Shown: piece by piece, positions 1-64,000 of the stretch
Layout: each line of letters opens with the position of its first letter
How positions within the stretch are numbered: position 1 is the first letter of the stretch
NCBI RefSeq assembly: GCF_000003815.2
Contig: NC_049983.1
Coordinates: 7,644,530 to 7,708,529, forward strand
DNA: 64,000 nucleotides
From: Branchiostoma floridae
Taxonomy: Eukaryota; Chordata; Leptocardii; Amphioxiformes; Branchiostomatidae
Direction: 5' to 3'
Translations under genes and position numbers: made by a program
The notes under the pieces: generated by a model
Seen by the model: only the letters and a program-made list of their open reading frames with translations
Databases searched by the model: none
Told to the model about the DNA's origin: nothing

Positions 1-141
1 CAGAATGAAAATTTATTATTTAATTTCTTATCTGACATTTCGTTATTGATTTTATACTTAGAGTCTAGCCAAAGAAATACCTTTTTTCTTTCTTTGTTTC
101 AAACCTCTTTAATTTGAAATTCATTATTCAGCTTGAAGGTG

Positions 142-356
142 TAATGCCACTTACACCTTTATCTGTGGGGTGACCTTTATCCGTTGTCTTTTAAGACAGC
201 ACATTTAGGAGTATTAAGTCTGCTGACAGTGGTTTCAAATTTGCAATATTTTCAAAATGTTCCAATTTTAAACCATCGTCAACTTTATATCCCTAAATGC
301 ATTTTTTGTACAAATAACGAATATAGGTTACACTCGGATAAGGTGAACCAGCGTTA
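142..356. mobile_element. MITE family 4, copy a
   Basis: Left end TAATGCCACTTACACCTTTA, right end GGATAAGGTGAACCAGCGTTA, with TTTAGGAGTATTAAGTCTGC inside. It matches copies at 54784 (inverted) and 56431. Confidence 0.85.
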
Positions 357-827
357 CATGGTGAAAGTTGTCTTCACTGCCAAGGTCAGCATATGATGTT
401 CAAGTACCACAAAACAACAAAAGCTTTCACAGCTAATCTACATGTACTATTTATTGTCTAGGACTGACATGAATTTTCAAAAATTCTAATTCAATTACAT
501 TTGTACCAATGTGTTAGGATGCACAATTTTTCTCCATGTAACAGTTACACTTTGCTTGTGATAGTTTTGAACTAATACATTCCAAACACACTACTGCAAG
601 GAACAATGGAAGGGAAAGGAAAGAAGCAGAAAAAGAAATGGAAGAACATTAAGCAGTGAACTGGCCTGTCCCTTGCCAGCACCCAAGTGCTGGCACACAA
701 CAGGGAGAGATGGAGGGAGGCAGCGTGCCTAGCTGCAAAGCGCCCCCACATCCACCCCCGGTCAAGGGACTCACATGCTCACACAGTTTCAAAAAGCCAC
801 CAGACCTACTACAAACTCTCTTCTCAC

Positions 828-1038
828 CTCCACCAGTTTCTCCCTCTCCTCAGCATGTTTCTTCTCCATCTCCCTGACAACCGCCTCCTGCCAGGCCAGA
901 GCATCCTCCTCATCCTCCGGTACTGGTACTGCCTCCTCCGTGTGCTCCCCCCTCCCCTGTCCCTCCTTCCTCCTCCTCCTCCTCTCCTCCAGTCTCTCTC
1001 TGGCCAGCTGCTCCTGACGGGCTCTCTCCTTCTCTTTT
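828..1038 (-). CDS. Coiled-coil gene, exon 24 (last exon visible)
   Basis: A 211-base exon with a TCTCCTAG acceptor and a GAG/GTGAGA donor. Its phase fits exon 23 exactly (GC plus A gives Ala). It encodes KEKERARQEQLARERLEE, a Glu/Pro/Val linker, and then EKKHAEEREKLVE, which resembles the KYDALREKL motif, so another unit probably starts here. The gene therefore continues beyond the left edge. I found no convincing further exon between 1 and 827. Confidence 0.75.
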
Positions 1039-4000
1039 CTAGGAGAAAAAAGAAAGGACCACAAATGGGATAAGTTTAGGTTTGGTTTGGATCGGATCTC
1101 CATTAAAGACTGATACATCACTACTCCTCCTGGAGTCCAGGTGAGGGATGTAAACACCACTGTATGGCTGATACGCGACGGAGGTTTGCCGGGCCTCCAT
1201 CCGGGTGATTGTAGTGAGTCACAAACTGTAAACAGAAGGATTTTGAACCATCGCACACCAGGACATGCCCCTACACCCTAAACACATAAGATACATGTAC
1301 ATGTAGGAACGGATTATAAAATGTTCCTGCTTATGAATACTTTCACATCTCACTATCTCCAAAGAAAAACGCTTGGACTGAATTGGAGTATGTAAAAGAA
1401 ACAATGTGGTACAGCAGGTATGTATGATTTACTCCTCCAATACAAATTTCTTATGTTTGACAAGTTTGACAAGTTTATTCAACATGTACAGACTAGCAAG
1501 ATGTCCAATTGGATACATCTTGAATTGCGCTGGACATCACAACCTGTAGGTCCACTTTATTTACACTAAAAACAATTGTGCCATTAAAATATTCGTAAGC
1601 CTAATCTCATTTAGATATCAGGTCCGTCGTGCGGTTATCTGTTAAATATAATCATTAAAAGAAGAATCAGTTACAGGTAAGCTCAAGAAAACATATCAAA
1701 TCACAAATCCAATATGGAGCGGTGACTAGCGGTGTTAGGAACCCATTATGAGTTTAAGAGTTCTACCATGAATGGGATAGGTGAGTTCTTACAACAGGCT
1801 GTTCGACACAAAGGCATATTCAGTTTGTATGAGTTGCGGGTGAGTCGTGCAGAAATGTCCTGCTGAAGGGGAGGCAACCAGTCACGGAACTCGGAGTTTA
1901 ACAGAGATGTGGCGAATGAGCGACAAATGCTGACCCGACGATCTGACAAGGTGGTGAGGTTCAAGGTCTCCATTGCGGGACTTATAGCTGTGGTAACAAA
2001 GCCCAAGAATTATCTTGCAAGCCCTCTTCTGGATGCGTTCCAGGCTAGCGGTTTGTTTCACAGTGAGGGAGGAGTGCCTTATGAAATCAACTTGATGTCA
2101 CATTAATTTATTTTCTTATTTGCGACAGCAAGCATTTAATACAGCTTTGTATCAAAGATAATGGAAGAAAAAGAATTTCATTGTAATGTCTTACGCAGCT
2201 TCGCTTGACTGTGCCAGTCCCATCACGATTGCTGCCGCCTCAAAGTTGTCCTCCTGCCGTGCTCGCCGCTGTTCCAGCCTCAGTCTGGTCAGCTCTGCCT
2301 GCCGCTTCCTCTCGCTGTCAACCTGCGCGTCTGCGGTCTTTAAACTGGCCAATAGGGCTTCCTTTTCCTGTAGACAACATCGTAAAATAGTCGCACATTC
2401 AAGTATTTATATCAGAGACAAGACTTTGACGTAATTTGAACAGACGTTTCAAAAGTAGCAAGGTGTTTGTTGCAAGAAACAAATGCTAGACAGTGCTCCC
2501 TTTTCAAATTGTTTTGGGGGGTGCTTTCAGTGTCTCTTTGGCCCTATATGTTGCCTTTTGTATGGTAGAAGCCATCTAATTGTATGACAGGTTATTGCAG
2601 GATTCTGCCAACTGCATTCATTCCATTAATAGTGAAATCAGATTTTTGCACATTTTTGCATCAATTTGCTAAATTGATCTATTCTTCAACAAGGAACAAT
2701 AAAATATTCTTTTCCCAAAGAAGACTTAGAACTCTCAGAAAAGGTGCGTTCTATACAGGATGTCATGTGGAACAACACATGCAGCAATTAGCAAAGTATT
2801 GGACTGTAAATATTGCCTTTAAGGAAGTACTGTAAATGCATTTAAGTTCGCCGGGATTTAATTTTGCGGTAGCGGGAAAAGGACTTTTCGCGGTGGATTA
2901 AAGTTCGCGGTAACACCATAGACTGCATTCTAATACCATAGTAGAAAAATTTTAATTAAACATTAATCCACCGCGAAAATTTCTGCATTTACAGTATGTT
3001 ATTTTGCTCTCTACTGTCACTCTGTACATGTATTGTCTTTACTTTATATGTTTTTAGATATAATGTGTAAATATGATTGTGCAGACCACAGGAAAGATGG
3101 ATTTACATATTAAACTCAAACTCAAAGAAGACCACTTCCGTACCTCCTCATATCTCTTCTCCAGATCAGCCAGGATGTTTGCAGACAGCTGTTTCCTCTT
3201 CTCCTCCTCCTCCTCCTGCCTGATCTCCTCCTGCTCCAGCTGCTCTGCCTCCTCCTCAGACATCCCCTCCTCCAGCCTCCTCCTCCTCCTGGCAAGCCGC
3301 TCCTTCAGCTTCCTCTCCTGCTCAGCCTTCGTGTCTCCCATCAGACTCTCAAGGTTCTGTTGGTCTTTAAAGGTATCAAGTGTTACAATAATTATAGAAT
3401 TTTGGCATAAAAGTACAAACATTACCCAAACAGGATTACAGCCCACCAACTTTCCCTCAACCGAGACGGGGGCCGATACCAACTTCCAAGCACCTTTTGA
3501 CCCATGGCTGACATCACACTTTTGGCCTGGATGTGTGCCATAGGCTTTGGGTGACATTACAACTTGAAAGGCATCAGAGGACTGATCGAAAGCTTGGTGG
3601 TATGTGCTTTATTTTTCTTAACAGTTTTGAAATTTTAAAGAAATTGTTTCATAATGTTGATAACTGTCACAGATAAACTTCGAGTAACTACAAATATTCT
3701 GAAGTTTGAAATTTTCGTTCGGGTGGACATGTGGACCTGTATGTATTTGGGTCATCTTCGCATTCACAGGTTGTGAGTATTGCTACATGTAAGCAGTGTG
3801 ATAACTTAAAGGTATTATTAGTACTATTACTAAATTCAATTTGTAATACAGAAAAATGACTAAAAACAATGATCTAATAGTTTGTTTTGATCCTGCAGTT
3901 ACTGCATTACATACCTTTAAGGAGTTGAGCCAATATGGCGTCCGCCTCCTCCTGCCGACCCTCCTGCCGCAGTTTCCGCTGCTCCAGTTTCATCTTGATG

Positions 4001-7000
4001 AGCCTGGCCTGCCGCTCCTGCTCTGACAGCAGGGCCCACTCGGCCTCTCCCATCTGTGGATGAAACGTAAGATGTTGTCTGTATTTTCTTAGAATATGGC
4101 TTCAATGCAGTGTAAGCTCAAAACCACTAGATCTAGTACGGTTGACGAATATGCAACAATGTTCCCAGTTTACTAGCCTTAAAATTTAGAAACCTTAAGA
4201 TTTTACAACATCCAGCAAGTCAAAAAAAACATTTGTTGTAAATTTTATATCCTGTGAATCACCCCTTGGCGTGACACACCACAGGTTTATTTGTACTCAA
4301 AAGTACAATGCTACATATCCAGACAGATTTACTTGAACCAGTCACACAAGGAAGGACCACTACTCTTTTCCATTACTGCAGTGTGCTCTTTTATATACTC
4401 GAGGGGTGGCTGTCCTCAAACACCTAAACCCTCCATCTAACGTCCTCTCCTAGGGACATTCCTAACCACAGTGAGGTTCTCACATTTCGCCTTAGTGAAG
4501 TGAGGAAAGTCGTGTAAAGTGACTTTGCCAAGGGCAAAAGATCATTGGCATACCAACAGATTTGAATCCAGGACTTCTGGTCTGTTGGTAAACACCATGC
4601 TACTATGCCACAAAACCCCATGTAAATGTTTAGATTTTACAACCAGCATTACAAGTGACAGCTGATGTGATACAGTTACAGTACCTGTTTGGCGAGCGCT
4701 TCAGCAATGAGCTTGTCCCTCAGAGCGTCGTACTTCCCTTCCAGCGCGTCAATCAACTCGTCCTGCCCCGCCTCCTTGGTGACCTCGGGCGCCAGAACGA
4801 CGACGCTGACATTCTCGGAGCGTCCTTGTTTCAGCAGCTCCAGACACTGCTTCTGTACCCCTGCCAGGGTGGGCTCTCCCTGTATACAACAGAGAATATA
4901 GTACATCCATTATCAGAACTAACTTGAACGATCATCATGGTCAATTCGTTCAAGTTCTAAATTCCTGATTCCCACTTCTTGGAAATCATGCAGCGTTTGG
5001 GCAGCAGAGTGTCCGGTCCAGTCTCATGGACACTTTGGGATGATCTTATTCGTTTTTTAATGGGAACATTCTCGATGGACGTAAACCACAATTTGTAGTT
5101 TAGCTGATCTGTCAAGTTGTAAAAGATTAGCCAGCTGATAGGGAGTCCAGTAGGTATCTGGCGACAGAAAAACTTTGCGCCGTAAGCACGTAGGCATGCA
5201 TGGCAATTCATGTTTGTGTGTTTGTAGATCCTTGCATAGACTAAATTATCAAGCTCTTGAGGATTCAAACAGTTATGTGTGACGGGTATTCAATAAAAGG
5301 TGCACAAGTCATAGCCTTATCTTATAGCTATCAAGATATATCTACCAACTTAAGCCATTTCTTTTCCTCCTCACATCTACATGCATGTCACAGAAAATGT
5401 CTTTTCTGTTGATTTCTTACCATGACTGCCGACTGTTCGATGACGTTCTTCTGATCCTTGTCCTGTTCATGGTACAGGTCCTTCAGAACCGACACCACCA
5501 CATCATCATCGGACACAGACACTCCCTTCTCCTTCTCCAGGGAAGACTTGCGGCTGTGTAACTTCACGATGGCGGCTTCCTGTAGGACCTTCTTGTATTC
5601 ACCTGTTCCACCCTTACCTGGGATAACAAGGCATGCATCAAGACATGACTTTCTCAAACGTGCTACAAAATGTATCTTACTAAAATGTGACAAGGACTAA
5701 GTCTTGCAAATGAACTTCGGAAAATTAAGACCAATTCATATTGTTAAAACTTAAAGCAAAATACAAAATATGCATCAAACAGTGCATTCAGTTTGTCTAT
5801 GTTCTATATATTGTGATAGATTAACACATATTAGTGTTAATTCTTAAATCACATACAAATCTATCTTGTTGGTTTATACACTAAGTAAAGAAGGATGACT
5901 GAGTGAGTGAGTGAGTGAGTGAGTGAGTGAGTGAGTGAGTGAGTGAGTGAGTGAGTGAGTGANNNNNNNNNNNNNNNNNNNNNNNNNNNNNNNNNNNNNN
6001 NNNNNNNNNNNNNNNNNNNNNNNNNNNNNNNNNNNNNNNNNNNNNNNNNNNNNNNNNNNNNNNNNNNNNNNNNNNNNNNNNNNNNNNNNNNNNNNNNNNN
6101 NNNNNNNNNNNNNNNNNNNNNNNNNNNNNNNNNNNNNNNNNNNNNNNNNNNNNNNNNNNNNNNNNNNNNNNNNNNNNNNNNNNNNNNNNNNNNNNNNNNN
6201 NNNNNNNNNNNNNNNNNNNNNNNNNNNNNNNNNNNNNNNNNNNNNNNNNNNNNNNNNNNNNNNNNNNNNNNNNNNNNNNNNNNNNNNNNNNNNNNNNNNN
6301 NNNNNNNNNNNNNNNNNNNNNNNNNNNNNNNNNNNNNNNNNNNNNNNNNNNNNNNNNNNNNNNNNNNNNNNNNNNNNNNNNNNNNNNNNNNNNNNNNNNN
6401 NNNNNNNNNNNNNNNNNNNNTGATGACATGACAGTGGCAGCGTCCCCCAGGTCCTGCCGACTACGGTCCTGCAGCAGCTTACTCAGGGAGGGCACGCTCC
6501 TTCTCATGCTTCCTCTGGAGTATCTACACAGTACAGAATAAAGTTTAAGGATTAGTAACCTCTCATCTTTCACCTCATCTATCCCTTAGTCTAATTACAG
6601 GACCATTGGGACATCACAGAAGATTTGGTGACCAGTTTACTCCACCCTTCTTGGTTTTCTGTTCTAAAAGCCCTTCAGCTGCCAGAGTTTCAGCCCAATA
6701 ACATGCTCTCAGTGCCAGGGTTTGATCACTGACCTCCAAAAAGAAACCCTCAAATAAGGCTGATGCCCCTAGCTTACAGATTTCTTGCACTACACGTGTG
6801 CAAAGCTGTTACTTTGGCTGAATGCCCTATCCCAGTGTATTTCCGGGCATGGTAAACAGGGCAAACATCTGTATGATGGACTTGGCAGCTTAAGGGTTTT
6901 ATGCTTCACTTTGTAACCTACTGATTGTACAGCTTATCAAAAAAATGATTCAAAACTAGCAAAGGAAATCAAACATTGGCAAAGTCCATCGCATTGAAAA

Positions 7001-10000
7001 ACAGACATGCACACATACACACTTTGGAGAACTCTGCATTATTGACTCACATGCAGACACACACATACAAACACACACAGCATCTCTTGCTACAGTCAGA
7101 AAATAGTTACTATAGACAATAGTACACCATTTACCCTCATGAGATCACTGCCTCCGCTGTCCTCGAACCTGGTGAGGATGATCAGCACATTGTCTCCAGC
7201 GTTCCACTGCCGCAGCTTGGTCTGCTGTTCACGCAGACGTCTCAGCTCAGCTTCAGACTACACAGGGCACAGGATAAACATTCAATAACATCTTCCCAAG
7301 ACCTCTCAGTTCCTTTGGGTGAGTTTTAAAGTAGTTGCACAGGACAATTCTTGTGGTATTAATGCCAATTTGTCTCTGAAGAAGGTAGCTGATCACAAGG
7401 ACGTACCCATGTGAATGTGGTATGTAATGTTAAATTGGTGTTGCATGACGCTGGCTTTTAAGGCATTGAGGCCACCTCAGTCCATATCTCTTGGCAGTTT
7501 AGCGTCAATTTTGCAAAATGTGTCAACAATTAATCAGCCAAAATTACTGTGACATTACCATGGTAGTTGGCATCAATGCCAGACTACACACTGCAGCATT
7601 AAAACACTGAGAATTAGGGCAGTATTACACACCTCCTTCCCAAAGGTTACTGAAATGACAGCCTGGCAAATGAATCTTAGGATGTGATTGAAGAACCTTG
7701 TTTGGGACACTTGACTCCACTTAAAATATCACAATGGAGATACCTATTGAAAGAATCTAGTGTTAAAACTGTTCCACTCAATTGTGGGCTTTCTTTTGGT
7801 ACATACGATTCAAACATAAAACCCACCTTAGAAGAGAGTGTAGTGAACACAGCCTGTGCCTCCAGGTCCTGTTCCTCGTGCAGGTCTGCCAGAAGTGTGG
7901 TGGTGATGTAGCGATGGGTGATCTCCCGCGAAGGGTGCTGGTTCTCCAGTCGGAACTTTCTCGAGACACTTTTGATAGCTGCGGCCTCTTCAAGAATGCT
8001 GAAGTTCTCATCTCTTGAAGCTGGAAAGAGAAAGATAAATAATGTTTGAACTTATAATCAAAACCAAAAGTTCCCCTGCAGTACTGTAAAAAGCTGCCAG
8101 GGGGGCACAGAATCTAGCCATTTCAAGGTCTACAGGTATATCGACCTATTCACAGATAAAATTTCGATACAATCCATCCAGGCTTTCCCGAGTTATGCTA
8201 TTCATCCACAAATGCACATACACAACCGCAGACACAAATGCTACTGAAATCATAACCTTATTGGCAAAGGCAATATACAATTGTAGTAATGCACCAATCT
8301 ACACATAACGGGGGCCGCCCTAAGACGGTCCCCGTCGTAAGACGGAACGGATTTTTTGCTGATCTTATTATCCATAAGTACACCGTGTTTGTTGCCAGTG
8401 ACTATGCTGATTACAAAGGTAGATAAACCAAGTCCATGCACACAGCTTTAATCTGCATTCCAAGTATACTTTAACATATTTACTTCATGTTTAAAAAAAA
8501 ACAGAATTCTAACAGTAATGTTGACAGTGCTGAATCACTGCGGTCACCGGCCTCTGCGTATTGGCCGCTCGTGTCGCTAACTATACGAACTTTTTCAAGC
8601 AGTCACACAACTGCCATCATGATACACATAAATAAAGCTCCATAAAACACTATGAATATGGGTCTTCAAATGTCTGTTGAGTAGAAAAGCAACCAAAAGG
8701 AAGCGACATAAACATTGCCACCATTGTACTCCCAAGGGAGTGTGGCCATGAAGGTGACAGACTAGAGAACGCTCCAAAGATTTATTTGACTGTAACAAAT
8801 GATTCGTGCTGTCTATGAAAATAAGACTTGATAGAGAGATGTAGATGATATTTTCATATAATCAGACCGAGTTTTGTTGATGTTAGCGGTGTCGTTTTTT
8901 CGTAATGGTTTTTTTAGTCGGGCATTCACAGTCAGTGCATTCAGCCCATTGCCCGTAAAAACATGAGCTGGATTGTTCTAGGTACAGCCTTCCTCATGTG
9001 AGACAAGAAGTACATACAGTCACGATATTACTGTCAAAAGAAAGCTAAAATATCATATTATTAATTTTTTTCTGTGTACTTAAATTTATCACTTACTTCT
9101 GAAGAGAGCAAAATGTAAAAAAAGCGTACCGAGTTAGGCACACTGTCCAGCGTAGAACAAAATTGGAAGGTAACATACACGAAATAGTCTCACAGTGTTT
9201 GCCGCTTGTAACATGCAGCGCGAAAGGTTCATGAACCACATGAATGCATTTCTTATTCAAGTATGTTGTTCAAATCTATGTGTAAAAAATTCAGCCATCA
9301 AAATTTGACCACTCTCAGGCAACTAGCGATGGAGCGCCATGAGTTTGAGAGCAAGAAAAAGCGTACCGTGTTGGGGCACCTCCCGTTAACTAAACAGTAA
9401 TAAAAACATCTTATATTCTGATCTCAATCACTTGATTGACTGAAAACCAATAAAATCTGCTACAGATAGCTAATAGTAATATTTATTTTTTTATTGTCTT
9501 TTCCAAGTCACAAAAGTCAGCTACAACATGACAAAACAAAGAAGAAATGTACAGATTTGGACTCAATGGGTCTGAAAAAAATTCTGACCAGTCTAAGACA
9601 GAAATTCTTGTTTATCGTAAGGCAAAAGTATGACTTTTAGAGAATAATCTGGTAAAGGGAGATGAAAGGATCTTAAAGTTTATAACTAGAAGATTCATTA
9701 AAAAATTTGTCCTTTGTCTCAACCCGCCCCTTATATAAGGCTATAAGGTATACAGTCTGCTATGGACAACAATTATCATCAATTTTCCAACCAAAGAAGT
9801 CAACTACAATATGACAAAACAATTTCAGCGAAGAAAAATTTAAAAAAATTTGTACAGAATAGGAAAAATTGGGTCTGATAAAAATTTCTAACCATAGGCA
9901 AAAATTATTGAAATATCTTAAGGCCAAAGTATGACTTTTAGAGAATATTCTGACATACTGTAATTCCTGATTTTTACAATATAGTTTTATGTTCAAGGTA

Positions 10001-13000
10001 TTCACGGCGACGCCTGTAATGTGAAATTATCATTACTGATAACAGATATTCGTCTTGGTGAGAATAACAAACCATTTGTTCACCGTGAACATTTAGTTCC
10101 AAGAACAAGTTAAATTTTTTGACCGTGAAAGTCTGGTACTGAGAAGACAAAAAGAATTACAGGAATTATAACAATCCATTAAAATGTTGTCCTTTGTCTC
10201 AACCTAAAAAACATCTGACCAATGAAACAGTCCCGACCTTCTGACTCAAGGTCAAACTTCCTCTTCTTCATCTTGACCTCCACCAGGCGCTTCCGCCTCT
10301 CGTCACTGTCCATCTCCCTGGCGACCTCCCGTAGCTCCTCGCTGGTCTCGTCTCCCAGGAGACCCAGCAGCAGGTGTCTCTCCGCCAGGTGTTTGTTGTC
10401 CAGCGCTCGCAACACCACCTGCTGCCACCCGACGATGTCACCTGTGAAAAAAAATTACAACTTGTGAGGAATTCGTAGGGACTTAAAACATTTTGTGTAA
10501 TGAAAAGTAAGGAAAAGTAGTTGTTTACAGAGTTCTAAGTGGCTGAAACAATCATGATAAGGGGTGAATACTGGTACATAAAATTCAGGTACAGGGCTGG
10601 TTCAGGTCCAGTGGATCAGTTTCAGGTTCAGACCTGAACCTGGACCTGATTGTTTGTGAAAACTTGTATATACTAAAAACAACGGTCCATTTTGCTACAA
10701 GATAATCTGTTTGTAGGAGTATCCAATGCCCATTGGCGTTTCAAAATTCTATCTTCATAAAACGACACTAACTGCCTCTTTATATTTGACAGTAAAAACT
10801 TAGAAATTACTTTTAACTCTACTCTACTTCACTCTAATCCCCAATACAATCTGTTCATTTTCTAATCGATCCAAAATTTGGTCCACTGATCATGTTTCCG
10901 GTCAACATTATTTTCTGTTTTTATCAATCTGTGAGACCAATCCATGAAGAACAACAGGTTTTGCAAAGACCCCTTTGCATTCAATTTAATTGTGTAGAAA
11001 GAGTTCTTGTTGGCTAAGGTCTGACTAAACCTTGTTTGAAACAATATATAAAGAGAAGAAAAACAAAATTGATGTGTCACCTTCGTTTGGGTCTCTTCGG
11101 TCATCTGCGTTCAGTTCTTCCTGTAGGTTGTTCTTCTCGTACGCAAAGTGATTCATCCGCTCCTCTGCCACAGACTGGTACCGCGCTTTGTCTGCAACAG
11201 ATCTGGAAAGCGAGAAAACACAAAACATCCTCAAGGTTTAAGGTTGAACATACCGTTCATAGAGTTCATTAAGATAAGACGCAAATCATAGGTTTTTCCC
11301 CTTGACTTCTGGCTCCCAATTTTTTTGCTACCGCTTCAGCAATTTAATCTTTCATATTTCCTGGAAAACCTGTTTTTCGAAGCATTTTTTGGTCATACAG
11401 ATGTGGTTGTCTGGGTATATACTTCCTTGTACTAGTGCACGATACTGGTAATGCAGCCTGAAAGGGCTGAACTAGCATTACATATAGAAGTGTAGAAGTT
11501 AGTATGATATGTCAGGTGTAAATCAAATACATCTTTTTTATTTTTGTACAATTTTCTTACTTTTAAAGTTTAATCACAGGTGAGTTTGTAAAGGTCAAAC
11601 ATCCAGATATCAAACAATATTCAAATACAATTCAATCTCTACAACTGGATAAAACACTGACGACTGAGATTTACAGGTGAAAAAGAAACCCCCGAACAAG
11701 GCAGAAGTCCCTAACTTCCGGGGTTTGTGCGCTACACGCACGCAAAGCTGCTACTTCGGGGGAATATGCTATCCCGGATATATCTGGGCACGGCACACAG
11801 GGCATGTATATGTGTGCCGGATATATCCGGGCTTGGCAGTTTAAGGGTTAAAACTTTGTCATGTTGCCCCTAAATCAGAGGACATCAAATGCAGATATGG
11901 AACTATACAATGCTTAAGTGCACACATACACTGACTCTTTCTGAAATCTACTGATGACTGCATACCTGCCACTGGTCCAAGCCCGTATCCTCTCTGCCAG
12001 CCCCACGATGAGGGCTGCCGGGATGAACATCCCCTCCTTCTCCACCCTGTGTCTCTCCCTGCGCTGCCATACCAGCTCAGACTGATAGATGGCGTCGTGA
12101 CTGTCCTGGCTGTCGTGTAGCAGTGTCAGGATCAGCTCCATCTCCTCCTCAAACCTCTCGTGTAGCTCAGCCAGCGGGTTGGCTGACGTCTCGGGGTAGG
12201 TGGGCTCTTCTATGTCTTGTTAGAATATAGATAGAAAATTCATATTTTAAAAACCATGAAGTTCATATCTTCGTATCAGACCTGAGGTAAATGGAGGTCC
12301 CGTGTTTGAGGAAAGACACAACTCGAGCATTTTAAGAGCCCGCTGCACTTAGCGAAAAGAGAAGGGGTCTTTCTCTATATAAGCAGATCAAAACTACAGT
12401 TTAAATGGGGTAAGGAATTGCCTGTCATATATTGAGCAGCCTTTGTAACCCCTCCTTCTCCTATTGGGTCAGTTAGTCCTCCCTATTAGCAACCAGTTGA
12501 CCTGGTCTAAATGAATGTATTTGACCTAGAGAGGAGCTGACACAGTTACATGTAGATGTAAACTGTAACCTCAAAATGTCCTTCATATCATACTCAGAAG
12601 TGACCTTTGTGCCTTTTTTCAAAATAATTTTTAAAAAGCAAAATCTTTTCACTCAGCTGGTTAGCAAACATCTCTGCAAAAGTAGCTATAGGCTTTTATA
12701 CAATGTCATACATATCTTGTTGTCCAAAATATGAGAAAAAATCATGAGCCACTTTGAATGACTTTGAACACCATTGCTTTATGCTATATCCAGTAAAAGA
12801 CTAAATCAAGTTTCTGGATTATCCTTTTAATAAAGTAGAAAAGATAATGACCAAAAGATCACTTACCAAAGTTGTCTTCAAGATCTGCGGCAGTCTTTCC
12901 AGTGTCCTTTAAGTGTCGGAAGACCCGCTTCTCAAACGACAGTCTCAGCTCTCCCATTAGCTTCATGATCCCAGGAGGAGTCTAGGATGAGAGAATTGAA

Positions 13001-14988
13001 TATGACATCAGATTTAATGATAGTATACCAAACCTAAAAAAGTGTAAATTTATGTAAAGTAAGACCATGTTGATTCGATTATATGGATGACATTCTATCT
13101 CAGGGAATCCCAAAATTTCCAAGCATGCAAATGAATAAATTTTAGCCAAAAAAAGTTGAGTTCTGATCATAAAACCTTAGTGGTCATGAAGCTTAGAGGA
13201 TGATATAAAGTGAACACATATTTCCCCAAAAAATTAGTCAAAGTTCCATGTGACAGGGATGTCCATGAAATACAAGTTTGTGAGGTACAAATCATAGCTG
13301 CATTTACCTTGAAGTGTTGGCCTAAGAGCTCGGCCATGTCCTCAGTGTTGGCCTCCCGTCTCAGGTTCTGTTCCTTAGCCTTCATGCGGGCCAGCTCGTG
13401 TTGTCTCTCCTCCTCAGGTAAGGAGGTGTTGGTCAGGATGGACACCACAAACAACTTCTCTCTGGAACAAACAAGAAAAGTTTTTTAGGTCACTTTTCAA
13501 GTTGAACAGGACTCCTGTTCTGAATGACAACAAAACGCATCATACACTATACTGTGCCACCCTATCCTTGGTACTGAAATGCATTTTTTCACCTTGCACT
13601 AAAATATTCCCTCCCATACCCTAGTGCAAAGACCCTTCTTCCATCATAGACTATAATGTACCACCTATACTATAATAGCCTTGGTACTGAGATGCATTCT
13701 TTTATCTTGCACTACAATGTTCCCTCAAATACCCTAGAGCAAAGAATTTTCTTCCATCATATACTACAATGCTGTAACACACAGATTCCGGCCAGCCCAG
13801 TGTGCATCGTTCCCTCTGATTGGTCAGACTTTGCATCGACACTGCATCGACAGTTGGTGTCATTACGAGCATAAATAATTTGGCCGCTTTGCTCACTTGG
13901 TAGTTTTATTCGTTGGTTAAAGCAAAGGCCCAGGCGTTATGCCACCATATACACCTCAGGGCGGGTCATTAACCCTTAAGTGTTTATTTCTATTTATTAG
14001 TTTTGGCTGTTCAGCACGCACAGCCAGGGCTGCCCAAAGCCTGTGGCTATTACCATTAGGGCTAGCCCTGCTGACAGAGACAAGGACTATACAAAATACT
14101 GTAGATGTATCCTGCTCTGTTCCCAAAATAATAAAGAATGCATTTCAGTACCAATGTTATAGGTAATACATCATTATAACCAACATGGAAAAGGGCCTTA
14201 CTGAAAAGTTGTTACTGACCTGAGGGCGTCGTACTTCTCCTCCACAGCTGTGTACAGCACCTTCTCCTGGTCGGACAGCTCAAACGTGCCCAGCACCACG
14301 GCGGACAGCTGATCCAGCCACTCCTCACGACACGAACGCTGCTCCTGCTTACGCTGGTGGTTCAACTCCTTAGCCGACTGGAAAACAACAACCCACATCA
14401 GTTCCGACATTAGTTAATGACTTCCTCGTCCAATCAGTTTCTCCAGTTACACTTCATGTACTTGTTCTGCCAGTTCATTCTAGTGATGCTGAAGAAGAGT
14501 GATGATTGCCACTCAAAATGTTCGGAAGTGATTGGTGTAGTACCAAGTTGTATAAGATTAAATTGTTTTTAAATATTTGTTACCATCATATTAAAAAACT
14601 ACACCAAAAACTGACACACAATATTCACTGCAATTATGGCATGCCAACATTGACGCTAGAATAAGTACACTTTACTAAAGAATAAATTTATTTTGAATCC
14701 ATTCATTACTTCCATTATACTTTCTAGTTAATTTGGCACCGAAGTAACTGTTATGAAACACACAAACAAACACATACATTCAAATACACACAAACACGCA
14801 CTCAGAAACACACACACACATACACCAAAAACACACATACACACAGCGGCCAAAAAACAATACTTAACTCTCTACAAGCCATGCCAGAAAAATCCCTCTG
14901 TCACATACAGTATGAAGTACAAGTATGTCTGTTCCAGCCCCACCTTGCCCTGCATGCCCAGTAGTGTGTTGGTCCACTCCATGTCCTG

Positions 14989-15048
<60 letters not shown>

Positions 15049-18000
15049 ATACAAGTATGTCTGTTCCTGCCCCACCTTGCCCTGCATGCCCAGAAGTGTG
15101 TTGGTCCACTCCATGTCCTGTTTCTGCTGCACATCTGCTAACACTGAGGCAGACACCACGCTGTCCTGTACACTCCTGCCTCCCAGGGTGTCTCTACGAC
15201 TCTCCCAGTACAGACCTGCCGCTTCCTGGGAAATCATGTTTGAAATCCAAACGTAAAGGAGATATGATAAAGATAGATGTACTACAGGCACTTAAGAACC
15301 CTCCTCCCATATTTTACCTAAAAAATCATGCTACAGAAACAGTAAGGATAACTTTCTGCCCTCTGCCAATAGACCAATCCAGACTGACCATCACAATTAG
15401 CAGAGAGAAAGTCAATGGTAATTTACATGTAGATGTTCAACCTATGAGAGAGTGGTCCATCAAATATTTGCATTTTTATGTTCTAATTTTGCATACACTA
15501 CATTTTGACTGGAGTGAATGAGGCTATGGGATCGGTCTAAGGGACGTTCTGCGTGTCCTTTCTCTGTAAAGCATAGGCATTCTATTTTAATTTCCTGTAA
15601 TTTGTAGGGAAAGCCATCTTATTCAAGGTAATGCAAAGCGAGGCAACCAATTTGCGCTTTTGCCTTTCTTAATTTTAGCGTGATATGTAGGGGGTTCGTA
15701 AATTTTGGTGTAAAGCGTTGTTGGGATCCCCCTATACAGACCTTCCCAGAAGCATAAAGAAGATCAAACGATGAGGATCTGATTCAATAATTTGACAAAT
15801 AATTCTAATAATTATAACAGTTGTCAACTATGTAGTTGACTACACTGTAATATGACACTCCAGACTGACCTGCAGAATCTTGTGGTGAGCATTCCTGTGT
15901 GAGACCTTGAACTCTGACCCACGTGCGCGCCACTGGTTCCTCTTCCTGCGCAGCTCCTTCAGCCTCTCCTCCCGCTGTTCCCTGCTCATCTTCCTCGCTG
16001 TCTTGATGGCATGAGCCGCCTCCCGACCTTGAACCAGCTGGATAAGAACCTGTACAACAAGAGAAGATATCTTAGCACCACGTAAAATATTACTGTAAAT
16101 GCAGAAACTTTAGCGGTGGTTTAATGTTCGTGGTTTTCGCAGTGACCGCTTCACCGTGAACTTAAAACTACTGTAAACACTTTTCCATGGCAGTAAAAGA
16201 CTACAGTGCATGGTGCTACCGCGAAATTAGATCCCCGCAAACTTAAATGCATTTACAGTCATGTTGCGGCCATTGGCCAGAGGGCTAGACTCAGGGACAT
16301 GAGCTCAAGAGGACACGTCTTTGATTGCTGGTATTCCTGGCCATCGTCCCTTGAGAGAGGAACTTTTAGGTTAACGTTTCATATCCAAACTGATCCTGAC
16401 TGGGCTGTTTGTTGAAACGAAAAATAGAATTAATGTATATGTAAAAATATGCACATTCAAATAATGCCTTCAACTATAATAATTCTCTAACTTTATGTCT
16501 TGTTTGGTGTATCTTATATCAAACTTTTTGTTCCTGAAAGCTGCCCAGCCAGGCCCCGGTTTGGAAATGTGATGTACATTTGTACATCAGGCCTAACCAA
16601 CTTTCCTTCACACAACCCACGTAAACATAGGCTGTGGAAGGTGAGGGAGTACAAATAAAATTTTACTACAAAAAAGACCAGATATTACTTTCTTTTAAGA
16701 TATATAAGGAGGAAAAGAAGCTGCACTGATCACCTCTCTCTCTGCTGCCTGTTTCCTGGTCACCTCCCTCCCCACAGCCAGCTGCAGGTCGACGACCCCC
16801 AGCCCCTTCCCGCTCTTGACGTGGTCCTCCTCCGGCACCTGCGCCTGTCTCCTGCCCTTCCGCTGGCGCAGCCGCTCAGCTGCCAGCTGTTCCTGTCTGC
16901 TGCGGTCACTGTCATACCTGGGGGAAGGGGGGGATATTCATATTCACATTCTTGCTATCTCCTTTGGACCAATCAGGGTTGGACAAGTTTTCAAAAATTC
17001 ACTTGTCCTATTGGGCAAGTACATAAAAAATTTACTTGTCTGAAATATGACATTTTTCTAATATAAAAGTAAAATGTATTTTCACTTCCAGCATTGGCCC
17101 CTATTAGGGGCTCTATTTTAATGTGTTGACCAATACTTGATGCCATGACTGTGAAAAGTAACAAGTATATCAAAATCTCACTCATGGAAAATATTTTTGC
17201 TTGCCCATTCGGGCACTTTCACTTGCCCTGGACAATCGGGCCAGTGGACTAGTCCAACCCTGGCCAATAGAAAGATTATGTAGCATGTGTAGTCCAGTGA
17301 TTAGCAACCCTGCCTTTGGACCAAGAAGTTGGGAGTTGAATCCAAGCCACTGTTGCATGCCCAATATACAAACTAAAAAGGGTTCCAGTAGTTGAGGTCT
17401 ACTGTTCATTGCACTTGTTGAAAGAGCTGGCACATAGTGTCTGTCTTCTCTGTCAGGACCAGTGGAAGATAACGGTCTTTAGTGAGCTAAACAGTGAAGC
17501 AGTCCCTATAGAAAGTTTAACATAAAACCTCAGGTGACCAAACAAACTTCAAGAATTCTGTAACAGCATTTCAGTCACCTTTGAGCCCTGTATGTCTGGA
17601 ACCTCTCTGCTATCCCTGTAGCGAGCAGGGCGGTGTCAAAGTTGCCCTCGTCCCTCGCACACCTGTGTTGTCTCATCAGGTACACCAGCGCCAGGATACG
17701 CTCAGACACGCCCAGAACCAGGTTACCGTCCGCCTGCAGCTTACCGAGCAGCGTCGACTTCTCTAGCTCATAGCGCTGCTGGAGGTCACTCAGGAGGTCA
17801 CCTGTGGTCGTTGACCCTGGAGAGAACAAAAGAAAACATGTATTGTGGTACAAAATGCAAACCGCTACATAAAATACAAAACTGACATACCCTAAGGCTT
17901 TCATTTACTGTAAAAAGTTGTATTGTTACAGTGTAAGCACAATCAGAAGTTTCAAAGGAAAAAAGGCCTGTGTACTTAAAATCTTATATATGTCCTCCCT

Positions 18001-21000
18001 TTTGGCAAGTATTAGTTCAAGTAATTATGGGTTTGTTGGATTTGAGAATGGGACTTAAAGCCAAAGGTCCTGTGTTTGAGGAGAGCCACACCTCAAGTAT
18101 GTCAAAGTTCTAACAGAAAAAGTAGGGGTCCATCCTGGTGTGAGTGGATCAAAATTTACAATCAAGGTTTTACGTATATATAGCTTTTACTTACTGTACA
18201 TTGTACTTACTGTGCAAATCTTGTTTGCTATGCTTATAGACAGTTTTACAGCTATACAAAACAAACAGTCAAAATGATAAACTTTTTGATATTAGTTGTT
18301 AAAGGAAAATGGCAATCAATAACGAATGGTACTTAAATATGACACTTTCTACAACTTACCACTGATGAAGTCTCTGTAGTTGTTCTCCAGGATCTGATAA
18401 ATTTCCTCATCAGACCTCCCCTCCTCCATAAACCTCTTGGTTTGTTCCATCTGGTCCTCCTGTCTCTTCTTCTGGTCGTCGTAAATCTCTCCCATCAGTG
18501 CCCAAAGATTCTGGTCACGGGGCTGTCCGCCGCCGGGCAGGGTGGGTGCCTGATCTAGCTGTTTGCTCTGGAAGAGCTGGTCAGCCTTTAGTTGTATCTG
18601 GAGCACATGTTCCTGCCTTTCACTCTCTGACAGGGACAGCCAGTTTCCTTCACCTGTGTGAAAGATAGACAGTTTGTGAACCGTGAAGATTGCCTTGGAC
18701 AACAAGATTCTTTTACTAGTATTTTGTGGATTTTGAAAAGGTGAAGATACTGGATTCTAAACAGGATTACTTTCTAAGGGGAGTGAAAGAGGCTAGATTC
18801 AACCTTCCCTCAACTGAGATGGGGACCGATATCGACTTCCAAGCAACTTTGACCCACTGCTGATGTCACACTTTCAGTCTGACTTTGGGTCATTTCAACT
18901 TAAAAAGGATCAGAGGACTGATCGAAAGCTTGGTAAGTGCTTTATTTTGTGCATTGATTTAAAGTGCAAAATTGTATGTACAATCAAGTTGAAATAAATC
19001 TGTCTCTAGTCTACACAGAGAACTTGTGTCACTCCTCATCCCCTAAAATCTATTGTTTCTAAAGACAACTCACCAATGTTGACCTTGACCATCTCCTCTA
19101 ACAGCCTCTCCCTCAGTAGCCGGTACTTCTCGTCCAGAGCGGTCAGCAGCTCGGTGACCCCCACCCTGTCCCTGGCCCTCCGCTCCATGTCCTCTCCCCA
19201 GTCTGTCCCGTCATCAAAGATAACGGCCTCAACACCGCCTTTGTTCCACCTGAACATGACAGGGATGGTTGTTAAGAAATTTTGCTGGTACATGTACTGT
19301 AATTCACTTTGTCTTCTCGGTATCAAACTTTCACGGTCTGAGAAAATCTAACTTGTTCTTTAACTAAATGTTCACGGTGGCAGCAAGTGCACATGAAAAA
19401 GTCTCTTATATTATTTGTTATCAGTAATGTTAAGTTCATGTTACAGTCCGCACTGTGAAAACCGTGAACATAAAAGTACATTGAAAAAAATCAGGAATTA
19501 CAGTACTTAGCACCAGCTATGTATCGATTGAGGTATTGGTTGGATGGATGGTTTGGTAGGTCAATTCAACATAGCCCTTCTAAAGATCCTTCCAAATGTA
19601 TTGTTATGCGGTCAAGTCAGGATGGCCGAGCAGTCAAAGGTGCTGCATTCAGGTCGCAGGCTGGTTCTTAGGGCATGGGTTCGAATCTTTCTATCTTTGT
19701 TCAACAAGTCCCATGTACCTGGTTATCTTTCAGAAAATAGGCCAATTAATATTCAAGACTTTACCTGCTCTTTTTTCATTTTAATTTGCTTAACATTCAG
19801 GCTTTTTTCCAAAATTCGTATCAGCCAGCTTTTTCAAAAGCATTCTTGTTTACTAAGATGGTAATATAAAATTGGACCAGATTAGTCATGTTGTCCAAAA
19901 TGAAAGAATTCCCAAAGCATGCTAATATAGTAATAAAAAAGTTTACAAAACCAGACATTACCAATAATACTATCAATGATTTTTGCTAATTGTACTCATT
20001 TCCCACCTGTTGAGTTTCCTGCGACCATGGTACTTGAACTCAGCCTGGTACTGGTGTTGTTGTCTGGCCTCAGCAGCAAGAGTGTGGTCATCTTCCTGTT
20101 AGTAAATAAGCATTTATTTAGAAAAATACATGTAGGATAACATTATTTCAATTAGGTTCACATTTTTTTCTAAAATCAAGTAGTTATCTCCTCACAAAGA
20201 GTACAAAGTTACACAAAATTAAATGTTTCTGGGCTTCTGGCAAAAGTAGGCTCTTCATGCTGTTGGGACAGTGGCTTGTTAATTCACCATGTCTGATAGT
20301 GCAGTAATGGAAGGCAGAATCCATCCAACATTCCCACTTTTTCCATCATCTTTTACCTCCCCAACCAAAGTCAGGAATCAAACCTATGACCTCTCTATCT
20401 CGTGTCTGCTAACCTTGTCCCTCGGTTTTACAGTCAAACGTACAGTTAGCCTTATTTACATAAAGATCATAAGGATTTCAAATCACCAGAGCTGGATACT
20501 CCACCAAACAGATCCCTTTGTAGCAAAATGGACCAATTGTTTTCAGTATTGCCAATTCACAAGTTTTCACAAACAATTAGGTCCAGGTTCAGGTCCAGAC
20601 CTGGACCTGATCCTCTGGACATTAATCCGACCTGTACCTGACTTTTCTGTACCGGTACCCACCCCTAGTCTCACCTGTAATTTGAGGAGTTCCTCCCGCT
20701 CCTCCCAGTCCATCTGTGTCCTCTTGTTGACTAGCTCTTCCTCCTCTTTCTGTGCCTCCTCCTCCCCACAAGGGTCTCCCTCCTCCGGCAGCATGCACAG
20801 CCACATCTTCATCTCATCAAAACAGACGTCGTCCTCCGGATCCACGCGGGACGCCACAAACTCATTCCACATCCGGAACGAGAACTTCTCGCCGTGGGTC
20901 GCTCGGAAGAGAAGCAGCGCGTCGTTGGGACGGAGTCGGTGACTCCCGTCCCTGTCTAGCGCCTGGAAGTCCCAGTAGACCTTTTCTTCTAGGCATTTTC

Positions 21001-21476
21001 TGCGATCGAGTTCCATGAGGACGTCGACGAAGTGTTTCTTGCTGCACCTGCCCTGTGCGGTAGTCCCGCATATCTGTGATACAGCTGCCTGCGCATGTCT
21101 GATGTCCACCTTGTTATGAAAGTAAGACAGCTGTTAGCACCCCTCCACTCTATGTAACTTAGTATAGCCCGACATTAACATTGAATATTGTGTGCTCTCT
21201 CTAAGAACTGATGCCTGAAGAAAGTTCAAACAAACAAACTGGAGTTGAGCACAACATCAATGTACACAGTACTAACCCTACACTTGAATAGATTCATTAG
21301 CAGCATCAAGATTTTTAAGGTCTCTGCCTGAATCAATACTAAGTAACCTACAAGGTGAAACATACCTGTTCATAGTACAGGGCCAGGTAGAACTCCTGAA
21401 GTTGGTCAGGTAGGAGGTAGCCTTGACGGGAGAGGTCCAGGGCATCAAACACTGCGTCAAAGTCCACCTCAGGCAT
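828..21476 (-). CDS. Large EF-hand/coiled-coil protein with repeated exon cassettes (24 exons seen; 3' end off window)
   Basis: This is one minus-strand gene reconstructed from splice sites. The visible exons sum to about 4.4 kb (about 1,470 aa), and reading phase is kept across every junction except at exon 18 beside the assembly gap. The start is ATG at 21476. The N-terminus has EF-hand-like loops. The rest is rich in Glu, Arg, Lys, Gln and Leu (helical, coiled-coil) and built from repeated modules marked by KYDALR, ERQ and LMGE motifs and by a GNF(D/E)xA(A/L) helix. I see no signal peptide or membrane segment, so it is probably intracellular and may be structural. No family is recognised; automatic annotation might call it trichohyalin-like because of composition, which says nothing about function. 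The exons are described in the block entries that follow. Existence of the gene is well supported; function is unknown. Confidence 0.9.
1746..2090 (-). mobile_element. LINE relic: C-terminal end of a reverse-transcriptase ORF
   Basis: Reading the minus strand gives LERIQKRACKIILG, then after a frameshift TLSDRRVSICRSFA, FRDWLPP, NMPLCRT and SPIPFMVELLNS followed by a stop. This order is typical of the last hundred residues of many invertebrate non-LTR retrotransposon polyproteins. The frameshift near 2010 shows it is dead. It sits in the coiled-coil gene intron between exons 23 and 24. Confidence 0.75.
2107..2112 (-). terminator. Candidate poly(A) signal for a short isoform of the coiled-coil gene
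   Basis: AATAAA on the minus strand, about 80 bases past the alternative TAA stop (2193-2191) made by reading through the exon 23 donor. Together they could end a shorter transcript. AATAAA is common by chance in AT-rich DNA, so this is only suggestive. Confidence 0.4.
2195..5617 (-). CDS. Coiled-coil gene, exons 19-23: fourth repeat unit
   Basis: Exons: 5421-5617, 4685-4879, 3915-4053, 3144-3364 and 2195-2367, phases consistent. Exon 19 has YKKVLQEAAIVKLHSRKSS and VVVSVLKDLYHEQDKD (the EAA/SR/EQD module). Exon 20 has NVSVVVLAPE followed by LIDALEGKYDALRDKLI, the clearest KYDALR copy. Exon 21 has WALLSEQERQARLIKMKLEQ. Exon 22 has NLESLMGDTKAEQERKLKE and EEGMSEEEAEQLEQ, the LMGE module, and is almost entirely Glu/Arg/Lys/Gln. 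Exon 23 has EDNFEAAAIVMGLAQ, the GNF helix. Exon 23 can be spliced at a GTAAGA donor at 2194, or read through to TAA at 2193-2191. Confidence 0.88.
2828..2996. mobile_element. MITE family 1, copy a (short)
   Basis: Bounded by TACTGTAAATGCA and its complement TGCATTTACAGTA. The interior is rich in GCGGTGG/CCACCGC and GCGGGAA motifs. The outermost TA on each side could be the Tc1/mariner-type target duplication. This copy is 169 bp, against about 212 bp for the full form. Confidence 0.88.
3423..3615. repeat. Dispersed repeat P, copy a
   Basis: Shares AAACAGGATTAC, CTTTCCCTCAACCGAGA, GACTTCCAAGCA-like and GAGGACTGATCGAAAGCTTG, then GTGCTTTATTTT, with 18755-18950. It lies in the intron upstream of exon 22. 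Type unknown; the end resembles a LINE or SINE tail. Confidence 0.75.
4395..4621 (-). mobile_element. tRNA-derived SINE (minus)
   Basis: On the minus strand, TGGCATAGTAGCATGG resembles a pol III A box and GGATTCAAATCT a B box. They are followed by GCCCTTGGCAAAGTCACTTT, then TCCTCACTTCAC, similar to the body shared by several metazoan SINE families. Confidence 0.65.
5896..5962. repeat. (GAGT)n microsatellite running into the gap
   Basis: About 16 copies of GAGT end where the N run starts, so the gap probably arose because this tetranucleotide array could not be assembled through. The apparent His-Ser-Leu-Thr reading frame across it is meaningless. Confidence 0.97.
5963..6420. other. Assembly gap (458 N)
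   Basis: A run of N inside the coiled-coil gene. It truncates exon 18 and may hide further exons of the third repeat unit. Confidence 1.
6421..8020 (-). CDS. Coiled-coil gene, exons 16-18: third repeat unit, cut by the assembly gap
   Basis: Exons: 7827-8020, 7135-7257 and 6523 down into the gap at 6420. Exon 16 has ILEEAAAIKSVSRKFRLE and TTLLADLHEEQDLE, matching exons 9 and 19. Exon 17 has LRQWNAGDNVLIIL, matching the VVL segment of exons 10 and 20. Exon 18 opens with ILQRKHEKERA in the frame required by exon 17 but then meets a stop. The neighbouring frame reads on as SLSKLLQDRSRQDLGDAA until the gap. One extra C near 6490 would explain this. The rest of this unit (KYDALR/ERQ/GNF parts) is presumably in the gap or was lost. 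Confidence 0.8.
6738..6905. repeat. Dispersed repeat Q, copy a
   Basis: AAAGAAACCCTCAAATAAGG, GTGCAAAGCTGTTACTTTGG and GGGCATGGTAAACAGGGCA align in order with 11684-11850. About 170 bp; copy a is more decayed. Confidence 0.75.
9498..10204. repeat. Local duplication in the intron after exon 15, second copy split by a MITE
   Basis: 9498-9728 and 9786-10204 share AGTATGACTTTTAGAGAATA, TTGTCCTTTGTCTCAACC and a series of smaller matches. The second copy is longer only because MITE family 2 copy a (9956-10162) lies inside it. The second copy ends 33 bp from exon 15. Confidence 0.82.
9956..10162. mobile_element. MITE family 2, copy a
   Basis: Left end TACTGTAATTCCTGATTTTT, right end AAGAATTACAG. 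The interior has GTTCACCGTGAACATT and related CACGG/CCGTG motifs. It splits the second copy of a local duplication just downstream of exon 15 of the coiled-coil gene. Confidence 0.85.
10238..15225 (-). CDS. Coiled-coil gene, exons 9-15: second repeat unit
   Basis: Exons: 15076-15225, 14220-14377, 13308-13461, 12867-12981, 11966-12215, 11081-11202 and 10238-10441, phases consistent throughout. Exon 9 gives the EAA...SRR...VLADVQQKQD module. Exon 10 gives VVLGTF and then AVEEKYDALR, which is completed by EKLFVVSIL in exon 11. Exon 11 also has LPEEERQHELARMKAKEQ. Exon 12 has IMKLMGELRLSFEKR, the LMGE module. Exon 13 has PLAELHERFEEEM and then FIPAALIVGLAERIRAW, the GNF/GLAER helix with the GNF altered. 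Exon 15 has another ALDNKHLAERHLLL plus SDERRKRLVEVK pair, a diverged KYDALR/ERQ module. Confidence 0.88.
10556..10706. mobile_element. GGACCTGAACCTG family element, copy in the coiled-coil gene intron
   Basis: GGGGTGAATACTGGTACA at the left, then GGTTCAGGTCCAG and AACCTGGACCTGATTGTTTG, then TGTGAAAACTTGT and TCCATTTTGCTAC. The same order, reversed, is at 20520-20668. Confidence 0.78.
11684..11850. repeat. Dispersed repeat Q, copy b
   Basis: AAAGAAACCCCCGAACAAGG, CTACACGCACGCAAAGCTGC and GGATATATCTGGGCACGGCA. GGATATATCYGGGC appears twice inside. Lies in the intron between exons 13 and 14. Confidence 0.75.
12285..12385. repeat. Dispersed repeat R (second copy at about 18050-18165)
   Basis: GGTCCCGTGTTTGAGGAAAG, then AGGGGTCTTTCTC and AGATCAAAA, resembles GGTCCTGTGTTTGAGGAGAG, AGGGGTCCATCCTG and GGATCAAAA at 18075-18160. 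It also resembles the SINE body at 4395, so it may be a SINE tail. Confidence 0.55.
13057..13165. mobile_element. MITE family 3, one end only
   Basis: AAGACCATGTTGATTCGATT followed by ATATGGATGACATTCTATCT and AGGGAATCCCAAAATTTCC matches the left half of the 52295 element. No right end follows. It lies in the intron between exons 11 and 12 of the coiled-coil gene. Confidence 0.7.
13541..13770. repeat. Two-copy tandem repeat, about 105-bp unit
   Basis: CTTGGTACTGAAATGCATT, CTTGCACTAAAATATTCCCT and CTTCTTCCATCATAGACTAT recur about 110 bases on as CTTGGTACTGAGATGCATT, CTTGCACTACAATGTTCCCT and TTCTTCCATCATATACTAC. Located in the intron between exons 10 and 11. Confidence 0.85.
14919..14994 (-). 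pseudogene. Duplicated tail of exon 9, stranded in the intron
   Basis: Bases 14919-14994 repeat 15051-15126, which is the 3' part of exon 9 plus its splice donor and following intron. The copies differ at only a few positions and are separated by a (GT)n run. The copy still encodes MEWTNTLLGMQGK and keeps the GTGGGG donor but has no acceptor of its own. It is an exon fragment, or a potential alternative donor that would need the GT run to be translated. Confidence 0.8.
14995..15045. repeat. (GT)n microsatellite
   Basis: About 25 GT units in the intron just after exon 9, lying exactly between the two copies of the duplicated exon tail. A looser CA-rich tract lies at 14754-14845. Confidence 0.97.
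15870..20095 (-). CDS. Coiled-coil gene, exons 3-8: first repeat unit
   Basis: Exons: 20007-20095, 19074-19249, 18360-18653, 17579-17816, 16734-16917 and 15870-16049. All have GT-AG borders and matching phases. Exon 4 carries ALDEKYRLLRERLLEE, the first copy of the motif seen later as KYDALR. Exon 5 begins with WLSLSESERQ and ends with LMGEIYDDQKKRQ and EEGRSDEEI, both of which recur in later units. Exon 6 contains SERILALV and DEGNFDTALLATGIAERF, the first copy of the GNF helix. Exons 7 and 8 are highly basic coiled coil. Exon 8 ends in HHKILQ, which continues into EAA in exon 9, starting the next cassette. Confidence 0.88.
16091..16261. mobile_element. MITE family 1, copy b
   Basis: Starts TACTGTAAATGCAG and ends AAATGCATTTACAG, with the same GCGGTGG and CCGCGAA interior as the other copies, and an internal deletion. 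It lies in the intron between exons 7 and 8 of the coiled-coil gene. Confidence 0.88.
16974..17262. mobile_element. hAT-like non-autonomous element, CAGGGTTGGAC family, copy a
   Basis: Begins CAGGGTTGGACAAGT and ends GTCCAACCCTG. The interior has repeated TTGCCC/GGGCAA and ACTTGTC. CCAAT occurs at both flanks, offset by one base on the right, which is consistent with a short target duplication. Confidence 0.85.
17275..17400 (+). mobile_element. tRNA-derived SINE fragment (plus)
   Basis: TGTAGTCCAGTGATTAGCA (A-box-like) and GGGAGTTGAATCC (B-box-like) about 40 bases apart, directly after a hAT-like element. Confidence 0.55.
18755..18950. repeat. Dispersed repeat P, copy b
   Basis: Same orientation and motif order as copy a: CCTTCCCTCAACTGAGATGG, GCTGATGTCACACTTT, GAGGACTGATCGAAAGCTTG. 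It lies in the intron upstream of exon 5 of the same gene. Confidence 0.75.
19295..19505. mobile_element. MITE family 2, copy b
   Basis: Inverted relative to copy a: TACTGTAATTC at the left, ATCAGGAATTACAGTA at the right, with AACTTTCACGG and CCGTGAACATAAAAGTAC inside. It starts 46 bp beyond the 5' end of exon 4 of the coiled-coil gene, in the intron before it. Confidence 0.88.
19616..19698 (+). pseudogene. tRNA-Leu(CAG)-derived pseudogene or SINE head
   Basis: GTCAGGATGGCCGAGCAGTC matches the 5' half of animal tRNA-Leu. A CTGC/GCAG anticodon stem flanks a loop with CAG, and GGGTTCGAATC is the T arm. The 3' acceptor strand (CTATCTTTG) no longer pairs with GTCAGGA, so it is unlikely to be functional. 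Confidence 0.7.
20520..20668. mobile_element. GGACCTGAACCTG family element, inverted copy
   Basis: GTAGCAAAATGGACCA, then ACAAGTTTTCACAAACAATT, AGGTCCAGGTTCAGGTCCAG and TACCGGTACCCACCCCTAG. It is the reverse complement arrangement of the 10556 copy. Its right end nearly touches the donor of exon 2 (20675). Confidence 0.8.
20675..21476 (-). CDS. Coiled-coil gene, exons 1-2: start codon and EF-hand-like N-terminus
   Basis: Exon 1 is 21366-21476 (37 codons) and exon 2 is 21109 down to 20675 (145 codons); both junctions are phase 0. Exon 1 has a degenerate EF-hand-like loop at residues 14-25 (DLSRQGYLLPDQ), lacking the usual acidic twelfth residue. Exon 2 has a more convincing loop at residues 89-100 (DRDGSHRLRPND), with Asp at positions 1, 3 and 12. 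Between and after them lie helical segments, then an acidic stretch leading into coiled coil. Calcium binding by the second loop is plausible but not shown. A pyrimidine-poor TACAG precedes the ATG by 12 bases, so the 5' UTR may be split by an intron, with its first exon nearer 22000. Confidence 0.88.
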
Positions 21477-22594
21477 TGTGATGGATAGCTGTACATGTAC
21501 AAATCTTTGAACCTCCTGAATACAAAAGTTCAAAACAATACTGAATACAGTATAGTATGATGCTGATGTACATGAACAAGAACAATTGAAAGATGTGTCC
21601 TGTACATGTACATAGAAAACAATTGGACTACTCAACAGTAATTTATTTTCATGTAACATGTTGCTGCCTTCTTTTGAACAACTATAAATTTATATACAAG
21701 CAGATGAACAGGTGTTACAAATTTGCAACAACTTTTACTTTGTTTCATGTTTATGGCAATCAAATAACAAAGAATTTGTCGCGAATTTGTCAGCTTCATA
21801 GTCATAATGTATTCCACCAGTACAACGTTCCAATGGGCAAAACTGTGCTGTACTAGCAGTTTGACCCAAAATATAAGTTTAGGAAACTTCCTTCTCCCAC
21901 CACCGGCCCCCCTCCCCCATTTACCTCTCAGCTTCAGTCGATCTCCAAATTAACGTCCAAAAGTCAACACCTAAGACATAACTCACCTAAAGAACACTTT
22001 AACACTTCAGGACATTGTTGTAGCTTCAGACTGTCGCATTTTCCTGCAAACTTGCCTGTCCAAAGTGCATTGAACGCTCTGTCAACAGTACTAAGCTCGG
22101 CTATGACAATTACTCTTCACCTAGGCAATTCTAAACTAATGACGTCAATGGAAGAGACTAAGAATAGGGGAGTTAGATAAAAATGAAATAAAATTACAAA
22201 TATTTGCATGTCTAGGCTAAAATACGTTCTTTCGTGTAATAACTTGATATATATAAATTAAATTAATATCATTTATAAAGGTAAATATGAAGCAAAGTAT
22301 TAGTTTTTTTCTAACCCTAAATGAGTAAACACCCCTTCTTGGTCACACCCATCTTACGCGCCATATACCGCATGCAAACGATAAAAAGCCAAATGCAGCC
22401 AAGTGAAAGTTATATAAAACTCCTTGATAACACTGGCTAAATAAACATATTTATGAAAATTTAAAATCTCTTTATGTCTAAAATTATTAAATTTACAAGG
22501 TGATGATAAATAGCTGCGTTGTTTATAATAATATGTTCACATTCGTTCTTTACGACCACATGCGGTTTAAGTTGGTGTTGGAGAGAAAATCGTC
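21477..22594. promoter_or_regulatory. Shared upstream interval of two divergent genes
   Basis: The start codons of the coiled-coil gene (minus) and FBXL5 (plus) lie 1.1 kb apart and point away from each other, so both promoters must fall here unless an upstream exon is hidden. A perfect cAMP-response-element palindrome TGACGTCA is at 22140-22147. I see no clear TATA box and no strong CpG island; much of 22180-22550 is AT-rich. Transcription start sites cannot be placed from sequence alone. Confidence 0.6.
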
Positions 22595-25500
22595 ATGGCG
22601 CCACCAGAAGAAGTGGACGTCTTTAAAGTGCCACATCGGCGCATGAAGGAGCTTGTCAACTACTACTGTCAGAAGGTGAGTTGCAGAAGGTCTTCTAGAA
22701 CCGAATGAAACCGCGTTTGGTGGGTGTTGGCGTTGGGAAAGATGTATATTTAAAAGCTGGGGATAGGTGTTTTTTTGGGTCGTCCTCTTGGGCGCCATTT
22801 TCATGTTAGCATATGTCACGGATGTTTACTAGTACTTGCAACGCTGGCAGTTATGCGTACTTCAAAACTGTTGTACTTTAGAAATGCTTAGACAAAACAA
22901 TATTACGTAGCTTGCGCCATCCGTGAAGCCTTCACGTTTTCTTGGCCTTGCTTTCTGCGGGAAAAGTGTCCTTAATTACGTCACATATACAAGTTTCATA
23001 ATTTCATAATTTACCGTAACTGTTGCAAAGATATCCTTCACATCTTCATACGTATCTTGAAGGAATAACTTGATGTGTGTTATCGATGGCAGTGTTGTTT
23101 TTGTTTGCAAATACATTCTCAACGTACATCCTCAAGGTAAATGTGGCAACAGATAGTTGACTAAATATATACACATGAAGCAATTAAAAGTCAATTAGTG
23201 TTGGCATGTAAGCTGAGAGTTATTCATGCTAAAGGTTTTAATTTAAGCTTCCAAACACTATTTAACTTTAACGGTGTGACTGTTTGTCCTTACTTCGTAT
23301 TCCCTTGTTTCTTAGCTGTCTAAGACAGACTTCTCGAGTAACCGGGACCTGGGAAACCTGCTGAAGAGTCTTGAGACAACGTTCTCGGAGTTCAAGATCC
23401 ACGAGCAGATCGAGAATGACTGTATCATGAACAAGTTACAGCGACGACTTGAGGTCAGTGACTTTGAGAGTCTTAAAATGACACTGAATCACCAGAATTT
23501 TGCACAGGTCCCTCTGCAAGCAGATTTAGGTAGATAATACTGTCAGTCAGTCAGTCAGTCTACATGGTAGTACCAACTAGCACATGGTACTGCACACAAA
23601 CATACAGTTCAAAGTTCGAAAAACAGTTCACTAACGTTCAGAGGTCATTTCAAATGTTTAGATACTGGTTCACATGTACAGATATCTTTTCAAATGTTCA
23701 GATAATGGTTCAAATGCTCAGATGATAGTCCAAATGTTCAAATAATTGTTTAGATATTCTGATAACAGTTCCAATGTTCAAATAATGGTTCAGATGATAG
23801 TTGAAATATTCAGATAATGGTATACCCAGTAAATGTTCAGATAACAGTTCAAATGTTCAGATAACAGTTCAAATGTTCAGATAACAGTTCAAATGTTCAG
23901 ATAACAGTTCAAATGGTTCAAATTTCAGATACCAGTTCAAATGTTCAGATAATGGTTCAAATGTGAAGACATTAGCTAATATGTTCAAGTAACATTTCAA
24001 ATGTTAAAAAAAGCTTTAGATTTCTATGGTCAAGAACAGTTCAATAATCATTTTTGGGTGTTTATTGACTGCATCATCTTTGTGTAAGATTGAACAAAGA
24101 CGTCAAACAACATTCTATTCCCCTCCAGGCACTCTCCATTCAGAACGAGCAGGTGTGTGAGGTTCACTCTCACAACCAGCTGTCGGAGATGTTGGAGCTG
24201 GTGTCTCAGGGGTACAGGCTGGTGCAGAAGGGGGAGGGAGAGATGACCACGTACGGGAAGGAACTGCGAGTCGCGCTGGAGAACTTCACCCAACGGTTCC
24301 TACCCCACATGAAGGAGGAGGAAGAGGTCAGACTTTCTTTTAAAAGCAAAATTTTACTTCATGATTTCTAAGCTAGTCTTATGCTGCCTAAGCAGCCTGC
24401 ATCCAGGACTCATCCCTCCATTCCATGACAGAAATTTTGCTTTGTGGAAAGCAAATAGAAATCTATTAAAAACATCTGAACCTTATGACATGAAACTGAT
24501 TACAAATGTATTTTTGTAAGCTTAGAATGACAGCTTTAACCATGTAAATTAACAACATGGGCTCCCAGACAATGAGCAGGGCTCGAAATACTTTTTTCTG
24601 CATACCTGCACTGGTGCAGTTAACATTGAAAATTACCTGCACCAGACAAATTTTACCTGCACCACTCTGAATATAAGAAGTATAGATCATACTACAACTG
24701 TTCAGGAACCATTGCTACTTTTTTCTTTTATACTATATAGCCATATAGGTGGTAACAGTCAATGCAGCTAATAACAATACATACACCTACATCATATGAC
24801 ATTTATGTATAAAACCCAGTACATGAACCAGTGCAGGTAGACACCATAAATACCTGCACAGCTCCAATTTCACCTGCACTAACCTGCATATGCGGGTGTT
24901 ATTTCGAGCCCTGATGAGTGATACAGTAAAAGCATTCAAAGCTGGAGACAGCCCTGTAACTAAGTAGTTGAACATTTACCAATAGTATTAGTAACAACAA
25001 TAGTGATAATAACAAAGTATTACCTTTCCTGTTAAGTATTTGTACAATGAAAGCAACAAAATGGATCTTCATTCTACATTATTTTGTTAGTCATTCATAC
25101 ACCATTGTTTTCTTTTACACATTATGTCCGGCGAATGTTGTGATCGAACTTCATGATTGTATGCATCTCACCTGCATGTATTAATATTTTCCTTTTTTGT
25201 GTGTATCAAGTGTTGTTTTTGATTGCTATGAAGGCTTATTGTTTCCTCTCCCCCCCTTAGGTTTTCCAGCCTCTTCTGATGGAGTACTTCAGCTATGAGG
25301 AACTCAAAGACATCAAGTCCCTCGTGATCAAGCGCCACTGTCTCTCCAAGTCCAAATACGAGGCAGAGTCCAAGGAGAACAAGGAGAAATCTGACCAGGA
25401 CAACAAGTCTGTGAAGTGTAGAGGTGGGTTATACAGTGGAGGAAGGTGTGGGAGGTGTATATTAAATAACAGGGTACCTGGTGATACTTGAGAGTTCCAT

Positions 25501-28500
25501 TTAACGCTTTGTTGGTATAGGGCTTTGAGGCAGTTTGTACAAAGGATTACATAGATATAAACAGCCTAAGAAAATTGATATGCAACAAGCAAAGGATATG
25601 AGAGACAGGTTGTATAGCGAAGGAAGGTGTAGAAGGTTTATAAGTTACATCAAAATAGTTCCTGGTACTTGGTGATACTCGAGAAGTCAAATACTCTTGA
25701 GGTATTAAGCTGTTTGGACAAGGAATTACATAGATGCAGGAATGAATAAACAGCAAAAGAAAATAGATGTTTATCATTCAATTTTCAAAGCATTTCAAAG
25801 CATCACTATTATAGCATGGATTCTTATTGCTTGTATCAGTGGAAAAATTTATATAAGGGACCACCAAAATGTGATCACATTGAGTGATTGACCAGTTGCT
25901 CCATATATAAAGGCGGTCACTCGTAGTGAGTTGTACAGGTTTGATTGTATGTAGACCTGTATTTAACCTTCTTACTACTGCTCAACCAATAGAGAGATTG
26001 TAGCCAAACAGCTATTTCAGTGTGCTAAAGGTTAACTGCCAATTGACAGCTTGTAAAGGTGAGATACACCACTGTTATACGCTACATTGTAGAGGTTATC
26101 GTACTAACTGCCGTCCCACGATAAGTCTGTTCCGCAGAGGAAGCCCAACAACAGCAGGAGGAGGTGTCCCCCATCCAGACCCTGCCGTCGGAGATCCTTC
26201 TACGCATGATGTCGTACCTGTCCCCGCGGGACCTGTGCAGGTGTGCGCAGGTGTGCCGCAGCTGGTCGGACCTGGCACGGGACGGACACCTGTGGCAGGT
26301 GATGCACCCGGCACGGTGGGCCCAAGGTGAGACAGAAGTCCCAGTTTAACCTTCTCCTTGCAGCCTAAGTCCATTAAAACCAATAGAGAATTGATATCCA
26401 AATTGCTACTGTAGTGTACTAAAGATTAAGATCTTGCTATACCTTATCTTCCCTCATTAATCATCTCTGACATTCTTCACTCTTTCAATACATAATTTTT
26501 GTTACTTTGGAATATATTTTTTAAATAATTACAGTCTGTTGGCTTCTTTTTGCTACTTTTTCTTTGCCCCAAATTATTCACAATATAGCTGATTGATTTT
26601 TTAAGCCATTCTTTATTGAGTTTGACAATAGAGGAGGCCACAGAGTCATAAATAGATAATGCACTGTCATGATATTATTGACAATATATGTAGTATCGCA
26701 TACTGTATTTTTATAAAGTTAGCTGTTAGATAACATTGTAGCCTTAAAAGTAAAACTTTGAATTTGCAGTTATCTTGAGTATGGAGGTGTTACAGCATTT
26801 TTTGTCACTTAATATATTCTGTTGAAAGAATGTTGGTGTTCTCCCCTTCTTCTTCCATTCTGTTACTCTCAATTTTAGTATTTTTATGCAATATGATGTT
26901 ATCAACAGTTAGAAACAAGACAACATTTGCAAAAGTTTATACAATACTTATAGTGACTTTGAATCTGTAGTCTTTTTACTGTAGCCTCCACCTTTACCTT
27001 GCAGGTGATTGGCGTTTTGGGTTCCTTCCCGATGAAGACCCAGATGACCTGCCCGTGTACGGAGCCATGGGAGGGGAGGAGGAACAGGACCTGTATGTAG
27101 TGGTGGACGAGGACGCAGACTTCGACGAATCAGCAGAGAGCGACAACAGCGAGTCTAGTAATCTCAGCTACACAGGTATTGGAGGATTTGTGGAATTTGA
27201 CTTTTCTATAATGACCTGGTTGTTGTCAGCTTCTCTTAGTATTAATTGGTTGAATCTCAAACTGACACATAGGGACTTAAGGGCCTTATTTAGAAGGTAA
27301 TGTTAAAATTGTTAACAGTTTTAGTATACATTCATACAGCCATATTATACAGATTACATTTTAAAATTCCCTTTGAAAGTTTGTTCTATTAATATTATAC
27401 CCCTGTAAAAAGGTAAGGCCTCAGTGTAGTTTTGGTATTATACAAAAATATGGCAGTCCACAATGCAATGAAAATCTGTATGCAATGAATGAAATGTTTG
27501 ATGTGGTGTTAACTTGTAGTTGCATGTTACAGATACTTGAAATTAGAAATGACTTAAAGTATCTTTGATATGTGCAACTAAACACCATATTAAACAGTTA
27601 GTACTGAACATTAACTCCACACAGCTACTACTCATAGTAGAAGTAGTAGGTGTGTAGTAGTAACTGTGTGAAGTTAATGTTCACAGCCCCAAGTCATCAT
27701 TCCCATTGATTCACTGTTTTGTTTATCGTATGTTGTTTCTTATGAGTATTAGACATAAGTGTGCTTACACATACACATAGGTATGTACAAATACTCCATG
27801 TGCCCCTGTGTTTCAGCTGCCTGTATCCAGCGTGAGGCTAAGATGTTGACATCCCTGGTGAGAAACCTCCTCCCCCACGTGAACCGGTCTGTCCAGTCAC
27901 TGGTGCTGAGGGGCAGCCGAGGACTCACCAACGGACTGGTAAGTTTGATCAAACTGTTGAATTTCCAGTAAAACCCTGCAGTTTACCCATAGAGTATTTT
28001 AAGATGTTTTGGGGTCACTTTTATACCCTGACATTTCGTAAGAAATCTGATTTGCTGTATTTCCATCTGTGTATTGTAATAATGCCTAGAATGTTACTCC
28101 CATGTCCTGTAAGGAATGTATTAAGTTTATAAAAGGTAAAAAGGTTCAACATAAACCTAGCCAATTAACAGCCTCTGTGAAATTCTGTGTCTGACATTGT
28201 TGTGTGTATTCCTACAGGTGTACAAGCTGATAGTGAGCTGCCCTAACCTGGAGTACCTGGACTTGTCTCACACCAATGTGTCTGATGTTGCCTTCAAGGG
28301 GTGAGGAAAACGTTTCAGTTATTGTCTTGCATGAAATAGCCTTAAGTTATTTGAGTCAGCATGTACTTCCTTTTAAATTTTAGATATCTTATTTGTAAAC
28401 ATTTCTTAGTCCTCTGATACCTACTAAATAATCGTTCTTGTGATACATTACAATGTATGTCATGTCTGTAGTTTATGGTAATAATTTGAACTTTGTACCT

Positions 28501-30425
28501 TTTGGTTTCTGGTCTTGCATAGAGTAAACTTTTGAACATTGTTTCTCCGGTTTTTGGTCTTACATACTGTAATCTCGGTACCAAACTTTCACGGACAGAG
28601 AAAATCTTAACTTGTTCTTGGAACTAAATGTTCATGAACTATTTGTTATTGTCGCCAAGACAAATTATTTGATATTGGTAATGATAAGTTCATGTTACAG
28701 TAGTCACCGTGAAAACCGTGAACATTAAAGTACATTGAAAAAATCAGGAGTAATGAATTGAACTTTGAACTTTGAACTTTGTTCCTTGGTTTTACATAGG
28801 GTAAACTTTGAACTTTGATAGTAACTATGTTCATGTTTCATCTGTCCTATGTTAGGCTTGGCAAGCGCGGTGCAGGAAGAAAGCTGCGCCACCTCGACCT
28901 TTCGGGCTGCGTGAACATCACGGACTTGACCCTCGTCCGGCTGTCCAACGGGCTGGGACGCCTCGCCTCGGGCAGCCCCAGCGTCTCTCGTTCTGCGGAC
29001 AACAAGAAGCGCAAGGAAGCCTCCAAGTACATCTGCTGTGACTTCTCCAATGCTGAAGGCAACATGTGTTGTATTGACACAGATTACGAGAGTTCTAACC
29101 CAACACTTGCGCCGTGTCACACTGGCTGTTCTCAGAGCAGCACCCAGTTTGAAGACATTGAGTGCTGTCAGGGCTTCTCGGAAAGGACTTGTGATTTCGA
29201 GTATCGTGCTCCGTACCAAAGGACTTGTTGCGGTACCGAGCAGAGATCGTCCTCCCCTCCCAATAACGACATCGCATCTTCTCGGACTTGTTGCATGTCA
29301 CAGGAGGAGAACCGCCCATTCCAAGCTGACAAAAATGCAAGAGAGAAAAGTCAGCGCAAGAATAAGAAAGACAATGATTGTGCCAACAATGATAACGTTG
29401 GCGAAAGGACTAACAACTGTTCCCCCAACAATGGGGATGTGGACAAAGACTATGATGAAGCTGAGGAGGTGACCAGAGGCCTGGCTTACCTGGGCCTGTC
29501 GGGATGCTACCAAATCACAGATGAAGGGCTTGGGTAGGTATATTTACGTATTGGCACATAGACTGATAGAGGAGCTGTGTTTTTCTTATAACTGTTTTAT
29601 TCTGTATTTTGGTGAACAGTTTTGAAACAGTTGAGTATAGACTCGGTGTAATGATTATTAGGATTAATGTTATGGTGTACTGTTAAATACAGTTTATGAT
29701 GCTGTGGTTACTTGGATGGCTGTAGTTTGGTTTATGCTCACTAGGGGGCATTGCAGCATCGTGCACAAACACTGCTGAGTTGGGACTCAAATTTCATAGG
29801 TCTGAGATTTGACAATTTCTTCCCGTTACTAATACTGTATGTATCAGATACTTTTTGAAAGAAACCACTTTATACATGGTACATGTATACTACTTCAAAT
29901 TGTGTTATGACAAGGTAAGTTTGAATTGGATGCCTGCAGTTTAGTTTTTGCTCACTAGGGGGCATTGCAGCATTGTGCATAAACAGTTGGGACTCATGCA
30001 TATTTCATCAGTCCAAGGTATAACAGCTTCTTTCCAGTACTATTATTCAACAGATAATTTTTGCAAGAGACCACTTTATAGATTTTACTTAAAATTGTGT
30101 TATGAAAAGGTAAGTTTGAATTGGACCAGGAAAGAGCTAGTTGCTATTAGAAAAAGTTTTGTAATCTTTCTGAAAGATCATTTTTACCCTCCCCAGTGCC
30201 CTGGCGTCCCACGGTGGTCTCCCCCAGCTCACACACCTGGACCTGTCCGGCTGTCTCAACATCACGGCCGACGGGCTGGCCGCGCTCGCAGACAACTGCC
30301 TCTCCCTGGACCACGAGCAGTTCTTCTACTGCGACAACATCACGGACGGGCCCTTCTCCGACACCGCCAGCGGATGTCAGAACCTCCAGTGTTCCTCCCG
30401 CGTGTGCTGTCGCTCCGGGGAGTAG
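22595..30425 (+). CDS. FBXL5: F-box/LRR-repeat protein 5 (iron-sensing ubiquitin ligase subunit), complete
   Basis: Ten coding exons: 22595-22675, 23316-23453, 24129-24326, 25261-25423, 26138-26326, 27005-27175, 27817-27938, 28218-28300, 28856-29533 and 30197-30425. They total 2,052 bases, 683 aa (human 691). The protein is the substrate receptor of an SCF ubiquitin ligase that degrades iron-regulatory proteins when iron and oxygen are present. Residues 1-160 form the haemerythrin domain; ligands equivalent to the human ones are H14, H56, E57, E60, H86, H133 and E137. The F-box is at about 207-247, starting [19 protein letters not shown]. LRRs follow, interrupted by a Cys-rich loop at about 442-570. 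The C-terminus ends in VCCRSGE, and C653, C668, C678 and C679 match the human iron-sulphur ligands. All introns are GT-AG and all phases agree. Confidence 0.97.
23605..24010. repeat. Minisatellite of about 20-bp units in FBXL5 intron 2
   Basis: Variants of GTTCAAATGTTCAGATAACA are repeated about 18 times; 23833-23910 is the most regular. A short (CAGT)n run lies just before at 23541-23558. Units are direct, without unique spacers. Confidence 0.93.
24577..24913. mobile_element. hAT-like non-autonomous element, CAGGGCTCGAAAT family, copy a
   Basis: CAGGGCTCGAAAT at the left, ATTTCGAGCCCTG at the right, and an exact 5-bp direct repeat ATGAG on both sides. The interior is full of ACCTGCAC/GTGCAGGT. 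It lies in FBXL5 intron 3. Confidence 0.93.
25424..25770. repeat. Tandem duplication starting at the exon 4 donor of FBXL5
   Basis: GTTATACAGTGGAGGAAGGT, CTGGTGATACTTGAGAG and GGATTACATAGAT in 25430-25560 recur as GTTGTATAGCGAAGGAAGGT, TTGGTGATACTCGAGAAG and GAATTACATAGATG in 25610-25740. Unit about 180 bp. Confidence 0.8.
25963..26428. repeat. Direct repeats flanking the F-box exon of FBXL5
   Basis: TTTAACCTTCTTACTACTGC, AACCAATAGAGAGATTGTAG and AGTGTGCTAAAGGTTAA at 25963-26036 correspond to TTTAACCTTCTCCTTGCAGC, AACCAATAGAGAATTGATAT and AGTGTACTAAAGATTAA at 26345-26428. Exon 5 (26138-26326) lies between them. Confidence 0.75.
27605..27683. repeat. 79-bp hairpin in FBXL5 intron 6
   Basis: Left arm TGAACATTAACTCCACACAG then CTACTACT; right arm AGTAGTAA then CTGTGTGAAGTTAATGTTCA. 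The stem is about 28 bp. The mismatches (C opposite A on the plus strand) would be G-U pairs in a minus-strand RNA. Confidence 0.85.
28565..28755. mobile_element. MITE family 2, copy c
   Basis: Same orientation as copy b (AACTTTCACGG, GTTCTTGGAACTAAATGTTC, CCGTGAACATTAAAGTAC), with a worn right end. It lies in FBXL5 intron 8. Confidence 0.85.
29712..30124. repeat. Two-copy tandem repeat (about 214 bp) in FBXL5 intron 9
   Basis: CTCACTAGGGGGCATTGCAG occurs at about 29738 and 29951, and GGTAAGTTTGAATTGGA ends both units. The second unit ends about 70 bases before exon 10. Confidence 0.9.
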
Positions 30426-30519
30426 GGCGCGAGATATGCTACAAAACCTGCTCTGCTGTCACGTATCAGGGAGTATTGCTCGGTTATATATATCAAAATA
30501 TATACTATATATAGTATTA

Positions 30520-30854
30520 CAGGGTTGGACAAGTTTTCTAAAATTATGGCAAGCACATGAAAAATTTACTTGCCCGAATCAATTTTGCCCAAAATTCAAA
30601 TGGCACTTTCATATTCATTTTCACTTCCAGCAATGGAATTCTTATTATTACCTCTTTTGTCATGACTGTAAAAAGTAACAAGTACTTATATCAAAATCTC
30701 ACTCAATAGAAAAATCTTACTTGCCCGGTGATGCACTTTCCGGTGATGCACTTGCCCGGTGATGCACTTGCCCGGTGATGCACTTGCCCGGTGATGCACT
30801 TGCCCAATTATTTTTAGCCCTGGACAGTAGGGCTAGTGGACTTGTCCAACCCTG
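30520..30854. mobile_element. hAT-like non-autonomous element, CAGGGTTGGAC family, copy b, in the FBXL5 3' UTR
   Basis: Starts CAGGGTTGGACAAGT 95 bases after the FBXL5 stop and ends ACTTGTCCAACCCTG. It shares TCATGACTGTAAAAAGTAAC with copy a (one mismatch). Flanks TATTA and TATAA are a near-match target duplication. A 16-bp internal tandem repeat lies at about 30718-30806. Confidence 0.88.
30718..30806. repeat. 16-bp tandem repeat inside the hAT-like element
   Basis: About five copies of CTTGCCCGGTGATGCA in a row, one of them shortened to TTTCCGGTGATGCA. The other copy of the element (16974) lacks this expansion. Confidence 0.93.
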
Positions 30855-31325
30855 TATAACTCATTCTCTTATACGTAAACTACTGTTAGAGAAGCCAAAG
30901 AAGTACCTGCTTCCAAATTATGTACCAAAGTTATGCTGGCCCAGCAAGACTTTTTTTGTTTTATGTTTTGTGTTACAATATTTTGTTACTTGTGTATAAC
31001 TAGTAAAGCAATGCAAAGTTTCCCCATAGCTTGGTATTTCTGAAAGTAGTGTAAACCTGTATGAGGGTTGTACAGCTTATCTGATTTTCAGTTTGTTCTG
31101 TTTTTTCAATATTTTGAACATGATATTTGATAATTTAATCTTTTGAAGTGTTCATAGGACACTTGGAAATTATAGATATCAGGAAATTATTTCATATTGT
31201 GAGGTAAGGACCTCTGTACCTCACAAATGACTTTTATGGCCAGTAATGCCTTTTTTCATTGTGATTGAAAATCTTTGTTCAAAATTTCCAAGGCAATAAT
31301 AAGTATAGATTGGAAAACAGCTTCT

Positions 31326-31331
31326 AATAAA
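31326..31331 (+). terminator. Candidate FBXL5 poly(A) signal
   Basis: This AATAAA lies about 900 bases past the FBXL5 stop. Others follow at about 32235 and 32471, so the 3' UTR end is uncertain. If any is used, the 3' UTR contains the hAT-like element at 30520-30854. Confidence 0.35.
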
Positions 31332-33300
31332 TGATCGCATAAATTTTGTCATTGACCACTGAATTAAGTTTTAAAATTTAGCAAAAGCTACATGGTAACC
31401 TGCGTTAAGTAGTATACCTCTATACACAGCATTGTAGGAAATGAGGATGTCAGGTCAAATCTTTTGAAATTTGCATCTTTCAAAAAATCAAAATTCTGTA
31501 TTTCCTAAAGATGTTACACTTGGGAACTCACAGACACTCACTACGTCTTAAAGCCAGTACGTCTTAAAGCCAGTTTGTAAACTATCTTCAGCATCTTGTA
31601 TTCCAAACGAAGCAAAACCATCTGTCAGGTCAAATTTTTTTCAAGCCTAAGCACTGCAGCTTTCCTGACAACCATTTATAGATAAGTTAAGACTGGGCGC
31701 ATGAAATATTTAACAGTGTCAGTTTTCTGAGAATAGACAATGAGCGGTGTGAAAGACTTGTCGTATATTATGTAATGGTCATCAGTTTCAAACTGGAGAC
31801 GACATCACGATTACGAGACGTCGACAGATCTGGTCTCCATGGTAACGGCACGGAGTTGGAACGCGGCCAGTTCGTCAGCGCCAGACAGTCCATCAGACTT
31901 GCTAACATGGTGTGGAAGTGACTCCTCTTACCTCTTCAGTGGCAGAGTGCAGCCATTAGCGACACCCTGCATGGAATGAATGTCAGAATTGTCGCAGGAA
32001 GGCTCGGATCAGTGACACGCATACGTGACAGCTGCTCGCTAAAGATAAACGTACAGAACACATGATGTGTGCCAGTATTCTCACTGTGTGCTCTCAAAGT
32101 AATATATCAATTGTCTGACATTGCTGTATATGCACTGCAGTGGACATGTAACTATAGACGTCACTCAGATTATACTAGAATCAGTATAAATCTATTGGGA
32201 TCAAAATAGAATCTATCAGAAATTCAATGGACGAATAAATAGCTATCAGGAACAAGGAGACTGTGTATTTGCAATGCTCTTGGTTGCCTCAGTGCTAAGG
32301 TCATATCTATGAAGTCCTGAGCGATTGTATCACATGCATTACATGAAGTAGAAAAAAAAGTTCTTCATTTCTGTGTGTTGTATATTGGCTTGCTAATTTC
32401 ATTTTCAAGCTCCAAAGCAAACCAACCTATAAGCTATAGAAACTGTCAAATATTTAAGTCTGCTGCCATGAAAATAAATGGTCTATGAAATAGATTTTTG
32501 GTACTGGCTGGTTTGGTTTATCATGGTTTCAAACTTTGCCATTATTCAAGGGGTTATTCAAAGTCATCTAAGGACATGGAAAAATGACAAATGTACCAGT
32601 GACTCTAATTGGTTTATCTAAAAAACAAGGAAAAATCCATATTTCATGTTGGCAAGGTCAAGGAATTTGAGGGGAGTTTGAATGAGACAAAGGAGCAACT
32701 GTCAGTCGGGTGAGGCCATGAAATGGGTGTCGTTGGTGCGCATCTATGTAGAGATTACATTGAGTGGTATGATTTATTCCTGGCATGACCGCAAGATCGT
32801 CTAGAGGTGAAAGGGACATAGACTGATAGAGTGGTTGTATGAAATTCCAGGGTATTTTGAGTCTTTTGACAGATGATTTTCCTCATGTTTAATACCAATG
32901 TGTCAGCCATTCAAAGCACTTTATATATAGAGATAAGCATTATTTACCACAAATATAGTACAGTGACAATTGTATGGCCGATAGTTACTATAAAGTATAA
33001 AATAGAGACATAATGAATTTCAGAGTTCTACTGAATATTGTTTATTAAATATAACAAACTTGAATTTTCATACAGTCTGGTTGGGTTAAACATGTCATTA
33101 TCATTTCTAATAACGTAGGATCGATGACCTAACTTAGCATTACAAGAGTTGTCAAAGATATAATCAAATCTACTGGTATCAGGTTTCCTGTTGTAGTTGT
33201 TCACCTTGTTGTAGCAGGGACTATTTTAGAGAGAAGTTGGTTGCCCTTCCCTTTTAACATGCTCGAGGCGCCTCTTTGAACACTGGACCCCCTTTTACAT
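31332..33300. other. Intergenic DNA after FBXL5, no gene seen
   Basis: Mostly AT-rich. The stretch 31740-32060 is GC-richer and has CpGs (GACGTCGACAG, AACGCGGCCAG), so it could be a regulatory element, but I see no coding frame. Possible extended FBXL5 3' UTR up to about 32490. Confidence 0.5.
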
Positions 33301-33338
33301 TGGACTCCCACTCTGAACGATCCAACTGAAATGCCCCT

Positions 33339-33418
33339 TTCCAGATTTGAACCAGGGTCTCCCATTTGCCAACTAACTGAAACCAGGCTGCTACCAGTTG
33401 AGCTACAGTGACATCCTG
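33339..33418 (-). mobile_element. tRNA-derived SINE fragment (minus)
   Basis: On the minus strand, TGTAGCTCAACTGGTAGCAG is a good A box and CTGGTTCAAATCTGG a good B box. Confidence 0.65.
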
Positions 33419-33689
33419 TACTTGAACATGTACAAAATGTGCTTGTCTCCTCATTCAAGGTAATGTGTAACCTATTGTAGGCGTTTTATGCGCTGTATCA
33501 CCTGGTACGAGATAACGTGACCATCACAAAGTCCAGATGACTCAGATCAAGGGCAGAAAACAAGTGGTACTTGACTTGTCAGGTCTCCATGTTTTGACTG
33601 TGCTGGTGCAAAGTTAATCGCCCTTAACAAATCTTTTCGTCATAGTGCTAAGAAGAAAATTAAGAAATTTTTGTGGGCTTCTCCCCATT

Positions 33690-33925
33690 GAGCTACTAAT
33701 GACCAGTGGTATGGCATATGTTAAGATGAACTACATTTTTTCTGTCAATGTTCACAATATTACCCTGAAAGGAGGAAATTATTCCTAGAAATTTTTCCAA
33801 GCTTTTTACACCTCAACAACCAACAAAAAACAATCTTCATGCTTAAGTCATCTAACCTGTTTATATAGTTTACCGATTGCATACAAAAAGTAAGTCAAAC
33901 CCGAGATAGTTTGAATAGACATAGA
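33690..33925 (+). mobile_element. LINE relic: C-terminal zinc-finger-like part of a reverse-transcriptase ORF
   Basis: On the plus strand one frame reads CxDELHFFCQCSQYYPERRK, then LFLEIFPSFLHLNNQQKT. This resembles the zf-RVT tail (E-D-E-x-H-F-hydrophobic-x-C) at the end of LINE proteins. The upstream part is broken by stops. It is a short, decayed fragment. Confidence 0.6.
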
Positions 33926-34296
33926 TTTAAAATAGATGACATATTCATGAAGCATGATGTGTTTTCTTCAGCTAGTAGTGCAATTTGGCTTGGCTACAAC
34001 TCGTGTGTTTATCCATGCTCAACAAGTTATCCCTCCTCTTCTCAATAAGTGTGTTCTCAATAAGTTGTTTCTAACCTTCCTCAAGCACACTAAAGAAACC
34101 ATTTGGCTAGTAATTTTCTGTTGGTTCCTGTATGTTTCTACTGCTATGGGGTTACGATGCAGGGAGAGAGTTGAACACCCTTCAATATTGGTAAGAAAAA
34201 TCAAGTACATACTTCACAATGAAAGTTGGCATGTTCTTGACATTATACAATCATAGAAACCTCTCAAAATGCTCTGTAACACAAAGTAGGTTTGAG

Positions 34297-34344
34297 AGTG
34301 GACCACTACCACAAAGGTCCTAACTATTGTGGTAGTGGTCTACT
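34297..34344. repeat. Short perfect-like hairpin
   Basis: AGTGGACCACTACCACAA and TTGTGGTAGTGGTCTACT pair over 18 bases with one mismatch around a 12-base loop. No surrounding element is recognised. Confidence 0.85.
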
Positions 34345-35707
34345 TTAAATAGCCAAGGGGTTGGCCCAAGCTTGGACATGATGTAAAGAATTAGACCCCA
34401 CCCACTACTTCAGTATATTTTTCTATGGCCCTGTTGTGTGTTTGTATAGGTACAATGGGTGCACTTAATGGTTAGTCTAGACCTGCTACGTAACAGGTTG
34501 GGTTTTAAAAACCACACCTATGTATGCTGATGGTCACAGAGGACTATACATGATTGAAAACTTGCCTCAGAGTTCTGTTAGGCTGTTTTAAAATTAATGC
34601 TCTTTGTTCTGTTTTGTGAACCTAGAAGTTCTACCCGTGGCATTGCTTCCACTTGTGTTTCTGTTGAGAAACTGCGTAGTTGTTGCAGTCTTGGTGTGCT
34701 CGAATAACACTTGTTCAGCAAGACCAAGGACGTTACAAGCACTTGTACATCCTTGTTAGGACAAGAAGTGCTCGTAAGAGCAGCGGCTCGCTACGGTGAG
34801 GTAAACAAGTGAGCAAGGCCGCACCAAATTTATTTGTTTCTCTCAGATTTTTTTTAAGAAGAAAATTGTACCAACAGGTCGAAAAAAAATTAAATTTTTT
34901 TTTTCAAAAGGTATGGGGCAAAAATCTACGGCTTAGATAACACAAGAAACCAAAAGCCTGAGGAGTTTAATGGCAAATTTTACACAATGAAGAATTTGAA
35001 CCCTTCCTTTGATTTGTTACTAAATGTTCTCAATAAAAGTCATTGTTTTTAGACTGAAAATATGTGTATGTGGCTCTGAATGGTAATATTTACTGGTTTA
35101 TGATAGCAACATGTGTATTATTTTTTCTCGGGACTTGATTTTTTTTTTTAGAATGACCAAAAAATGGACAGTCAGGCGATTCTGAGAAGCAACAAATAGA
35201 TTTGGTGTGGCCTAATGGAGGGGGGGAGGGTCGAAGCCTTAGTCATACCCAGCCCCACCCACTCTCACACTTGGCCATTTACATGGCTCGGGCGCGTAAG
35301 CGTTGCCGTGGGACCAAGCCTCATGTTTGTGTCATATCTACACAACCAAACACAGCCGCCTTTTATTCTGTTGACATTCCAAAGTACCCTGACAGGTTGA
35401 TTGCTACGACAATCAAAACAGTCTGGACCGGCCGCGTGATTTTCGACGTCGCGTTTGGCCGTACGCACGTCTTTAAACATCGCAATCAATTTGCCTTGCT
35501 CAGTGTTTGAACTGTTAACTGTTACAGTCTGTTGCTATATTAGGGCCTTTTTGGCCTTGGAGTTAATTTGTAGTATACAGAAGGCTAGTCTGACAAATGG
35601 CTTTTTTTGTGGTCAGAACCACATCTGAATCGATGTGTTACATCAGGGTAAGAGATCATATTGAAAATTCTCATGGAACCTGGGAAAAAAGACTTTGCAA
35701 CACTGCA
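34345..35707. other. Intergenic, no gene seen
   Basis: AT-rich with several poly-T runs. 35200-35510 is GC-richer and open for 102 codons on the plus strand, but the frame has no recognisable domain. Confidence 0.5.
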
Positions 35708-36010
35708 CAATCAGTGCAATGGCCGAGCAGGTAGACAGTTCGCCCTTGCACTCAGTAGGTCGTGAGTTTGATCCCTGACCGAGTTATACCAAAGACTTTA
35801 AAAATGGTACAATAATGTCATGCTGCTTTCTCTGTTTAGCACTCAGCATTCGGGAAAGAGTATGTAAGTTGAACACACAGACCATTACCAGTAGACTTGC
35901 CCCCAGCTGTAGCAATTGCACAAAGTTGTGCGGCCCAGGACTAGATAAATGGAGATGGGTGCCACCCTATGTACCATCTTGTGCAACAAGGACTTTTAAA
36001 AAAAAAACAG
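35708..36010 (+). mobile_element. Full-length SINE with tRNA-like head and A-rich tail
   Basis: The head has AATGGCCGAGCAGGTAGACA (A box) and GTGAGTTTGATCCCTGACCG (B box). The body includes GCTGTAGCAATTGCACAAAG and GGAGATGGGTGCCACCCTAT. It ends TTTTAAAAAAAAAAC. About 300 bp. I believe it is like the known amphioxus tRNA-derived SINE, but that is from memory. Confidence 0.72.
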
Positions 36011-36606
36011 TTACTTTTTGTATCAAAGTCATTATGTAACCACTGCATGTTATAGTTTTCAGAGAAGCAAGTGAAAATTTTGCATATTAATCAGACTTAG
36101 TTAATGGAGAGCAATATGGACAGGTTTCTCCTTTTTGTCTCTGTAATCTTGCCTAGACAGTAGACATCACAGGTCACCATCAAAATGCATGATAGATATA
36201 TTCTCTCCCTGTTGACTTCCCCTGATGGTAATACAGTGCTTAGGTAATCCTAAAAGCGAAAAGAAAGACCTTGAAAGGAGGAAACAGCCCGTAATGACCT
36301 CAAAGTAGCCACTTATAAAGACATAAACGCAGTGAACACAAGAAACGAGAACTCTTTACAAGTCGTTTTTTTTTTTTCTAAGTGACAAGCCGGCAGTAAA
36401 GATTACGGAAGTTCATAAAAGGACATTGCCTTTGAAGTGCACTCAATGCAACCTTTGACTCCACTTAGCACTAGTCTCCGAGTCTGGCACAACTTTTTAC
36501 TGCAGGCCAATTTGCAAGGAGCTCTCACATGCCAAGCCACGTGAAGCCTTGGTGTGCGCGGAATATAGATTTTCTATGAAGGGGTGCTGTTAAGTGTGGC
36601 AGCGAG

Positions 36607-36818
36607 TACTGTAAATGCAGAAACTTTCACGGTGGTTTAATGTTTGCAGTTTTCGCGATGGTCGCTTCTCCGCAAACTTAAAATCACTGCGAATATTTTT
36701 CCATGGCAGTAAGAGTCTACAGTGTATGGTGCTACCGCGAACTTAAAACCACTGCGAAAAGTCCCTTTTCCCGCTACCGTGAAATTAAATCCCCGCTAAC
36801 TTAAATGCATTTACAGTA
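36607..36818. mobile_element. MITE family 1, copy c (full length)
   Basis: 212 bp, TACTGTAAATGCA...TGCATTTACAGTA. The two halves are near complements of each other over much of their length, so the element can fold back on itself. Best copy of the family in the window. Confidence 0.92.
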
Positions 36819-38167
36819 GTTGCAGTTCTATAGTTATAAATGCACTTGCAACACCTCAGAACTTTGCAATGAAAAGAAGTTGGAAGTTGGAGCACTTCTC
36901 AATGCCATGTGAAAGTTTTAAAAGGGTGTCTGTCAACTGAGTCTGACAGGTGTTTTTTAATTGATGTGAGAAAGGTAGTACTTTAGGCAAAAGGTTTAGA
37001 ATTGTTTATTCAGAATTTCCAATTACAAATTTGTACTCAGCCTTGTATACTTGCTTATCCCCCAAAGTCCTCTTCTAATAGGATAAAAATGTAATCACAG
37101 AAAGTATTACAATTTTGTCATCATGGCTAATTACAATGCGTCATTCACTGTAGAGTGACTTTGTAAAATACGAATACACATAACTATACTTTAATAAACC
37201 ACAATAAGCCATACCACACTGTAATTTGCACAGTTTTTATTATCAATTTTGCACAGTTCTCATTCTAACTACCCTTTAATTCCATAATCTTCCCAACATG
37301 AAAGATTTTTCCATAGTTAAGTCCAAAAGTTCCCTTATATAACAGACTGTATCAGGTAGTTGTTCTAAGATGTTGAAAGACAAATTAATTTACAATATTA
37401 TGGAAGACTTGTAAGGTTACCGGTACATAACAACAATAACTTGATGAATTTTGTTTATTAAACTTTCCATATCAAATGGAGGACGAGACAAATTAGGTGA
37501 AAGGTCACCTCTACAAGTTGTTTCCCCGAATTTTAAGAATATTAGAGGTACAAATTGTCGCAGAAAATGTGTTTTTCGATGTATGACTTAATCAGAAATT
37601 GTATATAATGGGAGGGAGGGGGGAGAAAGTACCTTGAAGTTCTCAGAATTACTGAAACTGTTGCTGTCAATGCTATTACTCCCACTGGAGATTATATGGA
37701 ATTGAAAAGACAACTACATGCAGATCATTTAATGCTGGCAAATATGCACACTCAGTCTTTCTGCCCTACCCACACAAAAGTTTTCAAGTGCAATGCAATC
37801 GCGACAAGACATCTTAATGTACATGCACACAACACAGCTCAGTGTGAGTGCCATTCCATGGCCAGCGGCCTAAAATTGCCGAATCTATGAAAGTCAAGTT
37901 AGCTAGGATGTGGCATTAATGGTCCTCTGGCACATGTGCAGCCATGTGCTCATTAAGATAGCATGAGCTTGCATCTCAGAGGTGGACAAAGACTCTTAAG
38001 TTTGAGAGCACATTTTGATGTTCCAGACGTATTAGCTTGGCCACGTGAATCATCTTGAATTCTTAGAACACCCTTCAGCATTGCTGTCTAGCTTAGGAGT
38101 CTTGAGATCTTGCTTCTAAGGATTTACCCGGCCCGTGTTAACTTCATGTGCAATACTGGTGCATCTA
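36819..38167. other. Intergenic, no gene or clear repeat seen
   Basis: AT-rich sequence without convincing long frames, terminal repeats or tRNA-like boxes. Confidence 0.5.
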
Positions 38168-38507
38168 CAGGGCTCGAAATACTGGGTGCATGTGCACCCA
38201 GGTGCACCCAAAATTGGAGCTGTGCACCCAATTGTTTTCAGTGGGTGCACAGGGTGCACCCAAATATTTTCTTAGGTTTATGTATGTAAAGATATCAAAG
38301 CATACTAGTATACATCATATTCTTGCCATCTAAGTGTGAGAAAGATAATAAAAATGTCTGTCATGGTACTTGTTTAAGAATTTGATAGTTTTATTATTAG
38401 GTTGTTACTCAAATTTAAGTGGTGCACCCAAAAATTTTTTGGTGCACCCAATTTTTAAAGCTGGGTGCACCAGTGCACCTAATCCCAAAAATGAATTTCG
38501 AGCCCTG
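38168..38507. mobile_element. hAT-like non-autonomous element, CAGGGCTCGAAAT family, copy b
   Basis: Same ends as the 24577 copy, with an exact 5-bp ATCTA duplication outside. The interior is full of GGTGCACCCA instead of ACCTGCAC, so ends are conserved while the internal repeat differs. Confidence 0.93.
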
Positions 38508-39216
38508 ATCTAATATATAAACTCAACCTTTAACAGTGCTAAGAAAGGTGCAGCATCATAATGCGAGAGATGAAAAAAGCTTAGATACATGTATACAAAG
38601 GAATATTTAAACTTTTCAGTGCATTGGTGAAGGTGTACTTAAGCCCACATTCCTTTTTTTTTTAAATTGTCAACAAAATATAACACCTTACTGGCTTACA
38701 TCATGCATATGCAAGCCCAGATCTTCAAAGGAGGCTTTTCAATGTATGGATGTGCATTGACAAATTATAAGATGTACCTTCTGACACAAGAATACCTTGA
38801 AGTTCTCTGAAATACGATGCATTCTCTGCAAATGGATATGGTATAGAGATTACTTCTTAAGGCATTTGGAGTGACATCCATCACTCTTCTTCAGCAGCAC
38901 TGGAATAAACTGTCAGAATGAGTCGGTACTAATATCTACCAGTAGTATACATTTTGATTTTTTTTACAACCAAAAACGCCTTTCAAGTTGCCCCAAGCTC
39001 AAGTGGAACGCTGTGAAAAACAACTGATTACAATGCTTTTTCAACTCATCAAGATTCCAATCCGTCCTGGAAACTGACGTTCGCAGCAGGCAGCCCCCAA
39101 TTTTCACCAGCATAGTAATTAAGTAGACTGCGGTCCAATCTTAGCTACCGTAAAGTGACCATTCCATCTTGCCTGAGGTTTGAAATATGTGTTCACTCTC
39201 ATCTTTGATGTATGGC
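38508..39216. other. Intergenic, nothing recognised
   Basis: AT-rich. GTGACATCCATCACTCTTCT near 38871 resembles a repeat edge, but I could not pair it with another copy. Confidence 0.45.
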
Positions 39217-39815
39217 TTGGGCCAAGTTGATTTGGTTATATGGATGACACCAGCACGCGCACCAATTTTTGTCCGTTTCCAAAAAGACTAAATAATATGC
39301 ATTTAAGTTCGCTGGGATCTAAAAAAAGGACTTTTCGCAGTGGTTTTAAGTCCGCGGTAGCACCACGCACTGTAGTTTCTTAATGCCATGGAAAAATGTT
39401 TGCAGTGGTTTTAAATTCGCGGTGAAGCAGCCACCGCAAAAACTGCGAACATTAAACCACCGGGAAAATTTCTGCGTTTACAGTAAAACACGTTTTCAAC
39501 CATACTCTTAATCGCACATGATTAAATTCTCATGATAGCACCTTCAAAATCAGCAAATATATGGATTGCAAAAATAAATTCGGAAAATGTATACTACTGT
39601 CACAGAAGATTATTAAGGTCAAAGAAGATGTGATAGAACAAAAATGAAGAACCTATTGTTTGGTTACTATATTCTGTGTGTTCAGTCATTTGTTCAACCT
39701 TCCTGACCACTTAGATTTCATGATGAAGGCAAACTTTTTTTTTATTCGCACACTCACATCAGTTTTGGACTCACCCACAGGATGTCATCCATATAATCAA
39801 ATCAACACAGCCTTA
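39217..39815. mobile_element. MITE family 3 copy carrying a nested family 1 MITE
   Basis: Left end TTGGGCCAAGTTGATTTGG, right end AATCAAATCAACACAGCCTTA. It is 599 bp, but subtracting the nested element at 39293-39485 leaves about 406 bp, the length of the intact copy at 52295. Confidence 0.88.
39293..39485. mobile_element. MITE family 1, copy d, nested inside MITE family 3
   Basis: Reverse orientation relative to copy c, with a worn left end (ATGCATTTAAGTTCGC) and a good right end (GCGTTTACAGTA). It interrupts a family 3 element at 39217-39815, so it inserted later. Confidence 0.85.
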
Positions 39816-39956
39816 GTGAAGTTTGAGAAGCTGTTGAATGATGGATTATTCTGCCTCTCACTCTCCTTTAATCTTTTCCATCGAGGTTGTAATATGACTT
39901 GTGTTGCTACATAAGGCACATAAATCTTGTGTGACCTTTAGGGCATTGCCTGTATC

Positions 39957-40435
39957 TAGAGGGCTTGAAACACTGAGTATAATTGCTCTTTTGTGCTAAC
40001 TTGTGTACCCAAAATTGAAATTATGCACCTACCTTTTTCTAGGTTGCATGATTATGAAACAACCAGAGGGGCGAGTAGAACAGAAAGAAACAACATCCCG
40101 ACTTCCGGGATTCGAACCCGCGCCGAACCCGGGCAGCCGGATCACAAATCACGACTGCTATCACTGTCGCCACAAAAGCACTAGTATTTGTGTAGCATTA
40201 AAGATAAAGTAAAGGTACTATAGTACACAATGTCATAAGCATACAGCATATCGACCTTCATGTCTGAGAAAAATATTTGTAAAAATTTGGCTTTAAAATT
40301 TAGGTTTTATTTTTAAAACCTCAGCTTTGCGGACATACTTTATCTACTCTGTGCCCCTAAATAGTATTCTGTGCGCCTAAATTATTAGGTAGGGATCACC
40401 AGTGCACCTCGCCAAAGTTGATCCCAGATACAGAT
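39957..40435. mobile_element. Decayed relative of the CAGGGCTCGAAAT element
   Basis: AGGGCTTGAAACACTGAGT at the left, then GTGTACCCAAAATTGAAATT; CAGTGCACCTCGCC at the right. It resembles the 38168 copy but the right end is lost and a SINE-like sequence (40060-40200) lies inside. Confidence 0.5.
40060..40200 (-). mobile_element. tRNA-derived SINE fragment (minus)
   Basis: On the minus strand, TGGCGACAGTGATAGCAGTC is A-box-like and GCGGGTTCGAATCCCGGAAG is an excellent B box. It is embedded in the decayed hAT-like element at 39957. Confidence 0.65.
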
Positions 40436-40890
40436 AGGGGCCATGATTGCTTAGATGTCAGTAGCTGATACAGACTCTATTGTATATAGCCTTGACATTG
40501 GCCAAGGGCACGGAATCCCTTGCTAATACTATAACACCCTTTGAACCAGTGAAAGATGTATGGAGATCTGTGGATTCATCTCTGTCTATCCTCCCCGGCA
40601 GTTAGGCTGTTATCTGAAATCCTGTTTTTACAAGGCATGGGCAATGTTCTTGGGATGTGCAAGAGATTTAATGGGGCAAAGAGGGAAGTGAAAGGGCTAG
40701 AGCTACCAGTAGGTCGCTTCAAATTACTGTCTTGGTTCACAGATTTGCTATTTTATTCTTTTCTTTTGTGACCAAAAAATTCTACCATTCAGAATATTAA
40801 TCAGCCCCAAATTTCTCATATTTAACACCAACAGTAAAAAATAAACTCCTTCCAAGAAATTACATTTTCTTATCTCCAGGCAGATTTACC

Positions 40891-41025
40891 AGTGGCATAA
40901 GATAGTATCAAAGCTGGCTAAGGAGTAACAGCTGGCCAAAGGAAGTCATCAGCTACCGGTAGCCAAACACACTCCTAAGCCAGCTTCACTCCTCTGGCAG
41001 CTTTCGATACTATCTTATGCTACCG
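40891..41025. repeat. 135-bp long hairpin (fold-back element)
   Basis: Left arm AGTGGCATAAGATAGTATC, AAAGCTGGCTAAGGAGTAAC; right arm CACTCCTCTGGCAGCTTTC, GATACTATCTTATGCTACCG. The arms pair over about 45 bases with few mismatches around a 45-base loop containing CTACCGGTAG. Confidence 0.88.
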
Positions 41026-42533
41026 AAGGATCTGATTGGAGATTAACATTTTTGATTTGTCAATGCATTAAACGGTGAAATTTTATTGTTTGATTGCTAC
41101 CCAGCCTAGCATTTTGACTGAGGCACCTGTGGTAGCATTTGGGCCTATCACAGAATGCCTGTTTCCTTTTTTAGTTTACTCCATAACTGTCCTGCAAAAA
41201 TCCTAGAACCAAGAAACTGCATTTGTGCAGCTTTATATTGCAAGGAGGAGATTGAAACCCTGAGGACGGAAGGATGACTACAGGATAATGATGCCAACCA
41301 GAGACATTGATCCATGCTCTGTCTGCTGTAGGGATGGGGTTTTGATGTGTGATGTAGGCTCAACATCAGACATATTACCTGCAGCAAGGGACAACTCATC
41401 TTTAGGATGTAAGCTGTACAACTCCATCAAACGTTGCCTGTACCAGACTCCTTCATCATGAGTGTCGCTGGAAAAAATAGTGCAGACTGGCCACATAGAC
41501 TGAACAGCCTCCTTTAACATTTATCTGCCGGGTTACATAATTCTGACCCTGAAAAACGGTGTGACTGAGAGATGTATCCAGTACAGCTGTATATCTTCAG
41601 ATATGCACAGTAATAAGGTATACAGGAGTGCGGTATACTAAGGGATGTTACATTGGAGATCTCTTCAGACACATTCTTTGCGAGTGGTAGATATATGTGA
41701 CCTGGCGGTATTTTGTTAGTAGAAGGTAATATTCAAGAGGAGTTAGCCTACCATGGTATACAATTTGTAACCTACAAAGTCTGTCAGAAGTTGCCATCCT
41801 TAAAGAACATAGTGAGACTTTTCATCTCTGAGTCAGTGTAGTAGCTGGCTGACAGACGTATCATTTCAGACAAATTTCAAGACAGTCATTTGTTATTGGG
41901 TGGGCCAACTACTCTCTCTTCGCAGCCAAGGGCTGAATTGTGAGGAGCTTACAATAGTCAGGGCTAAATCGCAAGAGCGCTAACTCAGGTGATCTCAATA
42001 CGACTTTTGCAAGGGTCTGGAACGGCTGCTTTTCGGCGCTAACTCGGGTGACCTCAATATGACAGCAATTGCCCCATGTGTTGCCAAAAGATTGTAGGTT
42101 CACTAGCTATATGTATAGGAGTGGAAAAATATATAAGTTCGCTCTGGAAAGTAACTTCTGCTTTGGTGACTGAATTATTCTCTGAGCCATCCGGGCGACC
42201 TTTTGACTTTGGTGTCAATCACTTCAATACTTTACTTCCCCATGCCTAATTGCATATACCTGTAGCACTGCTACTGAAGAATGTCATAATCAACCTTAAT
42301 GTCTAGAAACAACATAACCCTCTGTCACGAACAAGCAACCACAACCGCACCGCCAGGTCCTGTGTGATTGATAGCTGGTAAAGTACATTAGAATATAAGG
42401 TGAAGGTCCCCTCTCTTGTGTGGCACAAATCTTCATGGGCAAGTTTGCTTGCTGTTTTTGTAGCAAAATTAATGTAGTAATATCTGGGAATGCATTGTTA
42501 TCTCTTCACCTAAGTGATTACCTAACTGTACCT
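41026..42533. other. Intergenic, one doubtful minus-strand frame and a 28-bp direct repeat
   Basis: GCGCTAACTCAGGTGATCTC and GCGCTAACTCGGGTGACCTC occur at about 41977 and 42036. A minus-strand frame at 41278-41520 is protein-like in composition but not recognised. Confidence 0.4.
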
Positions 42534-42863
42534 TAAGGCCACACTGATTTAACTTTATGGATGACATTCGGGCACGCATTGATTTTCGCCTGTTCTCCAG
42601 AAAAAAAATACTAGTCACATGCATGTCACCTAACAGCATCCCTGGTCAATCTGGATTTTCATCCTTGACAGAGGACCTGCTCTCTAGGGTAAGGGGGCAC
42701 ATATTCAGGGCATGAGGCCAGTACAGTGCCGTGTTCCCCTCTTTAGACAAGAAGGTGAACATAAGACAAACCAAGCTTTTTTTTCCCTACATTTTTTTCG
42801 CCCTCGCACAATCATTTGTTTTGGGGTCTCCAGAGGATGTCATCTATAAGACTAGAAAGGCCG
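42534..42863. mobile_element. MITE family 3, diverged copy
   Basis: Left end TTAAGGCCACACTGATTT followed by TATGGATGACATTCGGGC. The right side has TTTTGGGGTCTCCAGAGGAT, then GTCATCTATAAGACTAG. Shorter than the intact copy. Confidence 0.75.
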
Positions 42864-44157
42864 ACATTTGCTTAAGAGCAAATACAGCATATTTCAGCCA
42901 TACCCCTTCCCACGCAACATTGGACTGTTCCAAATCACCCCTGCGCAAAAATGGAACATCCTCTTAACAGTACATTATCCCCCAAAGTGGACTGGTATTG
43001 TGAATTGATTCCAGGTAAAAACAGAGCTTGCTTCTATTTTTCAGAAAATGACAATAATCACACCTTCCATTCAGAAAATTTTCATCATGACTGAAAATTG
43101 TTGAATGACTTCATGTAATGTCATTAACAATTTTCAGTACGATAACTAGGTGTAAGTTTAAAAAAATATAAGCTCCTTGTGATGTGGGTACATTTATTAT
43201 TGCAGTGAACTTTTTTTATTCAAGTAGGGCATACGATTTAATAATTATCAAGCAGGTGCAGGTACCGTAAGAGCGTTTGTTTTCTTCAAGCTGTAAAACT
43301 GTTAAACTGTTTTACTTTGTATGCAATCAGCCATCGAGCCTATTCTTATTTTAGTTTAACAACTTCCTGCCAGACCCGGAAGATACGATTGAACCTTGTT
43401 CGAGGATTTCTTTTCGTCTGTCTGGTCAGTCTGTTCATACCCTGGCGCTGAGAGTGTTTTATTGGGCTGAAACTCTGGCAGTTTAAAGTTACTTACAATT
43501 TAAATGTTCAAAGTTTATGTCAAACAACAACAGCACTAGGAACACATACATTTGCTCTGGAGAAAATACAGCAGTTTTCGCAAGTTCCAGTCCAGTGATA
43601 GAAATGTGGCCACTACAGACAGGTGGTCACTATAGAGAAAATGCTGATCTATTGACTAGGAGCCATACGTTACACATGATTTCAGTACACTGATCATTAA
43701 TCATATAAACATTGCACAGGTAAGCCAATTGTTTAGATGTACAATTAAGTTCAAATAATTCTGAAGAGAAATATTGATGAGAAAATAATCATTATCGCCA
43801 CTGTCTAACTTATAATTACGTATCAAAACTAAACGCAGATTTTCTAACTAATGCACCTTTCGCCGACTTCATCAAAGGACCGCCGGCTACCAATCAAACA
43901 CGGCTGTTGATTAGACTTAGAGTTTCAAACAGTCATGTGCTGTGTGCCAGTTGACAGCGAACTTCATGCTACGTGATGTTTTACATTGCTTGGACCTTCT
44001 TTCCTACAGCGGTGCTTCTACAAAATATTTAGACTGTAACACTGAGTCCCACATGTTTTATAGAATAGAATTTGACGCAGAACAGCGTTTTTTGCTGGGT
44101 ATTTTTCTTGAAACATGTCCGTGGGAATATCAGCGAGGCGGCGACGTAGGGATATCA
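42864..44157. other. Intergenic, no gene seen
   Basis: AT-rich to about 43850, then GC-richer up to the 750-bp duplication. The plus-strand frame at 43942-44187 is short and unrecognised. Confidence 0.45.
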
Positions 44158-45505
44158 GACCGTCAACAAAAGTCGCACGGCGGCTAACGGCGCAGCGAAG
44201 ATACTAGCGCTATAAATAAGCGCTTCAACTAAGGATGGCAACCCGTACAATATTTTTGTATACTGTTGAGCTAAGTAAAGTTTGTTGTTTATGAGGTTTT
44301 AGTTGTCTTTGAAGCTTTGACCCGAAATATTTTAAAGTCAAACTGCTGAAGAGAAGTAAGTGACTGCTACGACTATCGTAGATATGGCCCTAAAAAAACT
44401 GATAAAAGAAGCCTTCTCAATAGTCTAAAATGCAAGAGCTTCCGGGGGGGCTTCGCCCACCTGGGTCCCCCCCACAGTGGCCCTGCCCCTGGACCCCGCC
44501 AGGGACATTCGGCGGCCCCCGGACCCCTGTCCGACGCTTTGAAAAAATCCTGGCGAGAAGTCTGTACGGCCTGAGTCTTCAAGTTAACGTATTGTGTGGT
44601 CCCGCTTATGAATATTAATTAGCCTTCGCTTTCCTCTTCGCTGATTGGCTGAACCATTAATTGAATTAACTCTTCCTGCCGGCTAGACGCAGGTGCAGAT
44701 GTCGGCTCTGTGGGGTGAACGTCCGAAAGGTCATGGCATGGAGAACGAAAGAAAACCAATTTCCCCTAAAAAAAGTGCTGTAATTAAGCCTTTTACAGTA
44801 CTTTATGCCAAAAATTTTACTTGGATCATTTTACCAACTATCTTATGCCTATCTATACCAAATGTTACTCATACCAGGGTACAGGGGTGCAAAATATACC
44901 GTTATAAGACCGTCAACAACAGTCGCACGGAGCTAACAGCGCAGCGAAAATACCATCGCTAGCGTTTCAACTTCGGATAACAAGTTATAAGTACTGTTGA
45001 ACTCAGTAACGTTAAAGTTTGTTTTCAGTTGCCTTTGACGGTTTGACCTGAAATAGTGTTACGCTAAACTCCTGAAGAGAAGTTAAGTGACTGCTGCGAT
45101 TATCATAGATATGCCGCTAAGAACTGATACAATATAAAGCCTTCTGAATAGTCTAAAATGCGAGAGCCTTAGGCGGGCTTCGCTCCCCCTGGCGGGAACA
45201 CTGCTATATACGGGATCATGAGGCCCCGCTTATGAATATTAATTAGCCTTTGGCCTCCTCTTCGCTGATTGGCTAGGTCTTTGATTCAATCAACTCTCCG
45301 GCTGACGCGCACAGCGGCACAGGTGTGGCTCTGTGCGGGGTCACGGAAGGTCACGTCAGGAGGCCAAAAGAAAACAAATTTCCCCTCAGAAAAGTGCCAA
45401 AATTAATCATTTTAAAGTTGTTTATGTCAAAAATTTTACTTGAATCTTGTTACCAAGTATCTAATGCCTATCTATACCAAATTTAGGTCATTTAATTGTA
45501 ATACC
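44158..45505. repeat. Two-copy direct duplication, about 750-bp offset
   Basis: Unit 1 (about 44158-44895) and unit 2 (about 44908-45505) share in order GACCGTCAACAA, GACTGCTRCGA, CTTATGAATATTAATTAGCC, CTCTTCGCTGATTGGCT and ATGCCTATCTATACCAAAT. Unit 2 lacks some of the GC-rich centre of unit 1 (44440-44560). No coding potential is recognised. Confidence 0.88.
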
Positions 45506-46030
45506 AGGGTACAGGAGCCAAAAGTGTCCTTTTTTGGTCAAAAATTGGCCAAAAATCGCAAAAATAAGCATTTTGTTGCACTGTACACCAAAAGTGTTAT
45601 TGAATTTATATGAAGGGATTATCAAGGCACATCTGTGTCAAATTTCAGCTCATTCGGTTGCAATACCAAGGTACAGGAGCCAAAAGTGTCCTTTTTTGGT
45701 CAAAAATTGGTCAAAAAATCGCAAAAATAAGCATTTTGTTGTACTGTACACCAAAAGTGTTATTGAATTTATATGAGGGCATTATCAAGGCACATCTCTG
45801 TCAAATTTCAGCTCATTTGGTTGTAATACCAGGGTACAGGGGCCAAAAGTGTCCTTTTTTGGTCAAAAATTGGTAAAAAAATCGCAAAAATAAGCATTTT
45901 GTTGTACTATACACCAAAAGTGTTATCGAATTTATATGGGCGCATTATCAAGGCACATCTCTGTTAAATTTCAGCTCATTTGGTTGTAATACCAGGGTAC
46001 AGGGGCCAAAATATACAGTTTTGGTCTAAA
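45505..46030. repeat. 163-bp tandem array (just over three units)
   Basis: ACAGGRGCCAAAA recurs at 45511, 45673, 45836 and 45999, giving periods of 162-163. Each unit has TTTTTTGGTCAAAAATTGG, AAGCATTTTGTTG and TCAAATTTCAGCTCATTYGG. It follows the 750-bp duplication directly, whose units also end in CAGGGTACAGG. Confidence 0.93.
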
Positions 46031-46230
46031 ATTGACCAAAAAATCTCAATAAAATCATTTTAGAGGCAGATATGAAAAAAATGGAGAAAAAGCATCAAGG
46101 TGTTGGCCCACTCTACCCCTGTGCCGAATTTCAGGTCATTCGGTCCAGGAACGGCGGAGATGAATCACTTTGAAGATTTGACAGGAGAAAGAAAGAAAGA
46201 AAGAAAGAAAGAAACATTACGAATACAATA
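46030..46230. repeat. End of the repeat block with (GAAA)n tail
   Basis: Continues the array theme (CAAAATATACAGTTTTGGTC, AATTTCAGGTCATTCGGTCC) and stops in GAAAGAAAGAAAGAAAGAAA at about 46190-46213. A simple-repeat tail suggests the right end of a retroelement, but no frame supports this. Confidence 0.6.
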
Positions 46231-47588
46231 TATTTCACCATACTATGTATGGCTGAAATATAATAAGTCACTGTGTGGCCTAACTACTGGAGTATCAGCT
46301 TGTAGCAAGGTTGAACAGCTTAGCTGCTATTAGAACATGACCTTGTCCCAGAGGGTTGACCTTCAGCTGCAGACAGACAGCTGTCATTATCTTTTAAATT
46401 TGGTTTTAATGTTCCAGGGATGTGCTAGAACAGGGTTTGGCTGAGCTCTGAGTGACATGCATGCAGATATGGCAAATAACAGTCTTAGTCCGAGGTCATG
46501 GCCTTGGTGGGGAACAAAAATCTATATGAGCAAGGGCGTCCGGACGTTATATAACGTCCTTGGTATGACGGAGTTTTCAGCGCCAAACTTCTGCAACGCC
46601 ACATAAAACCCCATAACACACTGATTCGAAAATAGGGCATTGTGCTTTGTCTCAAGCATTCAAGAACAATATAAGGTGGTGAAGTCTGCTGACAGGCTTT
46701 CAACAAAATTATATTTACTCTACCAGACTGCTTTGTGGTTGGAAAATAGTGGAAAAAGTTGGACAAGTAGTAGAAAAAGTTGTATAGTGAATTAGTCTCC
46801 AAAGGAGACAGATATTGAATAACTAAGGGTAGCTATCAGTCATCAATTATGACATCAAAGTTTGTATTGTAACTGTCAGTGAGTGTGATATTAAATATTC
46901 ATACTGGTTATGGGGTTATGGGGAAAGTTATCTTTTGATATGCATATTTTTGGTTGTCCTCTCTGCTGCACTATTACACTACTCCCATGGAGCAAAGAAC
47001 TCAGAAAGCAATCATGGTAATGAAATTCATGTTGCAGAACTGGAAAACTGAGTTTTAAAGCCCCGACTTGCTTTGACCTGCCTTTCAGCATAATACCAGC
47101 CTTACATCAATAAATGCCAACAGAAGTGGCAGGTTATATTACACAGAATGACTTGTCAAACCAAATCCTTCATATAACTCCAGGCTTTCCCTTGTCTGTA
47201 TTAATGATTTAGGAAATCGCCCTTTGGCATAACACACCAGCTTCACAGGTACGCAACAGCCGCCGGCTATATTACATCAAACAACTTGTCACATCAATCC
47301 CAATGGCTCTGTAACTTCTGTATGCTTACCTCTCCATCCTTCCTGATGATTGCTATAGAGTGACAGCAAAATACAGTTTTTGCTTAGCTGGCTATATTAG
47401 TGCTGGGACCACCAACCAGTCACTTTTTCTTGATTTTTATGTAGCGTCTTGTAACTAGGTCCTGTGTTCTGCTGCTCCTATTTTCCAGCACCTACATGTA
47501 TATGTTCCAACACCCCCATTCCCCCATGTTCTGACAACGTTATGTTCTAAAACAGCCCACATTCCAACACTCCTATGTTCTGAAACCC
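46231..47588. other. Intergenic, no gene seen
   Basis: No recognisable domain in any frame. The run of Ile/Leu/Phe frames on the minus strand reflects base composition. Confidence 0.45.
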
Positions 47589-48212
47589 TTATTACCTCCA
47601 TGAAAAATGGAGGTATAGTTTTTGGTCTGTCTGTGTGTGGGGGTTTTTGTTTCCGGATATTTGTAGTCAGCATAACTCGTGTGATGATAAATATTACATT
47701 GTAAACAAGAAATCTTTTAAGAAAAGCTGTGCATTGCCGCGTATTTTATGACTGAACTGCTGAGAGCGACACCTAGCGACTTCAGTAGGAAATGCAGCAA
47801 AAGGGGATATTGGAAATTTACCTCATTATCATAATTTATGTCACATGAATTATTGGCACATCAAACAGGTTTTGTAAAACTTTTTGAACTACAATGAATA
47901 TGCATTATTTTTCATTACAAAATAAGTTCCTTCTGATGCAATTTGTGATATATCTTTATCTAAACATGGTGAGTTAAAGCGTAGATTTATTACGCTGGAC
48001 CACATACAGTAACATGCGTCTAGAAGATAGTTTTAATACTCGCCTGGAATGTACCATTGTCTAACTAAGCAATGAAACTCGGCAAGGAAAGAAGGGCCTT
48101 TGGAAGGGGCTTTGGAAGGGCTGGGTTAACATTGCTTGAACCATTGATCCATCCAACCATCCAACCATGTAAATAGTGGGCATAAGGCATTGCCGCTGGC
48201 GCGGCAATGCAA
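47589..48212. repeat. Possible transposon between two hairpins
   Basis: ACCTCCATGAAAAATGGAGGT (an inverted repeat about 20 bases long) starts a stretch that ends with GCATTGCCGCTGGCGCGGCA and ATGC. GCATTGCCGCG also occurs at about 47731. Recognised only by structure. Confidence 0.4.
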
Positions 48213-48953
48213 AAAAAATGATTATGAAAGTCAAGGTATTATTCATTTATTTGTTTATTAATTTTTCAGGGTAGTCCCTACAGTATTATGACAATAAAAG
48301 TTTATTACATATTACATATTACAAATATAACTGCATTGTGAACATTTTTGTGAAGAAAATGTCACATAGACAACCAACTGCAGTGGATTCAGCACTAAAA
48401 TTTGTTTTCAGGTTCTTTCTCCACATTTAACAAGGAAGTTAGAAGATGCTCAACATAACAAATTACGAATCATCTGGGCCTCCTTAACCTTTTGCTTGGT
48501 AAATTCAATGTTAAATCGTACATGTACTTTTTCTGTAATAGCATATTGTGATTCTTTAATTCAATTTCCAGGGAAATGCATTCATACAGCTTGGAGCAGG
48601 TGGCCCTTAAGAAACTGTCACATTGAAGACTTCTCTGAAGCTCAACTTTAGATGTACTGTAGTGACAGTTTAACCTTTAAAAACATAAGGTGCTCTATAA
48701 GCCCCTGGACCAGAGAAAACTCTGAGCATTAACAGACCTTGGGAATTGATACAAATAGTTCGCCGTAGTCATCTATAATAATCCACAAAGCTGGAGTAAA
48801 AGGAGGATTTTGGAGGTTCCAGGAATTTTTGTTTGTTTTCATCCTACACAACACCCCCATAGTCTGGAGATGGGAGTTGTAGAGCAGACTTTGTTGATCA
48901 TGTGCTGTAGAAAGAAAGATGAAATGTTGAAGCATTACAAGCATATGTGTGTC
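48213..48953. other. Intergenic, no gene seen
   Basis: AT-rich, without clear repeat borders. TATTACATATTACATATTAC near 48303 is a small simple repeat. Confidence 0.45.
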
Positions 48954-49476
48954 TAAGGTCATGTTGTTTTCATAATATGGATGACATCCTCTGGTTACCC
49001 CAAAATTGATGTGAGCATGCAAAAGTTTGGCAAAAAAAAAATTGCCTTCATTATGAAATCGGAGGGGTTATGAATGTTTGACAAATTATTAGATAGGTAT
49101 GGTATACCAAACAATGAATTCTTAATTTTTTAACGGTATTTCACATCTTCTTTGACTTTGGCATTGGACGACATTAGCATACAGATGCATAGTTAGTAAT
49201 ACTCATTTTGCAGCTTTGTACAAGTATAGCCAGAAACTTTTCTTTGGAAACGAAAGAAAATTATGCACCCACAGATAGTGGTGCGTACCTACATTGTATA
49301 GCCCGGACTTGGAATTGGACCTAAAAATGTTTAGGTCCAAGTCCAAAAAAAAAAAAAAAAGTCCGGACCTGAACCTGAACTGCTGGACCTGAATCCGGAC
49401 CTGAACCTGAATATGAGTTTAGGTACGCACCACTACCACAGATGTCATTAAATACAATCGAATAAACACGGCGTGA
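48954..49476. mobile_element. MITE family 3 copy interrupted by a hAT-like element
   Basis: Left end TAAGGTCATGTTGTTTTC with ATATGGATGACATCCTCTGG next to it. The right end is GATGTCATTAAATACAATCG, then AATAAACACGGCGTGACA. The segment 49274-49436 between them is a separate inserted element. Confidence 0.8.
49274..49436. mobile_element. hAT-like element of the GGACCTGAACCTG family, nested
   Basis: Terminal repeats TAGTGGTGCGTACCTA and TAGGTACGCACCACTA, with CCACAGA on each side as a target duplication. The interior is GGACCTGAACCTGAA-type repeats and a 16-A run. It sits inside a family 3 MITE. Confidence 0.85.
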
Positions 49477-49787
49477 CAAATAGTCTGACATAAATGTTGG
49501 CAAAATGAATAGACGATTTAGTGGAGTAAAAAAACTTATAGTGTGAGACCAAATAACAGTGCCTTCCCATGGCTTTGTGGTAATGGTGTGTTGTATGTTA
49601 TGGTGTGGTATGTATTGATTTTTGCTTCCTGGTGGTCGTTACATGTGGAAGCTTTATGGATATAGAGTGTGGCAGGCAGAAGTGGAGGATCCGACCTAAT
49701 GGAGAACTGATGTCAGGGAAGAAATATATCATGTACATGGTACACTAAGTACTTGGAGGAATAAGTTTGAACACCAAAGTTTGTGAC

Positions 49788-49945
49788 TGGATGGATGGAA
49801 GGAAGGATAAGGAGAGGGAGGAGGGGTGTACAAATGGAAGGAGTAAACTTTAGATAAGATGAAAGAGGGGAGGACTGGATGGATGGATAGATGAGGCAAG
49901 CTTGGGAATGGATGGATGTGGAAAGGAAGGATGGATGGAGAGGAG
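49788..49945. repeat. GGAT/GGAA-rich purine tract
   Basis: Imperfect GGAT and GGAA repeats on the plus strand with almost no pyrimidine except T. The long minus-strand reading frames here are by-products of the repeat. Confidence 0.85.
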
Positions 49946-50477
49946 GGATGCATAAGGCGAACAGTTTCATTGAAAGAGTCACTGGGTTCCTAATTTGTGA
50001 CTGTCATTCGATTCTAGATGAACAGTTTCTTTCAGCATATTTTTTAGGATTTATACAAACATATCCTTGTGTAGGTGTGTGTGTGTGCATTATGTAATAA
50101 TACTAAAAGCTTGTTAATTACTTTACACGTACAACTGTACACAATGTAACAGAAAGGCGGATGACTGAAGTTTGAAGCATGTTTTTGACAGAGTACGCTT
50201 ATGTAACACTTGAATGGAGCTGTAATTCTTTTTTTAGCTCAACTGCCTTGTGCAGCTGACACGACTGTTACCATTGTAAACAAAACTTCTTTTACATGTA
50301 ACGTTATGTGACATTTCAGACAATACTGCATATGTGCATGTGAATATAGAAACACAATACCTGGACTATCACTAGACAAGTGAATGTGTAGCTGAATGAA
50401 ATGGTGTTATCATCTTTTTTAACCATCATGAAAATATAAAGCTGCGCATTTTTAGATCAGAGAAATAATGTTACATA

Positions 50478-50960
50478 TAAATGAATGAATGAATGAAAGA
50501 CCTTTATTGTACATTCATGCCTCGACGGGCTAGGTACAGGTCACTGATAACAGACATGACTGATAACAGAATAACAAATATATGAAAAAACAACAGGATA
50601 CAATTTAACTAGTTGAAGGTACTAAGCTAACAGGATGGTCGACATCTTCTCGCTTCTTTGTACAGGTGTAGATATAAGAACATATAATGTTTGATATACA
50701 GGGTTTGTCTAGGCGCATCAAAAATAGAAATTTATCCGTTGCATTAAGATGTTCAAAATATGGGAACTCTTTTCTGATATATTCATAAAGCACAATCCGT
50801 TCATTATGGTACAATTTACAGTGTAAAATAAAATGCTGTTCATCTTCTGCATGTTGTAGATCACAAAATTGGCAGACTCTATGCTGCAGAGGGGTGCGGT
50901 TGTGCCTTCCAGTTTCGATATGTAACTTGTGGCAACTAATCCGGAGTTTAGTGACGCTGC
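50478..50960 (-). mobile_element. 5'-truncated LINE with zf-RVT tail and (AATG)n end
   Basis: The minus strand encodes IETGRHNRTPLQHRVCQFC, then AEDEQHFILHCKLYHNER and YFEHLNATDKFLFLMRLD. The spacing C-x2-C...H-x3-C is the zinc-knuckle-like end of many non-LTR retrotransposon ORFs. The element finishes at its 3' end in CATT repeats (AATG on the plus strand, about 50480-50500) as CR1/L2-like LINEs often do. Only the 3' end is present. Confidence 0.8.
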
Positions 50961-51311
50961 CACTCTGTGCTGTATGTTAAAATGTACAACGAAAAAGCCT
51001 CAATCGCTTTTTACATAATTCTTGGGCTGCCATTTGCACCTGTATTTCCAAGGCAACCAAACACTTTTTACCCTCTGCCAAGACCACCTGTTGTGAATGA
51101 CCTTCACACCCATCTCGGGCGACCTTGCGTGTCTTTGAGTCCGCCACAATCACGGTTCATTAACACTCCCAATAACGGAGGCAGTCGTTCGACCATACAT
51201 TCACGGACAGGTCGTCGACAAGTGTTGAGTTTTTCAATTGAAGCCGCAGATATTGATTGCACTGTGCTGCGGCAGAATGGGTACTTGGTTGGGTAAGCCT
51301 CCAGATCAGTC
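50961..51311. other. Intergenic, no gene seen
   Basis: GC is higher than in the surroundings and a 109-codon plus-strand frame is open, but no domain is recognised. Confidence 0.4.
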
Positions 51312-51523
51312 TACTGTAAATGCAGAAATGTTCGCGGTGGTTTTATGTTTGCGGTTTTTGGGGTGGCCACTTCACCGTGAATTTAAAACCACCGCAAACA
51401 TTTTTCCATGGCAGTAAGAGATTACAGTGCATGGTGCTACTGCGAACTTAAAACTGCTGCGAAAAGTTCTTTTTCCCGCTACAGCGAAATTAAATCCCTG
51501 CAAACTTATATGCAATAACAGTA
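51312..51523. mobile_element. MITE family 1, copy e
   Basis: TACTGTAAATGCAG at the left and TGCAATAACAGTA at the right, with full-length spacing and the shared CCATGGCAGTAAGAG centre. Confidence 0.9.
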
Positions 51524-52294
51524 CATGTATGTGAATGCCAGACATAATGTTCCTCACCCTGTTGTTATAGGACCTATTACTACAAATTTATGAGTACAGC
51601 TTCCAACATTCAATTTGAGAAAAAAGTGAAAAAAGACATGAGATACGATTATTTGATTGAAGATATAGTTATTGAGGATCTTATAGAAATTTTTGCATCC
51701 TGCTTTGGTTACAGGAACAAGGATGTAATATAATGTCCTATTGGTTTGGATGAAAAGCACTTTTAGTACAGTATCAGCTTTCAGTATAGAATTCCATTGA
51801 CAAGTGGACCAAAATATCAATTCATATATAAAGGCTATGATGTAGCCTCTACAGCAATGTAATATGAATATACAATATGCATATATTGTGGTTGATAAAC
51901 ATGGATTTGAATATATGAACCTAAAAGATACAGGTAAAGCATCCACTTTCAATGAAGTACAAATGTATTGCGTGACTTGGTCATTTTCGATAGTCATCAG
52001 CAATGCAACTTTGATACGGCTCAACACAGTGGGTAACGCATTCTCTTCTTGACAATGCCATTACAAGTGCATGAAACATTTCAGGGTGAATTATGATCAT
52101 TGGCTTATTATTGTAACAGTTATTAATGAAAAGGCTGTCAGGGTTCCATCTTGGCCAGGATGGAAGGATGGAATTTAACTGACAGATGGCAAGTATGGAG
52201 TAATAAAAATTCTTGAGGGACCTGTCATCTTAGAAATTTTGCTGGTAACATGAGGAGCAGTCTACTTGTGTGAGGAAGATATGTTTATCAGATG
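51524..52294. other. Intergenic, no gene seen
   Basis: AT-rich. The long minus-strand frame (51554-52027) is Ile/Tyr/Phe-rich with no domain, typical of chance frames in AT-rich DNA. Confidence 0.5.
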
Positions 52295-52700
52295 TTAGGC
52301 CGTGTTGATTTGATTAATTGGATAACATCCTCTGGGAATCCCAAAACTGATGCGAGTGTGAGAATAAAAAAAGTTTGGCCAAAAAAGTTGCCTCCATTAT
52401 GAAATCTACATGTTGTAAGTGGTGTGGAAGGTTGAACAAGTGACAAACACAGAATATTGAATACCGAACAATTCTAAGATTCCTCATTTTTGTTTTTACA
52501 GTTTTCTTCTTTGACATTGGAATTGACGTTTACAATTAGTATATGTTTCCCCGATATATTTATCTTTTAATCTACAGTATGTATTTGCTCCTTTTACAGC
52601 TGCTTTGTAAGATTCAAAGCAACTTTTTTTATTTTTGGAAGCGGCCAAAAATTGATGCGCATGCAGATGTCAATCATGTAATTAAATCAACATGGCCTAA
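52295..52700. mobile_element. MITE family 3, intact copy
   Basis: 406 bp with terminal inverted repeats TTAGGCCGTGTTGATTTGAT and the complement ending ATCAACATGGCCTAA. Sub-terminal ATCCTCTGGGAATCCCAAAA and GGCCAAAAA motifs recur in the other copies. Confidence 0.9.
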
Positions 52701-53032
52701 TCTGTCATCTCCGCTGCTGTGACAACATTTCCTCTGACGTCATCACCACAAAGAAAGCAAACAAAGCTAAGAATGGAGCGAAGAATTCCCTGAGCCAAAA
52801 GGATTTATTATAGGCATTACTTGTTATTGTGGGCTCTCAAGTCAATCAAATCAATGGGTACCTGCATACCTTTTTTTCTGTAGAATATTGTCAAAGCAGT
52901 TTTAAACTTAGATTTTAAGAATATCATCACAGTCAAGCCATTCTTAAATTATGCTAAATTGAAGGACCCAAAATAAACAAAGAAAAAACAATACGGTAAC
53001 CTCCATTTTCCATAGAGGTAAAGAAAACAGAG

Positions 53033-53256
53033 TACTGTAAATGCAGAAATTTTCACAGTGGTTTTATATTCATGGTTTTTGCATTTACCATTACCACAAA
53101 CCTAAACCACCGCAAACATTTTTCCATGGTAGTAATTAAGAGAACGGTGCATGGTGATGTAACCACGAACATAAAACCACCAGTCGAACAGTCCTTTTTC
53201 CTACTACCGCAAAATCAAATCCCCGGGAACTTAAATGCATTATTATTTTTACAGTA
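53033..53256. mobile_element. MITE family 1, copy f
   Basis: TACTGTAAATGCAG at the left, TTTTTACAGTA at the right, and the CCATGG centre present. A short insertion lies before the right end. Confidence 0.9.
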
Positions 53257-54783
53257 TCTGTCAGGCCATTCGAACTAATTGCTCCAATTGGCATTAAGAA
53301 AAGTTTCAATTGGACCCTAAAACCCAAGAGTTTTTAACCTTATGACACTTTGCAATATGATTCAAAACTCCATTAAATCCGTTGTAGGTCAGTCATGACC
53401 GAAACCCAACGCTGACCTTCTATTTCCAATAAATCATCAGCAGCTGACATTTGTGAAGGCTTGAGTGCTGGCAGCCATGTCAGACCATTGATACATGTAT
53501 TGACTCAATATATACTGGATGTATGAAGGTGACCCACAGGTCAAACCAGTGTAGTTTCAGAATCAGAGACAGTTTGACTTATGGGCACCGTATCTTTGAT
53601 TAAACTCTGGATTTTCCAAAACACAAATTTTACAAATTACAGTTTTTCACAGCATGATTACATTGGTCTAGAAGGTTTTGTTTTTGGTACCATTTAAATG
53701 TTATTGTGTATGTGGTTTAGTAACATATACCTCACGAAGCTCTGGATATACATGTAGTGTCATGAAATTTGGTATGTGGTTAGACCTTGTTCTATGGAAG
53801 AAAATATAAGATTTTGGGCCCCCTGGCAGCTTAACTAGGTACTGCAAGAGGACTTTTGGTTGTCAGATCGCATTTGGACATTATTACTTTGTGTATAAGG
53901 CTTATTTATTAAAATCTTTGCAATTTAATGCAAGAGTTATGTATAAGGAAACAATCAATGAAATACAGGGTGGCACACTGTCACAAAAGAATAATCATCC
54001 TCCTGAATGTGTCACATGTTGATCCATGCTTTCCAGGTCACAGGAAATAAGCCCAGTTCTCATAAATCACTTCTTCTATTCATGAGCTGGTTCTTCAAGG
54101 CCCTCCCCTGGCTCACAAGGAAAACAGGGGTGGAAAACTAATCAGGAAGATTACATGGAAAGTCCCCAGGCGATAGGGTTTCTATACATCTTAGCTGCTG
54201 TCAAAACGGATCCATAAATGATTTATTTAGGTCAGAATCGGTGTTCAAAGCCTTGCCTAGATGAAGGGCTGAGGAAAAGAATGGGGTAATGATGTTTGAA
54301 ATTTGGCACTCACTTAGCAGAATTTAGAAAGGAGGTCATAAATTTGGTGATCTTTGGTTTGTTGGCTGTGATAAAGAAAAACAACTTCAGATTGAAAACT
54401 ATGGTCCTAAGGAGTGTGGTCACCAAGAGCTTCGTTTTGGATTATTCTATTGAATCATTCTTTATTACTTATCTTCTGACTGATGAGATTATGTTACAGA
54501 ATGCTCTAAAATGTTTCATGCAAAAATTATCTTTACTTAATAATAGTTTATACAAAATCATCAAGGACAATTCTGAGACAGTTCAGTACAATTGTTTCAT
54601 GCTTTTTCCATATGAAAAACTAAAATTAGCTATAAGTATGTTTATACATGTATATCGTTTTGTTCATTATTCGTAGTCCACAGGGTAACTACATGTATGA
54701 TGTCAGAATGCTCCGATTGAATTAACCACAAATGTAATATTTCAGCTCTTTACACAATTTATTTATTTTCCATATCATAGATG
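53257..54783. other. Intergenic, no gene seen
   Basis: AT-rich. The 126-codon plus-strand frame at 54296-54676 is discussed under rejected items. Confidence 0.5.
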
Positions 54784-55001
54784 TAATGCTGGTTCACCTT
54801 TATCCGATGGTGACTTATATCCGTCGTTTTAAAAAAAATTGTATTTAGGGACATGAAGTCGACGGACGGTAGCTTCGAATCGGAACATTTTGAAATTATT
54901 GCAAATTTGAAACCACTGTTCGCAGACTTAATACTCCTAAATGAGCTGTTTTAAGGACAACGAATAAAGGTCACCCGGCGGATAAAAGTGAAATAGCGTT
55001 A
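54784..55001. mobile_element. MITE family 4, copy b
   Basis: TAATGCTGGTTCACCTTTAT at the left, GGATAAAAGTGAAATAGCG and TTA at the right. The interior contains GCAGACTTAATACTCCTAAA, the complement of the equivalent stretch in copy a, so the two are in opposite orientation. Confidence 0.88.
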
Positions 55002-55456
55002 CATGTATATCCATCTAGCTTTTAAATCCTGTACATGTATTTTGATTGCAGGTAATGTTTGATCTATTTTCATCTGGCATTTGTCTGCAATGATGGATCA
55101 CGCAGTGGATCATTTTCAATTCTAACACCCAAGAATCATGTTTATCCCCTGTTTATCCACATGCATCTATCATCAAATTAGTGGGCAGGAGGAACCAGAC
55201 TAAGTAGCACTCGTAAAACGGAGACCTCCTGGGCTCCTGGTTTTAATTGGGTCTAATGTAGAGGGATGTGACAGCTACCACTGATTCCTCACTAGTGTAA
55301 TGGGGTGGGAGGATTAAATGTAATCCCAGTGTATCATTAAGGTAGGTACACCTTCTTAGCAGAATTAAGATACATGGAGGTAATTTTTCTTTCTTTTAGT
55401 AAAAGTTGGAACAACCATTTCATTATACATCCCAAAGCTCATGTCTTCTAAAGTTA

Positions 55457-55692
55457 CTCTCCAAGCAGAGGTTAGGCAGCAGACTTCAAGAAACATTACA
55501 AAATAGAATGCCCAATGAAAATGACTAAAAAAAAACAGCCAGAGCCTAACCTCTGCTTGAAAAGTATTCTAGAGTGCCTTTTCATTGATATATTTACCTT
55601 TACTGTACACCTGCAACTAGTAATAAAGTAGCTTAATTTTTTATCATATGGAATGACGGAAATGGTCTGAGACCTAACATCTGCTTGGAGAT
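55457..55692. mobile_element. Related element with three copies of the TCTCCAAGCAGAGGTTAGG end
   Basis: CTCTCCAAGCAGAGGTTAGG at the left, GCCTAACCTCTGCTTG at about 55544, and ACCTAACATCTGCTTGGAGA at the right. The motif matches the ends of the 57127 element. The layout suggests a small palindromic copy with an extra end. Confidence 0.7.
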
Positions 55693-56430
55693 TATATATT
55701 GCACATTCCAATATGATATTGGGCAAACTTGGAATGGCCCAAAATTTAATGGAGGGGTGCACAGAACGTTACAAACTAATATTGTATATATAACGGTTAC
55801 ATGATATCTATTCTGAGTTTCTTTTAATTTGCGAGGTTGTGGTTTTGACCAAGACAACATTTACTACAAAATTAGACAACCTTTGACCAATATGTCATAT
55901 GTTCTATAATGTACAATTCAACTTTTTCAAATGTACATAAAACATCTAGTTTCATTACAATGGCCCATTCACACATGGGCTAATACCACTTCTTAAGCCA
56001 CACTGTGAACACAACATATTGATGTGACACCGTCGGCCATTTGGAATGCGTGATTCACAATCGAATTAGTTTGCTCAGGAACCCGTCTCCACGGATACAG
56101 GTCCGCTATTCATCCTCGGCATTTTCCATCTCATGGGCGCTGCCCGCCGAGTGTATTTGCGCGGGAAGAAAGGTTGAAAAGCGGAAAGCATACAAATGAT
56201 TGGCCAGCGCAAATAAATTTCATTCATAGGTCAAAAAAACACCAGGCGCATCTGACCTTCACACTATGGCAATGAAAAACAATATTCCAAACAGGATGTG
56301 ACAAGGTAGGGTTCCTTTGGGGCCAAATCCCTAGCCATGGTCTTCACTGAAAATTAATTTAGTATTGGAACTCATCTACCGCTGTTGGTGTATTTAATGT
56401 AACATAAATACTGTACTGTCTTTTTGTGGC

Positions 56431-56670
56431 AACGTTAGTTCACCTTTATCCGCAGGGTAACCTATATCCTTTGTTTTTAAAAATCTGTGTATTTATAAGG
56501 ATATCAATAGACGAACGGTGCAAAATTTTGGAAACAACTACATTTTGAAAGTAGATTTTTGTATTGCAATTTGAAACCACTGTCCATCCACTTTATAATT
56601 TCAAAGTTTATACCCTTTTTATAAAACAATGGATCTAAGTTACCCAGTGGATAAAGGTGAAGTAGCGTTA
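56431..56670. mobile_element. MITE family 4, copy c
   Basis: AACGTTAGTTCACCTTTATC at the left and GGATAAAGGTGAAGTAGCG plus TTA at the right. The interior shares GCAATTTGAAACCACTGTCC with copy b. Confidence 0.85.
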
Positions 56671-57126
56671 TAGTGACTGTCAATTGTAGCAACATTTCAA
56701 ATGACATTGAATGATTTAAAGTCAATGTTGCACATTAATAGGGTTCAAAATGGTGACAAATGAATAGAATGATACCTGAAACAGATGTTAGTATTTATGG
56801 AAAGTGCAGAAAAAATGGTACAGAAAAAAAGTGAAAGGTAACAGTTTTCCTTGCCACATCTGCTTGGGGCTTGTCCACAAACAAACAGAGAAGAAATTGT
56901 TGAAAGATCAGTACATGTAATTTGTGATTCTCCAAGAAGACCATGTCATGCATTCAGTTGTAACCCATAGCTTTACATGAATAAATTGATTTCTGTGTTA
57001 CAAAGTGAGTGACTGTAGTTTATTGTAAGCCTAGATAAAATGCTTAACCTCCTTGGATAAACAGAGTGAAAGTCCAGTTGAATGCAGCTGTACCATAGCT
57101 ACCATGGCTCCAGATGTAAACAGGTT

Positions 57127-57886
57127 AATCTCCAAGTAGATGTTAGGGTGGATAATTGAGTTTTCTGACCAGCCAACTTTTCCAACTGTCCACTGTCCCA
57201 ACATCTGCTGACACTGGAGTACACAGTGACGGGCAAATTCTTTGAAAAATGGTGTTTCTGTCCCTCCCTCTGCATTTGTTAACAATCTGAAGATAGGCAG
57301 TGATATTAAGAGTTTTGCCGGCCATGTTCACATGAGTCTGTTTAACACAGAGTCTGCTGTCCGGTGCTGTAACTGGCCCCTTGTAGAATGCCGACCGGAT
57401 GTTGGGCGGGCTGCTATAAGCGAGATTCAATCAGGCTAGTTCACGTTGAATCTGGGATACAAATGCAGTGACCCACTCCCATCACAGTGGTGGTACATGC
57501 AGATTGCAGAATGTAAGATTGAGGGTATTTTACTAATCAACACAGATGGCCAAGCACAGCTTGAATTAGCTTTTGAGCTTGGATATAAAAGAATTACTTT
57601 ACACAACCAATTCATACTCACATTGCTAATGTTTTGCTTTCCCCCAGACACCTCAGAGCTTCTGACTGGAGTTCTGCTTCTCGCCGTTATATGTAAGCTA
57701 AGTGAATACAAATTCATTGAAACATACTAGTAGTTTGTACAAACTGGTTGTGTAATAGAATTCTTCAATATTCTACCAACCTGATGAAATTATTTTTGGA
57801 AGCTTTTGAACTTGTCGACCACTCCTCAGAAAAGCCACCCGGTCAGAAAACTCTACAATTGTCCACCCAACATCTGCTTGGAGATT
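57127..57886. mobile_element. DNA transposon remnant with about 45-bp terminal inverted repeats
   Basis: Left end AATCTCCAAGTAGATGTTAG and GGTGG followed by GAGTTTTCTGACC. Right end GGTCAGAAAACTC followed by CCACCCAACATCTGCTTGG and AGATT. The arms pair over about 45 bases with few mismatches; 760 bp in all. No transposase reading frame survives. Confidence 0.85.
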
Positions 57887-60800
57887 GAGCAGGTCTCCAG
57901 TGCCCAGCCAAGCGACCTATATCCTGGATAACAGGTGTTTTTTATGTGGTGCTAAAGTTGAGACCACTGGTCCTCTTGAGAACAGGTGTTTTGTGCAGTT
58001 AAGTGCGGAACAAATGAAGACTTAACAAGTGCTTGTGTGAAATGAAACACCTGATGGTTGTACCACCACTTAAAACACAAAATACAGCTGATTTTTTAAC
58101 AGGTTTAACCCCTTATAGTGTGATGCTCACTGTTCTAAATTTAGCATTATATTCTAAACTGTCATCAAGACAACCATTGATTGGTACAAATTACTACAAG
58201 TGCATTTTTTTTAAATCACAATGGACTTAATGTAAGATGATCAGTTGCTGCATTTAGAATTTGGAAAATACAGTGTATATCTACCATCAAACTTACATAG
58301 TTATTAAAAGTGTGCATTAATTCCAGTAAATACAGTATGTGTCCATCTCAGCTGCCTACAATATTTGACCCCTCACCCTACATGTTGGAACTTCATGTTT
58401 ATGGAATAACTCTCGTGTGCATAATTTCTCAGAAACCTCCACTTGAACTACAACGTCACTGTGCCATATATTAGTCTGCTCCTGTGGTGTACAAAAAACA
58501 ACAAATAAATCTTAAAGGAACAAATAGCTTGTTTCTGTACTTTCACTTCAAGGAACTAATCACGAAAATAAATATGTTTTATGAACAAAGCTTTGCAGTG
58601 ATTACACAACACTTGTGCTTTTAAATACAGGTTTGTGCTTTCATGGCTTGGAGTGTTGTCAAAATACTGAATCCTCAGAGTGGAGCATAACTGACATGCA
58701 TGAATGCCAAGTTTGCAACAGAACGGGAAGGGGGGGACTAAAATATAATCTCATCTCTGACAGAAAGAAATGAAATTCTGGCAAAATGTTTGAAATCAAT
58801 CAGATTCAGGTTGAATATAAATTTCAATTTTTGTATGGATATGAATTTTGACAATATGGCATGTAGTCTGAGGCAAAAACATATTTTCATGACAAGTCTG
58901 AAAATGGTAATAATAATCCGTCTAATTATCACCCTGCCAGCTGCCACCTTGGCACTATAGTTTGCCAACAAACACCCTCGCATATCAACATCGTCATGCT
59001 CTGCATTTCTGTTCTCACTTGGAGTTTCAACTGTGCACCATGTATTTTTATCACCGCTGCTGATTCAGTGTTGACAGAAATTAAAACAGCACTGATAAAA
59101 AATAATACCATAAAAACTGGGAGTCAATATCCAGAAAGCATGCCGTTTTACGCTGGTAGAAAAACGTGCTATAAAACATAAACTACATCCACTTCTGGAA
59201 ACAGCGGATTGGCCCTCTGGCTTTGGGGATCTGTCCAAGATGGCTGCTGTATAAACAGAGTGTTGACATTTGGGGTCCAGGTGACAAAGCGCCCAGGAGA
59301 AAGTAAGACAAATAGACTGGTTCACCAAAAGGCATTTAACAGGCAAATGAAACCTTATCTTGACTCCATTCTTGCCTTGTTGTGAATCCTTTATCTGTGT
59401 TTGGGAAATGGGTCGTGTGCATTCAGGACATGCCAGCCACTTCCACAATGGCCTCGGCCGGGCTGTTTTGTGTTCGATAGGCCAACCTCGCCGCTGAATG
59501 GCTGGTGCAGTTTGCACTTCTATATAATAGCAAAAGGAGCACTGGCAAACACTACTGTGGAGGCAGACTCAACGTTGTCTCTCCTACTTTGTACCAGATT
59601 CCTTCCAGTAATGGAGCATGACAGAGACAGGTGTCTTCTTTAACATGAGACATTTTTACTTGACAAGTGGTTTTGTGCCAGACTAACCTAAGCAATGGCC
59701 TAAACCTAAGCAATGGCTTCAAATGAATTTGATTCCTAGGTGTAACCAAGATGGAAAATTTACCTTCTTTTCCTAACCATTAGCTGTCAGTATTTTGACA
59801 GAAATGACTAACGTTACTACTATACTGCAGTCACAACCTAGGTAGTAACGTTAATTCTGTGGCAGACTAACCTAAGCAAAATTGGCTTATAATCGGGCTG
59901 GCTTAAAAGGATTGGAAGATTGGGGGCTTGTATACGAAAGAAATAGCAAGCAAGGGGCCAGAATGTAGGCCAAAAATTATTCAATACAGCAGTAGATAAA
60001 CTAGCCAGCTACTTTACTTTGGTGGTGGGGTGGTGTTTAAAGGTCATTGGGTCTGAGAACAGGTACTTCCTACAAACATTAATTTGTGCCATATAATATG
60101 AAAATGCATTGTCCTTGAAACTAATTATTCTACCTCTAAAAATACAATTGCCCCAAACCAAAAACCCAACAGTGTGATAACAGGAGGCCTGTAACATGAT
60201 TTGTATGTAACACAAACCACCCATATCCATACAGGCAAGTCCCCAGGGCCTGTCGTGGTCAGCCATTTTATTAACAGGTGCAGGCTCCCCTATTGCCTCC
60301 CCAGCACTATACATGTGGGAATCCATACTAATGGTCTGTTCAAGGTCTCTTTCACCCTTGCCCTACAATCCCAAGGGACAGGACAGACCATATCTGCCTA
60401 TAGATGAAACTGAATATTTTAGATACAGACTATCAATGCTTGTTTCACACACAGGGTCAGCATTCATTTCCTTTCAATTTGTCTGCCCTTGAAACGCTAT
60501 TCCGTGATAGGGGCAAAAATTCTTCCTAGGCCAAGCCTGATTGGCTAATCTCGAGGGATTGCACGAGATATGCTGGTTATAAAATAGAACTGCATTCAGC
60601 GCACAGAAATAGCGTGGTCTCCCGCCGTTTGATGAATGGGTTGTGCTATAATGGTCCTATGTGGGACATATGTCACAGTGCCCCTGGAAATGAATTTGGT
60701 GTCTCCCTGACCCACTGACACCTAACTGCAACCTCCCTATCATACCAGACATTTAACAGGTAGTGGGGGAGAAATTTTGGCAATTCTAATCTGTTTAGAT

Positions 60801-60992
60801 TTGTCTAATGTATAAATATTACATGTACCAGAAGTGCCCCACCACAATATGTAACTGTTAGGCAGTCCCTGAAGGCTTGGGCGCCTTATTGAATATTCAA
60901 TATCAGTCCTAACCAATTTGGCACCTCATAACTTCTGGCGCTAGTTTTTAGCATTAGCATTGACCTTGAGCATCACCCTGTTACTGGTGTTA
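57887..60992. other. Intergenic, no gene seen
   Basis: Mostly AT-rich. 59180-59520 and 60240-60660 are GC-richer, with several short frames, none recognisable. CTAACCTAAGCAATGGC-type repeats occur at 59685-59720 and 59866. Confidence 0.45.
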
Positions 60993-61228
60993 AGTGGGTA
61001 TCTCACTAAATATTTGGCACACTGGCAGCGTCACTGCCACAGAGCGAGTTCACAGAGCACTCCACGAATTTCACCGATAAAAACGATTTTTTTACACTTT
61101 TAGTGTTTCATTGTCTTTTAAATCACACATTTTGTATGATATTTCATCATACAGTCAAGAATAGCACAAACTCAATTTAGGACACAGTGACACCGCCAAC
61201 ATGCGAAAACTTCCGTGAGATACCCACT
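60993..61228. mobile_element. PIF/Harbinger-like MITE with TTA duplications
   Basis: 236 bp with terminal repeats AGTGGGTATCTCAC and GTGAGATACCCACT, flanked on both sides by TTA, the duplication expected for PIF/Harbinger transposons. Only one copy is in the window. Confidence 0.88.
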
Positions 61229-62703
61229 TTAGGGGTCACTAGGCTTCTAAATCTGTACTGTACACCAACACAAATCAAACAAGAAACCAGATTTCCAGTT
61301 ATAACCTGTTTTTTTAATCAGTTGATTAAAATTGCAATTCTGGAAAAGAAAATCACTCAACATTGACATGAAAACCTTCATCTTTGCTACAATTTTTTTG
61401 AAAACTAAAAACGTGCTATTTAAAAAAATTTACAGATTTTTTCCTTTCACACAAATAAATCATTTGTAAGTATTAAAATCGTATATACAGATGAATTGTT
61501 GTGTCTTGTGGGTATGTACAATTGATTTTTAACAGAGACATAGTCTTCTATGCACCGGCTAGGTTGTAATTTTACTGCAAATAGTTTCTCTAGTGTAGTA
61601 GAACTTCTTAGCATCGTGAATTTCACGATGAAAATATACATTTCTATTTGATACAGTACAAAATACATGTATCTGGATACACACATGATCTGTTCCTCTC
61701 GTCCTATCTTTTACATGATATTGTGTATGGGGTACAAAAATATACATGCGTCATTTGTTTCAACATGTATTTTTGTACATTCTAGGTTTGTTATATATAA
61801 TATATGGCACCTTCCACCAGCCTTGTGCATGATATAGGCAAAGTGGGACATGCTACACGAAAGGCATACAAACTGTGGTCTGGGTGGCAAAAGTGGTCTG
61901 ACATTTTACAAGGAATACATTAACATTACATCAGCTACCCACTGCCTAAAGCACCATTACATTCAAATTTAGTTTGGTCTCTGTAGTGTCAAAAGGGGGA
62001 GGTGGAATTTTAACGTATTACTGCATGTGTTTGGGAGGTGCGTTGCAATCTACTGGTGAGAAATACGACCCGAGGTTGCCATGCTAGCCACACCCCCTTT
62101 GTTATCGGGCTTTTCTTAGCGACCACACTGGGAACAATGCAGGGGTTGAAACACCACAGTGGCACGAACTGCCCCCAAAAGAAAGCTGATCTGCCCTTAC
62201 TTGATTACCATACCCCCTTGGAGCGTGATTGACACCCCACCACGGACAAACAACAGTGCGGGTGCATTGGAAGTGCAGCATCTAAACGAGGATATTTGGT
62301 ACATCCGTGCTTCTCTCTGTCTACCAGGCACGGAGAGGGAGTCTATCCAATTTTTAGGCACTTTTTTCTCACTCGGNNNNNNNNNNNNNNNNNNNNNNNN
62401 NNNNNNNNNNNNNNNNNNNNNNNNNNNNNNNNNNNNNNNNNNNNNNNNNNNNNNNNNNNNNNNNNNNNNNNNNNNNTTGTCTTCATGCTTGCCATGTCCC
62501 TACTTGACAGGTTTAAAAACACATGGAATGTTTGCAGACATTTTGTCCCTGATCGAGGACTTGGCAACCAAGAAGAAACGCCGTCAAAAACGCACTATAG
62601 ATACAATTTTTTGTTAGCACGTATCACAGATACATGCAGCAGCTAAACCTGGGCGGATTCAGAAACACGTGGCTTTGCGGTGCCTACCGTACAGCGGCGC
62701 TTT
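61229..62703 (-). other. Probable DYRK2 3' UTR and downstream DNA
   Basis: Sequence downstream of the DYRK2 stop on the minus strand, with the 100-N gap inside it. ATTAAA on the minus strand at about 61309 is one possible poly(A) signal. CATCGTGAA/TTCACGATG at 61612-61630 is a short perfect palindrome. Confidence 0.4.
62377..62476. other. Assembly gap (100 N)
   Basis: Exactly 100 N, a conventional size for a gap of unknown length. It lies in the expected 3' UTR region of DYRK2. Confidence 1.
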
Positions 62704-63804
62704 TTAGCCAACGATTTTTGGCAACACAGTTCTCTGCTGCAGGGAGGAGTCGTTCTGAGCTTGGTGCTGGGCGTGCATTGCTCTGGCTTTGGATGCAGAT
62801 CCGGTCGGAGGTAGCTTGGCCACCGCTGCATTCCTCCCCGACGAGCCTCTACGAGAGGCAGAACCGCTGGCTTCCTGTACGGGCGGCTTCGGTAGCTTGC
62901 GGCGCAACCACGCGTGCCGTAGGGCGGCCGCCGGGGTCATTCTGGCAGCGGGATCCCATTCCAAACATCTCTTCAAGAAGTCAATGAACAGGGGGTCGTC
63001 GCAGCCCTTCAGAGCTGTTACCCAGTCTTTCGACCCCGGCGGACCCCTCCATTTCCCGCGCCGCGAGCGGCTACCGTCCAACACGGTGGTCCCGTCGCTC
63101 AGCGTTTTAACAGAACAGTACCTGGGGTAACCTTTGGAGCTAATAAAGTTTTTGGCCCGTTTGGACACGTCCAGCAGCTTTTGTGGCGGCATTCCTTGCA
63201 GCTCGATCATGCAGGCTAGTTGGTCCCCTTCATCTTCCCCTGGCAACAGCGGGTAACCGGTCAACAGTTCGGCCAGAATACACCCCAGGCTCCACATGTC
63301 TATGGCCATGCCGTACTTCGCCCCCAGAATGACCTCTGGCGCGCGGTAGAAGCGGGACTGGATGTACGTGTACACGCGTTGGTGCTCGTAGCAGCTGGAC
63401 CCGAAGTCTATAACCTTAATCCCGCTACGACCCTGCTGTTTCAGAAGAACGTTCTCGGGCTTCAGGTCGCAGTGGATGATACGATTGCGGTACAGGGCCT
63501 CCAGGCACTGCAGAAGCGAGTGCGCAAACTTCCGCACAAGCTGCAGCGAGAATCCCTGGAACTTGTTCTTCTTGATGAGTTCGTACAAGTTCATGGACAG
63601 CAGCTCAAAAGTGATGCAGATGTGATTACGGAAGGTGAAGCTCTCCCCCATGTGCACAATGTTCATGTTATTGTCCTTGTCCTGCTTCTTCAGGTGCTCC
63701 AGGATGCGGATTTCCTCCTGCGCCTGGCGGTGGAAACGCTTCTCGTTCCGAACCATTTTCAGCGCCGTGTGGACGTGGTTCTTGTGGTCGTAGACTTTCA
63801 CCAC
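62704..63804 (-). CDS. DYRK2: Dual-specificity tyrosine-regulated kinase 2, last coding exon (5' part off window)
   Basis: One exon of 367 codons including the stop, beginning right after a CTGTAG acceptor (63810-63805) at VVKVYDHK in the glycine-rich-loop region. It holds most of the kinase domain: [15 protein letters not shown] with the ATP-binding Lys, [11 protein letters not shown] (catalytic loop with Cys in place of Arg, as in DYRKs), VIDFGSS (the DFG motif), [14 protein letters not shown] (the YxY activation loop autophosphorylated on its second Tyr) and [15 protein letters not shown]. The tail ends [11 protein letters not shown], like the end of vertebrate DYRK2 and unlike DYRK1. Class II DYRKs phosphorylate Ser/Thr substrates in the nucleus and cytoplasm. 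The N-terminal DYRK-homology box and the start of the kinase domain are beyond 64000. Invertebrates may have one DYRK2-type gene, so read it as DYRK2-class. Confidence 0.96.
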
Positions 63805-64000
63805 CTACAGTGAAACAGAGACACAAATTCTTGGTAAGCAGGAGTCATGAAAAATTGCCGCCCTTAAACTTTAACCCCTATAAAGGACATGAACGTGGCA
63901 TGATGCCAGCCGACTAGACAAGACAGATTATCAGATACTGAAAACCATGAGTGTCTACAATGTGTGATAATTTTTCAGACAACAAAAAACACATTACGTG
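63805..64000 (-). other. DYRK2 intron (partial)
   Basis: Sequence upstream of the last DYRK2 exon. It has a normal acceptor and no further coding similarity that I can see. Confidence 0.7.

Follow-up and report, generated by a model that had tools for sequence, protein, structure and literature searches.

RESULTS

Gene model and surroundings

The stretch of Branchiostoma floridae DNA analyzed here, called the window below, spans 64,000 nucleotides (contig C5, bases 7644530-7708529) of a genome that was searched as 513,431,437 bases in 431 contigs. Using splice-aware dynamic programming with simple splice-site scores, we predicted a minus-strand gene with 24 exons within the window, running from an ATG at 21476 down to 828; exon 17 was afterwards reset to 7257-7135. 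The exon numbers are those of the first-pass annotation, and the range 828..21476 is the in-window portion of a gene that extends past the window edge. Twenty-two module queries showed that modules recur along the gene in the order M1-M2-M3-M3b-M4-M5-M6. The features are as follows.

Exon 1: 21366..21476, minus strand; carries the start codon and the initial EF-hand-like portion of the head; resembles the first exon of the C204 gene
Exon 2: 20675..21109, minus strand; remaining head domain; includes a charged linker and, at residues 89-100, one near-canonical EF loop
Exon 3: 20007..20095, minus strand; opens unit 1 with the first part of M2
Exon 4: 19074..19249, minus strand; unit 1 M2, with a VIF segment and EKYRLLRERLL
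Exon 5: 18360..18653, minus strand; unit 1 M3 and M3b, with SESERQ, ALMGE and EEGRSDEE
Exon 6: 17579..17816, minus strand; unit 1 M4, a complete SRd sub-repeat with GNFDTA...GIAER; three helices in the model
Exon 7: 16734..16917, minus strand; unit 1 M5 spacer, followed by the beginning of M6
Exon 8: 15870..16049, minus strand; unit 1 M6 (SRa sub-repeat)
Exon 9: 15076..15225, minus strand; unit 2 M1, EAA...LADVQQKQD; ends in phase 0
Exon 10: 14220..14377, minus strand; unit 2 M2, with AVVLG and EEKYDALR
Exon 11: 13308..13461, minus strand; unit 2 M3, with PEEERQ
Exon 12: 12867..12981, minus strand; unit 2 M3b, with LMGE; diverged (z 0.8-2.1 against other M3b copies)
Exon 13: 11966..12215, minus strand; unit 2 M4, GMFIPAALIVGLAER
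Exon 14: 11081..11202, minus strand; unit 2 M5 spacer; diverged (z 2.0-2.7 against other M5 copies)
Exon 15: 10238..10441, minus strand; unit 2 M6 (SRa sub-repeat)
Exon 16: 7827..8020, minus strand; unit 3 M1, EAA...LADLHEEQD; ends in phase 0
Exon 17: 7135..7257, minus strand; first half of unit 3 M2, with NVLIILT; ends in phase 0
Exon 18, partial: 6421..6523, minus strand; runs into the N run; no module assignment
N run (458 N): 5963..6420, no strand; inside unit 3; assembly gap or withheld stretch
Exon 19: 5421..5617, minus strand; unit 4 M1; ends in phase 0
Exon 20: 4685..4879, minus strand; unit 4 M2, with VVVLAP and KYDALRDKLI
Exon 21: 3915..4053, minus strand; unit 4 M3, with SEQERQ; 65% identity to unit 5 M3
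Exon 22: 3144..3364, minus strand; unit 4 M3b spacer, with SLMGD and EEGMSEEE
Exon 23: 2195..2367, minus strand; unit 4 M4, forming the SRd sub-repeat together with part of exon 22
Exon 24: 828..1038, minus strand; unit 4 M5 and the beginning of M6; the gene goes on left of window position 1

Exons of the same type carry on left of the window, in locus L009, to window coordinate -8537. Exons 1-17 (1059 residues) and exons 19-35 (1026 residues) are each free of stops, and the predicted gene totals at least 30 kb and ~2,085 residues without a tentative tail. More charged helical frames, with a possible terminal exon and stop near -20407, lie in loci L010 and L011; if this loosely joined tail (~319 residues as listed) belongs to the gene, the totals rise to ~42 kb and ~2,400 residues. 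Assignment of the tail is tentative: several of its later borders have poor splice scores, and the frame at -12757 to -12942 could not be joined in the chain search, being open in phase 0 when modelled exon 35 finishes in phase 1. The same frame is similar to the M5 spacer, which counts in favor of the tail.

Unit 3 is interrupted by the N run, which adjoins a TGAG tandem repeat; with exon 18, this neighborhood covers window 5896-6523. At the edge of the run, the exon 18 frame that joins exon 17 hits a stop and another frame is open; since this exon has no single kept frame, the cause could be an assembly error or a broken allele.

The gene has a head-to-head neighbor on the plus strand, near 22596; the first exons of that neighbor match hemerythrin at E 6.9e-4 (20.5 bits versus a cut-off of 25.3), and we take it to be FBXL5-like. 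A minisatellite of TTCAAATGTTCAGATA-type units occupies window 23604-24000 beside those first exons. The intron between exons 23 and 24 holds two dispersed repeats (window ~1458-1998 and 1064-1274) with many genome matches at 71-96% identity; a minus-strand frame in the former, perhaps akin to the end of a non-LTR retrotransposon protein, had no Pfam match over the cut-off. In L011, a 626-residue open frame (~2017-3894, minus strand), with leucine-rich repeats and a membrane span by eye, is apparently the gene's downstream neighbor on the minus strand. Three open frames in L012, L013 and L014 (C5:7585100-7614799), possibly a small cluster, carry EYTGSMYEGTKFGQPDEFDIMVVIDGSED-like segments, which we take to be the catalytic motif of cGAS-like/Mab-21 nucleotidyltransferases.

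Ordered modules form six tandem units

The tblastn queries gave 136 matches at E<=0.1, counting self-matches; every one lay on the gene strand and none on the opposite strand. The modules divide the gene into six units:

Unit 1: exons 3-8, without M1; 379 residues
Unit 2: exons 9-15; 395 residues
Unit 3: exons 16-18, then the N run; short
Unit 4: exons 19-25; 424 residues
Unit 5: exons 26-33, in L009; 462 residues
Unit 6: exons 34-35, in L009; short

Compared to unit 4, unit 5 is 44% identical, unit 2 31% and unit 1 30%. When module pairs were scored against 200 shuffles each, 39 of 55 same-module pairs exceeded z=4, as did 17 of 410 different-module pairs. Same-module pairs not above this value numbered 16: one of M1, seven of M2, one of M3, four of M3b and three of M5, and all seven M2 pairs include unit 3 or 6. 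Likeness between modules might instead be convergence, that is, a shared coiled-coil composition and heptad pattern with no duplication behind it: similarity scores are inflated by the abundance of E, R, Q, L and A in this sequence, and 17 different-module pairs do exceed z=4. Against this, for 18 of the 21 combinations of different modules the median z was between -0.4 and 1.2. The remaining three (M1-M4, M3-M4 and M3-M5) had medians of 2.3 to 3.3, and two of them are pairs of the sub-repeats described below.

Most of the motif copies named in the first-pass annotation were recovered. The EAA...LADL..EQD module was seen in exons 9, 16 and 19 alike, and the VVVL-type segment appeared in exons 4, 10, 17 and 20 as VIF, VVL, LIIL and VVVL. 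The KYDALR module was placed correctly in exons 4, 10/11 and 20, and SExERQ in exons 5, 11 and 21, but for both the supposed exon 15 copy is M6, a different though homologous sub-repeat; a first reading of exon 15 as an M2/M3 copy was replaced by M6 on module matches and pair scores. LMGE...EEGxSxEE is present in exons 5 and 22, while exon 12 has LMGE without the second half. GNFxxA...GLAER occurs in exons 6, 13 and 23, the last copy being degraded.

Full units contain a smaller, predicted helical repeat

Copying of a block, as the first-pass annotation had it, is only one level of the repetition; an inner level and the continuation outside the window had been missed. Within each full unit, a sub-repeat of ~60-80 residues occurs four times, accompanied by two spacers. 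By hhalign, five of the six pairs of sub-repeats aligned at E 1.2e-6 to 2e-3 (values for single comparisons); for these five, none of 20 column shuffles and none of 20 shuffles that kept the heptad pattern scored as high as observed, the latter result again speaking against convergence.

A model of M4 from exon 6, built from three aligned copies, predicts three helices at residues 4-28, 34-55 and 59-74 (mean pLDDT 74.9, pTM 0.55). The VVVL segment, formerly called a strand, aligns instead with the last helix of the sub-repeat. The earlier "coiled-coil" label has weak support, as the heptad signal is weak: in windows of 21 and 28 residues, respectively, the periodicity of LIVMFYW residues peaked at 3.75, with z 4.6 and 4.5, rather than at 3.5 (z 2.1 and 1.6), and z was 3.4 and 3.6 at 3.67. 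Counting alanine as hydrophobic abolished the signal, with z negative at 3.5, and a tropomyosin control sequence, entered by hand, gave z 4.5 to 13 at 3.5 in the same test. The helical moment was 0.21-0.43 for four helix-A segments and 0.09-0.20 for the first 18 residues of four helix-B segments. Short packed helices fit better than a classic heptad rod. The highest 19-residue hydropathy was 1.15 and the first 25 residues averaged -0.14; by hydropathy, no membrane span or hydrophobic start was found in the parts computed.

Intron positions and phases are shared between units

In a protein alignment of the six units (30 introns), introns of different units fell within one alignment column in 17 pairs, 15 of them in the same phase. 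Random placement of introns with the same numbers and phases gave means of 2.29 coincidences and 0.84 same-phase coincidences, and none of 5000 placements reached either observed figure; permuting phases only, the observed agreement was reached in 10 of 5000. The border after M1 is in phase 0 in all five units that have it (exons 9, 16 and 19, plus two outside the window), extending what had been claimed for the ends of the EAA-module exons, and the border after M4 is in phase 2 in four of four. The M3/M3b border differs, being in phase 0 in unit 2 and phase 1 in units 4 and 5, with no intron in unit 1. Such coincident introns also argue against convergence, which we regard as highly improbable. 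On the genomic evidence, with module order, intron position and phase all conserved as in tandem exon-block construction of the nebulin type, there is good support for the proposal that a multi-exon block was duplicated within the gene.

Matching exon phases would also be expected from tandem duplication of whole genes, so that two or more adjoining genes, rather than one, might make up the array. The gene model derives from genomic sequence alone, and the N run and exon 18 divide it into two halves. Yet the locus has a single copy of the head, the only other head being on contig C204, and the junctions between units 1-2, 2-3, 4-5 and 5-6 are in frame and stop-free; we consider an array of separate genes quite unlikely.

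The closest pair, units 4 and 5, had dS 2.55 and dN 0.47 over 405 codons, and the other four unit pairs computed had dS 1.29-3.63 and dN 0.72-0.77. As dS is close to saturation, dN/dS ratios are rough. By these estimates the unit duplications are old and the copies look constrained. Separately, exon 9 has a duplicated 3' end that includes the splice donor: two 77-base copies of 97% identity (window 14918-14994 and 15050-15126) flank a TG run, reflecting either ongoing small duplications or an assembly effect.

An EF-hand-like head is shared with a second gene

Head residues 1-150 scored 27.6 bits against EF-hand_7 (E 3.9e-6), under the Pfam cut-off of 30, and residues 8-139 aligned weakly with the four-EF-hand domain 3l19 (E 0.0018). 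A loose pattern found one near-canonical loop, DRDGSHRLRPND, at residues 89-100; a PS00018-like pattern, entered by hand, had no match in the head. The single-sequence model of exon 2 was too poor for use (pLDDT 51.8, pTM 0.32). Hence the "EF-hand loops" described previously stand as an EF-hand-like head, but not in the plural: at most one loop is near canonical, and the Pfam score is below the cut-off. The alignment to 3l19 likens the head to the calmodulin-like domains of calcium-dependent protein kinases and to neuronal calcium sensors, from which it differs in these same two respects.

The earlier description of the head had missed a second gene with the same domain, on contig C204 (16503-24000, plus strand; loci L024 and L025), which is 31% identical to exons 1-2; the two matched at E 9e-5 in one direction and 6.5e-18 in the other. 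Searches with the head recovered these two loci and no others in the genome. By eye, the C204 gene has a putative break at the corresponding place; its downstream frames are E/K-rich and lack the repeats found here. A ~35-residue stretch of the C204 head also occurs as three copies in one open frame.

Family searches

No Pfam family exceeded its cut-off in scans of ten single frames, exons 1-17, exons 19-35, the head and most of the tail, which together covered all but exon 18 and the last tail frame. Sequence and fold searches of the PDB returned weak helical or EF-hand matches alone. The description of the gene as unrecognised therefore holds against Pfam-A, PDB sequences and PDB folds, and the word is used here in the sense of "not named by Pfam or PDB". 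The titles and abstract openings screened in the literature contained nothing recognisably about this gene, and one motif word was absent from the open-access main texts searched.

The unit profile matched the Cep57 microtubule-binding domain (4l0r, 8ibh) over ~70 residues at E 7.6e-4, and the M4 profile did so at 0.0068. The likeness is confined to one helical stretch, the match is weak, and shared helical composition would be a sufficient cause; Cep57 had no match in the Pfam scans and was not among the 50 Foldseek matches listed for the M4 model. As a microtubule hint, the match is too weak to lean on.

The gene may nevertheless be the lancelet copy of an animal protein already catalogued, such as a trichohyalin-like, golgin-like or named ciliary or centrosomal protein, a prospect that we place a little short of even. 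The searched collections included no eukaryotic proteomes, all nine genome matches of a unit 4 query (exons 19-23) fell in this one gene, the adjoining gene has a hemerythrin-like start (below the cut-off), and the weak Cep57 match points the same way. The lack of a Pfam family over the cut-off in the parts scanned, the weak and generic nature of the PDB matches and the motif word missing from the texts searched weigh against it.

DISCUSSION

Nebulin is built of small repeats of ~35 residues grouped into super-repeats, and the present gene resembles it in having small repeats within super-repeats and multi-exon blocks copied in tandem. It differs in the size of the small repeat, ~60-80 residues here, in the age of its units (30-44% identical to unit 4) and in its EF-hand-like head, and scanning with Pfam gave no nebulin-domain match at E<=1. 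According to PMC9109913, the nebulin (NEB) triplicate region consists of eight exons repeated three times. The other comparison is with an S100-fused protein, and here the S100 domain had no match at E<=1 in Pfam. In trichohyalin, a head of the EF-hand type precedes a long stretch of charged and repetitive helical sequence, a layout that this gene shares; the trichohyalin repeats all lie in one large exon, whereas here each unit spans several exons, with conserved phases.

We consider it rather probable that the locus holds one gene, a nested exon-block repeat with an EF-hand-like head, encoding a probable elongated helical scaffold. The gene model encodes the head (~150 residues) and then tandem units of ~380-460 residues, of which units 1, 2, 4 and 5 are complete or almost so, whereas units 3 and 6 are short; a charged helical tail possibly comes last. 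On the sequence evidence, the small repeat was duplicated first, into a block of about seven exons, which was then copied in tandem to give the units. Because it has no hydrophobic start or membrane span and has charged helices and regular super-repeats, we infer a cytosolic scaffold, whose helical repeats may form a rod by stacking or may contact a linear partner at regular intervals; by analogy with other super-repeat proteins, its binding surfaces would be evenly spaced. The head may serve as a protein-binding or weakly Ca2+-responsive cap that recruits a partner or is itself recruited; Ca2+ control is possible but poorly supported.

A bolder combination, which we think unlikely, is that the sub-repeat is an undescribed repeat family, the head an undescribed EF-hand-derived domain common to the C204 gene, and the gene a lineage-restricted (lancelet or deuterostome) cytoskeletal or ciliary ruler, in which rod length would be set by the copy number of the exon block.

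Tandem exon-block copying is well known in titin. Since it is familiar from nebulin and titin, the surprise of the present case is limited; it would grow if the repeat proved to have a new fold or the gene a lineage-specific role. Under the favored reading of one nested-repeat gene, the locus is a clear case of a large protein that arose as duplication within a gene took place twice, a history recorded in its intron positions. It also draws attention to a head domain and a helical repeat unnamed in the Pfam copy searched.
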